A DNA stretch of 64,000 nucleotides. Origin: Branchiostoma floridae. Lineage: Eukaryota > Chordata > Leptocardii > Amphioxiformes > Branchiostomatidae. The position numbers and the translations under genes were made by a program. Below the pieces are notes generated by a model, which saw nothing but the letters and a program-made list of their open reading frames with translations, made no database searches and was not told the origin of the DNA. Position 1 is the first letter of the stretch, and every line of letters starts with the position of its first letter. This document shows, piece after piece, positions 1 to 64,000 of this stretch. Location of the stretch: contig NC_049993.1 in assembly GCF_000003815.2 (NCBI RefSeq), positions 3,730,518-3,794,517 of the forward strand. The letters run 5' to 3'.

Positions 1-219
1 GGAGGTATCACAGACAATAGTTAGAGCATGGTTACATATGAGCGGAGTGTATCAATACAAAATTAACGTAACAATGGGGCATTACACAAGTAGGTATACA
101 TATGTATTCTACATTATTAGGATCAGGTCCAAATTAGGCTATTATAATTGAGAAAGTTTGGCGTCGAAAAATAAGAAAGGGAGATTTAGTTACCTGATTC
201 AGTCAGATTAGTCATTAAG
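1..219. other. No gene seen
   Basis: Left edge of the window, downstream of the SGNH ORF on its coding strand. I see no coding exon here. In particular, no P450 heme-loop motif (FxxGxxxCxG) appears on the minus strand, which matters because the last exon of the neighbouring P450 is missing. Confidence 0.5.
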
Positions 220-2481
220 TCAGTATCTCAGAAAGTCCGTCAACATGTTCACGAGCTTCTCTGCCATGTGACGTTTGTCTTTTGACGCACTCCATGTCGC
301 TCCAGCCCGTTGGTTTTCGTTGTTCCACTGGGGAGGCGGCGGGGGTACTGGGTTCCACGGGAAAGGTGGCGGCTGACATCCAGTAGGGTTGAAGGGTGGT
401 CGCATGGGAGGCGGCTGTATGTGTAGCTTGTTGTTCTGCAGTGTCGGTGTTTTCCTCACTGGCTTTGTGTTCTGTCTAGTTGGTTCCATGCGGTGTCTGT
501 TTGTCCCAGGTCCTTGGTAGTGGCGCAGTGTGCGTTTAACGTCTGCTACCATCAGACTCACCCCTGCGCCAGGTCTTAAATGTATGCCATCGGGCTTGTA
601 TAGAGACCTGTCTTCTGATAGGAGCCGGTGCCTTACATGGATCAGCTGATCGTCTTCGCAGCAAGTCTTCTCGACGACAGAGTTGTACGTTGCTATGTTA
701 GAATTTAGCTTAGAGCGCATGTCTGTCCCTCTTGGTAGTACCTGGGACATGGCGATTTTGGCGTTCGGGTAGGCTGCTTTAGCCGATTGGACTAGTTTGC
801 GCGTTTGTTCCACACATACATCAATACTGTCCGGTCGTGTTTTACTGTTGTCCATATCATTGGAGCCAACATGTAAAATTACAAGTTCAGTGGTGGTGTC
901 TGGTGACATTCTGATCCTTTCAATAGCCTTGGGTAATGTTATTGTTTTGTCAATTTTAGAGCGTTTGTCTCTATACATTTTGTCAGGGTTGACGTCGTTC
1001 CATAGGGAATCTGCAAAAATCCTGACGTCCTTCTTGTCGCCTGCTGGGCCTGTTGTACATGTACTTTCGGTCGTGACTGGAAGTGTGGTGTTCTCGCCCG
1101 ACTTATTGTCAACCGGAGCCGATATCTGGGGGGCAGGGGAGGCTGGTCGTTTTGGTACACTAGTGATTGTGCTATCTACCGAATTTGCTTGTCCAGAGAC
1201 AACGTCGGAGTACAAGCGTTGGATTCTGCAGTCGTCCTTCCGAGATTCCTTACTAGTATCTGTCGGTTTGGCAGATATGTCTGTACAAGGAGTATGGTTT
1301 GTCAGTGACAAAAGCTGGGCTTGTAGCGTTTCGTAGTCTGTTTCCCGGGAGCTTAGTCTGTCAGCGAGGTCTTTTGTGGTTTGGCGTTGCTCCTGGAGTT
1401 CAATCTCCATCTTTTCAAGTTGCTGGGCTTGCTTCTCTGTGACCTTCTTCTTATTCTGAAGGCTAGCCTGCAGGTCATCGATCAGTCTACTTTGCTTGTC
1501 CATTGTCACCTTGTTGTTGTAGACAAGAGTCTTTAGTTTGTTCATCTCATCTACTAGTGTTGTATACATGGCCTCAGCAGCAGCGCTTGTGTATCCTGTA
1601 CTCGGTGGTGGATCGTTAGGGCTGTTTCCGCTGAGTAGAGAGCGTCGGGATCGGTTGGACTGCTGAGATTTCGCTTCTTTACCCTTTCCTGTAGATTCAC
1701 GTGTCTTAGTGAAGGGGCTCAGAATAATGTTCTCAAGTCCACCTAACACCTTGCGGATTGTGGGTGAGGCTACAGACTTAGGTGTTGTATTCTCTGCGTG
1801 ATTTTCCTTTTCTACGGTCAAATCTGTTGCAGTCTGGTCTGATTTAGCTTGGTTTTCATGACAATTACTGTCCGATGCCATCATGGCGGACGACCCATCT
1901 TCTGAATTAGGCACCATTGTTTCAGTGTTGTTGTCTATTGTTCTACTTTGCGGTTCTTCATTGTCAAGTCGGCCATTTTGTCCCGAGGACGCGCTAGCTG
2001 CATTATTGACAGCTTCTTTCAGCTCGGGGAAAATGTCATCAACATACCATTTTGCACCTTTCCCATGTATGAGAACCGTGCCAGTAGTAGTGTAGAAATG
2101 TATAGTCAGCACTTTGTTGTTGTCTGCTGACTTACTTAGGTCCGTAACTGACAGCTGTGTGTCCTTGTTCTTCCATGCAAACTTGTATCCCGTCTCATGT
2201 TCGAGGGACGAGTTGAAGTGCGCTTTGTTAGCATTTATCCAGAGAGGTACGCGATCGGGTGAGGTTCGGAATTTGAGACTACATACCGTGGTCTTACCGG
2301 CATCTGCGTGATCCTCGGTGATCTGTTCAAACTCCGTAATGTTCTTCGCCGGTGTGTTCCACGGCTTGGTACTGCCGGACCGGGTCCTGTATCTCTTTGT
2401 CTCCGTCGGCGGCTCCGGCGTCCCAAGCTCCGTCGCGTTTTTTGGTCGTCCCATGGCGATAAACACGTTAGATGTCTTCAA
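220..2481 (-). CDS. SGNH-hydrolase-like protein with coiled coil, probably LINE ORF1-type
   Basis: Intact 753-codon ORF. Residues about 65-160 form a compact N-terminal region ending in a GTVLIHGKGAKWYVDDIFPELK-like stretch of the kind that precedes SGNH domains in multicopy invertebrate ORFs. Residues about 160-300 are low-complexity. Residues about 304-394 are a strong heptad coiled coil. Residues about 485-655 resemble an SGNH/GDSL hydrolase: the first block reads FADSLW (a changed GDS motif, candidate Ser492), then HVGSNDM (538-544), then DGIHLRPG with the Asp-x-x-His pair at 631-634. A proline-rich tail follows. Met10 (MGRPKNATE) is an alternative start. CR1-type LINEs are known to encode esterase-domain ORF1 proteins, so a transposon ORF1 is the favoured reading; its ORF2 would lie left of the window. 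A domesticated host gene is possible. It lies on the same strand as, and just downstream of, the incomplete P450. Confidence 0.75.
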   Translation of the reverse strand: MKTSNVFIAMGRPKNATELGTPEPPTETKRYRTRSGSTKPWNTPAKNITEFEQITEDHADAGKTTVCSLKFRTSPDRVPLWINANKAHFNSSLEHETGYKFAWKNKDTQLSVTDLSKSADNNKVLTIHFYTTTGTVLIHGKGAKWYVDDIFPELKEAVNNAASASSGQNGRLDNEEPQSRTIDNNTETMVPNSEDGSSAMMASDSNCHENQAKSDQTATDLTVEKENHAENTTPKSVASPTIRKVLGGLENIILSPFTKTRESTGKGKEAKSQQSNRSRRSLLSGNSPNDPPPSTGYTSAAAEAMYTTLVDEMNKLKTLVYNNKVTMDKQSRLIDDLQASLQNKKKVTEKQAQQLEKMEIELQEQRQTTKDLADRLSSRETDYETLQAQLLSLTNHTPCTDISAKPTDTSKESRKDDCRIQRLYSDVVSGQANSVDSTITSVPKRPASPAPQISAPVDNKSGENTTLPVTTESTCTTGPAGDKKDVRIFADSLWNDVNPDKMYRDKRSKIDKTITLPKAIERIRMSPDTTTELVILHVGSNDMDNSKTRPDSIDVCVEQTRKLVQSAKAAYPNAKIAMSQVLPRGTDMRSKLNSNIATYNSVVEKTCCEDDQLIHVRHRLLSEDRSLYKPDGIHLRPGAGVSLMVADVKRTLRHYQGPGTNRHRMEPTRQNTKPVRKTPTLQNNKLHIQPPPMRPPFNPTGCQPPPFPWNPVPPPPPQWNNENQRAGATWSASKDKRHMAEKLVNMLTDFLRY

Positions 2482-2524
2482 ATATCAAACTCTATGATCT
2501 TATCTGGTACGGAAATCTACGTAA

Positions 2525-2620
2525 CTTGTATATATCACTCCGCAACACATATAAACCGCTCTAAATTGATCTACTGACGGAGCGTACGCGACGCACGTCT
2601 AGTCACGGCCGCCATCTGAA
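2525..2620 (-). promoter_or_regulatory. Possible core promoter of the SGNH ORF
   Basis: Upstream of the ORF on the minus strand there are TATA-like stretches (about 2530-2555) and, at about 2608-2618, an AGATGGCGGCC sequence resembling a YY1 site. YY1 sites are known in some LINE promoters. This is motif resemblance only. Confidence 0.2.
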
Positions 2621-3147
2621 TAATTGTATATGATTTCCATGTATTTAGATGGAAGGTTAGATGGGCGGGCTGTGATGTAGAATGGAGTGAGATCGCGTTG
2701 CGTAATCCCGCTGTGCCACCGACCTTTCATCACTTAACACGGCTTTCCTTACTTGACTCAGGTTAAATTGAGTACCTTCAGCTTATGGCAGTGGCAGGCC
2801 TTTTTGGCAGTGGCATGCCTTAGGGGCATGTTCAGGCATGACACCCGCTTAAACGAGTCAGGGGTAGGAGGGCCAACGCCCCCCCCCCCCCTACATCCTT
2901 GGTCGGAAGTCCTCCTAGGAGACGGAAACAAATATCCGAATAACAAACCTGCATCTGCTGGGGCCGTCTTAGATGCAGTTCTGCCAGTAGACGAGAGGAT
3001 GGAGAAGGAATTGCACAACCCTTTTTTACCATAAAACGTCATGTACAAACAGGTTGCCGAACCAACCGGCAAGTGCCTGTTTGCCTGCTCATCTGTCGAA
3101 AAATCGACAGAAGAATCCATACATATGGCATGAGAAGATGATCTTAC
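2621..3147. other. Gap between SGNH ORF and P450 exon 6; no exon found
   Basis: All minus-strand frames were inspected for the P450 heme-binding exon. Only short out-of-frame ORFs are present, and no Cys-centred FxxGxxxCxG motif. A homopolymer C run lies at about 2880-2891. This is therefore intron, or sequence carried in with the SGNH element. Confidence 0.5.
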
Positions 3148-3274
3148 CGAGACCGAAAGGGATGACGTGGTCGTCCCTTCGATACTGTCCCTGAGCGTCC
3201 AAGAAGCGGCCGGGGTCGAACTTTCCGGGGTTCGGGAAATGTTCTGGGTCGTAGTGGACTGACCAAAGATTGGC
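3148..3274 (-). CDS. P450 exon 6 (pre-heme region)
   Basis: 127 nt between an acceptor reading CTATAG and a strong GTAAGA donor. It encodes ANLWSVHYDPEHFPNPGKF, then DPGRFLDAQGQYRRDD and HVIPFGLG. The FDPGRF stretch is the PERF-like motif, and the exon stops inside the sequence leading to the heme loop. It ends one nucleotide into a codon, so an exon is required downstream. Confidence 0.88.
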
Positions 3275-3454
3275 CTATAGAACAAGTGAAATCCAGGAGA
3301 AAAACGTCAGTAGAGATCTTAAAACATTCAACGCTCAGCGTCACACAGGAATCTGAAGCAACAAAAAAAGAAAACCATGAATTTCCCCTCTTTTAGTAAA
3401 CAATATAATTTTCAATGTTTACAACTATACACTTTTTAATGATGATTGGACTCT

Positions 3455-3490
<36 letters not shown>

Positions 3491-6400
3491 ATCAGATAAT
3501 TGGGTATACGAAACATGAAAGAGACGTGTCATTTGGCTCTTCGGTTATTCTAAAGAAGGCTAGAAGATGATAACTAAATCTTTACCATTCGCATAGAGGC
3601 TAAACTTTACATGAAAGTTCATCTGTGTTGGTAAATGACATTATGAACAAACTTTAACTTAACCTAACCAACACCAAAATTGATTGGGACTTACCCCAAA
3701 TTTTGAAATGGACTCGTCTACTGTAGCTTCCGGACGTGACGTCAGAGACACGCGACTGTAGTAGAGGGTCGTAAATGCCAGATACATCCGCGCCCGCCGT
3801 CCAGCGCTGAACAGAGACGGGGGGCGACACAGGTTATCTGGCATTTACGACAATGTCTCTGACGTCACGTCCGGAAGCTACAATAGACGTGAACAAGGCT
3901 AACGAAGTCGGCTGAAAATTTGGAGTAAATCACAATCATATTTGGTTTTGGTGAGGTAAAGTTTAGTTTATCCAAAAAAACTAAACTGTGCAAGCAGTGG
4001 GCTTTCTCAATATGCACGGGCAAAACAGACATGTTGAGGTACGGCAGAATACTTTCTGTCTAGAAAATTTCTCAAAGAGTACTTGCCTGTTTGCTTGTTT
4101 TGAACAGAAAATATTCTCCGCGAGAAAGAAAAAAAAACATGGCAACAAAAAGCAGAATAAGACGATTGCCTCACCGCCACCGTCGCTCCTTCTGGAATGT
4201 GGTATCCATGGAAACGGGTGTCACGTGTTGTGGCGCGGTAGACGCTAGTTGGCGCGATGGTAGCGGTACGACCCACCTCGGTCAGCACGGCCTCAGTGTA
4301 CGGCATCTGGGCACGGTAGGCGGTGGACGGTGGCTTGTCGTGTCCAAACACGGTGTGGATCTCCTCTTGAACCTGTAGAAAAAGACAGAAAAGAGACCAA
4401 TATAATAGCAATGATGGCTGTGAGCTGCTCAAGTCCTACTTACCACTACTCCGCAAGGAGGCGGGGTGAGGGGGCAGAAGGTCCACGCAAGTCTCGACCT
4501 AGTTCTCAAAATTCTCGCGAGAACTAGGTCACTCCGTGAACAAGATGGACTGATAGCCATTGAAAATTTGGAGGTACGTGTGTTCACCTTTTAAAAGTAG
4601 TCAATGCTTGATGAAAATTCTATTAACAGACCAATAGAAGAAGAGAAGAATCAAATTTGATAATCTATTTAAATCAGCAACTAAGCTTTCCACTGATTAT
4701 TCGACCCACCCATTTTTTTTTTAAATTAACCGTGCGTACTTACGAAAACGGGACGTCGATAAAGGATCCCCCTCATCCCCCCTATGATAACCCTGGGAGC
4801 CAGACAGGATCGGGTAGCTAGCGACTTTTGTTCGGGGACGCAAGGCAGTCAGCCCGCCGATCTCACGTTAGCGCTCCGGGTAGTTTGAGCCAGAATGAAT
4901 TATCGCTACCCTTTTCCCAGGTGGACCTCATCGGGCTTAAACTCCCCGGGGTGCTAATAGGAGATCGGCGGGACTGACTGTCTAGGGCCACAAAATAACT
5001 GTCCTAGCTGTCCGATTCCGGCTGGCCCTCTTTGATGCATTGTTACCCTTGAGGAAATAAGGCGCGTGTCCTTACCTTACGTTGGATGTCTGGATTTAGA
5101 ACGATGTACAGAAACGCCCAGTACATAGTAGTGGAGGTTGTTTCCGTGCCGGCGACAAACATGTCAAAAAGCACACACTCTGTGTACTCGTCAGTGAACG
5201 TGGTCTCGTCGTCGTTCTCGCGAGATTTGTTTTCCTTGATGTATGAGTCACTAAGGTCCCGGATGTCATTGGGGTCAAATGTCTTCTTATGGGACTCCAG
5301 TTCCTCTTTGATAAAGGATCTAAAGGTGCCCAGAACCTCTTTGATAAGTTTCGGACCTCGACCCAGTCCTGGGACATGTCGTAAGATGGGGAAAAAGACG
5401 GCGAGTTGAGTAAAAAAGTTGAAGGAAAATCCTCGGTCAAAGGTGTCCATCAAGTGTATGAACTTGTCGTCGTTGTATTCAAACCTAAGGAAAAGATAAG
5501 CAAATAATAAATAACTAGTGACTCAGTCATGTTACAAACAAACTTTTACAAACTGACGTCCATCACTAGTTGCCTTTTTCCGAAGCTTACAAGCCCATGT
5601 TGAACATTTCAACCCCCCCCCCCCCCAAAAAAAAAAGTTAACGTTTTCGCTCCGGAAGACTACCGTCATTCGGCCTCCTTCGGTCAATATTGACCATGAT
5701 AAAATCCTAATCAATATCACCCCTACAGTGCCGGCTGTGGCTAAACAGTCCTATACGAGAATGGCAATCTCTGCCACACAGGGCACATCTGTAAGCTGAC
5801 TCAGGTCTGTTGCAGAGTTATTTTCGCAGGATCCTATTTTCTTCTGCCATGCACATCAGTCTGGTTTCTCCTGATTTTATCTGCCTGGATGACAATCTGT
5901 ATCTGTATCTGTATCTATATAGCCAGTATAACCGCCCTTCGGCGTAACACACCAGTTTCGCAGACACGCGGCGCGGCAGTAGCTGGTTATATTACACTGA
6001 ACGACCCGTCATACCTAACTTTTGCACATCTATCTGCATGCAAGTGTTTAAAACCACCCAGAGCAGATGCCCCTACTGTGCTTGGTGATAACATATTCCA
6101 TTCTGCGATAGTTCTGGGAAAGTACGAATTTTTGAACACATCAATCCTAGGTTGGTAAAGTCAAAGACTACCAAGAAGGCAAAAAGCTCACCTGTATCCG
6201 AACACAATGGAGCATATAACGTTGGTGACGGCATTCTGGATCATGCGAGAAATGTCGAACGGTTGGTTCCCCATCTTCATGAGTTCTGCTTGAAAAGCGA
6301 GTGATTCCTCCAGGATCTTCCCCTCCATGCTCCTCTTCCCAAAGCCGAACTCCCGGAGAGACATCAGTGTGAACTTCCGGTGTTCCTTCCACGGAGTGCC

Positions 6401-9400
6401 GAAAGGAGCCGTGGCGATACCTGAAAGAAAATTCAAAAGTTTATTCAAGTTTATTAAAGACCAAAATGTGCATTGCAGCCAGATTGGCTGAATCACGCGA
6501 CAAAACTCACAAAACATATAAAAGACGCGATGATCAATTTTCCGCTAACATCTGTTGTCCACATACACTTACGCGTTAAAATTACATATTAAGTGCCTGC
6601 GTTAACTTTGACGTCGCATAACTCCGAAAATGCACGTGCCAAGGCAACCAAATTTTGTGACCTTTCCTAGAATCTTGTTTGTAACAATTTACCAAAAAAA
6701 GTTATTAGAATAATGAGAATAATTTTTGTGTTGCCATGCCAACGGGTTTCTGAAGGGCATATTTCACAAATTTTACTAATTTTGATTTAAACAATGGCAT
6801 TTTAAAGGCCCCCTCTCACTTGACGTGCGGCATTGCTTGCGGCATTGCTGCGTTCGGAAGATGCTCAACGAATTTCAGAGATAAAGAACGAATTTTCTTA
6901 CTTGTTGTGTATTTTGTGGTCTTCTATGTCACACTTTTACGTATTGCGCAATATCTGAATTATAACAAATCGGAGAAAATAACAAAACAGTACCGCAGTC
7001 AACGAACGCAGCAATGCCGCAAGCGTGCCGCACGTCAAGTGAGAGGGGGCCTTAAGATTCTCTTGAAACTACTACTGTTTTCATATAGCTTTAATATCTT
7101 ACATATCTTGTTGGGACAATTATAATTAGATATAGAGTCCCCCCCCCTCCCAGGCCAGGGCATGCCAAAAAGTCTGGGTAGGGTTAACAGAGATTGACAA
7201 ACAAATAAGGTACATTCAGCCGAACCAAGGATGTATGCTTAAACTTACCCAGCCTTTGTGGGTTGATGATCTTGAATATAGCGTTATCTGGTCGGCTGGA
7301 GAAGTTGTCGGCCGTCTTGACCAGGGCCTCGTGAATGATGTCATATCCGGAGAGCACCACCATCAGTTTCCCTGCCAGATTTACCCGATAGACGGGTCCG
7401 TACGTCTTGGACCAATCAGTCAACACCAGGTGGCGATGTCCCTTGTTTACAAGATAAGAAAAGTCAGTATACACGTTTGGAAGTGCATTATCTGATTTTT
7501 TATTAACAATATCTATATATGTGGCAGTAATTTACGTTTAGGACTGTATATTTTAGCATTGGCGCCTAATCTGCAGTGATCCGGTCATTTTGCCCTGAAG
7601 TAGATGGCATATGATTGGTTAATCGTTCACATGCATGTTGTTGATTTGATTTGATTTGATTTATTCGGCTGTATAATCATGAGAAATACAGCCAGGGCTA
7701 CCCAACTAGCCGGAGGCTATTATCAAGGGCCCTGGTAACATTATAATATACGTTATACAATAGTATACAGTATACAACAGTATTAACGATACATGTAACT
7801 TTGACTACAGAGGTGATCCGTGTTTACAGCTTGACTAGCAGTCGTACGATCTAGGATGTCAGTCTATGATACAAATGGTATTACTCGGTTATCTATATAA
7901 GGCTATTTGTCAGCGATTAACACGTTTGAACGCTATAATGTATACGTACTACAGTGCAGATCGTTCAGTAGGAACAGTAGTTGCTGCCGTCAATAGCTAC
8001 TATCAGTAATACAATGACTATTAGGAAAATATGATATACTTTATCAAGCGTTTACAGAGTATTTGTTAGCAGGCTGTTGTTGTTGTAATTATTTAATCTA
8101 ATGCCTTCTCTCCAGTGTGCTGTGACTTAGAATTGCCATAAACATGACTATGTTTTAGCTAGGACAAAACCCCATGCATGAATTTGGTATCCCAAAATGG
8201 GTAGCCTGGCAAGGTAGCCTACACGGTCGTCCGGCCCAGCCTTTTCCATAAACCCACCAAACCCTTCACCGGTTAAGCATATATTTGTGCAGAAGAACAA
8301 ACAATGGTCTTCGCTATCCTGACTGAAACTAAGTTCCTTGCAAAACATATAAATCTGCACTAGGGTAACGTCTTTTAGGTAACGTCTTTTAGGCCATCTT
8401 CACTGGCTGTGAATTTTAATATACATTTAAAATGCAATCAACTCTGAAACTCATATTGGTGGGTCTGTTGAATGTTTGTCTAATTTAGTCCAGAATGCTT
8501 ATCATAACTAACACATGTGCTTATCAAACCGTCTATTGTCGTCACTGGCAAAACAATTTAGACAGACTGAATGAAGATTCAACAAAAGGTTTGGATATGA
8601 TTCTTAATTTGTTCGAATTGTTGAATTCATAATGCATTTGGGGTCAATTGCTTCCAAGAAACTAAGCTTTTTATAACTTATAACCAGGCCAATTGCTTAT
8701 ATACAGAAGACAAAAAGTCTGGAATAAAGCACCGGTTAACCTTTATCCGCAGGCGAACCTATATCCGTTTAAAAAAAACATAGTATTTAGGGATGTTAAT
8801 TAGTTAACGGACAGTGATTTTAACTTACAGCATTTTAGAGATAGAGTCAAACCTGCACAAGACGACCACCCGGGGGACCGGGCAAAAGCGGTCGATTTGG
8901 TGGTCGGTTAGAAGAGTACCGACTCACAACATACCCGATGCATAGTTTAAATGGTTTCCGTTGTATTTAATGGCAAATAGCAAGCACACGCACGTGCATC
9001 CGCCGCCATCTTTATTTTGAACATAACATCGTAATGGTTGTCAAAAACCGACGCAATCCGAATTCGGCACAAAATCGTGCTAGTTGTCATTGAAAATCGA
9101 TGAAACATCAAAATTTGAAAATGACGCGGTCGTTATGGGCAGGGATTTGGTCACAATTTTTGGCGGTCGCAGTCGCGTTGGCCAGTTGGACGTTGTAAAG
9201 AGGTCGCTTAGTGCTTACGTCAATGGGCAAAATTTTCGGGACCGAGAAAAAGCGGTCGTAATGGCCAGGTGGTCGTTAAGAAGAGGTGGTCGCTTGGGCA
9301 GGTTTGACTGTATGTTGAAAATGTTGCAGTTTGAAACCACCGTCCTTCGACGTGTTGTCCCTCTATAGATACTTTTTAAAAACACGGATATAGGTTGTCC

Positions 9401-10180
9401 ACGGATAAAGATAAGCTAGCGTTACGCACTGCTATGTAAATGTGTGAACAATTTGTAATTGTTTATTGTTCTCGTGGGGTACCGCTGTAAGCAGCCTATA
9501 TAAATAAGGTGTGGCTATATTGTTTACCTGTTTACAAAACAGGTCACAGTACACATCTGGAGAATGATGGCAAAAACAGATTTAAGATGTATTTTATTTA
9601 GATTATCGGACAAAATACTTTTTGTTTGTGTCAAAAATACCTCTTTGGAAAGTACAGGAGTTGTCCGATTTAAACATGTCGCGCGCACCAGCTCCGGTTA
9701 CCCATTATCTATTGCGAAGATCACTTCGGAGCCTCTTGAAGGACTTTGTACATTGTATCCCTACCCAAGGACGTTTCCCTATCCTTATCTATCACGTGGA
9801 CATCCTATTTGTTCTGTTAACCTCTGAACTGTGTCCGAGAAAAAAAAGTGTGTCACATCCCGATGTCTCTAAGGCTTTAAAAGGCTATGAGATTACCTTT
9901 AACTTTTTGTCTACTATATGAATGAATCGCTGTTAGTATAAACTATTAACTTGAGTGCAGTATTGTCTGTCTGCAAGCAAATTTTAAGAAACTAATTGCA
10001 TGCTAATGGTAATTTTCTATTTCACACACAATGGCCGGCATATAATAGAGCAACATTTAGAACACAAAGAAGAGCTACCCACTCCCCCCTCCCCACACAC
10101 ACACGCACACGCACACGCACACATGCATGCACACATACACACACACACACAAACACACACACGCACACACACACACACAC

Positions 10181-10218
<38 letters not shown>

Positions 10219-11873
10219 CCACACATTTAAAAAAAAATCCTACTAAAAGCTAATGTTTACATAATACACATGAGACACGTTTACCAAATATGTCTTCGGT
10301 TGGTAGATGGGACTTTATACCATTTACATACTTAGAATAGTCCCTTTGCTTTTGATTTCGTCCATCTCAAATTGCATTGTCTGATTTGTCTTTGTCTCTT
10401 TCAGCTTGTTTTGGCACTTTGAAATGCCTACAGGCTATTTGGGAATCCCTAGCTGCCCATGCCAATTGATAAACAGGATTTTATCATGAAGAAGACATAT
10501 ATTAGCTACTGCAACAGGGCTCGAAATCCTTTTTCTGCATACCTGCACCACTGGTGCAGGTAACATTGGAAATTACCTCCACCAGACAAGTTTTACCTGC
10601 ACCACTCTGAATTTAGGAAGTAACGGGGGCCGCCCTAAGGTGCCCCCTGTCCTAAGATGCCCGGATTTTTTGCCGATCATATTATGCATAAGTACGCCGT
10701 GTTTGTTGCCACTGACTATGATAATTAGAAAGGTAAATAAACCAAGTCCAAACAAACAGCTTTATTTTTCTATCAAAAAATATTTACACATATTAACTTT
10801 CCTTTTTTTTTTGAAGACAGAATTTTCACAATAATGTTGGTAGCGCCGAATCACTGTGGTCACCTGTTACTAGGTATTAGTGGCTCGTGTCCATAAATAT
10901 GCAACCAGTACAAAACAGCCACACAACTGTCATACACATAAGAAATAAAGCTTCACAAAACACTACAAAAATTGGCCTTGAAATGTTTGTTGAGAAGAAG
11001 ATTTCCCATGAAAACATGACATGGATGGTGAAAGATTTAGCCCTCTTCGCGGGAGACAAGAAGCACACACAATCACAATTCTACTCTCAAAAGAAAGCTA
11101 ATATAACATAGAAATAAAATTTGTATTCATTTTTATTTAAATTGGTCACCAGCTTCCGAAAAGAGATAATTGCAAAAGGGGGGCAATTCAGGGCTCACTG
11201 TCTAGCGCAGCACAAAATCGGAAGTTATATTCACGAAAACGTCCTCAGTGTTTGCCACTTGTAACTAGGAGGGTGAAGGGTTCATGAACCATATGAATGC
11301 ATTCCTTATCCGAGTATGTTCTTTAGATGAATGTGTTAAAAATTCATTGATCAAAACTTGACCACTCTCTGGCAACTAGGGATTCGTGAGTTCGAGCGCG
11401 TGAAAGGGGGGGGGGCATCTTAGGGCGGCCCCGTTATAGATCATACTAAAATTGTTGAGGAACCATCGGCCATATTCTATCTATTTTATGCTTAATAGTG
11501 GGTAACAGTCAATGCATCTGATAGCAATCCACATACACCTACATCATAGGGCATTTATGTATAAAACCCAGTACTTGGACCAATGCAGGTGCAGGTACCG
11601 GTAGACACCAGAAATACCTGCACATCTCCAATTTTACTTGCACTAACATGTATATGCAGTTGGTATTTTGAGCCCTGTGCAAGTAAATGTTTAACTCACG
11701 TTGGCAAGGGAGAAGAAGTTTCCGACGACCGGCCATCCTCTGGGGCCTGGAGGAAGTTTCCTTGTGTTGCTAAAGATCCAAGAAGTCGCAAGAAACACAA
11801 CCAAAAGGACAAGAGTTGTCTGTAAGATGACGTTCTCGCCTACTAAACGTGCCAAGACCTCGATGGCGGCCAT
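3148..11873 (-). CDS. Cytochrome P450, CYP2-like, six exons; heme exon absent from window
   Basis: Microsomal monooxygenase of the CYP2 type. Coding order on the minus strand is 11873-11700, 7441-7249, 6420-6192, 5484-5076, 4372-4175, 3274-3148. All junctions are GT/AG and the phases (0, 1, 2, 0, 0, then 1) join without a frameshift, giving 1330 nt or 443 residues. Visible in order: an N-terminal hydrophobic anchor, the PPGPRGWPVVGN hinge, the C-helix WKEHRKF, the I-helix AGTETTS at about residue 310, the K-helix ExxR as EVGR, and the WSVHYDPEHFPNPGKFDPGRF region before the heme loop. CYP2 proteins are about 490-500 residues, so only the last roughly 55 residues, with the heme-ligand cysteine, are missing. 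That exon is not found down to position 1, with the SGNH ORF in between. Either it lies further left or the gene is truncated. Family assignment is firm; subfamily is not. Confidence 0.88.
3458..3489. repeat. (TC)n microsatellite
   Basis: An uninterrupted TC dinucleotide run in P450 intron 5. Confidence 0.95.
3714..3890. mobile_element. MITE with long terminal inverted repeats
   Basis: The ends are inverted copies: CGTCTAcTGTAGCTTCCGG at the left matches the reverse complement of the right end (CGTCTAtTGTAGCTTCCGG). The match continues through GACGTGACGTCAGAGACA and GTCGTAAATGCCAGATA, with a short extra insert in the left arm. It lies in P450 intron 5. No transposase is present. Confidence 0.75.
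4175..4372 (-). CDS. P450 exon 5 (K-helix)
   Basis: 198 nt, phase 0 at both ends, donor GTGAGG. It encodes VQEEIHTVFG then PYTEAVLTEVGRTATIAP. The Glu and Arg of EVGR form the K-helix ExxR pair. It ends in GYHIPEGATVA, which joins cleanly to exon 6. Confidence 0.9.
4494..4530. repeat. Short hairpin
   Basis: GACCTAGTTCTC and GAGAACTAGGTC form 12 bp arms around a short loop in the P450 intron between exons 4 and 5. Function unknown. Confidence 0.5.
4846..4980. mobile_element. Small MITE, about 135 bp
   Basis: The left end CAGTCAGCCCGCCGATCTC is matched by the inverted right end (CAGTCAGTCCCGCCGATCTC). It lies between P450 exons 4 and 5 and has no coding content. Confidence 0.65.
5076..5484 (-). 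CDS. P450 exon 4 (F-G region and I-helix)
   Basis: 409 nt, starting FEYNDDKFIHLMDTFD and ending LNPDIQRK before a GTAAGG donor. It contains the I-helix oxygen-activation motif AGTETTSTT. It is larger than single vertebrate CYP2 exons, which suggests two ancestral exons are fused here. Confidence 0.9.
5920..6165 (-). mobile_element. LINE (CR1-type) 3' end fragment
   Basis: The minus strand translates to the end of a non-LTR reverse transcriptase: PRIDVFKNSYFPRTIAEWN, then SPSTVGASALGGFKHLHAD. It is followed by a 3' UTR ending in GCCGAAGGGCGGTTATACTG. A second copy of the same 3' end lies at about 20895-21140. It is inserted in P450 intron 3. Confidence 0.75.
6192..6420 (-). CDS. P450 exon 3 (C-helix)
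   Basis: 229 nt. It encodes GIATAPFGTPWKEHRKFTL and FGFGKRSMEGKILEE, then CSIVFGYR split across the junction. WKEHRKF corresponds to the C-helix WxxxR, which contacts a heme propionate. The donor is GTGAGC. Confidence 0.9.
6590..6785. mobile_element. Fragment of the piggyBac-like repeat family
   Basis: It resembles the start of the copy at 63482 (GACGTCGCATAACTCCG, then AACGGGTTTCTGAAGGGCAT). Terminal repeats are missing. Confidence 0.45.
6806..7053. mobile_element. TTAA-flanked MITE with about 55 bp inverted repeats
   Basis: The ends AGGCCCCCTCTCACTTGACG and CGTCAAGTGAGAGGGGGCC are inverted copies, and the match continues inward to TTGCGGCATTGCTGCGTTCG. TTAA abuts both ends, consistent with a TTAA-targeting transposase supplied elsewhere. 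It lies in P450 intron 2. Confidence 0.75.
7249..7441 (-). CDS. P450 exon 2
   Basis: 193 nt. It encodes GHRHLVLTDWSKTYGPVYRV, then FSSRPDNAIFKIINPQRLG. The YGPVYRVNLAGK strand is typical of CYP2. The acceptor AACAAG is modest but has a pyrimidine tract (TTTTCTTATCTTG) upstream. The donor is GTAAGT. Confidence 0.88.
7626..7870 (-). mobile_element. 3' end of a LINE or SINE with TCAAA-type tail
   Basis: Read on the minus strand it ends CCGAATAAATCAAATCAAAT, a simple-repeat tail typical of non-LTR elements. A related tail lies at 14344-14470. No coding sequence remains. Confidence 0.5.
7871..8844. other. P450 intron 1 sequence, no gene
   Basis: AT-rich sequence without a convincing ORF, splice-framed exon or recognisable repeat. 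Confidence 0.4.
8845..9309. mobile_element. MITE, about 465 bp
   Basis: The ends AGTCAAACCTGCACAAG and CTTGGGCAGGTTTGACT are inverted copies that continue into GACCACC / GGTGGTCG. The body is rich in GGTCG-type motifs. No transposase ORF. Confidence 0.65.
10094..10217. repeat. (CA)n microsatellite
   Basis: Long CA run with occasional CG and CAT interruptions in P450 intron 1. ORFs predicted through it are artefacts of the repeat. Confidence 0.95.
10515..11677. mobile_element. hAT-like non-autonomous element
   Basis: It begins CAGGGCTCGAAATCC and ends with the inverse of CAGGGCTCAAAATACC, the CAGGG-type terminus seen in hAT elements. Inner inverted segments also pair: GGGGCCGCCCTAAG near 10627 with the inverse near 11420, and CCTGCACCACTGGTGCAGG near 10541 is itself a palindrome. 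I do not see a clean 8 bp target duplication, and no transposase remains. It lies in P450 intron 1. Confidence 0.55.
11700..11873 (-). CDS. P450 exon 1 (membrane anchor and hinge)
   Basis: 174 nt from ATG at 11873 to a GTGAGT donor. The start chosen is in AAGATGGCGGCC, a good Kozak context; an in-frame ATG at 11891 would add MRWATK. It encodes a hydrophobic anchor (VILQTTLVLLVVFLATSWIF) and the PPGPRGWPVVGN hinge that positions the catalytic domain at the ER membrane. Confidence 0.88.
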
Positions 11874-11891
11874 CTTTGTTGCCCAGCGCAA

Positions 11892-13960
11892 TCACTGTCC
11901 TATCTCCCTCATTCTTACACGTGAACAGTGTTGACAAATTAGCTGTCAATCACTATCGAAAACTGCTCGTGATTGGTTGACACTTTTTGCAGGTGCGTAG
12001 TGGTAATGTTTACCCATTTTTCCTTGATCTTTGACCCCTTTTGCTATTAGCAATCTTGCTAACTGGCTTGGAATCAACACACCGAGTAAATTCTAACTGC
12101 CCAGTAAAAGTATAACAGTTACATACTGTACGGTGTACCGAGTTGTCGACCAACGTTTCTTTGAAACTGATTTTCGTGACCTGGTGTTCCTTTTGGAAAA
12201 GTTTCCTTGTAAATTTCTAAAGATAGTATGCTGGTACGTTTTCGGGGACACATTGTCCAACGTCCAGTTTGCCTGATGGCGTTTTCATCTCTTGATACAC
12301 CTCCTTGGTTTGCCAAGCTCTTTCTTTGGCAACAATTGGAATGAAGGTCAACGTACGAACGGGCATTTTGTTGTTACGTAGTGCTAGTAGCATAGAATGA
12401 CGTTTTGGTAGCAGAACACAGTTTTCGGCTTAAAGAGATTTCTATTGTAAAGGGACAAAGGGTGACTACCTTCGACACGGAAAAATTATAGTAGGGTGAA
12501 CTTCAGGTATACCAAAAATGAATATGTTTCAGTTTAGAGTACAATCCTCAACATTTTGAAGAAAAAAAACTGTCTTTAAAACGCCGCTCTGCGGAAGGTC
12601 AAATAATTGCAGCCGGCTAACACCAGAAAGCCAATTGCGTAATGGGGCTCATTTATACACGAACTGGAAAACCTTCACAATCCAAATCATACAGTCTCAA
12701 AGTCTACACATTCCTTGGCCACGAAGCACGCTTGTATCCGACTTCCTCTCAAATATGATTTTTAATTAGCTTTTAACAAGTTTCTCCGTTTAATTTTACG
12801 TGACGTGTCATAGGCCGGTGATCACGTCCTGCTACCTTATGTTATACTTAAATCAATGTCAATGTGATAATCAGCGAAGGTACTTGCGATATTTTGGTGC
12901 AAATTTGAAAATTCATACCTTACTCATTGTGCCGGTAGCTGTTTAAAGTTGTAGACACCATGTTATGCATCGATGTAGGTTAGACATTTAGGTAATAAGA
13001 TACGTAGCTGCCCAAAAATAGTTACTCAAGCAACTGAATGTGGATTTGGAAACGGTCAGACGTTTCAATCAGTTTTCGTCAGTGACACTGAAGAGATCTT
13101 ATTGGAGAGGGTTATCATGTTATGTTTGATATAGCGAGGCAGCGCAGCTGGGTATTCCTAGTCATTCCGGATTCGAACTCTTGATTTGAACTCCAACGGA
13201 GTGTAGAGACTGTAGTCCAAGTGGACCCTAAAACGCGTGTGTAAACCTGTCCACTCTTTGATAGTGCCTATAAAAACATATGTGTTTTATGATAAACAGA
13301 TTATCTGTCTGAACTGTCTGTAGTCGCCATGCATCCATCAACAAATGATGCATGCGAACGATTCATTGATTGAGGTTATCGATCATAAAACATATCAGTT
13401 CTTGATCTCCACTATAACAAAATAAAACTTCTTGCTGAGTCAATTATTGTCACAGAATATTATGAACTTTCATTTTATCTTGTATCATTGTTTTTTTTTC
13501 ACCAATATGTTTTATTGGTGGAAAAACTAAAAGTGTAAGTTCCTATATCACCCGTCAGAAACATAGAAGAATATATTTTAACCCCAAAAACCACTGTATG
13601 AGGTCAACACTGACCCCAGGAGTATATTAATATGTGCCATTATGGCATTTCTGATCGAAAACAAATTTCCTTTCATGAGTTTGTTTGTACATATGTATTA
13701 TAATTTCTCTTACGTTTTTACCGTTTTTACCGAGATCATAATGTAAGTTATCCTAGAAAGTTTATGCATGGTCCAGTGGGGTCAAAACTGACCCCAGTAT
13801 TGTTTTAAACAAACTTTTGAAACCCACACATAAACAACTTATCGTAGGATCACGAAATTTTAAGAGAATGTTGTACATGTGAAACAAAATTATGTCGAGG
13901 CTAAAGAAACAGAAAAAGTTAGCACAATAAGGAATATTGCGACACTGAAACAATTGATAT
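11892..13960. other. Intergenic, no confident gene
   Basis: The P450 upstream region. A minus-strand ORF at about 12119-12365 has a protein-like run (AWQTKEVYQEMKTPSGKLD) but matches no family I recognise and ends at an in-frame stop. GGGGTCAAAACTGACCCC at about 13779-13797 and a related copy at about 13600 are near-palindromic. Confidence 0.35.
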
Positions 13961-13983
13961 TTTAGAGTAGGCGGTGCTTGTCT

Positions 13984-14343
13984 TTGAAGACTGTTTTAGA
14001 GAAGGTCCAGTGCAGAGCGGCCAGGTTGATTTGTTGTCGTTTCCGTCAGTCCTCCAATGTAGGGGCCATGTTACAAGACTTGCGTCTGAAGACACTACAG
14101 GCAAGGCGGAAAAAAGCTAGACTCACAACCCTCTATAAGTTTTACAATGGAATTGTCACCGTTAATTCGCAAAAGTTGCCCACTATAAAAAGACACAAAA
14201 GACAAACAAGACACCAACACCTCCGTTGCAGGAAAGCTTGCAGAGAAATGTCCTAGAATTCTTTCCGCGCACGGTCGTAGACTGGAACTCTCTGCCTGCA
14301 GACATGGCAACTTTACTTACCCTGTCCCCCTCCAGGGAAAAGT
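13984..14343 (+). mobile_element. LINE reverse transcriptase C-terminal fragment
   Basis: Plus-strand translation gives LEKVQCRAARLICCRFRQSS, then LQARRKKARLTTLYKFYNGI, then after a frameshift EFFPRTVVDWNSLPADMATL. These are hallmarks of the C-terminal end of CR1-type LINE ORF2. The element is 5' truncated and ends where another element's tail begins. Confidence 0.75.
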
Positions 14344-14470
14344 TGAGTTTGAGTTTGAGTTTATTTATTCGCACGTAGAACACAAAAACAGAGAAATGTA
14401 CATTGGATAAAACAAATACTGTGCGGGAGGAAGGGAGGAAGCCTAACGGCTTATGCGAGCCCTCCTCCTA
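14344..14470 (-). mobile_element. 3' tail of a non-LTR element
   Basis: On the minus strand it ends GCGAATAAATAAACTCAAAC with ACTCAA repeats, abutting the LINE fragment to the left. It is related to the tail at 7626. Confidence 0.45.
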
Positions 14471-16055
14471 TAGCGTATGCAATTCTAATGAAATAATTGA
14501 GGTGATAAACAATTGATAATACTAGAAAGGCCGACATTTGCTTGGGTGCAAATACAGCATATTTCAGCCATACCCATTCCCACGCAACATTGGACTGTTC
14601 CAAGTCACCCCTGCGCAAAAATGCAATATTTTAATGTAAGTTATCCCCAAAAGAGAACTAATATTGTGAATTGATTCCATGTCAAAACAGAGCTTGCCCA
14701 ATATGCCCCGGGCCCATATGGAAGAATATAATCTTCCACAGGAGCGCCTATGCATAACTGATTGGTTTTTAGAATTGCGGCAGCTCTTATTTTTCCGAGA
14801 GTGAAAAAAAAAAGCATCTTCCATTCAGAAGACGCCATTCAACAATTTCCACTTCGATAACTAGGTCTAAGTACCGTCATAATCTCCTTGTGATGTGGGT
14901 ACATTTATTATTGCAGTGAACTTTTTTTTAGCAAGCAGGGCATACGTTTTAATAATTGTCAGGTGCAGGTACTGTGTAGTAGGAGTGTTGTTGTTTTTTT
15001 CAAGCTAAAAACTTCAATCTTCTTCTTGTTTTGTATGAGCCATTACATAAACGGAGACGTCTCGAAATTTTACAAGAATTTTACCACTCTGTCGCTTCAT
15101 TTCTTTTCTGAAAGATCCCAGGACCAACAAGTTAATTTGATTTTGCTTTATCTATATATTTCATTTTCCTTCGAATTCTATGCCCCTGCATACCACTGTT
15201 AAATTGTTTTACTTTGTATGCAATCAGCCATCGGACGTAATCTTGTCTGAGTGTTATAATTTCCTGCTCGTAGCGTGCGAGACCTGGAGGATAGATGTTT
15301 CTACTTTGTTCGCGGGGGTTTCTTTTCGGAGGTCAGTGGTGATACTCTGGTACTGAGAGTGTTTTATTGGGCTCAAACTCTGGCAGTTTAAAGTTACTTA
15401 CAATTTGAATGTACAAAGTTTACGTCAAAAAAGAACAACAACAACACTAGAAGTACCTACATTTGTTCGGGAAAAAATACATGCATCAAAACTAAACGCA
15501 AGCCGTCCAATTTTCCCTGTCCAAATCTGCCGAAAATGATTGATAGTGCCATGCGGAATGTTGGTAAATTCATCGACACTAACGTTCAATGCACGCGTAC
15601 CGTCCGCTACCGCTCAAATGACCCTGTCTGAACTCCAAATCCTCGCAAACTACAATTTCAAACCGGGCACAGGGTACCATATGGCCACTTGGGTCTGTAA
15701 TATGCATCTGTTTGTGTATATACGGGATTGCAAGGCCCCGCTTATGAATATTAACTAGCATTCGCCTTTCTCGTCGCTGATTGGCTGGCGTCCATAAAGT
15801 AATTATCTCTCGCTCTCCCCAGACCGCTGGCACCTGGCACGTGTGGGCTCTGGGGTCACTGGAGTTCACGGCAGGAAGCCGAAAGAAAACCAATTTCCCC
15901 TCAGAAAAGCGCTGAAATTAAGCATTTTAAAGTAGTTTATGCCCAAAATTTTACTTGGATCATTTTACCAACTATCTAATGCCTATCTACACCAAATTTA
16001 AGGTCATTCCATTGTAATTCAAGGGAACAGGGGGCCACAATATACCGTTTTGGTC
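14471..16055. other. Intergenic, no gene seen
   Basis: No supported exon. The segment near 14527 (GAAAGGCCGACATTTGCTTG) recurs at about 20362, so part of this is dispersed repeat. Confidence 0.4.
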
Positions 16056-16059
16056 AAAA

Positions 16060-16295
16060 CATGACCTTTAAACTTCAATAAAATCATTTTAGAGGCAGAT
16101 ATGAAAAAAATGAGAATAAAACACCTCGGTATTGACCCACTCTACCTTTGTGCCAAATTTCAGGTCATTCGGTCACGGAACGACGGAGATGAATCGCTTT
16201 GAAGACTTGACAGGAGAAAGAAAGAAAGAAAGAAACATTACGAATACAATATATTTCACCATACCATATATGGTATGGCTGAAATATAAAAACAA
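16060..16295. repeat. Dispersed repeat with internal palindrome
   Basis: Shares CAATAAAATCATTTTA and ACGAATACAAT with 22640-22790. At 16255-16291 it contains a near-perfect inverted repeat centred on ATACCATATATGGTAT and flanked by TATTTCA / TGAAATA. Confidence 0.55.
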
Positions 16296-17720
16296 GGAAA
16301 TGTATGGCCCAGCTCTTCAAGGTAGCAGAACACAATATTTATCCGCGAACCCCGGGGTCTATGACGCGGGTAGATAAAATCATCATCATAAAATAGTACG
16401 TATAAAACTGTTGAAGGAGCGGTAAACAGCCTTATTTGAGAGACAGCCAGATACAACTAGTGCTGCATAGTCAAAGAAGGTGTCGACTTTGAGACTGCAT
16501 GATTTGGGTTGTGAAAGTTTTCAATTTCGTGAATAAATGCGCCCCATTACGCAACTGCCTTTCTAGTGTGAGCCGGATGCAGTTCTGTGACCTCCGCAGA
16601 GGGGCATTTCAAAGAGGGCGTGAGAAGACGATACGCCGACATGATTTTTTTTTTTGTGGATATTTTGTGGCTTGTACCTTCAACTCAAACATATTCGTTT
16701 TGGGTATTCCAAAAGTGCACCCTACTATATTTTTAATGCGTCGAAGCCAGTCACCTTGAGGCCCTTAACTATAGAAATCCCCATAGGCCGAGAACTGTGT
16801 TCTGCTACCTCAAATAACGACTACATCATCCCATACCGTCCACACAAACAACAGTTCCCCCTGACATCTGATCTGACCAAAATGTGTGGCAGATTCATCA
16901 ATATAACGATGTTGGCCACCTCAACCTGCAGAAGAAGACTGTGCAGGTGGCATTGAATCGTCTAGTCTCACACTCACATATTGCTGTTGATATAAAGATT
17001 GACAAGTCGTGATATGCCACTTATGATATAAACAAAATGACGATCTTTAATCCCCATGCAGAAGTTGGGATTAGAGATCTTAACATTTCTGTCAGGAGAG
17101 CAAAAACAATTATTGACAATGGATCGGGGTTTACAGAAAACATTGCTCCAGGCAGTATCCGGGACTCAAGCAAAAGAAAACAACACGGTGTGCCTAAGTT
17201 AGAAAAACCTTGCACGTCAGAGGAAAGTAGCCTACATGGCTTTGTAAGGCGTTTGAAAATTTGCCTTATCGTCATTAGTCTAATAATTTCTAAAACTTTA
17301 TATTAAAACACGAACGATTCGACGCCATCTGCCAGGCACAGGGGATAAAGAGACAAGCACCGCCTACTTTTGAATATTCATAAGATCAACGTGTTCTTGA
17401 ACTTTGATAGTTTGACACTTGTATCTGTGCAACCAAGCACACCACAACCGGATTTTAGCAGGAATCACGCCCGTTTTCTATTGTTTAACGCTTCAGAATA
17501 TAATCAGATCGAAGCCCGTCGTCTCAGATTCCAGACTGCGGCGCTCTTGAATTTTTAGGCAGGGACAGTGCCTGTACCAATCTTGCAACACCATTGGGCG
17601 CGTGGACAGTTTCTCCAAGACGACTTCAACATGAGGTAGGTCTTGCTTAATACATGTATCTAAACTGCATTGACTCGTTATCAATTCTATCTATCAACTG
17701 ACATGGGTAATATATATATA
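16296..17720. other. Intergenic with possible LINE remnant
   Basis: Around 16880-16990 the plus strand reads VWQIHQYNDVGHLNLQKKTV, reminiscent of the end of some LINE RT proteins but too short to assign. Near 17352-17369 lies AGACAAGCACCGCCTACT, an exact inverse of a sequence at 13967-13984. Confidence 0.3.
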
Positions 17721-17860
17721 TAGAATACAGCAGGGTGTGTTCCGTATCACCCAAGGTTCCAGCTCTCCCGCGGGTATTATCGCCCGAAGGCAGGAGGGTG
17801 ATCCGACCCGCGGGAGGGCTGGGACCGAGGGTGATGCGGAATACACCGTGTGGTATTCTA
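17721..17860. mobile_element. TA-flanked MITE, 140 bp
   Basis: The element is almost all inverted repeat. The left arm starts TAGAATACAGCAGGGTGTG and runs to CTCCCGCGGG; the right arm is its inverse starting TAGAATACCACACGGTGTA. Terminal TA on both sides suggests a TA target, as in Tc1/mariner-type elements, but no transposase is present. Confidence 0.7.
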
Positions 17861-19290
17861 TTTATGTCATATCCACCAGAGAAAACATATATTTGGGTGC
17901 GAAATGCGCCATAAGTTAAGAAAATTCGGTGCCCTCGAACAAACATTGTTACAACAGCAATGTTCCAACGTCCGAATCAGGTACTTTTCGAATTTTCGAC
18001 CACGCCGATGTAGCGTGCGCAGTCTATGTTCAACTTATTCGGTAGAAGCCTGATACAACTTCGAAGCCCGTTTTGTACGGCTTTTTATCACACGGTGTGA
18101 AAAACCTGTATCGAACAGTATCGCGGCCCAGGTATGACATAAAGATGAGTATCCAAAACACCCACTAATCATTCCACGCAGGGCTCACAAAACAAAGGAT
18201 CCCCCTCCACATACCCGACTCGCCCACCAGCTCACACTGAGTTCATATCTCCTCAAACGTATTTTTGCTGCTTGTCGTTGCCTCTTTTTTTCCACTATTT
18301 TCTGGTTACATGTTGCTTTTTAATAAGCCACATTCTGGTGATATCCTGACAGATGAAATGCAAGCAAAATACGTGGCAATCAGAAATCAGGTAAGTAGAC
18401 CAGTGACAATATGGTTAGTTTGCAAACGCCTGTTAAAACCATGTATGCTATGTTCTCCTGACGTGGCAAGGTTTTTCTTACTCAGACAGACCGTAATGTT
18501 TTCTTTTGTTTGAGATCCGGAGTCTGTCTGAAGCTATGTTTTCATGGTTTATTACTCAGGTCATAGGTAACAGTGACATATCCGTCTTTGTTTGAAAAAC
18601 AACAAACAAATAAACAAACAACAATTTACAGCTAGGGCATGAAATATCACACTCTCTCCAACAGGATTTATCCAGTGTCACTGACCAAAGGCACCAGACG
18701 GTTGTCTTAAACGTCTGGATGGATCATATTGAGTTGTTTTAGTAACTAAGTCTTGGCAAACATCATATCTGCTTTTCTGAAGTCATGAATTTGATGGCTT
18801 CATTTCTCAGGTGACAAGTAAAGATGGGCGAGACTGTTGCGATGGAAATATTCACAATCACGCGATTCTACGGGATTTCCGATGAATATGCTGTAATATC
18901 TTATACACTGCTGTTTCTGAGGAAAAAAAGCGCTTTTGAAAATCGTTAAACTCCTCATAAGATACAAAACCGTCTCTTTAGCTGTGATTCTGGACTGGCG
19001 CACACCCTCTTCTGAATTCACAGGCGGTGGCAGTGTCTGTACCACCCACAAAACTATTGGGGAATTGGAACTACCGACCCATTTTTTTTCAGGTCTGAAA
19101 CAGAAAACGCTGTATTTTTCCCTAGGCCTTACCGTTCTGTCTGGATTCCCAATTTCTTCAACACCATTTGGTAGCAACTTAGCTAACATAATGCTCATTG
19201 TAATCATGGTAAGCCTTGCAAGATACAACTTACAACTACAAGATAATGAAGTGACAAAACATGGTATCACAATCAATAGGTCTTTTATTC
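17861..19290. other. Intergenic, no confident gene
   Basis: Only short ORFs without family resemblance. A leader-like peptide near 18265 has no supporting exon structure. Confidence 0.4.
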
Positions 19291-19294
19291 CTAT

Positions 19295-19500
19295 ATTTAC
19301 CTTCGCCAAGAAGGTTATATTTTCGGTCAAGGCCTTGTGTCCCTATATGTAGGTAAACAGCATATAACTCAAGAAGCTGTGTATGGATTTTAATGATATT
19401 TGGTATTTGAGTAGCGGTTGCGGAAAGGAAGGTCGAGTTCGAAAATGGTTGGCATAGCATTTTTTCGTCAGGACGGTAGCGGGTAAGTGATGTCTTACAT
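19295..19500 (+). repeat. Dispersed repeat beginning ACCTTCGCCAAGAAGG
   Basis: Shares TTCGCC(A/G)A(G/A)AAGGTTATATTTTCGG, CCCTATATGTAGGT and AAGCTGTGTATGGATTTTAA with 31932-32140. A diverged start lies at about 19765. The inverse motif CTTTCTTGGCGAAGG is found at about 35790 and 61228. Probably SINE-like. Confidence 0.6.
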
Positions 19501-20287
19501 AATGTAAAACTAATTATGCAAATCAACATACAATTTGCATAATCAATGAGGAAAGGTCATAAATCCACTGCAGTGCATGGTAGGACTTTCAAAAGTGTCA
19601 CATATGTAACTGAGAAAAAGAGAAATGTCAATAGACACTTGGCCAAAGCCCCTATCATCATTTACTAATCGGCCAGCCCGGAGTCTGGTAGAGACTACAT
19701 GATTTTGACAAAGCGCTATGAAAGCTGGGCTGGAAAGTATCACAACGGTGCACATAATTTTATTGTCACCTTTGCCAAGATGTTTATGTTTTTGGTAGCG
19801 TTTGTGGGGAACACACGTTCAAGCAGTCGTTTGCTATTGGAGCAGGTATCCTTTAGTAATACAAGAATAAGACTGTAAAGTCTTGAATAAAGGCATGGTT
19901 ATTTGGCGAAGGGATGTGTTCGTGGAACTCTAGTTTGATGATGACAGGGTAAAAGGCAAAGTAATATATTATTTACTGCAAATCGTTTTCCTACTGTTTG
20001 TAATTCTTAATTCTTTTTTTATATTTTCAAAGATACAAACATTGGCTTTCTATTATACCAAACCTGAGTTCAAAGGTTTAAGGTTGTATTATATTTACCT
20101 AAATTGTACATGTATTATAGTCATTTCAAGGAGAATCCATTGTTGAACAACGCATTGTACCAAAACACTTGTGCACAAATAATCATAGGAATTTGAGTTG
20201 TCTGTTCTGCCGTAATCTACAGAAGTTAATGACATATGAGTCGTATCTTTGTCCACTTCAGAGATATAAGATGCTGATGTCTCTCAC

Positions 20288-20350
20288 ACTGATCTTTTGC
20301 CAGTGAGGTCCAAATTCACACTGATCTTTTGCCAGTTAGATCCAAATATA
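20288..20350. repeat. Short tandem duplication
   Basis: CACACTGATCTTTTGCCAGT occurs twice, about 36 bp apart. Confidence 0.8.
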
Positions 20351-20359
20351 AATGAAACT

Positions 20360-20830
20360 GGAAAGGCCGACATTTGCTTGAAAAGCAAATGCTTTCAAAT
20401 GCAGCATTTTTCAGGAACCCCCTCCCCATGTAACAATAGACTGTTTCAAAATCAAGCATGAGCTAAAAGGTTATAGTTCTAATTAATATAAATTCGACTA
20501 ATCACAGTTTAGCCCCAAAATGAATTTTACAAAATTCCATCATTCAACAATGGACTATTCCAGTGCATCGCTTGTGAATTCTCAAAATAGACCAGCCCCC
20601 CCCCCCCCCCAAAAAAAAAAAACACTAAAACATTGCCTTCTATATAAGAAACCAAGTCCAAAATTGAACTTTGAAAAAAAGTTCCCCCGCGGTCTATTTC
20701 AAAAACGCTTCCGTTAAATTTAAATCAAAACCCGTCCAAAACTGAATTTGATTCAATCCCCCCTCCGTGCAAGGATAGACCCTTCATGTGAAACTCCTAT
20801 GTAAAGACTATGTTTAGTGGAGCAATAAAA
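20360..20830. repeat. Degenerate repeat region
   Basis: Diverged motifs of the type CCCTCC(A/G)TG(T/C)AA.AATAGAC recur at about 20420, 20545 and 20760, and again at about 22330, mixed with CAAAATAGA and GTCCAAAA. Confidence 0.4.
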
Positions 20831-20879
20831 AAAAATCCGCTAAAAGAGGACTATTGACATCTGTATGTTTGTCTCTATC

Positions 20880-21500
20880 GAATAACTTTATATAGCCGGT
20901 GTAACCGCCCTTCGGCGTAACACACCAGCTTCTCAGGCACGCGGCGCGGCAGCAGCTGGTTATATTACGCCGAAGGACCCGTCACACCTATAACTTTTGT
21001 ACATCTATCTGCAAGCGTTCTTTGAAACTATCTAGAGAAGATGCCCCTACTGTGCTTGGTGATAACGAATAACACCCTACGATTATATCATATTTCTGGG
21101 AAAATACGAATTTTGAAAACATCAATCCTCGGATGGTAACTCTGGTACTTGAAGTCATGGCTATTTCGTGTTCTTTTTTGAGCTGGTATTACATAGTTAT
21201 CAGTCGGTACGTCCACCAGTTTATTGGTCATATTGTACATCATGCAAAGTCTGAACATTTTCCTTCTGTCTTCAAGCGATGTCCACTTTAGACCTGTTCT
21301 CAATTTGGTAACACTAACATTTCTGTTGTAGTTGTTTGTACAGGATCTGGCAGTTTGGTACTGTTTGTGTTTGTCTTTCTTTGTATACGGATCCAATACT
21401 GTAGGTATTCAAGGTTTGGTCTTACCAGTGACGTGTATGCAAGGGATTTTACCCTGGCTGGGCATGCCCGCAAGTTGTGTTTGGTCACTCCCAACATCTG
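20880..21500 (-). mobile_element. LINE (CR1-type) RT C-terminus and 3' UTR
   Basis: The minus strand encodes VKSLAYTSLVRPNLEYLQYW, then WTSLEDRRKMFRLCMMYNMT, then SYHPRIDVFKIRIFPEI, with frameshifts between them. A 3' UTR follows that matches the copy at 5920-6165. Confidence 0.8.
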
Positions 21501-21664
21501 TTTAGCCTAGCCTTGTAGATCTCTACCGGCGTCTCTAGGGCCTTGGTGAAAGATGTTATTTTTCGGTCGAGGGGGGGGGGGGGTGTTGGACGTCGATTCG
21601 CGATCTTTTTATCCGGCAATACGACGGGAAAGGAAAATATGCCGAGAAAGGAAAATTCCGGGAG

Positions 21665-21666
<2 letters not shown>

Positions 21667-21713
<47 letters not shown>

Positions 21714-22032
21714 ACAGTGGAGATCACGATCCAGGAGAATCGCCGATCCTCCTAGGAGAGATCGCGATCGGAGTTTCTCCTAGGAGAACTACGATAGATA
21801 TAGGAAACAGATCCCGATCGCAATNNNNNNNNNNNNNNNNNNNNNNNNNNNNNNNNNNNNNNNNNNNNNNNNNNNNNNNNNNNNNNNNNNNNNNNNNNNN
21901 NNNNNNNNNNNNNNNNNNNNNNNNACATCTTAGCATCGTTTGAGTTTGGATCGGAGTGTCTCCTAGGAGAAACTCCGATCGCGATCTCTCCTAGGAGGAT
22001 CGGCGATTCTCCTGGATCGTGATCTCCACTGT

Positions 22033-22080
<48 letters not shown>
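21667..22080. mobile_element. Hairpin element, 77 bp perfect arms inside TA microsatellites, gapped centre
   Basis: 21711-21787 and 21959-22035 are exact inverted copies starting GTCACAGTGGAGATCACG, each bordered outward by a (TA)n run (21667-21710 and 22036-22080). CTCCTAGGAG motifs recur inside. The centre holds 100 N, a conventional size for an unsized gap. Confidence 0.75.
21825..21924. other. Assembly gap, 100 N
   Basis: A run of exactly 100 N inside the hairpin element. The real length is unknown. Confidence 0.99.
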
Positions 22081-22083
<3 letters not shown>

Positions 22084-22639
22084 GGGCTTGTACCGGCCCT
22101 AGTCGGTACAATGTCTGACCACAAAACTGGTAAGGGCACACATTTGCTGTTCCTGACATAATCAACAAAATAAAAAAAAATGGATTTTAAATGATATTCT
22201 CATTCATGCAAGAATTGACGTACTCTTCCAGCACACACCATGTATATAATTGAAAAATACACAAGTTCTAAAATACCCCACTTAAAGACTTTGACATAAT
22301 CACCAAAGTCCAAAAATGAATGTTAAAAAATCCCCTCCGTGTAAGAATAGACCATTCCAGCACACCACATATAAAATTGCAAAATAGAAAAGTCCAAAAA
22401 TACTCCCGCTAAAATAATTTCGAAAAAAGAATATTGATTCAGCTTAAGTTATTTGTTGCCTATTTAATCAAGTTATATATCAATATTATTTGTATATAAG
22501 ATTGTATATTGTTTATATTATATATATATATATATACAACCGAATGACCTGAATTATTAACATCTTGTACTTTATGCCAAAGGTGTTAATGAATCCATAT
22601 GTGCATACGAGTATAACCAGGGTACTCATAAACCAAACA

Positions 22640-22790
22640 ATGACCAAAAAACTCAATAAAATCATTTTATAGGCAAATATGAAAAAAAATGTAGAAAAAA
22701 AACGTCCGATGGTATGGCTGAAATATAATTACGAATACAATCTATTTCACCATACTTTAGGTATAGCTGAAATACAACGACAATAGCAAC
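22640..22790. repeat. Second copy of the 16060 dispersed repeat
   Basis: Shares CAATAAAATCATTTTA, GGTATGGCTGAAATATAA and TTTCACCATAC with 16060-16295. The order is partly rearranged. Confidence 0.5.
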
Positions 22791-23083
22791 ATCAAGATAC
22801 CAATCTTTTTTATTTTTGTCCCTGCTTGTATACACCATTATCAGCAATGCTGCCTGTGAGTCTGTGTAATGTATTTGTCACATTCCCTAATGAATAAGTA
22901 AAGATCACACTTTTTGACGTAGCTGCAAATACCCAGCTTTATTAGAGGTGACCTTATGTTTTTTTTTTATGTTAGAGAATTTGAATTCGGTTGCGTGCAA
23001 TTGAAGATGAGTTGTAAAACGTTTTGAAAGAGAAATGGCTTGGATGTCTCATACAGACAAAATGGTTTTAGAGTAGTAATTAG

Positions 23084-24034
23084 CCCTATTCAGACCGGGG
23101 GGGGGGGCTTTTGAGGCCCGCGCTAACTTCGATGTCCTATAACGCCAGAACGGCTTACGCTAGAGCCACCAAATTTGATGAGTTTTCCGGAAATATTGTT
23201 GGCAACAATTTTAGGAAGTTTGACAAATTTTCCATTTTTTCTTGTTGCCATGGCAACCGTTTGATGACAGGCAGTTTTGCCAAAAATCACTATTTTTGGT
23301 TCTAACAATGTATTTTTCACATTTATTTGCTATATTGCTGCGATTTTATTACATAAATAAAATCTTATATGATTTAGCATATCTTTCATAATTAAATATG
23401 CATAAATTATGCTAATTTGATGACGTCATCAGCCCCAAATCCAAGATGGCGGACCGAATGGCCAGATCAAGAATAACACGCTAATTATCCCTTAAAATTT
23501 GTAACTACCTAGTATTTTTTCACCAAAAACCATCTAAATGAATTAATTTAGTCTATTTCCATTGCCCTTTGTGATTATTTGTCGCAAAGAAAGTATTTAA
23601 AAAAAAATTCAAGGTGGTGGATATAATATGGCGGAGCCCAAGACGTATCTTAGATGTGCATGACGTCATTTTATGACGTCATATTGACGTCATTGATGTT
23701 GCTATTGGCAACGCAAGGCGTAACAAACATTATTATTATGTTATCTGCACTTGTTGTTACATTTTTGTAGCATAACTTGAAGTTTTCTGAGAATACCCTT
23801 TTTCCATGGGTTTGGCCAATATAATCAAATTGATGACGTCATAATTACGTCATATTACGTCCACGTAAGATCAAACGTCACATATTTAATAGATATTACG
23901 TCGACATTATGTCCTAAAAATTTGGTGGCCTTACGGTACGTCGTTCAAGAGTTATAGGACTTAGAAGTGGAGGGCATCAAAAGCCCCCCCCCCCCCGGTC
24001 CAGAGATGACCAAAAAAGCCCGGTCTGAATAGGG
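23084..24034. mobile_element. piggyBac-like non-autonomous element, copy 1
   Basis: 951 bp bounded by CCCTATTCAGACCGGG and its inverse CCCGGTCTGAATAGGG, flanked by TTAG and TTAA. TTAA flanks with CCC-starting termini are the signature of piggyBac-type transposition. Homopolymer G/C runs sit next to each terminus. The interior is AT-rich with several TGACGTCA motifs. No transposase. Confidence 0.8.
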
Positions 24035-24099
24035 TTAAAGTGGTGACAGATTATATAATGTTGTTCAATTTACACCGTGACAGCTTAAGCGGTACATTT

Positions 24100-24475
24100 T
24101 GTACACGTTTCCTCTGCGGCACGGAAAAACTTAAGAACTGAAAAACCAAAAACAAACAGCCTGAAAAAATCATTCACATATAGAGCAGCATCAGATTGGA
24201 ACAAACTATCACATGAGCTGCAAACTGCGAACACATCCAGTATTTTCAGACGGCAGCTGGTGAAACATATGCGAGACTTTGCTAAAGACACATGAGGGGC
24301 TTGATGATTTTTAGATAAGGCATATGCGTTTTGTTTAATGATTTTTTATTGACATGTTGTATGTGTGTATGTTGCAAACTGTATGTCTCCAAGTATTATG
24401 TATATTACTCCTGGAAGATTAGTTGCGTTGATATGTTAACAACTAAAGGAGTCAATGAACAATAAACAATAAATA
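24100..24475 (+). mobile_element. CR1/L2-type LINE 3' end
   Basis: Plus strand encodes [20 protein letters not shown], then [20 protein letters not shown], then RRQLVKHMRDFAKDT. The 3' UTR ends CAATAAACAATAAATAA. It is the same family as the LINE split by the palindrome: its 3' end at 39598-40190 is closely similar in coding and UTR. Confidence 0.8.
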
Positions 24476-24651
24476 ATCTTATATATCTTATTTAGAAATA
24501 TCTAAAGCAGAAAAGTTAGTTATCGTTTCATGCCATGAATGCTATGGAAGCGATGCCTTTCTTGTTTGACTACTTTCAGTGGCAACTGTAACAGTTGGTA
24601 AGAGTTTTACTGCCCCAAGAAAGTAATTTTCGTTTATCTTTGTTTTTACAG

Positions 24652-24707
24652 GCGGTGCCTCTTCCTGCTTGTCGCAGGTGTCCTTCTTTGTCAGCTGGAC
24701 GCACAAT
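24652..24707 (+). CDS. Candidate signal-peptide exon
   Basis: Follows a strong acceptor (TTTGTTTTTACAG) and ends at CAAT before GTATGC. One frame reads [18 protein letters not shown], a hydrophobic core with a plausible cleavage site. Its phase 1 end fits the next exon, continuing [12 protein letters not shown]. The initiating methionine would be in an earlier exon that I cannot identify. Confidence 0.4.
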
Positions 24708-27700
24708 GTATGCTTTAACGTTATTTTATTCTTACAGATTGCTGTCAAACGTTCAATTTTGAATTGTCAGACTGAACATTTGTTGTATAAAACGACACAG
24801 AAACTAGAGTCCATTCCAAGACACCATGAGGGTTTTTAGGCGATATTTATAATTAGTCTGAATTATTTTGAATAAAAGAATATCTGAGCCACAATAATTA
24901 AATTATTTTTAAAAAATTGACTGAGAAAGTACTCATATATTTGAATTCCTTTGAATATTTAAGAAAAATTTTGAAAGTTACTGTACAAAAATATCTTTAT
25001 TTAGAATTATTGTGAAACCTCTGTGTGATTATTTCACATTTACAAATATTTAAAAAAAATGGTAACCTGGCGAAATGGTTAAATTAATTAATTGCCCCAA
25101 TAAAAGTAAGCCCCATTGTTGCATCTGTATATTTTTAGATTCCACTGCTGGGCACTAGTGGATCCTTTGTGGTGGGCCATTGTTGCATGACACCCAACCA
25201 TACTTTGCAAGAATGTGTAAATTGCTATCTTTCCAGCCCACTGAAACATTTACAAAAATGGTAGAAAATGGTAAATAATGGTAGAATGCTGTTATCATTA
25301 TTTAGAAACCATTAGAAGTATCCAATTCCACACGATGAATATTTCCAAAGTTTTACAGGACCAGGGAAATATTTATAAAGTTGAAACAGTGTTACAAATA
25401 TATCTGAAGTATCAAATGTCCTAGACATATAATTACAAAACTTTAAAATCAAGTCTAAACAATGGCCACAAACATCCGCATGGTGTCTTGGAATGGACTC
25501 TATCAACCTATTAATTAGCGGGGGTATTAAACAAGAACTCATACGCTGATTTAGCTTCTACGATTTGAAACCATTCTGAGGGTGATATTCAAAGTTTTTT
25601 GCGATTTTAAGTTAATTCAAGCTTTCAGATGCGATACCTGATGATATCACCTTGTAATAAAAGTATACTAAAAGAATAAAATCTTATCGTGTTCAACAGG
25701 TAGACATAACATTAGTCAGACAATTCAGGTGCAAAATTTATGTGAAATGTATTCAATTTTAACTGCTAGCTGGGTCAGTTTTGCAATCGATCCAGTTTTG
25801 TCACCCTACACTGTTTATTGTGTAAGTAAACCGACACAAAATTGAATATTACAGTTGTGAGCAGAGTGAAGCGTCAGAGCACCAACGAATGCCTGAGCAG
25901 CCCGTGTCAAAACGAAGCCTCCTGCCTCGATGGACAGGGCCAGTATACCTGCCTGTGTACGGCAGGATGGACAGGGACTAATTGTGATCAAGGTAGGGCT
26001 AGTTTTTTTTATCTCTGTTTGTGGCAGCCACCTCTCCGAAAGAGTATATTACCATTACAATTACATAAAGATTATCCAGTGGTCATATTTTCCAAATGTG
26101 ATTTTAAATTTCAATTGTTTTAAGTAATTTTTAATAGTATTTTGGCTTTGCAGTGGATACTACCTGAAAGTTCTGACCGTTTTCAAATCTATACAGTTGC
26201 TTGAGCATCCCGGGTGTCTAACCTCCATCATGATATATGATGTGCAATTTCTTTATTGAATAGCTCGATTATGTGGTATCAACTTCTGCGATATGCAGAT
26301 CTCTAGCTATATTCAGCGCGATTTTTCCGTCAGCCCATTTGCAATAGACGGAAAATCCTGTCAAAAATAATTGGTCCTTAATTTGTTTTCAAATTTGACT
26401 ACAAAATTTTTTTTAGACATTCCACATTCCCGCATCAAATATGATACCCCCAGACGAAAATGTAGCTGTTCCAACGGTTTCGTTTATAACTACATTGTTC
26501 TGTACATGGTGCAAATCTCAAAATCAGTTCACTTTTTTCATTTAATGGCAAAAACAGTGATTACTTTTGTCTGATCACTTTTTCTTAGTTGTGCCCTCAC
26601 CTGATAACAGGGGAACGGAGTTCATACTGGGATTCATAGAGAATATCCCTATCCCGGAGTTGACACTCTTCATCACCAGTGCAAGCCCGACTCCAACACC
26701 GGTTACTGTTTCTGCCCCTGGAGTTGGATTCAATCAACAATTGACGGTTTCCAGCGCTGCAGTACAGGTAGTTATAAGTCCATCCAACAGTTCTAAGTAT
26801 ATGAAAATAACTCAGATTTGAGTAATTTCAACAAAAAAAAGATAATAACAAAAAGTAAATTACTGACCTTCAGATGCTTCACCGTTTTAGTTTCTTTTAC
26901 AATTAAGAAAAGACTTCAGATGTTAAAACAAATAATTTATATGAGCTTTTTTACGGAGGAATCCACTTTTTTATGGTATAGTGGTTGTTGTCCATATTCT
27001 AGTTGTTACTGCACATTTTATGTACACTCTTGAAGGAAATAGAGAAAATTGAAAAATGTACCATTATAATTGCAGATTGTAGATCTACCATCATCTCTTG
27101 TAATGATCGGCGATGAGCGGGCTCAGAAAGGTGTTCTTGTCACTGCTGACTCCGAGGTCATCGTCTATGGAGTCAACAAGGGTGAGCACTCCACAGATGG
27201 CTTTCTTGGACTCCCGGTGGACGTTCTGGGTATTGAGTATTACATTGCATCTTACTCAGTGTTTTTTATCTGAATTTGGCATCTTTGGAGTGTATGACAA
27301 CACTACTGTTACAGTCACTCTAAAAACTGCCTCAACTCATCAAGGGCAGTCGTACGCCGCAGGAAGTTCCGTCATCCTCTCACTCAACCGGTTTGAAGCT
27401 GTTCAGTTTGCAGGTACATCTGACCTAACAGGATCCCATGTTGCAGCTAACAAGCCCGTTTCCGTCATGTCTGGAAATTATTGTGCTAATGTTCCCCGAG
27501 GGATTGCTGCCTGTGACCACCTAGTGGAACACATTCCTCCCGTGAGTACATGGGGTGAGAGATTTGTCACCGTTCCCCTGGCAGTCCGCACAGGCGGGGA
27601 CATCTTCCGCATCGTCGCTTCCGAAGATGGCACAGACGTGGAAGTGACGGGTCAACCCACTCATTCGCTGAACTCTGGTGAGTTCTGGGAGTTAGATGTC

Positions 27701-30700
27701 TCATCAAATGAGCATCAACTCATCACTTCATCTGCTCCAATCATGCTGTTGCAGTACAGCAAGGGGCAGGCCTCAGACGGTATCCACATAGACCCGTTCA
27801 TGATGTACGTGCCTCCCATTGAACAGTTCGCTTTTGACTACACGTTCGCAACAGTGGACTCACCCTCCTCCCTTTACACCAGTTACGTCAATATCATCAT
27901 CAACGCATCGGAGACAGCCGGACTGAGGTATGACGGAAGCACACTTCCTTCTGGTACGACGTGGACGGCGATTCCTGGAACAGATCTTGTCGGTACGCAG
28001 CTCAACATCGCGACAGCAGGGACGCACAAGCTCAGGCATATTTCAGCTATTGTCCAGTTCTCCCTTTTCTATTACGGGTTCGCGTCATACGACTCAGTTG
28101 GCTTCCCAGGTGGACTGCGTCTGGCCAGTTTCCCCAATAATTGCGTCATGACCGTACCGATGGCCGGGGATGGAGTGGACAACGACTGCGACGGGATCGT
28201 GGACGAAGAGTTGCTGAACGGCAGGTAGGTCAAGTTTCAAATGTTGGTATTGTTTACGATTCTATTTTAGTACCTTAACGTACTAGAAGTGTCAAGTTAA
28301 AACGGCCTATTCGTTAACTTGCGTACCTCACTTGACAGGGATGATGATGGCGACGGCCAAATCGACGAAGACACAGCTGACGTCAACAATGACGTAGACG
28401 AATGTGCGTTGGGCTGGGACGACTGCCACGTCGACGCAGACTGCGTCAACACGCACGGGTCGTACAGATGTCAGTGCCGCGCTGGCTTCACCGGTGATGG
28501 TCGTGGCTGTTGGCGTAAGTGATTTGTAAAGTCGTGAACCAGTTTTTAGATTTCCAATGAAAGTATCTTGTTTTCCCCGCTTTACAATTTTATAAATTCA
28601 GTTAATAGATATGTAATACAGACTCCCTCAATGTACCTGTTCCTCCTGATTTGCCTGCATCTGCATTACAACTACAAACTGCATGCCTAGATATCATTAG
28701 ACTGTTTCCTTTGCACATTTGATGCTAGTAACGATTTTCTAATCATAATAATATTTTTGCTCCAGTTCTGACTTCACCTGATAACAGGGGAATGGAGTTC
28801 ATGCTGGGATTTCTCCAGAATGTCGCTTCCCCTGTGTTGGAACTCTTCATCACCAGTACAAGCTCTGTACCAATACCTGTCAGTGTTTCTGCCCCTGGAG
28901 TTGGATTTAATCAACAGTTGACTGTTTTCAGTGATGCAGTCCAGGTAAGACTTTTAAGGACCGCCCCTTCTGGTGGTAATTCTTACATGACATACATATC
29001 ATATTACCATCAAATTTTCAGACAATGATATAGACATTAATCTAAAAATAAAAAGGCAGTTGACGCTATTATGACGTAATATGGCGTATTCGGTGACGTC
29101 ATCATTTTAATTGCATTGACTGGAAGAAGGATATTTTCAGAAAACTTCAAGGCATGCTAAAACTATAACAGCAAGTGCAGATAAACGAATAATAATGTTT
29201 TTATGACTTGTATTGCCATTAGTGCATCAATGATGTAAAAAAAGTCATACAGTGCATATATATGATACCACTTAGGCTCCAACATCTTAACATCTACCAT
29301 CTTTATTAAAAAAATATATACATTTTGTCAACAACTAGTCACCAAAAACAATGAAAATAGAAAAAAATCCATTTAAACGTTTTCTTTTAATGAAAAAAAT
29401 ACCAGGAAGTTACAAATTCTAAATAATGTTAAGCTAGTCATATGGTCCACCATCTTATATTTTCCTTTATATTTTCATCAAATTAGCATAATTTGTGTAT
29501 TTTAGATGAAATAAGATAAAAAAACGTAGTAATATAACAAATAAATGTGAACAATTCATTGTTTGATTGGAAATTAGCAAGTCAAAAACGCTTACCATGG
29601 CAATTTTTTCATACTTCGTGAAATGACCGGTGGCTTTAGCGCCAGCGTTCTGGCGTTTTACGACCTGAACGTTGGCGTAGATCTATCCCCCTCCCCTCTG
29701 CATGAATAGGGTTATTAAAGTCTGTAAGAATATATTCGCTTGTCAACCACCATACAATTACGCAAAAATATTTTCCGAGACTTGGTCGATTATTTACATG
29801 TAATGATGGAATAAATGGATTGGTGTATGATTGGATTTATGAATGAGTGAGTGAGTGAGTGAGTGAGTGAGTGAGTGAGTGAGTGAATGAATGAATGAAT
29901 GCATGAATGAATAAATGAATGAATGAATGAATGAATGAATGAATGTATGCATGACAAATACTTGCGTTCAAACGTTTAAGGCACGCGTACCTTCCGTTAC
30001 CACCAAAATGACCCTATCGGAAATTCGAAACAAGACTTTGAAAGAGGCGCATGGCTTAGGGTGAAATATGGCCGCCGTATGGTCGCAATAGGCAGTGTTT
30101 CTGTATCTATGGGACCGAAAATCGTGTCGCCGTTGTAAAGGTGGCTGCTATAGACTATTTTTCAATGCTTAGGTCAATGTAATAAATATGTTAGTTGTTG
30201 AATATATTTACTACACAATTGCGCAAATGACTTTGGAACACATGCGAACCAATGGCTATCTACATGAATACTGTTTCAGATTGTAAATCTACCAGCATCC
30301 CTAGCGTTGAATGGCGATGAGCGGGCTCAGAAAGGTGTTCTTGTCACCGCTGACTCTGAGGTCACCATCTATGGAGTCAATAAGATTCCAGGCTCAACAG
30401 ATGGTTTTCTTGGACTCCCGGTGGACGTTCTGGGTATTGAGTATTATGTTGCATCGTACACACTTAGATCTGAATTTGGAATCTTTGGGGTGTATGACAA
30501 CACTACTGTTACAGTCACTCTGAGCAGTGCCGCAACTCATCAAGGGCAGTCGTACGCCGCAGGAAGTTCGGTCACCCTCTCACTCAACCGGTTTGAAGCT
30601 GTGCAGTTTACAGGCCCAACGGACCTAACAGGCTCCCACATTGCAACGGACAAGCCAGTGTCTGTCATGTCTGGAAATCAGTTTGCTAGTGTTCCGCAAG

Positions 30701-33700
30701 AGGTCGCTGCCGATGACCACCTAGTGGAACATATCCCTCCCGTGAGTACCTGGGGTGAGAGGTTTGTCACCGTTCCCCTGGCAGTCCGCACAGGCGGGGA
30801 CATTTTCCGAATCGTAGCTTCCGAAGATGGCACAGACGTGGAAGTGACGGGTCAACCCACTCATTCGCTGAACTCTGGTGAATTCTGGGAGTTAGATATC
30901 CCGTCAAATGAGTATCGAGTCATCTCTTCTTCTGCTCCAATCATGATGTTGCAGTATAGTAAGGGATATGGCTCTGACGGTATCAACACCGACCCGTTCA
31001 TGATGTACGTGCCTTCCATCGAGCAGTTCGCTGCTAACTACACGTTCGCCACAGTGGACTCAGCCTACACCAATTACGTCAACATTATCATCAAGGCATC
31101 GGAGACAGCTGGACTGAGGTTTGACGGAAACGCGCTTCCTTCCGGTACGACCTGGACGGAGATTCCCGGCACAGATCTGGTTGGTGCACAGCTCAACATC
31201 GCGACAGCAGGGACTCACAAGCTCAGGCATATTTCAGATACTGTCCAGTTTTCCCTTCTCTACTATGGATTTAGGTTTGCCGACTCAGTTGGCTTTCCGG
31301 GTGGGCTGCGTCTAGCCAGTTTCCCCAACAACTGCGTCATGACCGTACCGATGGCCGGGGATGGAGTGGACAACGATGGGATCGTGGACGAAGAGTTGCT
31401 GAACGGCAGGTAGGTCAAGTTTCAAATGTTGGCATTGTTTACGATTCTGTTTTTAGTACCTTAACGTACTAGAAGTGTCAAGTTAAAATGGCCTTTTCGT
31501 TAACTATGCGTACTTCACTTGACAGGGATGATGATGGCGACGGCCAAATCGACGAAGACGCAGCTGACGTCAACAATGACGTAGACGAGTGTGCGTTGGG
31601 CTGGGACGACTGCCACGTCGACGCAGACTGTGTCAACACGCACGGGTCGTACAGGTGTCTCTGCCGCCCTGACTTCAGCGGTGACGGTCGTGACTGTTGG
31701 CGTAAGGGACCCTGTGATGACTTAAAACAGTCTTGTTCACCGTTTCGTTGCTAGTTTTGATATTTTATTGAGGTAATCTTTAATCTATGAAACACAGCAA
31801 GTACATGACGCTATTCTGTTCATTATGTTCGAGCGCAGCGATGAGCAAAAGTAATGTTCATCATGCTAGAGTGTACCTTTCTCTCCGTAGTTTGAAAATG
31901 ATATAACACCTATTGCAGAATTCAGTTATTACCTTCGCCGAAAAGGTTATATTTTCGGTTAAGACCTCATGTTGTGTCCCTATATGTAGGTCAACAGCAT
32001 ATTACTCGAGAAGCTGTGTATGGATTTTAATGATATTTGGTTATTGAATAGTGGTTGCGGATAGGAAGGTTGTGTTCAAAAATGGTTGGCGTGTAGCCTT
32101 TTTCCGTCAGGGCAGTAGCGGGCCAAACGTGTGCGAGAATAACTCGAGAACGTGTTGACTGATCTTTAGGATATTTGGTATGTTTTCAGTTGTATTCTGT
32201 GACATAGCATTTACGAAAAATCCCGCGACAAATTTGTTGTTTCAACGTCCAGACATGCTGGTCCGATTTGTCTGTTCTGTCCTCAAAGAAGATGAAAACC
32301 ACATACAACGGTGTTTATATAAATCCATACATACATGTATGTATCCTTCCTCACAACATCTTCTCAGCTCACTGACGTAAAAGAAGATGTAATACATCTA
32401 CTTCGTGCTCCATGAAAATTCATGTTTGTGATCGTATCCTTTTCTACGAACACTCAGTTTACTGACGTCAGAGAAAATGAAAAACAGCTACAACGGGTCT
32501 CATGTAAATCCATGTATATGTAACATTTCTAACTTTATTTATCTATTTATTTATCTTTTTACATTAATGATATCCCTGATGTCCACGTTCAAGGCTTTCA
32601 AGGCATCTTTCAGGGTAGTCCCAACAGTTGTAATAAAACTGATTTCCAGGGGAGCCCAAATCAACATAATATACATTTACATAACAATAATCGTATAACA
32701 TAAAACGTGACTAATCAAACATAAGAATTATAACTTAAATGCGATTAATTTAACATAACAATAACAACTCAAGGTCATGAATTAAAAACTCATCACAACA
32801 ATAGTCATATGAATAGAACAAAACAGTAAATAAATAAACGTAATCAAGCTAATTTTCAAACCAAATTCAAGGTCAGATTGTAAGACTCGTTTGAATGAAT
32901 TCAGAGTGGTTTGTGAAGTTGTTAGTTTAAGGGAATTGTAAATAGAAACCGGTATAAAGGCAAATGTTCGTTGGCCTGTTCGAGATGTGTACTTCGGTCT
33001 GCGTAACTGTTAAGTCTGCCTGGTGTTATCACTGTGTATTTCACTGTTATAGTTAAAAGTGTGAAGTATATAGCTAGGTGCTAATCCACCATAATGCATA
33101 AGTGTTGAGTCCTCCGGTCCTGTAGATATCCCCATTGTAATTTATGATGCAGTTTTTTGACGCTAGCTCTGGGATCCCGCCTCAGTATGATCCTGGCAGC
33201 CCTGTTCTGAAGAATCCGTAGGCGTTGTTTGAGTGTTGAGCTGCTGTTGTCCCAGATGACATCGCAGTATTTCAGTATTGGTAAAACGATGGCCTTATAC
33301 AGCATATTAGCAACATGTGTACAAAGATAAGGTCGTTAACGTCTAAGCAAACCAATACGCTGAGATGCTTTACTGTGCGTCATATCTACATGGTTACTAT
33401 AGGTACTAACTCCTTGTATAAATCACATTTTCGAATATTGTCAACTCACAGTTTTCGACCCGTGTGAAAGCCAGCCTTGCCGTAACGGTGGTCAGTGCAT
33501 GGACGACAACAATGGCGGATACAGGTGCCAATGTGCAGGGCGATGGACCGGTACCAACTGCAATGAGGGTAGGTACTGTAGCTATTGTTACTGATCCCGC
33601 GCGCCATTTTGGAATTTTTGCATAATGTGCTTGTCGTAACGTCCGGCAATGTTACAACAATGTCCTCCAAAAGCTGTGAAATGTATATCATATTGAAATG

Positions 33701-36700
33701 TCCGCATCAATGATCCAATATTGTTGTACATATCTGTGTATCTGACTGTTATAGTTAAAAATGTGAAGTAGATAGCTAGGTGCTAATCCATGTAAGCATT
33801 TATACACCAAAATGCATAAGCGTTGAGTCCTCTGGTCCTGTAGATGACGTTATCCCCATCGTAGTTCGTGATGCAGTTTTTCGACGCATATCAGTTGATC
33901 ATCCTCTCTAGCTAAAAAATAATATGCTAAAAAAGGGTTTTGGCCAGTATCGATATAGATATATAGATAGATATATAGATAGATAAAATATTTTTCTACT
34001 GAATTAATTGTGTTTGTCATTATGCAAATAAGGCTCTCATTTGCATAAACTTTATAACTTGATCATCTCCAACAAACAGACATGCGCAATATATGTTAAG
34101 AAAGGAGACTTTTGCCGCCTTTTCTGGTAATGTATGCAAATTAGGACCTAACTTGCATAGTTAATGTTCAACGATGTTCACTTGTACATAACTTCCAACT
34201 GTTCACTTGTACATAACTTCCAAATACTACAAGTAAGAAGTTCCCGTCATTTATCAAAATGAAATTATAGCATCTTCTCATTAATTATGCAACTTAGGTA
34301 TTTATCTATCAATATTCTTCTCTTTCTCAGTTACAAAGGTCACATGTTGTAATGGTCCTTTAATTGAGCTGAGCATGTTTACACAATTTCCCAATTTATT
34401 ATGCAAATTAGCTTCCACTGTGCATAATTTTTCATAATTAATATGTAATTATATTAAGCAGCACCTATCCTATCCACATACCAAAAACCACAACAATCTG
34501 TCAACCTCTTCTTTAGGTATTCCCATTAACCCTATTCATACCGGGCTTTTTTGGTCATCCCTGGACCGGGGGGGGGGGCTTTTGAGGCCCTCCACTTCTA
34601 AGTCTTATAACTCTAAAACGACAAGCCTTAGAGCCACCAAATTTTTAGGACATGATGTCGACATAACATCTAACAAGTATGTGACGTTTGACATTACGTG
34701 GATGTAATATGACGTTATTATGACGTCATCATTTTGATTATGTTGGCCAAACCCATGAAAAAGGGTATTCTCAGAAAACTTCAAGTTATGCTACAAAAAT
34801 GTAACAAGTGCAGATAACAGAATAATAATGTTTGTTACGCCTTGCGTTGCCAATAGTAATATCAATGACGTCAATATGACGTCATAAGAAGACGTCATTC
34901 ACATCTAAGATACGAGTTGGGCTCCGCCATATTATATCCACCACATTGAATTTTTAAAAATACTTTTTTTGCAACAAATAATCACAAAGGGCAATGGAAA
35001 TAGACTAACTTCATTCATTTAGATGGTTTTTGATGAAAAAATAGCAGGTAGTTAAGAATTTTAAGGGATAATTAGCTTGTTATTCTTGATCTGGCCATTC
35101 GGGCCACCATCTTGGATTTTGGACTGATGACGTCATCAAATTAGCATAATTTATGCATATATAATTATGAAAGATATGCTAAATAATATAAGATTTTATT
35201 TATGTAACAAAAACACAGTAATATGGCAAACCAATGTGAAAAATAGATTGTTAGAACCAAAAATTGTGATTTTTTGCAAAACTGCCTGTCAACAACTGGT
35301 TGCCATGGCAACAAGAAAAAATTGACAATTTGTCAAACTTCGTAAAATTGTTGCCAACAATATTTTAGGAAAACTTATCAAATTTGGTGGCCCTAGCGTA
35401 AGCCGTTCTGGCGTTATGGGGCATCGAAGTTCAACCCCCCCCCCGGTCTGAATAGGGTTAAAAGTCTGGCACCTAAGTCTAAACCTGTCCTGCAGTTCCA
35501 AAATAAGCCGGTAGGCGGCAAAAACCTATACCACTTATTTACAGCATCAAGAGCTGTCTACCACTTAAGATTCATAGCCGCAGCCTGTCCAGAACTCGAG
35601 ATATCAAACATGGAAGTTCTGCTGCAGTACCGTAGCAGGTCACTAGGAGGCCAAAAATCTTATCGTTTCCAGGTCTCAACAAGACCTACCCACATACCGA
35701 ATATCAATACAATCCATCCAGGTGTTCTTGAGCTATGGTGGTCTTCTACAACCGGCACACACATACAAACGCTACCCAAAATATAACTTTCTTGGCGAAG
35801 GTAACTATCACATTGCTATCTCACAACCCCCACAGGTTTTAAGCTCAAACAATGCTTGTTTCACACATCAGTTTGTATTTCTAAAACAAAGATATTAAGG
35901 GTGAAGAAGGCCACCAAACTTTCCAAACTCCTGGACACATAAACCACGAACGAACCCGGAAGTGATTTCCACGAATCACAGGTCATTTTCCGAAAAACAT
36001 ATTTCAACAATCTTTTACCCCCTATTTCAAGTGTTTACATTTCCATGACCACCATACTACATACTCCAATTCGGGTACGTCTGAAGTCCTAGGCTTTTCT
36101 CAATTTTGCACGGCTATCAATCAAAAATCGCCTTGCGCGAATACGGAAAATACTGCTGTGCACACGTATATCGGTATGTGTCCTGCGACTGGAAAGCTTA
36201 CCCGTGGAGGTAATGGTACAGTCCGGCATAATGCAACTACGCACGCGCGGACTTTTGACATTCCTGACATTCCTGTACAGTTTTTGGAATACTTCGCAAA
36301 CGGTTGCACACTATACTATTAAGCTCGCCCATCAGGCGTCGCTAAAAAGGCTTCGATAACAGTACATTCGAAGACAGCAAGGCATAAAAGTTTTCAGTTC
36401 AGTTTCGGGGCAGGCGAGCTCGTCGTGGGACGAACACATTGTCACGTTCATCACAATATTTGTAGATGATAATCACACGTGCTCACGGCACAAGACGAGC
36501 ATGATTCAACAGCAATCTTGAAGTTCTGTTGGTGACCTACAACTCGTGTAAAAGTGTAAAGAACCATTGCATGATAGCCCGGATCTACGGCTGAATTGGC
36601 CAAATTGAACGTACGCCGCCATTTTCCCGCCGTTTTTAATGGTACGCTAGCAGTAAAGTTTTACGTCATAGCGGTTGTGACGGATTAGAATTAAATGAAA

Positions 36701-39700
36701 ATTCTTGATATTTTACGTCCGTTTTTGCATGACTTTCTGTATGCTCATACAGGTTTTTGTTTTTTTCAATTACTAACAGGAAAGGGGGAACAACAGAGGA
36801 TGAATAAACTAAAGGTACAAAGCGGCAGTTAATTGTGCCGTGTTTTTCCTGGCGGTATTATTGAACCCCCTCCCAACCACGCGACCATTCCCCGTATTAG
36901 TCCGCGGTGTGTTACTATTACGATCATATTAAGTTTTTAGCACGACAAAAGAGACAAAAAGGAAGATGCAGAAAACATGTGGCAAAGGTAAGCTTTACCA
37001 GCAACATGTAACTGGAGAAAATGAGGCGTTGAGCATTTGTCAAATTAGTATCGCTTGCGAACTCGCAGTAAACTTGGCGGTATTATGATAATAGTTGATA
37101 TCCCCATCGTAGTTTGTGCTGCAGTTCTTCGACGCTAGCTCTGGGATCCCGCCTCAGTATGGTCCTGGCAGCCCTGTTCTCAAGAATCTGTAGACGTTGT
37201 TTGAGTTTTAAGCTGCTGTTGTCCCAGATGACATCGCAGTATTCTAGTATTGGTCAAACGATGGCCTTATACAGCATTTTAGCAACATTTGTACAAAGAT
37301 AAAGTTGTAAACGTCTAAGCAAACCAATACGCTGAGATGCTTTACTGTGCGTCATCTCTACATGGTTACTATAGGTACTAACTCCTTGTATAAATCACAT
37401 GTTCGAATATTGTCAACTCCCAGTGTTCGACCCGTGTGAAAGCCAGCCCTGCCGTAACGGTGGCCAGTGCGTGGACGACAACAATGGCGGATACATGTGC
37501 CAATGTGCAGGGCGATGGACCGGTACCAACTGCGATGAGGGTAGGTACTGTAGCTATCGATACTGATCTCGAGGGTTCCATTGGAATCTTTGCATAAAGC
37601 GCTAGTCGTAACGTCCGGCAATGTTACAACAATGTCCTCCAAAATCTGTAAAATCTATATCATATTGAAATGTCCGCATCAATGATCTAATCTTGTACAT
37701 ATCTGTGTATTTGACTGTTATAGTTAAAAATGTGAAGTAGATAGCTAGGTGCTAATCCATGTAAGCATTTATACACCAAAATGCATAAGCGTTGAGTCCA
37801 CTGGTCTTGTAGATAACATCTATTGGCATAACACCGCCAGTAATACTTATACCGCCAAATGACATACATGATAAATTTTCGGTGATCCACTAGTGCAGCA
37901 ACAGTAATTTCAGAGGCTTGCACACTTCAGACATCCACGTGTTTCACACATTTTCATAAAGGCTTCGATAACTGTTCATTCGAAGACAACAAGGCATAAA
38001 TGTTTTCAGTTCAGTTTCGGGGCAGGCGAGCTCGTCGTGGGACGAACACATTGTCACGTTCATCACAATATTTGTAGATGATAATCACACGTGCTCACGG
38101 CACAAGACGAGCATGCTTCAACAGCAATCTTGAAGTTCTGTTGGTGACCTACAACTCGTGTGAAAGTGTAAAGAACCATTGCATGATAGCCCGGATCTAC
38201 GGCTGAATTGGTCAAATTGAACGTACGCCGCCATTTTCCCGCCGTTTTTAATGGTATGCTAGCAGTAAAGTTTTACGTCATAGCGGTTGTGACGGATTAG
38301 AATTAAATGAAAATTCTTGATATTTAACGTCCGTTTTCTCATGACTTTCTGTATGCTCATACAGGTTTTTGTTTTGTGCAATTATTGACAGGAAAGGGGG
38401 AACAACAGAGGATGAATAAACTAAAGGTACAAAGCGGCAGTTAATTGTGCCGTGTTTTTCCTGGCGGTATCATTGAACCCCCTCCCAACCACGCGACCAT
38501 TCCCCGTGTTAGTCCGCGGTGTGTTACTATTACGATCATATTACGTTTTTAGCACGACAAGAGAGACAAAAAGGAAGATGCAGAAAACATGTGGCAAAGA
38601 TAAGCTTTACCAGCAACATGTAACTGGAGAAAATGAGGCGTTAATCATTTGTCAAATTAGTATTGCTTGCGAACTCGCAGTAAACTTGGCGGTATTATGA
38701 TAATAGTTGATATCCCCATCGTAGTTTGTGCTGCAGTTCTTCCACGCTAGCTCTGGGATCCCGCCTCAGTATGGTCCTGGCAGCCCTGTTCTCAAGAATC
38801 TGTAGACGTTGTTTGAGTTTTAAGCTGCTGTTGTCCCAGATGACATCGCAGTATTCTAGTATTGGTCACACGATGGTCTTATACAGCATTTTAGCAACAT
38901 TTGTACAAAGATAAGGTAGTAAACGTGTAAGCAAATCAATACGCTGAGATGCTTTACTGTACGTCATATCTACATGGTTACTATAGGTACTAACTACTTG
39001 TATAAATCACATGTTCGAATATTGTCAACTCACAGTTTTCGACCCGTGTGAAAGCCAGCCTTGCCGTAACGGTGGCCGGTGCGTGGACGACAACAATGGC
39101 GGATACAAGTGCCAATGTGCAGGGCGATGGACCGGTACCAACTGCCATGAGGGTAGGTACTTTAGCTATTGTTACTGATCCCGCGCGCCATATTGGAATA
39201 TATGTGCTTATCTTATAACGTCCGGCAATGTTACAACAATGTCCTCCAAAAGCTTTGAAATCTATATCATATTGAAATGTCCGCATAAATGATCTAATCT
39301 TTTTGTACATATCCGCCATATTGGGTTACCTAGCGGGGACATACTCCTCAAAAGGCCTCGTTTCTCTGCAACTTCTCGCACGATCTGTCGAGTTAACGTT
39401 TGCAATCTCGCGAGATGTTAGGGCTGTTGACTTCCGGGTTCGAATCCATTTAAGGCCCCAGTAATGGATGATACACCTGTATCCTCACAAAATTCATGTT
39501 AAAAGAGTTTCGGTGTGGAGTTGACTTCTGAAATTGGACGTACTCCCTAAGGTTCAGTGTTTGAGGAGAGCCAGGCGGAACAGTACCCATTAATATTTGT
39601 TTATTGTTTATTGTTCATTACCACCTTTAGTTGTTAACATATCAGACATGCAACAACTAGTCTTCCAGGAGTAATACACATAATAAAGACACACAGTTTG

Positions 39701-42700
39701 CAACATAAACACATACAACATGTCAATTAAAAAAAATCATGAAAAAAACTCATGTGCCATATCCAAAATCATCAAGCCTCTCATGTGTCTAGCCAAGTCT
39801 CGCGTATGTTTCACCAGCTGCCGTCTGAAAATCTTGCATGTGTTCACATTTTGCAGCTCATGTGATAACTTGTTCCATTCTGATGATGCTCTATATGTGA
39901 AGGCTTTCTTAAGGCTGTTTCTCTTTGGTTTCTCTGTTCTTAAGTTTCTCCGTGTGGCCTGTCTCGTATGATAGCTGTGTTGTGAAGATACCAAATGTAG
40001 TCTACTGTACAGTGATGATGGCTCATTTGAATGAAGTACTTTATGAAATGTACACATGCTGCTTACATACAGTCTTTCGCTTACGGTCAACCATGATAAG
40101 ACATTGTGCATATGCTTGATCGGGGTGCGGTTGCCTGCTTTATTCTGCATCACATGTAGCGCGGTGATGTTCTTTTGTGTAGTAGAAGCCCAAAACAGAA
40201 TCCAAAATAATAAGGGAAAATCCATTTTGTTCCCTTTTTTCGGCTTCAAAACACAAAAATTAAGCCTTTCTTTTTATCAAAATGCAGCCTTCATGACTTG
40301 GTATTTGCATTTTTAAGAAACTTTCTTTAAAAAATCACAACTAGATGAGTATATGTACTCAAACAAATCAATAATAATCCAGCCTAACCGAGGATATATA
40401 ATGAATTAGAGTTTTGTCCAGCAGCTTGGAGGATATATACTCCGGCTGGAGGACGATATATACTCTGATAGAGTATAAATACTCTGCGTAAAGGAGGATG
40501 GATACTCTGTCCGAAAGAGTATTTATACTCTGCCTGTAGGAGTATTTATACTCTGCCTGATAGGGTAGAGTATTTATACTCTGAAAAATGAAGATGAATA
40601 CTCTGCATAAAGGAGGACGGACCATGTGCCTGAAAGAGTATTTATACTCTGCCTGATAGAGGATGAATACTCTACATGAAGGAGAATGGTCCCTCTGCCT
40701 GAAGGAGTATTTATACTCTGCCTGATAGGGAAGAGTATTTATACTCTGATAGAGGATGAATACTCTGCACAAAGGAGGATGGACCCTGTGCCTAAAAAGA
40801 GTATTTATACTCTTCCTGATAGAGGAACATGAAGGAGAATGGTCCCTCTGCCTGAAGGAGTATTTATACTCAGTCTCTGCTTGAAAGAGTATTTATACGT
40901 TGCCTTAAAATCTCAGTAGTAGTCAGGGTGTTTTTTTTTCTGAAAGTCTATTATTACACAATCACCAGTGATTTGATTATGATGTTCAATTTTGCGCGAC
41001 ACCTTTCACAAGGTAGGCGTATTCCTTTCAAACATATACATACATGACACGGTGTATAGAAAGCAGCTAATGTATATTTTACTCATCTAGGTAATATGAA
41101 GGGATGATAATTTTCGTAGATGCTATCAGTAAATACATGATCAATTGATAAGCTATCAAAAGCGGCTGGAAGAGGAGAAATGGGCCAAATAGACGTATTA
41201 GTATCATGTCAGAGGAGTTAGTCCGCTTAATGAGCAAACTGTACTCCTACAACGGACAAACCCCTCTGGTATGTTATCTGTCTATTTGAACGATTTCTTT
41301 TCTTTCCAACCGCTCCAGGAATAAAGGCCGATCAAAGGAAACGTAAACAAGTTCATGTTAGGCTAACACATTAAGCTAATCTTTACAGTTAAAGCTGTGT
41401 TCTGCATACAAGGTACGCTCTCAATTCTAGCTTCATCTTGCAGCTGCTTCTTCCCTCAGCACGAGCGAAACTAGACCATCCTCGCTCACTACCTCCCTTC
41501 GTCCATTCAATCCGTTGTTATTCTCTGAGCAGCAACCTGTAGCCAATGAATGAATGAAAAATGAAATCTCACCCCACATATTAAGCCTACGGTTTGAGAG
41601 AAAATATTGCTTTATCTTCAGTGCTATAGTAGAGAAAGACACTTGAATGCATGCATTGCATGTTTTATAGTATCACATAAATACATACAACAGTGTACAA
41701 GAAGAGCTCAAATTCATGTAGTGACTGCTGAGGACAACAGTCACAAATGCATATTCGACAAACCGATATAAGAAATGGAGCAGGTTGGAGACATGTTCCT
41801 TAGAAACATTCGATATAAACAGTCTAAAGGAACAGCCATTTATCTTAATCTGCTCAGAAAGAAAAATAGGAATTTGTTACATAAATGTAGGTGTCCAAAA
41901 TCAAAGTGATTTCAATTTTTCTCTGCCCCCTATCAATCAAGTCTATCCGTCATTTTATTAACTGTGGTCTAGGTGGACATATGTTACCTATTTCTTCCAT
42001 TAGACAGCTTTCCAGACGTCCGTCGCTGACTCGAAGCGATCCGAAGATGTCTCCTAGGGGACCTGAATAAGTTTGTGGTGAGAACGCGGATACAGTAAGT
42101 CTATAACATCCGTGGCGCTCCTAACAATGTTTGTTGATAGCAAGTCACCAACTTTGTTAACCCCTATGGCACCATTACACCATGCGATTTGAAACAAACC
42201 TACAATTGCTTAACAAACGAGCAGGAAACGGACATTTCAAATGTAATTCAGTGTTGACCGTTGACCCTAACGAGTGACCACTAGTAGGAATAATGATTTA
42301 GCAGGACACCTGAAGAAAATTCTATGTCATCAGCTCACTATAGCTCACTTGACACTTTAAGCTGAATAAGTCTTTGAAATCAGTCTTTTTTTAAACTGTA
42401 GGGATTACCCTTACGCCTAAATGATTGAGAAATAAATAAGAAATTCTGAAAAAAAGCTACATAAGGGACCCTAATTGAAGTAATCTGTAACATATGACAC
42501 AACACAAAGGTAATGACAACAATCTCATGAAAAAGACAAAAGCTCAACACGCAAATAAAACAAATGTGCCACTGTTTTGGCTCTACACACTACCCCCTAA
42601 TCTAGTGAACCAACATTCCCAAACAATTGGAAAACTTCAAAACATTACAAGGCACATTAGCCGAGAATAGGCGACAAAGAAAATAGATTTTGATTCCAAA

Positions 42701-45700
42701 ATTGAAACCCATTCAACGTAACACTGCGATAGATCTGCCTTTTAATTAAAACTAGAGATAAATATGTGTAGTCACACATGCACACAGGGTCGCTTTTAAG
42801 TGTAATTTGTGCCAGGTGAAATTGTAGCTAGGCAATGTTAAAAAGCAGGTGTGAACATATATATACAGCCCTTGTAGTTAGAGGTCAAAGTGTGGGTGGG
42901 ACAAGGGGGTGAGGCAGTTGGAAATGGTCTGTCCCAACCTGAACGCTCCATCCTTCTGCAGGAAGAAATGGACTGTCCCCACCTGAATAGACCCCCCAGA
43001 AATAAGAAATGGACTAGCCCAACCTGAATAACCCCTACTTCAGCAAGTTCTAAGTACTTGAGACACACGTACACACGAGGTACATTGTACGAGGGACGCT
43101 CGACCAAACAGTGCACGTAATACAGCTTGCCGTCCGTTTATTTTTATTACCTACATAAGTTATGGAGATGATCGTCAAAATTTGCATTATCAACATCTTG
43201 CTACATTCCTCTTTACTTAAGGAACATACTGTATGAATATCGAAAGTGTAACAGCTTTTTGTAATTTTGAAATTGATATGCAAATTATTACCTCATTTGC
43301 ATAAATTTAACATCTCATGGTAATCTTGATTACAATTATATTGGACGAAAAGATTAAACACCTATCATTTAACAGTAATGTTTAATTAGTAGTTTTCATT
43401 GGAAGTTATGATAATGAGCTCCCTCAGAGATACACTATATAGGAATTATAGCAATTATCTATTCAAATAAAATAACAACATATATTCCGTCAAATCAGAA
43501 AAATAACTCATATTCGTCCTTACGTATTGATAGAGAGGAGCTCCGGTGTAATTTTTCCGACCACTACTATATCTACGTGACTCAACCTCTGCTTGGAGAG
43601 TAACCCAGGCTAACAACACCACCGCTGGACTCCTAGCTCCACATGCCGGTAGCTCATTTGGCCCAGCGGGGTGCGAACTGCTAAGTACCACTGAAGTGAC
43701 ACACGACTTCCAAACAGATCTGTCTCGTCATTAGCCTCCATAGCGGGCCTTCTGGGTCTTTTTGTCTTTGGGCTCATAAAACACTTCTGCTGCATATTTG
43801 TATCTTTGTTATTCTCTATCTTATTGCAATAAAAGCAGGCTTTGAATCCAGTATATCATCACAAACATTTATTCTATCGGACACAAAGACTATCGATCTA
43901 GTAAGTTACAGTACTTACACACATTTAGCCCCTTAGCCTTTAGTTAGTGAACCACCCCTGGTTGGAACCCTTCCTATCATCAACGGAACTCCCCCTTGAC
44001 TGTTGCGTATGGTATGGTATGAAGCCTGGTATGAAGGTAACGCCTCCTTTCATGATGTCACGAGCTACGTTACTTCTGCCCCGGTGACCGATCACTGGTA
44101 TTCTCTTTGGCACTTCAAAGTCATGCAAAGCTAACTGGTCACCAGAAAAAACCCGGTCTACTGCATACCAAACTCATATAGAGTGAGACCAACATCATGT
44201 AAATGTCCGCTGTGCTCCGACATGAAAGCGGACATGGCCAAATACTGAACTAGTGGAATTGTGGGAAAGCTTGGCTTGTTTACACCAGGCGATAATCTTT
44301 CAATTTCTTGGCAGGCGAAACGGAGAGGGTAATCCACGTGACCCGATGCTGGTACCACAGCAAAGTCCCTCGAGCTCCGTACATGCTCGCGCTCAACTTG
44401 ATTGCACCACCAGTCCAAATTTCAAGTAACTTGCTATGTGTTTGAATCTTGATATATATATATCCGAACGACGAGGCTTTAAAAGAAAACTGTATCCTTG
44501 AGAGTCGCCCGGAACAACTTATAATTGTGCTGGGACTATCGCATCCTTCCAAACAGCTAAGCTTTGACTGTATCTGTTACCAAAACACTTCCAGATGCCC
44601 GCGCACATAATAACTGTCATATGAAGTCAGAAATTCAGGTCAAGATTCGACAAGTAAATGGAATCACAACCGCACTCTACAACTAGAAAGTGTTAGAAAA
44701 CCCACAAAGGCAAACAGTGACAATCAACTGATGAGAGACCGTCCAAACTTGGAACTCAGAAGTCCTACCTGCCTTGTAACGATCTACACTACCCAACTCG
44801 ACCCCCCCCCCCTTCTCCAGCTTAACAACATATCGTCTCCCCAAAGAACATGTCCATAAGTTTTATATACATCAAGAGGATCACTGTATAATTTCAGAAA
44901 GGAGTTCTACATACCAAAGAACATTGTGGAGCTGTCCATTCAGAAGCAGGCGTGTATCGCTGGAAATGTCTTTTCCCATGAAGATAAGGCGCCATCGCGC
45001 CTGCTGACCGTTGATCAAATGTTCTCCATATTTGTTACAGCAGGGTTTGTCCGCTCAAGGTACGCCCTCGTCTCTCCGTTGCCAGGATGCAATTTTGGCA
45101 CGAAGATACTGCAGTAGGCCACGAAATAAGTTGAACTCGAATCAACATAACTCGTTTAACTGTGAGAAAGGATATGGACCCCATGGCTTGACCTGTAGCT
45201 TATCTGCACTGTTGATCACTGTTTCACCGTATCAGTTCGGCCCCCTAGCCTGTTGATGACCCCGGCCCGCCAGATGTTGGCCCGCCCGCCACCGTGTCAC
45301 ACTGAAAGGTGACCCAGGCTTGTCTTACAAGACCCTATTCTTCAAGCAGATGTTGGGTTAGTGAGGAGGAAAAGCGCTGGTCGGGATTTCGGAGACAGCG
45401 GCTACTGCTATACTCCGACCCGATCCCCGATTGGATATTATATGTGAAGCGTTTCTGCAGGTTTCTGTTTGCCCGGTATTTGTTTTTCTGACAGGTGAAT
45501 GTTCAATTCTACAGTTAAACGATCTTAAACCTACCCGAATAAACTCTACTCTACGCTACACATATAAGATCATATAAAGTACTAGTAAATAGGAGAAGGT
45601 GAGGACGGAAACAGATTGAAGCGTCGGAGGAAAACATAGGCATTACCTTATTGTTACAGCACGGTTGATATCTATTATCAAATGTCATGGTCAAGCCCTG

Positions 45701-48700
45701 TACGTGTATTTTTACTTGTTGACATGTGTACACTTTACACATTTCCAAACGTACACATCTGAACTGTACCCATTACTAAATAGCATCTGTTGCAGTTAAT
45801 CTGTTGCGGTTAGACGACCTTAGACGTTAGAACTCACGTTAAAAAATTACCGTGAATCTCAGAGCCAGCTTTATGAGAAGCTCCGGCTGGTTTTCTCATA
45901 CTAAAATTTATAAGGGCAGGTTTGGCTCTCAATTTTTTGCTGGTTTTGTCATACTAAAATTTATGAGGGGTGGTTTGGTTGTTGCAGATTTTTAACTTGG
46001 TCGGTCCTCCTGTTAATTATTCAACCTGTACATTGCGGTTAGACGCTATATGTATGCCTACCAGCATAACTCTTTAACCAGAGGTTTGACTCTGAGTGGG
46101 GACTAATGCTAGGAGGCATAAGGCCGCAGCAAGTAAATTTTTATTGATGACATCCTCTGCAGACTGGAAAAAAACTCAAGATGGGAAATGTTCAAGATCG
46201 ACACGATAAACGTTGTAACAAGAATTAAAGTGACAAAATATGGCATTAAAACCAACAAGGCATTCGTCCCTCTAAGTCGTTCACTATAGTTTAGTCAAAG
46301 TGACACTAGTGTCATGCGGTAGACAAGTATTAATAACCATGTTGGCAACTACACTCGTTACTTTTATAAATGTTGGTGCCACTGTTACAACTATAATCCA
46401 TCATGTTTCACATCTACAACTACAGTCAAGGCTCTAGTGTCGATTCTAGTGCCAATTCTACATACAATTTATAGGTTACAACACAACTTATTTGCCCATT
46501 TTGGTCTGTCCGCGGTCTGACCATCCCTAAANNNNNNNNNNNNNNNNNNNNNNNNNNNNNNNNNNNNNNNNNNNNNNNNNNNNNNNNNNNNNNNNNNNNN
46601 NNNNNNNNNNNNNNNNNNNNNNNNNNNNNNNNNNNNNNNNNNNNNNNNNNNNNNNNNNNNNNNNNNNNNNNNNNNNNNNNNNNNNNNNNNNNNNNNNNNN
46701 NNNNNNNNNNNNNNNNNNNNNNNNNNNNNNNNNNNNNNNNNNNNNNNNNNNNNNNNNNNNNNNNNNNNNNNNNNNNNNNNNNNNNNNNNNNNNNNNNNNN
46801 NNNNNNNNNNNNNNNNNNNNNNNNNNNNNNNNNNNNNNNNNNNNNNNNNNNNNNNNNNNNNNNNNNNNNNNNNNNNNNNNNNNNNNNNNNNNNNNNNNNN
46901 NNNNNNNNNNNNNNNNNNNNNNNNNNNNNNNNNNNNNNNNNNNNNNNNNNNNNNNNNNNNNNNNNNNNNNNNNNNNNNNNNNNNNNNNNNNNNNNNNNNN
47001 NNNNNNNNNNNNNNNNNNNNNNNNNNNNNNNNNNNNNNNNNNNNNNNNNNNNNTTCATTTTTATTTTGTATTTTTTTGTTTATATGTAATTTTTCAACGT
47101 GAGTTCTAACATCTAAGGTCGTTTAACTGCAACAGATGCTATTTAGTAATGGGTACAGTTCAGATGTGTACGTTTGGAAATGTGTAAAGTGTACACATGT
47201 CAACAAGTAAAAATACACGTACAGGGCTTGACCATGACATTTGATAATAGATATCAACCGTGCTGTAACAATAAGGTAATGCCTATGTTTTCCTCCGACG
47301 CTTCAATCTGTTTCCGTCCTCACCTTCTCCTATTTACTAGTACTTTATATGTCTTATATGTGTAGCGTAGAGTAGAGTTTATTCGGGTAGGCTTAACTGT
47401 AGAATTGAACATTCACCTGTCGGAAAAACAAACACCGGGCAAACAGAAACCTGCAGAAACGCTTCACACATAATATCCAATCGGGGATCGGGTCGGAGTA
47501 TAGCAGTAGCCGCTGTCTCCGAAATCCCGACCAGCGCTTTTCCTCCTCACTAACCCAACATCTGCTTGAAGAATAGGGTCTTGTAAGACAAGCCTGGGTC
47601 ACCTTTCAGTGTGACACGGCGGCGGGCGGGCCAACATCTGGCGGGCCGGGGTCATCAACAGGCTAGGGGGCTAGGGGGCCGAACTGGTACGGTGAAACAG
47701 TGATCAACAGTGCAGATAAGCTACAGGTCAAGCCATGGGGTCCATATCCTTTCTCACAGATAAAAGAGTTATGTTGATTCGAGTTCAACTTATTTCGTGG
47801 CCTACTGCAGTATCTTCGTGCCAAAATTGCATCCTGGCAACGGAGAGACGAGGGCGTACCTTGAGCGGACAAACCCTGCTGTAACAAATATGGAGAACAT
47901 TTGATCAACGGTCAGCAGGCGCGATGGCGCCTTATCTTCATGGGAAAAGACATTTCCAGCGATACACGCCTGCTTCTGAATGGACAGCTCCACAATGTTC
48001 TTTGGTATGTAGAACTCCTTTCTGAAATTATACAGTGATCCTCTTGATGTATATAAAACTTATGGACATGTTCTTTGGGGAGACGATATGTTGTTAAGCT
48101 GGAGAAGGGGGGGGGGGGTCGAGTTGGGTAGTGTAGATCGTTACAAGGCAGGTAGGACTTCTGAGTTCCAAGTTTGGACGGTCTCTCATCAGTTGATTGT
48201 CACTGTTTGCCTTTGTGGGTTTTCTAACACTTTCTAGTTGTAGAGTGCGGTTGTGATTCCATTTACTTGTCGAATCTTGACCTGAATTTCTGACTTCATA
48301 TGACAGTTATTATGTGCGCGGGCATCTGGAAGTGTTTTGGTAACAGATACAGTCAAAGCTTAGCTGTTTGGAAGGATGCGATAGTCCCAGCACAATTATA
48401 AGTTGTTCCGGGCGACTCTCAAGGATACAGTTTTCTTTTAAAGCCTCGTCGTTCGGATATATATATATCAAGATTCAAACACATAGCAAGTTACTTGAAA
48501 TTTGGACTGGTGGTGCAATCAAGTTGAGCGCGAGCATGTACGGAGCTCGAGGGACTTTGCTGTGGTACCAGCATCGGGTCACGTGGATTACCCTCTCCGT
48601 TTCGCCTGCCAAGAAATTGAAAGATTATCGCCTGGTGTAAACAAGCCAAGCTTTCCCACAATTCCACTAGTTCAGTATTTGGCCATGTCCGCTTTCATGT

Positions 48701-51700
48701 CGGAGCACAGCGGACATTTACATGATGTTGGTCTCACTCTATATGAGTTTGGTATGCAGTAGACCGGTTTTTTTCTGGTGACCAGTTAGCTTTGCATGAC
48801 TTTGAAGTGCCAAAGAGAATACCAGTGATCGGTCACCGGGGCAGAAGTAACGTAGCTCGTGACATCATGAAAGGAGGCGTTACCTTCATACCAGGCTTCA
48901 TACCATACCATACGCAACAGTCAAGGGGGAGTTCCGTTGATGATAGGAAGGGTTCCAACCAGGGGTGGTTCACTAACTAAAGGCTAAGGGGCTAAATGTG
49001 TGTAAGTACTGTAACTTACTAGATCGATAGTCTTTGTGTCCGATAGAATAAATGTTTGTGATGATATACTGGATTCAAAGCCTGCTTTTATTGCAATAAG
49101 ATAGAGAATAACAAAGATACAAATATGCAGCAGAAGTGTTTTATGAGCCCAAAGACAAAAAGACCCAGAAGGCCCGCTATGGAGGCTAATGACGAGACAG
49201 ATCTGTTTGGAAGTCGTGTGTCACTTCAGTGGTACTTAGCAGTTCGCACCCCGCTGGGCCAAATGAGCTACCGGCATGTGGAGCTAGGAGTCCAGCGGTG
49301 GTGTTGTTAGCCTGGGTTACTCTCCAAGCAGAGGTTGAGTCACGTAGATATAGTAGTGGTCGGAAAAATTACACCGGAGCTCCTCTCTATCAATACGTAA
49401 GGACGAATATGAGTTATTTTTCTGATTTGACGGAATATATGTTGTTATTTTATTTGAATAGATAATTGCTATAATTCCTATATAGTGTATCTCTGAGGGA
49501 GCTCATTATCATAACTTCCAATGAAAACTACTAATTAAACATTACTGTTAAATGATAGGTGTTTAATCTTTTCGTCCAATATAATTGTTATCAAGATTAC
49601 CATGAGATGTTAAATTTATGCAAATGAGGTAATAATTTGCATATCAATTTCAAAATTACAAAAAGCTGTTACACTTTCGATATTCATACAGTATGTTCCT
49701 TAAGTAAAGAGGAATGTAGCAAGATGTTGATAATGCAAATTTTGACGATCATCTCCATAACTTATGTAGGTAATAAAAATAAACGGACGGCAAGCTGTAT
49801 TACGTGCACTGTTTGGTCGAGCGTCCCTCGTACAATGTACCTCGTGTGTACGTGTGTCTCAAGTACTTAGAACTTGCTGAAGTAGGGGTTATTCAGGTTG
49901 GGCTAGTCCATTTCTTATTTCTGGGGGGTCTATTCAGGTGGGGACAGTCCATTTCTTCCTGCAGAAGGATGGAGCGTTCAGGTTGGGACAGACCATTTCC
50001 AACTGCCTCACCCCCTTGTCCCACCCACACTTTGACCTCTAACTACAAGGGCTGTATATATATGTTCACACCTGCTTTTTAACATTGCCTAGCTACAATT
50101 TCACCTGGCACAAATTACACTTAAAAGCGACCCTGTGTGCATATGTGACTACACATATTTATCTCTAGTTTTAATTAAAAGGCAGATCTATCGCAGTGTT
50201 ACGTTGAATGGGTTTCAATTTTGGAATCAAAATCTATTTTCTTTGTCGCCTATTCTCGGCTAATGTGCCTTGTAATGTTTTGAAGTTTTCCAATTGTTTG
50301 GGAATGTTGGTTCACTAGATTAGGGGGTAGTGTGTAGAGCCAAAACAGTGGCACATTTGTTTTATTTGCGTGTTGAGCTTTTGTCTTTTTCATGAGATTG
50401 TTGTCATTACCTTTGTGTTGTGTCATATGTTACAGATTACTTCAATTAGGGTCCCTTATGTAGCTTTTTTTCAGAATTTCTTATTTATTTCTCAATCATT
50501 TAGGCGTAAGGGTAATCCCTACAGTTTAAAAAAAGACTGATTTCAAAGACTTATTCAGCTTAAAGTGTCAAGTGAGCTATAGTGAGCTGATGACATAGAA
50601 TTTTCTTCAGGTGTCCTGCTAAATCATTATTCCTACTAGTGGTCACTCGTTAGGGTCAACGGTCAACACTGAATTACATTTGAAATGTCCGTTTCCTGCT
50701 CGTTTGTTAAGCAATTGTAGGTTTGTTTCAAATCGCATGGTGTAATGGTGCCATAGGGGTTAACAAAGTTGGTGACTTGCTATCAACAAACATTGTTAGG
50801 AGCGCCACGGATGTTATAGACTTACTGTATCCGCGTTCTCACCACAAACTTATTCAGGTCCCCTAGGAGACATCTTCGGATCGCTTCGAGTCAGCGACGG
50901 ACGTCTGGAAAGCTGTCTAATGGAAGAAATAGGTAACATATGTCCACCTAGACCACTGTTAATAAAATGACGGATAGACTTGATTGATAGGGGGCAGAGA
51001 AAAATTGAAATCACTTTGATTTTGGACACCTACATTTATGTAACAAATTCCTATTTTTCTTTCTGAGCAGATTAAGATAAATGGCTGTTCCTTTAGACTG
51101 TTTATATCGAATGTTTCTAAGGAACATGTCTCCAACCTGCTCCATTTCTTATATCGGTTTGTCGAATATGCATTTGTGATTGTTGTCCTCAGCAGTCACT
51201 ACATGAATTTGAGCTCTTCTTGTACACTGTTGTATGTATTTATGTGATACTATAAAACATGCAATGCATGCATTCAAGTGTCTTTCTCTACTATAGCACT
51301 GAAGATAAAGCAATATTTTCTCTCAAACCGTAGGCTTAATATGTGGGGTGAGATTTCATTTTTCATTCATTCATTGGCTACAGGTTGCTGCTCAGAGAAT
51401 AACAACGGATTGAATGGACGAAGGGAGGTAGTGAGCGAGGATGGTCTAGTTTCGCTCGTGCTGAGGGAAGAAGCAGCTGCAAGATGAAGCTAGAATTGAG
51501 AGCGTACCTTGTATGCAGAACACAGCTTTAACTGTAAAGATTAGCTTAATGTGTTAGCCTAACATGAACTTGTTTACGTTTCCTTTGATCGGCCTTTATT
51601 CCTGGAGCGGTTGGAAAGAAAAGAAATCGTTCAAATAGACAGATAACATACCAGAGGGGTTTGTCCGTTGTAGGAGTACAGTTTGCTCATTAAGCGGACT

Positions 51701-54700
51701 AACTCCTCTGACATGATACTAATACGTCTATTTGGCCCATTTCTCCTCTTCCAGCCGCTTTTGATAGCTTATCAATTGATCATGTATTTACTGATAGCAT
51801 CTACGAAAATTATCATCCCTTCATATTACCTAGATGAGTAAAATATACATTAGCTGCTTTCTATACGTCATGTATATGTCATGTATGTATATGTTTGAAA
51901 GGAATACGCCTACCTTGTGAAAGGTGTCGCGCAAAATTGAACATCATAATCAAATCACTGGTGATTGTGTAATAATAGACTTTCAGAAAAAAAAACACCC
52001 TGACTACTACTGAGATTTTAAGGCAACGTATAAATACTCTTTCAAGCAGAAACTGAGTATAAATACTCCTTCAGGCAGAGGGACCATTCTCCTTCATGTT
52101 CCTCTATCAGGAAGAGTATAAATACTCTTTTTAGGCACAGGGTCCATCCTCCTTTGTGCAGAGTATTCATCCTCTATCAGAGTATAAATACTCTTCCCTA
52201 TCAGGCAGAGTATAAATACTCCTTCAGGCAGAGGGACCATTCTCCTTCATGTAGAGTATTCATCCTCTATCAGGCAGAGTATAAATACTCTTTCAGGCAC
52301 ATGGTCCGTCCTCCTTTATGCAGAGTATTCATCTTCATCAGAGTATAAATACTCTACCCTATCAGGCAGAGTATAAATACTCCTTCAGGCAGAGTATAAA
52401 TACTCTTTCGGACAGAGTATCCATCCTCCTTTATGCAGAGTATTTATACTCTATCAGAGTATATATCGTCCTCCAGCCGGAGTATATATCCTCCAAGCTG
52501 CTGGACAAAACTCTAATTCATTATATATCCTCGGTTAGGCTGGATTATTATTGATTTGTTTGAGTATATATCCTCATCTAGTTGTGATTTTTTTAAGAAA
52601 GTTTCTTAAAAATGCAAATACCAAGTCATGAAGGCTGCATTTTGATAAAAAGAAAGGCTTAATTTTTGTGTTTTGAAGCCGAAAAAAGGGAACAAAATGG
52701 ATTTTCCCTTATTATTTTGGATTCTGTTCCAAACTGCTGCACAGTAGTCAAGATGTTGCAAGGTAAGTGTTTCTGTCAACATTTTCAACAACGACTGATC
52801 CAAGTATGCCGCACTCCTTCTGATGGTGCCCAGGGACCTAGCCATTTTCTTTATGGTCTCTTCTACATGGAGGTCCCACGTGAGACACTCATCCAAGGTG
52901 CTCCCCAGTACCTTCATTGTTGTTACTTGTCAGCAAACAAGGTGAGTTTCAGTTTCTTTGACATATTGGGTCTACTCCCAAGCAACATACACTTTGTCTT
53001 ATTTGCATTCAAGAAGAGTCTGTCTAAACTCACCCAGTTACATATATAATCTAAGTCTTCCTGTAAATTGACCGTTACTGTCTCCACTGATGGCGAGCAC
53101 GTGTATGCTGATGTGTCGTCTGCGTACATTCCGGGGATCGTTTCCCTCACAGCGAATGGTAGGTCGTTTTAAATATTGTGAACAACAAAGGACCAAGGCA
53201 ACTACCTTGGGGTACGCCACAATTAACCTCCCTAAACGGCGAGTTCGTGCCGTTGAAGTGTACGCACTGTTCTCTTCCTGCTAGGTAACTGTCCATCCAA
53301 TGTACTGAGGTGTCTGAGAAACCGTAGCACTCCAGTTTTTGTAACAGAAAGCTGTGATCCACCAAGTCAAAGGCAGCGGAAGAATCGAAGAAGATAACCC
53401 CGACGATGTTACCCTGGTCGATCTTACGATACCAGTCATCGACTAGCTGCAAGAGTGCAGTGCACGTCGAGTGATGTTTTCTGTAGGCGTGTTGGTAGGG
53501 TGACATCAGGTCATTCACTTTGAAATAGTCCGATATTTGAGAACTCACAACTTTCTCCATCACTTTACACTTGGCTCTTTTCCATGCCGTCGGATATTCA
53601 GAAGTGATGAGCGATAAGTTTATTATGTAGCACAGTGGTCTGGCAATTTGGTCGGCAGCCAACCTTAACAGCTTGTTGTCGACATTGTCAAGTCCAGTAG
53701 CTTTCCCATCAGATAAGGACAGAATGTGTTTGTAGATCTGTTCCCAATGTGTAAGTTGGAAGTCGAAACTACAGTCTTTTCCAGCCATGACCTTATCCCT
53801 TATCAGCTGGAGAAGGTCCCCGTTTGTTTGCGAGTCCAACCCTTTTCTCAGAGAGTTTACCTACTGCGTAAAGAATGAGTTGAAGTAGTCCGCTACGTCA
53901 CCTGCCTTAGTGAGGATCTCTCCGTCCCGCTCTACAGTAAAGGCTGACCGACGAAGCCCTCTACCCATCATTCCATTCAGTGTTCTCCACATTTCCTTTG
54001 CTTTGGGTTATTTCTGGACTCAGCTATCTTAGATTTGAAGTATGTGGCTTTCTTTTTCCGATTTAGTTTGACAGCTGCATTCCTTAGTTTCTTGTATATG
54101 CACATGTCTGAAACGAGGCCTGACGCAAGAGCTTCCTTCTTGGCGTCATCTCTGAGCCTCATTACTTCTCGAAGTTCATCGTCCACCCAACCTGCAGGGT
54201 TCGACCTCACAGTCCGTCTCTTAGCAGGGACATGTTGATCGGCTACGTTGCAAAACAATGTTGTAAACAGGTGCAGTGCTTCATTTACATCTGACTCATC
54301 GTATACAATGTGCCAAGGTACCATGCTCATGTCTTGCTGGAAGTCGTCCTGGTTGAACTTACTGTAGGTTCTTTTATAGACAACATGTGGCTGAGTCTTT
54401 GGAACCTTAGTCTTCCTTGTCAAGTAGATGATGTTGTGATACGTAAAACCCAGAGGCGTTGACTTTGTTGTTGTGCACCTTTCCTTGCAGTTTGTAAAAG
54501 CCAGATCGATACACGTAGCTGTTCTGTGGCCGTTCTTGTTAACTGTAAACCTGGTAGGGTCTGACACAGTTTGAGAAAGGTTGCACCTTACTGCAGTCTG
54601 TGCTAGTCGTTCCTTCAGTGGACACTCTGAGTTGGACCAATCAACACTAAAGTCCCCTAGTACGAAGACTTCTTTGTTCGTGTCTGTTGCATTGTCAATT

Positions 54701-57700
54701 GCATCCAAAATGTTATTGAAGTACTGAATTGAAGATCCAGGTGGTCTGTAAACACAACCGATCAGCATTGGTGCAGACCGCGGTATATTAACCTCTAGCC
54801 AGAGCATTTCCACATTATCATTATTCAGTTCATTTCTCTCTTTCCAAGAAAGCCCGTCACGTATCAGAACGGCCACACCTCCTCCGTGCAGATTCCGATC
54901 CTTCCTGACCATTGACCACCCATCCGGGCACAGTTCACTATCATTAGAGTCCAAATGCGTTTCAGTCCATGCGATTATGTGAAAGCTGTTCTGTTCTAGT
55001 AACTCTTGCAGTTCATGAGTCTTATTTCTCAAGCTACAAATGTTCAGATGGCACAAGTGAAGGCCTTTCCTGGGCAAATGTAGGTCTGTTGGTCCAGGGT
55101 TAGTGTCTATATCCCCACAAAGAAGTATCAATACATAAAGGCATGCTATGCATGCAGTATTCAGACTGACAAACGAAGGCATCTTACTTGCAATTCCTCA
55201 AAGTTTGTAAGCAGACAATAGCAGCAACGAAACTTTACTCTCTCTTAGCTAGATTCACATTCATGCACATTACCTAATACATAATAACTTAAAAACTATT
55301 TGCTCAATTGTTGCGTATTACAAGAGATATTTCTAAAAGCTTATCATGGGAATATTGCCAAAAATTCTAATAGTTAAAAAATACAGTTGCTAAAAGTTTA
55401 GATCTTCGTAACAAGCATAATGAGCCGGAGAGAGGCACTGTCCGATGTACCAGCCAGCAATAAAGTTAAGTGGCAAAAGAATCAGGATAAATGTGTCGTA
55501 CCTACCTAACCAGTAGCACACAAAGATAAGAAGTAAGTGCAGGTGTTTTGAAATAGATTGTTGGCTCGGTCAGTACCTCTCAGCTGAAGGTAGAGATATC
55601 AGAGCTCAGCATGGATGGCGCCCTCCCCACGAAATATGAAGGTGGCTATAAAATCTTACATCAGTGTTGGTCTTTCCTTGTGTGAATGGAGAAAATCTTC
55701 ACACTCATCTTGAAAAGAGAATAATATTCATTTCATCAACGTGACGAGAATAATCTTAAGGCGATGATAAAATTGTTTCTTACTATGTCAGATGTTTCGA
55801 AATTACCAGAACATCCACATTGTTGACAAATACATATTCTTGTACCTAGTTGCTGGCACAGAAGAGTGTAGCTCTGATCCATGTCAAAATGGCGCTACTT
55901 GTATCGACAATGACAATGGATACACCTGTGATTGTGCTGCTGGCTATAAAGGAGTTAACTGTGAAACAGGTAGGTTTTGCTACCATTCGATGTACATTGG
56001 TGGTAAATGGTATGAATTGCTTGTCTCATGGTGACAATGGTTAACATAATTAAACACAATCTATACACATTAAAAGATGAAAATTTAATGGGTAAATTTT
56101 ACATGTCCTCTTTGTTCTCTATGTTCAGAATTGCCATGCTCCGACCTGTACCCTGACATTAGTCCTGCCGAAAACTTCGGCAGGTACCAGAACTATTGCT
56201 TCTGGTCCTCCTCCAAGAAAAACCGGCGGCTCAACTACAGGGCAGCCCGGCAAAAGTGCGAGTCTTATGGCGGGACGTTGGCTATGATCAAAGATGCCGG
56301 TGTGCAGACATTCCTTAAAGACCATCTGAAGACAACAATCCAGCGTATCAAAGTTAACAGGTAAGTAATAGGATAGTTTAATTCTTAATTATTCCTGGTA
56401 GAGTGTCTTCCTTCCAAGATGGGGGTGATGATCAACTGTTTGCTAATTACCTGCTTGAAAAAGCAGGTCTCGATTTTGGTAGGGATCTTTGTGATTCCGG
56501 ACCGATATCTTTAGAACCTCCGGATGGATTGCGATCACGTTTGCTATGGGGATAGATATTGTGAGCCATTGTGCTATAGCGTGCATTAGAAGTTTGCTAC
56601 AGTTTTGTGGTTCGTTTTAAAAAAAACATTTACATCCCCTTTTGGGCAGGAGTAAAGTGGTTCTATAGTTGACCTGAAAACTGAATCCTGGTAGTCAGTT
56701 TGTTAAGATGGCCAATTGGCTGGAGGCAGCCCACCCGCACTACCTGGGGCAATTGGTATTTATTTGCAGTGTCCTGCAGTAATTATGGTTCCTTCTACGA
56801 CTTCTAGCATCTCCTTCAAAAGTGTTACATTCATTATGTTGTATGCAATGTACATCTACAAATTAAAGTGAATGTTACCTTGTTACCTCTATGAAAATTG
56901 GAGGCACTGATTTGTTTTTTGATGTTTGGTGGTAAATATCAGTTTGTTGCAGTTTTGTGGTTGTTAAAAAATATATTAGAGTAACTGTGACCATCCCTGT
57001 CACCTCTGTATGGAATGAACCATTATATACACATGTACACATTAGGGATATGTGCCAGGTGCAGGTGCGGTCTAGCACTTAACCTTGCAGACTTTGCGCC
57101 AGTGGAGGAAACCGCAAACGTTGACCAGAAAGTAGAGCTATTTTACTCCATTGTTTGTCCACTCCTTGACAAGACAGTGCCACTGACGAAGGAAGAAGTC
57201 ACGTCCCAAGATAAACCGTGGATAACGGTGCACACCCCAGTTCTTCCGCGACCGGGGTCCGTGGTAGTGCGCGACCAAAAAGTGACGAAAGGCTTCCGAG
57301 GGTCCATGTTTGAGTTGACATTTCTCATTATTTCCTGCGAAATGACATTAACCGGTTACATGGCTGAAAAGCGTAGGAAATGGTGTGTTTTTGGTGCAAA
57401 TTGTGTTTTGGTCCGCGCCTTACTTCCGGTATATTCCTACGCCTGAATGTAAACAGGCCCGTGACCTAGATTGACCTCTGAAGCGCTGTGTTAAGCCAAG
57501 TAATAATGCCGCGCGCCGTGGATGATTAAAAAAACGATAGTACTAGAATTTTCTTTATAATTGGCTGGATTACTCGTTAGGTTTTCCTCTTTCTGACAGT
57601 ATCAGTCGTGTTTGCCGGAAAAATCTTCTTCATGTTTTTCTTTCAATGCCAAAATGCCCGATTTTTTGCATTACTTTACTATGAAAATAATGTTTTGTCC

Positions 57701-60700
57701 CTCTAATTTTTTAAAATTAGAGAAGTTGAAGGATCGAAACTCAGTTGGTCTTGTAGCTAAAGGAATACCCTTTCGCCATATATACAGTTAGTTTGCTTCA
57801 GGACAATTCCCTGGTAGAGTTGGTCGCTAGACTTGAGGGTGTGCCGCCTCCAATTGAAACCCCAAATAAACTGGTGTGTGCCCCCATAACTCCACGCATA
57901 AAGCGTTTGATAGCTGCGAGACAGAAAACCTACATGTCGGGTAACACTGGTGTTGCGCCCCGAACCGTGCCTTGCCCCAAACCGTGCCTTAGCACGGTTT
58001 CGGGCAAAGCAAGGTTCGGGGCACAAACTGTGCCTCAGATTGTGCACTGAGGTCTGACACAACGAACTGAATCATTAAGGCTTGGAGACTTGATCAACCT
58101 GCAGCTGGACGTTGTCATGTTTATATGTGGTATATTTTGTAATATATTAAAAATGGGATGCACTTATGACTATAGACGTGCTAGTTACGGAAAAGCCTGG
58201 GCCCAGGAGCGGGGCTGGCAAGCCTGAAAGACTACCTTTTCTGTGCCCCAAGGCCATGCATGGGGTTTGGCCTGCAGCAGAAGTTTGGGTCAATGACAAT
58301 CCCATCTAGCAAGATCTCGCAAGATCAAGCCTTATTTGGAAACATGGGCGTGAACAATTAGTTATCACTACCCCGTCAGTCATAGTGATTGACAGCGCTT
58401 CTTGGCACAGACCGGGGCAGTCGAGCTGTGCCCCGTTCCGTGCCTGAATGGGCACGGAATGGGGCAGGCACGGATTGGGGCATGACAGCTACCGAAGAGA
58501 AAGACATGTGCGAGTCCCTGAGCGAACACTTCTCCTCAGTCTGGGCCAACGTACAGCGTACAGCGTACCATTCCTGATGTTGCAGATGTAGCTAGCCAGC
58601 TCTCGGACGGGTTTTTACCTGAACTAAGCAAAGGCCAGCTAAAGCTTCAGTTAAAACGGGTCAATCCACGTAAGGCAACCGGGAGGGATCAATTACCGCC
58701 CCGATCCTGACGGACATATACAACAGGTGTTTTCAGAAGGGACCATTTCCAAACAAGTGGAAAGAGGAAATCGTCGTGCCTGTACCAAAAACACCTAAAC
58801 CGAAAGGTCCCGAACAGTTTCGTCGTATCTCATTGACTAGTTGCCTTGGCAAAGAGTTAGAGGTCTTTGTCCGTGAGCTACTATTGCGAGATACCGATGA
58901 CAAAATCATTAACTCACAGCACGGTTTCAGGCGTGGCAGGTCTACCGTCTCAGCCCTCATACAGACGACACAAGCATGGCATGACGCTCTAAATAGCAAT
59001 CCCAAAATGGACGTCCATGTGGCATTCATAGACTTCTCACGTGAGTCACGTCACATTTTTTTCTATTTGCTTTTGAACAGACGAGGACGATGTGGCACTG
59101 CACTCAAGTTTTGTAACTTATATTAACAATGCCACATACACGGTACAGACAGAAGGAAAGTCGTGTAAAGCGCCTTTCCCAAGGGCACAACGCCAGGGGC
59201 ACGGTGGGAATCGAACTCAGAACCCATAGATTCCGAGCCGAACGCTCTACCAGTTACGCCACGCCCGACGCCACGCCGATCGACAACATTGACCATGGGA
59301 AGCTCTTGCGCAGCCTTGCAAGGTTGGGCATAAGACAAAACCTCTGGGCATGCATCTCTAGCTACCTGAGTGACCGCAACCAGCGCGTGAAATGGGGAGG
59401 ATGTGTCTCGGAGTCGCGGCCCGTTCTAGCTAGCACACCCCAGGGAGGAATATTGTCGCCGACGTTATTCGTCATAGCTATGAACTGTCTGGACGAAAAC
59501 ATCCACCCCAGTGTCACCCCAGTGAATTATGCGGATGACCTGACGAACTCTGAGTGTCTAATGGGATCTCTCCCTGGTATGCTACAAACGTTAATGTCAT
59601 GACTGTAGAGTGATGGGCTGCTTCATACTGCATGGATGCAAACGCCAAGAAAACAAAAGACATGGTGATAAGCTGCCGCCGAGTCCCACTGGATCCCCCA
59701 CCGCTTATGCTTGGTGGTCAGCCCGTGGAGAGAGTCACGAAATTCAAACACCTGTGTGGGGAGGGCTTGCAAAGACCCTGTCGGATGAACTGGAAAAAAG
59801 TGTGGCAATTAAAATTATTGCCATAGCGACGGTTTCAATGTTTATAAGTTTTGCAGATCGTTGCTGTTAATGGGTTTTAATAGTCGTATCCCATTCGTCT
59901 GGCGATGGCTGTTCATAGAGCATTACTGTCAAAGGGGGTCCCTTGTGAGTGAAGGGTGAACTTATTTAAATGCTTCTCATCGATTTTACAAATCAAGACC
60001 TCATTTTACATGAATGATATCAGTTGATCATCCTCTCTAGCTAAATAACAATATGCTAAAAAAAGGGTTTAGCCAGTATCGATATAGATATATAGATAAG
60101 TAAAAATATGTTTCTACCGAATTAATTGTGTTTGTCATGGATTATGCAAATAAGGCTCTCATTTGCATAAACTATATAACTTGATAATCTCCAACAAACA
60201 TGCGCAATATATGTTAAGAAAGACTTTTGTCGCCTTTTCTGCTAATTTATGTAAATTAGGACCTAATTTGCATAGTTAATGTTCAACGATGTTCACTTGT
60301 ACATAACTTCCAAATGCTACAAGTAAGAAGTTCCCGTCATTTATCAAAATGACATTATAGCATTTTCTCATTAATTATGCAAATTAGGTATATATCTATC
60401 AATAGTCTTCTCTTTCTCAGTTACAAAAGTTGTAATGGGCCTTTAATTGAGCTGAGCATGTTTAGACAATTTCCCAATTTATTATGCAAACTAGCTTCCA
60501 CTCTGCATAATTCTTCATAATTAATATTTAATTATATTAAGCATCACGAAACCTATTCCTGTACAATTGGCAAACTGTTCAACAAAGGTTACTAGCCCGC
60601 ACTATGTCTCAGTTCCAAATAATCATCAAAACACAGCAACCAGCAGTTCTCTACAACCACCTAAATCCAGTCAAACAGCAACACAGCTACAACACACGTC

Positions 60701-63402
60701 ATGCCACACATGTACTGATTGATTTGCACTGCATATGATTGTATCCGTACGTGTAACGTTGTTATTTGTGCATTTTAAGTCCAGTCCAGGAAGACTAGCA
60801 TTGAAATATGTTTGTTTCTCTCGGACGAAATAAAGCCTTTAAATCCACATACCAAAAACCATAACGATCCATCAACCCCTTCTTTTGTTATTCCTTTAAA
60901 AGTATGACACCTAAGTCTTAACCTGTCCTGCAGTTCCAAAATAGGCCACTAGGGGCCCAAACCTATACCACTTACTTACAGCATCAAGAGCTGTCGACCA
61001 CTTAAGATTCATAGCCGCAGCATGTCCAGAACTCGAGATATCAAACCAGGAAGTTCTGCTGCAGTACAATAGCAGGCCACAAGGAGGCCAAAAATCTTAT
61101 CGTTTCCAGGTCTCAACAAGACCTAGTACTTACATACTGAATATTAATACAACCCATCCAGGCGTTCTTGAGCTATGATGATCTTCTACAATCGGCACTC
61201 ACATACAAACGCTACCCAAAATATAACTTTCTTGGCGAAGGTAACTATCATATCGCTATCTCACAACCCCCACAGGTTTTAAGCTCAAACAATGCTTGTT
61301 TCACACATCAGTTTGTATTTTTGAAACAAAGATATTAAGGGTGAAGAAGGCCACCAAACTTTCCAAACTTCTGGACACATAAGACCACGAACGAACCCGG
61401 AAGTGATTTCCACGACTCACAGGTCATTTTTGCGAGAAACATATTTTCACAATCTTTTACCCCCTATTTCAAGTGTTTACATTTCCATGACCACCATACT
61501 ACATACTCCAATTTGGGTACGTCTGAAGTCCTAGGCTTTTGTCAATTTTGCACGGCTATCAATCAAAAATCGCCTTGCTCGAATACTGAAAACAATGCTG
61601 TGCGCGCACAGGTATATCGGTATGTTTCCTGCGACTGGAAAGCTTACCCGTGGAGGTAATGGTACAGTCCAGCATAATGCAACTACGCACGCGCGGACTT
61701 TTGACATTCCTGTACAGTTTTTGGAATACTTTGCAAACGGTTGCACACTATACTATTAAGCTCGCCCATCAGGCGTCGCTAAAAATTCAAAAACTCTGCT
61801 GCAAGATCATTGGCGTGGAACACCATCTACTCCCCACGCTGCAGTCCAGGCGACACGAAGCCTCCCTACGCGAGTTGCAGCGGATCCTGAAGGATACTTC
61901 ACACCCCTGCAGACAGTTTCTGCCCCCTTTCGTGGAAACTCGCTACAACCTACGACGCAGTGTAGAACTGAAAACACCACTTAGTAAATCAATCCGACAA
62001 AGGATGTCTTTTATACTGAGAACTCTGGCCCAAAAAGCTGCCTGTGTATCGAGCTAAATGTTGATGTAAATAGATTTAAGATTTTATATTGACTACTCTA
62101 TGTCAATTTTATCTCAAATCGCAGTCAAAGAGCATGTAATGATGATCATTGTAGTGATATCTTATGGAAAATTAATGCAATTCAGCCCCTACGGGGCTGC
62201 GAAGTTGATTGGAAATAAAGTTTGAAAGTTTCAAAGTAACGATAGGAAATAAAAATGAAATGGTGAGGTCACTAAAAAGGTGTAATTTTGAATCTCACCG
62301 TTTTCCATAGGTAGATATATAAGAACAATGATGGAATAATTTTGCCAAACGTCAAACCATATCAACCCCACAACGCACCAAACGCACCATCACAAAACAA
62401 AATATTTCATGCAGGTTTGAGTTTTCAGACTCTTGTTAGAAGCCTGTAACCGTACGGTAGCAAAACCAGCGTGAGGGTTTTATGAAGGTTAATGAATAGG
62501 ATATACAATGTATACAGATACTGTTTTCGACTTCCTTGTATGTGCATGTCAGCTATCTTTTAACATGGAACAGAGGAATACGCATTGTACAGAATTAGCT
62601 AGAAATTCACACTATGAGATAGATTATAGAAGAAGAGGGTCACAAAGATGTCTCACATAGGTTTAAGATATTGGATTTTTTTTGTACTTTAGGACCTACT
62701 GGATCGGTCTGGATGACCTGAACAATGATGGTGAATACGTGTGGAATGACGAGACCCCGCTGGGATGCTACCACAAGTTCCGGTCCAGCAGCCCTGAACT
62801 GAGCGGCTGTGTGGCGCTGTGGGTTAAGAGGAGAGAGAGTCGTTGGTACATACCGAAGTGCCAGAGCCCACAGCGCTACATCTGTCAGATGAGATTTTCA
62901 CCTTTCAGTAATTTGCCTTTTGTGAAGCTTCTCTCACAAGATAATATTCCATAAGGCTCACCAGTGAGGCGTTGCCAAAAAGGACAGCTTTATATGTGTA
63001 AAAACAGATAATTTTTGTTGATATGTGCTTTGACTGCTAATATTTCGCACGCATTTGCTTTACTAGTTTTATAATCATCATGCTAATAATTTTAGTGACA
63101 CCGGCATTTCTAAACTCTAATTGGTTCGTGATGACATAATGGCGAATTCATTGGTTAATGCAGGTGCCTACAACTTGAGGAGAATAATTTGAAGGCGATT
63201 ATAAAAAGTATTTCCTTATATCAGATGTTTCAAAAATACCAAAACATTCACTGTATTGACAAATACATATTTTTGTACCTAGTAGCTGGCATAGACCAAT
63301 GCAGGTCTGATCCATGTAAAAATGGCGCCACTTGCATCGTCAATGACAACGGGTACACCTGTAATTGTGCTGCTGGCTACAAAGGAGTTAACTGTGAAAC
63401 AG
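24652..63402 (+). CDS. Multi-domain EGF / IgGFc-binding / C-type lectin gene, partial (gene-level entry)
   Basis: Probable exons: 24652-24707, 25855-25992, 26589-26767, 27076-28224, 28339-28514, 28766-28944, 30280-31409, 31526-31701, 33452-33568, 37424-37540, 39036-39152, 55850-55969, 56129-56360, 62693-62907 and 63283-63402, continuing to the right. All EGF and module boundaries are phase 1, the usual pattern for exon-shuffled extracellular proteins, so the pieces can be read as one transcript. Expected product is a secreted or surface mosaic protein. IgGFc-binding N-terminal domains are known from mucus-associated FCGBP-like proteins and C-type lectins from recognition proteins, so a mucosal or defence role is plausible but inferred. 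The frameshift in 27076-28224, the uncertain first exon and a 16.7 kb transposon-filled intron mean that one continuous gene is not proved; two or three adjacent genes are possible. Confidence 0.6.
25855..25992 (+). CDS. EGF domain exon
   Basis: Acceptor ATTACAG, donor GTAGGG, phases 1-1. Encodes [17 protein letters not shown] then [17 protein letters not shown] and AGWTGTNCD: six cysteines in EGF order. CLSSPC fits the O-glucosylation pattern C-x-S-x-P-C. VKRQ just before the domain resembles a dibasic processing site. Confidence 0.85.
26589..26767 (+). CDS. IgGFc-binding domain, first exon, copy 1
   Basis: 179 nt between TTCTTAG and GTAGTT. Encodes [19 protein letters not shown], then [20 protein letters not shown], then [16 protein letters not shown]. 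GTEFxLGFxEN is the conserved opening of the FCGBP-type IgGFc-binding N-terminal domain. Same length and phase as 28766-28944. Confidence 0.85.
27076..28224 (+). CDS. IgGFc-binding domain, large exon, copy 1 (frameshifted)
   Basis: Encodes [76 protein letters not shown] and [17 protein letters not shown], a near-complete IgGFc-binding domain, then [19 protein letters not shown], an acidic metal-binding-like repeat. Length is 1149 nt against 1130 in copy 2. Around 27260-27275 a T-rich stretch is 4 nt longer than in copy 2, putting the two halves in different frames with an early stop (YSVFFI then stop). Everything else, including phase-2 exit into the next exon, is conserved. Either a real inactivating mutation or a homopolymer sequencing error. 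Confidence 0.8.
28339..28514 (+). CDS. Acidic Ca-binding repeat plus EGF_CA exon, copy 1
   Basis: 176 nt. Encodes [18 protein letters not shown], then [17 protein letters not shown], then [24 protein letters not shown] plus [10 protein letters not shown] is the calcium-binding EGF signature including the Asn/Asp hydroxylation pattern. The exon joins GRDDDGDG across the junction, so the acidic repeat spans two exons. Confidence 0.87.
28766..28944 (+). CDS. IgGFc-binding domain, first exon, copy 2
   Basis: 179 nt, acceptor GCTCCAG, donor GTAAGA. Encodes [19 protein letters not shown], then [20 protein letters not shown], then [16 protein letters not shown]. Same length, phases and sequence class as 26589-26767. 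Confidence 0.87.
29056..29708. mobile_element. piggyBac-like element, copy 3, truncated
   Basis: Shares TTATGACGT, GTGACGTCATCATTTT and the TGAATAGGG terminus followed by TTAT. The opposite end is missing. Confidence 0.6.
29844..29945. repeat. (GTGA)n / (GAAT)n microsatellite
   Basis: About 40 bp of GTGA units run into GAAT units with a few CATG and AATA variants. Confidence 0.95.
30280..31409 (+). CDS. IgGFc-binding domain, large exon, copy 2
   Basis: Open throughout its 1130 nt. Encodes [75 protein letters not shown], then [20 protein letters not shown]. Compared with copy 1 it reads DNDGIVD for DNDCDGIVD (two residues lost from the acidic repeat) and DDHLVEH for CDHLVEH, so two cysteines are gone. 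The reading frame is intact, making this the better functional copy. Confidence 0.9.
31526..31701 (+). CDS. Acidic Ca-binding repeat plus EGF_CA exon, copy 2
   Basis: 176 nt, same phases as 28339-28514. Encodes [35 protein letters not shown] and [19 protein letters not shown]. The preceding intron is also nearly identical to that of copy 1, so the whole unit was duplicated recently. Confidence 0.9.
31930..32150 (+). repeat. Dispersed repeat, second copy of 19295 family
   Basis: Starts TTACCTTCGCCGAAAAGG and follows the 19295 copy for about 200 bp. It lies in the intron after the second EGF_CA exon. Confidence 0.6.
32260..32530. repeat. Degenerate tandem repeat, about 3 units
   Basis: Roughly 100 bp units with a recurring pattern AAAGAAGATG or AGAGAAAATG, CTACAACGG, CATG(A/T)AAATCCATG and ACTGACGT. 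Confidence 0.4.
32530..33420 (-). mobile_element. LINE RT C-terminal fragment and 3' UTR
   Basis: Minus strand encodes [20 protein letters not shown], then [20 protein letters not shown], then [19 protein letters not shown], the C-terminal end of a non-LTR ORF2. Pieces of the same fragment sit beside the other two EGF exons (about 37090-37340 and 38705-38940). Confidence 0.75.
33452..33568 (+). CDS. EGF exon, tandem copy A
   Basis: 117 nt, phases 1-1, acceptor CTCACAG, donor GTAGGT. Encodes [19 protein letters not shown], then [25 protein letters not shown] fits the O-glucosylation pattern. Confidence 0.88.
33888..36350. repeat. Large dispersed repeat, copy 1
   Basis: Shares its full length, apart from insertions, with 60017-61787: it opens ATATCAGTTGATCATCC and ends CATCAGGCGTCGCTAAAAA. 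It includes CTTTCTTGGCGAAGGTAAC and a 0.93 kb piggyBac-like insertion at 34530-35457. No transposase or RT was recognised in the shared part. Confidence 0.7.
34530..35457. mobile_element. piggyBac-like non-autonomous element, copy 2, with TTAA duplication
   Basis: 928 bp from CCCTATTCATACCGGG to CCGGTCTGAATAGGG, flanked by TTAA at 34526-34529 and 35458-35461. It is inverted relative to copy 1. The related repeat at 60017-61787 has a single TTAA at 60896-60899 in the corresponding place, so the insertion event can be read directly. Confidence 0.9.
36349..37702 (+). repeat. Tandem duplication unit 1
   Basis: Begins GGCTTCGATAACAGTACATTC. Carries LINE-derived sequence and EGF exon copy B. Repeats 1612 bp later with few differences. 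Confidence 0.85.
37424..37540 (+). CDS. EGF exon, tandem copy B
   Basis: 117 nt, phases 1-1. Encodes [19 protein letters not shown], then [19 protein letters not shown]. Acceptor TCCCAG, donor GTAGGT. Confidence 0.88.
37961..39310 (+). repeat. Tandem duplication unit 2
   Basis: Begins GGCTTCGATAACTGTTCATTC; second copy of the unit at 36349, including EGF exon copy C. Confidence 0.85.
39036..39152 (+). CDS. EGF exon, tandem copy C
   Basis: 117 nt, phases 1-1. Encodes [19 protein letters not shown], then [19 protein letters not shown]. It is the last exon before the 16.7 kb intron holding the split LINE and palindrome. Confidence 0.88.
39598..40193 (-). mobile_element. LINE (CR1/L2-type), 3' half downstream of the palindrome
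   Basis: Minus strand resumes [20 protein letters not shown], then [20 protein letters not shown], then [19 protein letters not shown], and ends with a tail of AACAATAAACAATAAACAAA. It is the continuation of the RT left at 52729. CCAA at 40190-40193 is one copy of the palindrome's target duplication. Confidence 0.85.
40194..45850. repeat. Left arm of the palindrome
   Basis: 5657 bp, pairing with 47086-52728 in inverse orientation. Left plus right positions sum to about 92922 along the arm, shifting by 14 near the centre where the left arm has an extra TCTGTTGCGGTTAG. Differences are sparse substitutions and small indels, several within the subterminal array. Confidence 0.92.
40440..40905. 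repeat. Left subterminal array of GAGTATNNATACTC motifs
   Basis: About ten copies of GAGTATTTATACTC or its inverse, joined by CTGCCTGATAG, CTGCCTGAAGGA and GGAGGATGGAC-type linkers, begin about 250 bp from the element end. Each motif is itself nearly palindromic, as expected of a protein-binding site. Confidence 0.85.
45851..47085. other. Central spacer of the palindrome (with gap)
   Basis: Unpaired sequence at 45851-46531 and 47054-47085 around 522 N. The visible part has two related segments (CATACTAAAATTTATAAGGG and CATACTAAAATTTATGAGGG near 45897 and 45949) but no ORF of note. Any internal gene would be here. Confidence 0.7.
46532..47053. other. Assembly gap, 522 N
   Basis: Run of N at the centre of the palindrome. 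The size looks estimated rather than conventional. Confidence 0.99.
48535..48762 (+). other. Unassigned short ORF in the palindrome arm (also at about 44158-44385, minus)
   Basis: Encodes [20 protein letters not shown] then [20 protein letters not shown]. It overlaps another open frame here, so coding status is doubtful. No family recognised. Present in both arms. Confidence 0.2.
48752..48980 (+). other. Unassigned short ORF in the palindrome arm (also at about 43940-44168, minus)
   Basis: Open from a TGA to the stop at 48980: [20 protein letters not shown], then [20 protein letters not shown]. Composition is protein-like but I recognise no domain. It could be an exon of a degraded element-encoded protein. 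Confidence 0.25.
52025..52460. repeat. Right subterminal array of GAGTATNNATACTC motifs
   Basis: Inverse counterpart of 40440-40905, with small indels relative to it (for example around 52330). Confidence 0.85.
53147..53839 (-). pseudogene. LINE reverse transcriptase fragment
   Basis: 230 open codons: [20 protein letters not shown], then [40 protein letters not shown] and [13 protein letters not shown]. The YADD box follows in another frame (within 52923-53150). A block before [11 protein letters not shown] is deleted. Confidence 0.85.
53977..55182 (-). CDS. LINE endonuclease ORF with N-terminal 2A-like peptide
   Basis: 401 codons. Residues 11-31 are a hydrophobic stretch ending [10 protein letters not shown], matching the 2A ribosome-skipping core D-x-E/D-x-N-P-G-P (cleavage would fall between Gly30 and Pro31). 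The endonuclease follows: [34 protein letters not shown] and TYHNIIYL. The last two replace the usual GDFN and SDH catalytic motifs, so activity is doubtful. The ORF ends early by frameshift. Confidence 0.85.
   Translation of the reverse strand: MPSFVSLNTACIACLYVLILLCGDIDTNPGPTDLHLPRKGLHLCHLNICSLRNKTHELQELLEQNSFHIIAWTETHLDSNDSELCPDGWSMVRKDRNLHGGGVAVLIRDGLSWKERNELNNDNVEMLWLEVNIPRSAPMLIGCVYRPPGSSIQYFNNILDAIDNATDTNKEVFVLGDFSVDWSNSECPLKERLAQTAVRCNLSQTVSDPTRFTVNKNGHRTATCIDLAFTNCKERCTTTKSTPLGFTYHNIIYLTRKTKVPKTQPHVVYKRTYSKFNQDDFQQDMSMVPWHIVYDESDVNEALHLFTTLFCNVADQHVPAKRRTVRSNPAGWVDDELREVMRLRDDAKKEALASGLVSDMCIYKKLRNAAVKLNRKKKATYFKSKIAESRNNPKQRKCGEH
55850..55969 (+). CDS. EGF exon before lectin domain, unit 1
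   Basis: 120 nt, phases 1-1. Encodes [19 protein letters not shown], then [19 protein letters not shown]. Fits the O-glucose (CSSDPC), O-fucose (CQNGATC) and hydroxylation ([10 protein letters not shown]) patterns. The flanking intron sequence is duplicated at about 63170-63283. Confidence 0.88.
56129..56360 (+). CDS. C-type lectin domain, first exon
   Basis: 232 nt, acceptor GTTCAG, donor GTAAGT. Encodes [60 protein letters not shown] and [33 protein letters not shown] is the standard start of a CTLD (first cysteines, helices 1 and 2). Confidence 0.88.
57227..57885. mobile_element. 659 bp inverted-repeat element with 5 bp duplication
   Basis: Starts GGTGCACACCCCAGTT; the inverse of its end reads GGGGGCACACACCAGTT. 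ATAAC flanks both sides (57222-57226 and 57886-57890). Removing the element and one ATAAC joins DKPWI to TPRIKR in frame in the LINE, which proves the boundaries. The interior ORF is not recognisable as a transposase. Confidence 0.85.
57950..58490. repeat. GC-rich hairpin-bordered insert
   Basis: Two strong stem-loops border this stretch. The left is built from GCCCCGAACCGTGCC and its inverse (57957-58023). The right is built around GTGCCCCGTTCCGTGCC and its inverse (about 58430-58485). Both reuse CCGTGCC and TGCCCC words, and LINE coding resumes just after the right one. Confidence 0.45.
59062..59276 (-). mobile_element. tRNA-derived SINE in LINE RT
   Basis: On the minus strand the head reads GGCGTGGCGTAACTGGTAGA with a box A, then GAGTTCGATTCCC as box B (59206-59218), then a body containing CCTTGGGAAAGGCGCTTTAC. 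It separates VAFIDFSR from NIDHGKLL of the LINE RT. It is not a functional tRNA gene: there is no aminoacyl-stem pairing or 3' end. Confidence 0.75.
60017..61787. repeat. Large dispersed repeat, copy 2 (piggyBac-like site empty)
   Basis: Same termini and order as 33888-36350. It lacks the 0.93 kb insertion at the TTAA (60896-60899) but has its own roughly 300 bp insertion at about 60543-60841 ending AAATAAAGCCTTTAAAT, a polyadenylation-like tail. Confidence 0.7.
61788..62235 (+). mobile_element. LINE RT C-terminal fragment
   Basis: Encodes [40 protein letters not shown], then [20 protein letters not shown], and stops at 62057. A short 3' UTR ends GGAAATAAAGTTTGAAAGTT. This matches the C-terminal end of non-LTR ORF2 proteins. 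Confidence 0.7.
62693..62907 (+). CDS. C-type lectin domain, second exon
   Basis: Starts after TACTTTAG in phase with the first lectin exon ([15 protein letters not shown]). Continues [35 protein letters not shown], and ends QRYICQM: the long-loop and C-terminal half of a CTLD. The usual EPN/QPD and WND calcium-sugar residues are absent, so calcium-dependent sugar binding is doubtful. A weak donor (A before GTAATT) at 62907 keeps phase 1 into the next EGF exon; if unused, the ORF ends at a stop at 62954. Confidence 0.85.
63283..63402 (+). CDS. EGF exon, start of a second EGF-lectin unit
   Basis: 120 nt, phases 1-1, donor GTAAGT. Encodes [19 protein letters not shown], then [19 protein letters not shown]. 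It is close to 55850-55969, and its upstream intron is also similar (AGATGTTTC(G/A)AAA, then ACAAATACATATT). Confidence 0.87.
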
Positions 63403-63481
63403 GTAAGTTTGCAATTACTATAAATGAGTAAAAATGTAGGCTTTTTTGTTTTTTTCAAAGTTCATGGCCAACTTTGTTTAA

Positions 63482-64000
63482 CCATATCCAGACCGGGAGG
63501 GGGGGGGAGGGGGGGTAAAAGTGCCTGCGCCCAATTTCACGTCATGCAACTGCCAAACGACGTAAGCTAGGACTACCAAACTTGGTGACTTTTCCTGAAA
63601 TATTTTGGCAACAATGCTGCGAAAAAAATTACTTTATGATTTTTAGTGTTGCCATGGCAAGGGTTTCTGACAGGCATATTTTGCCAAAGTTACTAATTTC
63701 AGTTTGAATTATGGGATTTCATGGTTTTATTGCTACCACACTTGTTTATCTATATCATTAACATCCTGTGTAATTTAAGATTGCATTCATAATTCATACA
63801 TAAATATTCATTATATATGCTAATTTGATGACGTCATGGGTTAAAATCCAAGATGGCAGACAATGTCATTATCAACGGTAAATACATGTTATTTTTACGC
63901 AAATTCCGTCGAAATCTTTTATTTTTCTACAAAACACAATCACTTGAACCTTTTAGTCTACTTCAATTGGTTTTGGGGGTTACATGTAGAAAAAAACGTA
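63482..64000. mobile_element. piggyBac-like element, copy 4, cut by window end
   Basis: TTAA (63478-63481), then CCATATCCAGACCGGGAGG and a G run. The interior resembles copies 1 and 2, including AATTTGATGACGTCATGGG and AAAATCCAAGATGGC. The far end is outside the window. Confidence 0.7.

Follow-up and report, generated by a model that had tools for sequence, protein, structure and literature searches.

The window, i.e. the whole stretch of 64,000 nucleotides of Branchiostoma floridae DNA analysed here, contains a 12.5 kb palindrome (40194-52728) that lies within a LINE and is bounded by CCAA. We consider it rather probable that this insert represents a non-autonomous foldback-type DNA transposon from a group of giant elements with terminal inverted repeats (TIRs), for which DUF7869 is the likely enzyme, which originated by the doubling of an element end and whose arms became homogenised.

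An earlier note on this DNA had described inverted arms of approximately 5.65 kb in a 12.5 kb palindrome with direct CCAA copies at both outer edges, which is borne out by the arm alignment and the sequence (Table 1). The arms are 99.54% identical over aligned ungapped columns, but they differ by scattered substitutions and indels and, therefore, represent two separate sequences rather than one reproduced twice. The terminal sequence AACAGAATCC and its complement each occur once in the window, both at the outer edges of the palindrome. The features expected of foldback elements, i.e. long inverted arms, a shorter spacer and a flanking target-site duplication (TSD), are all present, as are tandem repeats in the inverted arms, which amount to only approximately 0.35 kb per arm. 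The centre holds 522 N, so that its sequence is not readable there; in two gap-free copies of the palindrome the spacer comprises 1976 and 2062 nt. The left arm and the spacer remnant contain 61 ORFs with a length of 44 aa or more, which gave only weak, unrelated Pfam matches (best E 0.0025) and nothing convincing against PDB. No structured RNA or tRNA was found at gathering score, and positions 40190-47200 revealed no phage relatives.

Table 1. Features of the palindromic insert and of the interrupted LINE.
Feature	Position	Strand	Remark
LINE, 3' portion	39737..40189	-	
TSD CCAA, left copy	40190..40193	.	
Left arm	40194..45850	+	5657 nt; first 25 nt as in coding relatives E33 and E29
Subterminal tandem repeats, left arm	40479..40827	+	periods 23, 69 and 93 nt
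Unpaired spacer, left part	45851..46531	+	97.7-98.7% identity with spacers of copies E14 and E13
N run within spacer	46532..47053	.	522 N
Stretch right of N gap	47054..47085	.	32 nt; no E13 spacer match reported
Right arm	47086..52728	-	5643 nt; inverted copy of left arm
Subterminal tandem repeats, right arm	52099..52457	-	
TSD CCAA, right copy	52729..52732	.	
LINE, 5' portion	52733..55197	-	406-aa ORF 53980-55197; RT piece 53150-53860

Among the ORFs of the LINE flanks, scanned together, matches to RVT_1 and endonuclease families were detected. When these flanks are joined with a single CCAA, one open stretch of 217 aa crosses the insertion site. The earlier view that excision restores an unbroken RT frame is thus correct for this stretch; it does not hold for the LINE as a whole, which is not intact because another RT piece sits in a different frame.

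The search for further copies that the earlier note had proposed was also run, and other genomic copies do end at AACAGAATCC. In total, eight elements carry both AACAGAATCC ends, and six of them are flanked by an exact 4-bp TSD (CCAA in the window, GTAT at E13, TACA at E4, ATAC at E19, CTGT at E33 and TCAG at E29), for which the probability of at least six exact cases among eight by chance is 2e-13. These six duplications stay at 4 bp, with no extension read by eye. The remaining two, E14 and E17, lack an exact TSD, which counts against our reading, and for six single-end copies no partner was found within approximately 5 kb (one of the stretches searched is partly N). E13, E14 and E17 carry the arms of the window element, free of N, at other sites with other flanks, and arm identity between these four elements is 97.8-99.2% in aligned columns. 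One palindrome with a common spacer and a common orientation is found at no fewer than four genomic places. The N-free copies, the shared ends and the TSDs support the original reading as a giant foldback element.

Two relatives, E33 (33.6 kb) and E29 (29 kb), have inverted repeats of just 0.7-0.8 kb and contain exons of a DUF7869 gene. Their first 25 nt are exactly identical to those of the window element. For non-autonomous elements, Repbase asks for equal TSD length and no more than one mismatch when positions 1-11 are aligned (available text of PMC4455052), and E33 and E29 agree with the window element in both respects. The window arm and these two elements have approximately 190 terminal nt and a single stretch of 64 nt in common, which has to be counted against our reading. 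The genome search for DUF7869 caught E33 alone of the two; in E29 the domain is mostly N, and N runs in both elements leave their completeness unreadable. The coding relatives hold further ORFs besides DUF7869, and therefore another protein could be the transposase; a 221-aa ORF has what we take to be a ParB-like look. E33, E29 and E19 contain 95 ORFs with a length of 90 aa or more; the 71 that were scanned revealed no transposase family (the others are chiefly minisatellite frames), and ten ORFs scanned singly yielded none either. Likewise, the scanned ORFs of these three elements contain no P-type domain, and together with those of the window arm and spacer they gave no convincing viral family.

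DUF7869 also occurs in a second family, which ends with AACACGATCC. This 30-mer has 37 genome matches compared to 0 for the reversed control. Thirteen paired elements were obtained, of which two contain a DUF7869 gene; eight have an exact 4-bp TSD, with a junction match of exactly 4 in every case. Between a DUF7869 locus on C4 and another on C16, homology stops exactly at AACACGATCC, and the C4 element (35.5 kb) holds DUF7869 and has the exact TSD TTCT. An exact TSD is missing from the pairs at C16 (CTAG/CTAC), C10 (15.7 kb), C5, C7 (23.9 kb; CTTG/TTTG) and C333, where the right flank begins with N and differs at readable positions too. Hence, 7 of the 21 pairs of both families are without exact TSD, a further point against our reading. 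The termini of the AACAGAATCC and AACACGATCC families are identical at 24 of 30 positions, and the families agree in TSD length and in the presence of DUF7869. Between AACAGAATCCA and AACACGATCCA there are 2 mismatches in 11, more than the one mismatch that the Repbase rule permits within a superfamily.

DUF7869 is the sole annotated domain found in elements of the two end types. Most of its genome matches were not tied to any TIR in this analysis, which counts against the preferred reading. Four amphioxus DUF7869 proteins share the motifs DGMDQ, QADN and GHTHEDID without variation, and the acidic residues of these motifs may represent a triad like that of the DDE/D transposases, which have three acidic residues for catalysis in an RNase H-like fold. 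AlphaFold models from 4 and 5 sequences reached a mean pLDDT of 38.2 and 38.4, too poor to use. A profile search of solved structures returned just two unconvincing matches (E 0.18 and 0.85), none of 20 pattern-matching stretches in viral contigs was confirmed as a DUF7869 relative, and no mention of the domain was found in the literature searched (subscription papers lay outside this search). Judged from sequence, DUF7869 is probably the source of the enzyme that moves the window element, and it may be a DDE-type transposase.

With regard to the origin of the palindromes, the arms of the palindromic elements fall into three or more sequence types that are unrelated to each other. E19 harbours, 1.2-2.0 kb inwards of each of its two ends, a stretch that matches a stretch of E33 lying 1.9-2.7 kb inwards of one end; among the matches listed, this one shows 66% identity over 875 nt, with both stretches oriented alike relative to the end. 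Such a pattern suggests that palindromes may stem from the inverted doubling of one element end. The arms within an element exchange sequence, as indicated by site patterns: 19 sites are common only to the two arms of the window element, whose positions 5285-5336 are swapped, while the distinction between left and right at positions 5615 and 5620 is kept in four elements. Homogenisation is uneven, with a single element-only site in E13, and the arm tree does not group the arms of E13 and E14 by element; this unevenness is counted against our reading. Because the arms exchange sequence, their likeness is rejected as a clock for the insertion, and the earlier conclusion of recent activity from little-diverged arms fails. 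The difference of approximately 1-2% between copies at different places is a better, albeit undated, sign of recent movement.

The palindrome could be regarded as an assembly artefact, in which the assembly shows one internal side of an ordinary element with short TIRs twice, on either side of the central gap. Such a view would fit the 522 N in the centre and the 32 nt right of the gap, which are without match in the E13 spacer. But, E13, E14 and E17 hold the same palindrome N-free, the arms are unequal in length and different at many sites, and four elements have the left- and right-specific alleles at 5615 and 5620 in common. Misassembly is rejected because these gap-free copies exist, and we give an artefact very little credence. 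Equally improbable is an inverted duplication that foldback or template-switch repair produced on site following the insertion of a single arm, with no movement as a palindrome. It has been proposed that foldback priming at breaks can generate inverted duplications (available text of PMC10622511); however, the recurrence of palindrome, spacer and orientation at four or more places and the exact TSDs that flank the two arms on the outside in the window and E13 largely refute this reading.

It seems unlikely to us, though clearly less so than the former two readings, that the transposase which moves this foldback TIR element belongs to a superfamily described earlier and that DUF7869 is a passenger gene or a renamed known transposase. 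The coding relatives contain further ORFs, the catalytic role of DUF7869 is putative, and the many superfamilies named in Repbase (available text of PMC4455052) lie outside the comparison made here. On the other side, the ORF scans of E33, E29 and E19 and the ten single scans yielded no transposase family, and DUF7869 is the only annotated domain found across both end types.

Among known systems, the TU elements of sea urchin are likewise deuterostome transposons with long inverted repeats; their TSD of 8 bp is longer than that of the amphioxus element. Galileo of Drosophila (P superfamily) also has long, dynamic, variably extended inverted repeats with more conserved ends, but it differs by a 7-8 bp TSD and a P-type transposase, and the available text of PMC4168063 reports that functional copies were not found in D. 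willistoni. The amphioxus elements have TSDs of 4 bp and different termini, and their scanned ORFs contain no P-type domain. Tetris and other foldback elements, often assigned to Mutator, are likewise non-autonomous, with tandem repeats in the inverted repeats, a variable middle and ends common with a sister element (available text of PMC4079207). In contrast to their TSD of 8-10 bp, the amphioxus element has 4 bp, arms of 5.65 kb and little tandem repeat, and the amphioxus TSDs fall short of the approximately 8-10 bp of Mutator/MULE elements. For Tetris, that text reports no autonomous relative, whereas candidate autonomous relatives were found here. Tm1 of root-knot nematodes, titled a Mutator/Foldback family in PMC3169594, can be likened by name only. 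Teratorn is comparable in its giant size, its long inverted repeats and its TIRs, but it is a herpesvirus with a piggyBac-like transposase (available text of PMC6431247), and the amphioxus ORFs scanned gave no convincing viral family. The Repbase paper of 2015 gives 265 families for B. floridae (PMC4455052, available text). No paper on foldback elements in amphioxus or lancelets was found in a search that left aside subscription papers and Repbase, which does not establish that such elements are absent from print.

In the preferred reading of a non-autonomous foldback-type transposon, the terminal approximately 30 bp would serve as the signal for an enzyme supplied in trans, likely from the DUF7869 gene of the 29-42 kb relatives, which would cut and paste the element with a 4-bp stagger. 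A palindromic member would arise when one element end is doubled in inverted orientation; such palindromes would afterwards move whole, and gene conversion and crossing over between the arms would keep them alike to a varying degree. More tentatively, the elements ending AACASRATCC (3.7-42 kb, 4-bp TSD) may form an undescribed superfamily of giant eukaryotic transposons with a DUF7869 transposase, which repeatedly forms long transposing palindromes by inverted doubling of one end, their symmetry being maintained by recombination between the arms; this proposal appears to us slightly less probable than its opposite. If the reading is true, a set of foldback elements would gain candidate autonomous relatives in a deuterostome and DUF7869 would gain a function that can be tested. 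The survival and spread of long palindromes in animal genomes would become directly testable with these elements, which have arms of 5.65 kb, are copied as a whole and exchange sequence between their arms.

The earlier note described the palindrome as a giant foldback transposon inside a LINE. It was right about the thing itself; new are the family to which the element belongs, a second type of end and a candidate for the enzyme. In the window, AACAGAATCC and its complement are each present a single time, at the two outer edges of the palindrome, and both edges are adjoined by CCAA. Approximately 0.35 kb of each arm, near its end, is a tandem repeat, and an ORF scan of the left arm and the spacer remnant found no recognisable coding capacity. 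The centre contains 522 N, but the palindrome is real, since the related elements E13, E14 and E17 have the same arms without any N. Beside the N run, 32 A/T-rich nt (47054-47085) are without a reported match in the E13 spacer; an insert may lie in the centre concealed by the N. Restoration of the LINE frame, also claimed before, holds at the site, where the frame is open for 217 aa once the insert and one CCAA are removed; the LINE itself is decayed, and a further RT piece of it sits in a different frame.

The rest of the window contains a GDSL-lipase-like ORF (223-2484, minus strand), whose 13 reported relatives are all in Branchiostoma, and a 120-nt inverted repeat at 21668-22078, which surrounds a gap of 100 N, is 100% complementary and contains long runs of TA. 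Direct repeats at 27070-28522 and 30274-31709, 3.2 kb apart, 85-94% alike and overlapping two long plus-strand ORFs, are a tandem gene or exon duplication. Around the insertion, dispersed direct repeat families (33122-39313 and 60290-61712) are mostly 91-97% alike and have inverted copies at 23125-23994.

A search of the 513-Mb genome, in which the window spans C15:3730518-3794517, with the terminal 291 nt of the window element gave 40 scored matches among 104 candidates, and 16 of the 40 were paired by position and strand into eight elements including that of the window.

Positions of the palindrome arms in the window and of the related paired-end elements in the genome
Feature	Position	Description	Basis
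Left arm / right arm	40194-45850 / 47086-52728	inverted copies of each other	within-window comparison
E13	C8:24238384-24251316	paired-end element	
E17	C8:3163590-3180288	paired-end element	
E14	C8:20912300-20926115	paired-end element	
E4	C9:23564600-23568345	paired-end element	
E19	C17:712994-732100	paired-end element	
E29	C19:16388384-16417581	paired-end element	
E33	C8:22788281-22821852	paired-end element	

Exact 4-bp target site duplications (TSDs) flank six of the eight (CCAA, GTAT, TACA, ATAC, TCAG, CTGT), and the chance of at least six is 2e-13 at the base composition of the window; the flanks of E14 (CAAG/AGTT) and E17 (TTTA/ACTA) show no exact 4-bp duplication. The remaining 24 matches comprise four that stop short of the end, two outward-facing ones on contig C3 and 18 single ends; for six single-end copies, no partner end was found within approximately 5 kb inward. 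E4 is a 3.7-kb version; its similarity to the outermost 1.7 kb of the window arm is approximately 80%. E19, with 19.1 kb, is inverted across most of its readable length, and its arms match those of the window only over approximately 126 nt at the end.

Over aligned columns, the two arms of one element are 99.54% (window, substitutions and indels being scattered), 99.28% (E17), 99.13% (E13) and 98.21% (E14) identical, arms of different elements 97.8-99.2%; counting gaps lowers identity, for example to 95.1% within E17 and to 93.7% between a window arm and the E17 left arm. In a tree of the arms, the two window arms join, as do those of E17; the arms of E13 and E14 do not. Arm exchange was counted at gap-free two-state sites of the eight-arm alignment of these four elements. 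Sites common only to both arms of one element number 19 in the window, nine each in E14 and E17 and one in E13. Beside the spacer, left and right alleles are kept apart in all four elements at arm positions 5615 and 5620 and in three of four at 5632. At 5285-5336, the right window arm carries left alleles at three sites and the left arm right alleles. Across 5429-5447, the two arms of the window share the right type and those of E17 the left type, and in E13 both arms have the left type at 5466 and 5472. These patterns indicate that the palindrome predates these copies and that arms recombine within elements, unevenly. Hence, arm likeness is no clock, and low arm divergence cannot serve as the sign of recent activity that it had been taken for.

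The spacers of E13, E14 and E17 (2062, 1976 and 5614 nt) are oriented as the spacer remnant in the window, that of E17 containing an extra 3.6 kb. A sequence of 3.5-3.6 kb, 95-96% alike, is found at C8 approximately 3169290-3172930 (loci L021/L022) and C17:717717-721222 (L016:5718-9223). The C8 copy sits in the E17 spacer, approximately 12 nt of which occur at each of its two edges, and the C17 copy in one E19 arm, the other arm being without counterpart; it is probably another mobile element.

The coding relatives E33 and E29 share their first 25 nt with the window element and have inverted repeats of 0.7-0.8 kb. They align over most of their length, mostly at 98-100%, with 92-96% in terminal repeats and minisatellites. 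Residues 400-616 of the E29 ORF P0016 match six amphioxus proteins, five of them with the Pfam domain DUF7869 (PF25273), and exon-by-exon tblastn found pieces of the DUF7869 gene along both elements. The family search returned three DUF7869 stretches inside E33, without internal stops, and no match on the contig of E29 (C19), where N covers most of the domain. The motifs DGMDQ, QADN and GHTHEDID are invariant in four of the matching amphioxus proteins, and we take them to be a possible DDE triad. From the association, we infer that DUF7869 is the transposase. Both elements also contain an identical 221-aa ORF (L011:6884-7546 and L013:7916-8578) with a GGNHTR motif, presumably ParB-like; it has no Pfam match and only two relatives, weak and unnamed.

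As an independent test, DUF7869 was sought genome-wide, with 70 matches at exon level compared with none in 14 control genomes. Two loci, on C4 and C16, have the same exon pattern (most of the others were not tied to ends), and their homology stops exactly at the terminus AACACGATCCAAATTTAAAGGGGAAAATCC, which is 24/30 like that of the window element. With up to two mismatches, this 30-mer has 37 genome matches, compared with none for its reversed control; 26 of the 37 pair into 13 elements of 14-42 kb, including those on C4 (35.5 kb) and C16 (42.2 kb) that enclose the DUF7869 loci. Exact 4-bp duplications flank eight of the 13 (for the first 11 pairs, seven exact, chance 1e-14) and are lacking in five, including C16 (CTAG/CTAC) and C333, whose right flank opens with N, yet readable positions differ too. 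In both families together, 14 of 21 pairs have an exact 4-bp TSD. At C16:3578932 (L058), at a distance of 2.3 kb from the 42-kb element of AACACGATCC type and outside it, lies an end 30/30 like AACAGAATCC....

The structure of the window element is that of foldback elements, but TSDs are 7-8 bp in Galileo (PMC4168063) and 8-10 bp in Tetris (PMC4079207), in contrast to 4 bp here. By the Repbase rule (PMC4455052), the window element belongs with E33 and E29; the AACACGATCC family exceeds the limit of this rule by one mismatch in the first 11 nt, but shares TSD length and DUF7869 with the window family. A 2008 paper on amphioxus VCBP genes (PMC2632668) describes inserts that are specific to haplotypes and have inverted repeats, some consisting of fragments of ribonucleotide reductase.

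A palindrome would form if one end of a coding element were doubled in inverted orientation. For the window family, no coding parent was found; it matches E33/E29 only in the terminal 190 nt or so and in a single stretch of 64 nt. Among the matches listed, the sequence 1.2-2.0 kb inside both E19 ends resembles that 1.9-2.7 kb inside one E33 end, with 66% identity over 875 nt and the same direction relative to the end, which fits inverted doubling of a coding element's end. All three of the 13 second-family elements that were probed approximately 3 kb inside each end are inverted there, with inverted matches of 99.7-100% over 600 and 215 nt in two elements of one family and of 77% over 351 nt in the third; with other examined loci, the inner probes match over one 96-nt stretch only. 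Hence, many of the examined elements are long palindromes, whose arms represent at least three sequences unrelated to one another.
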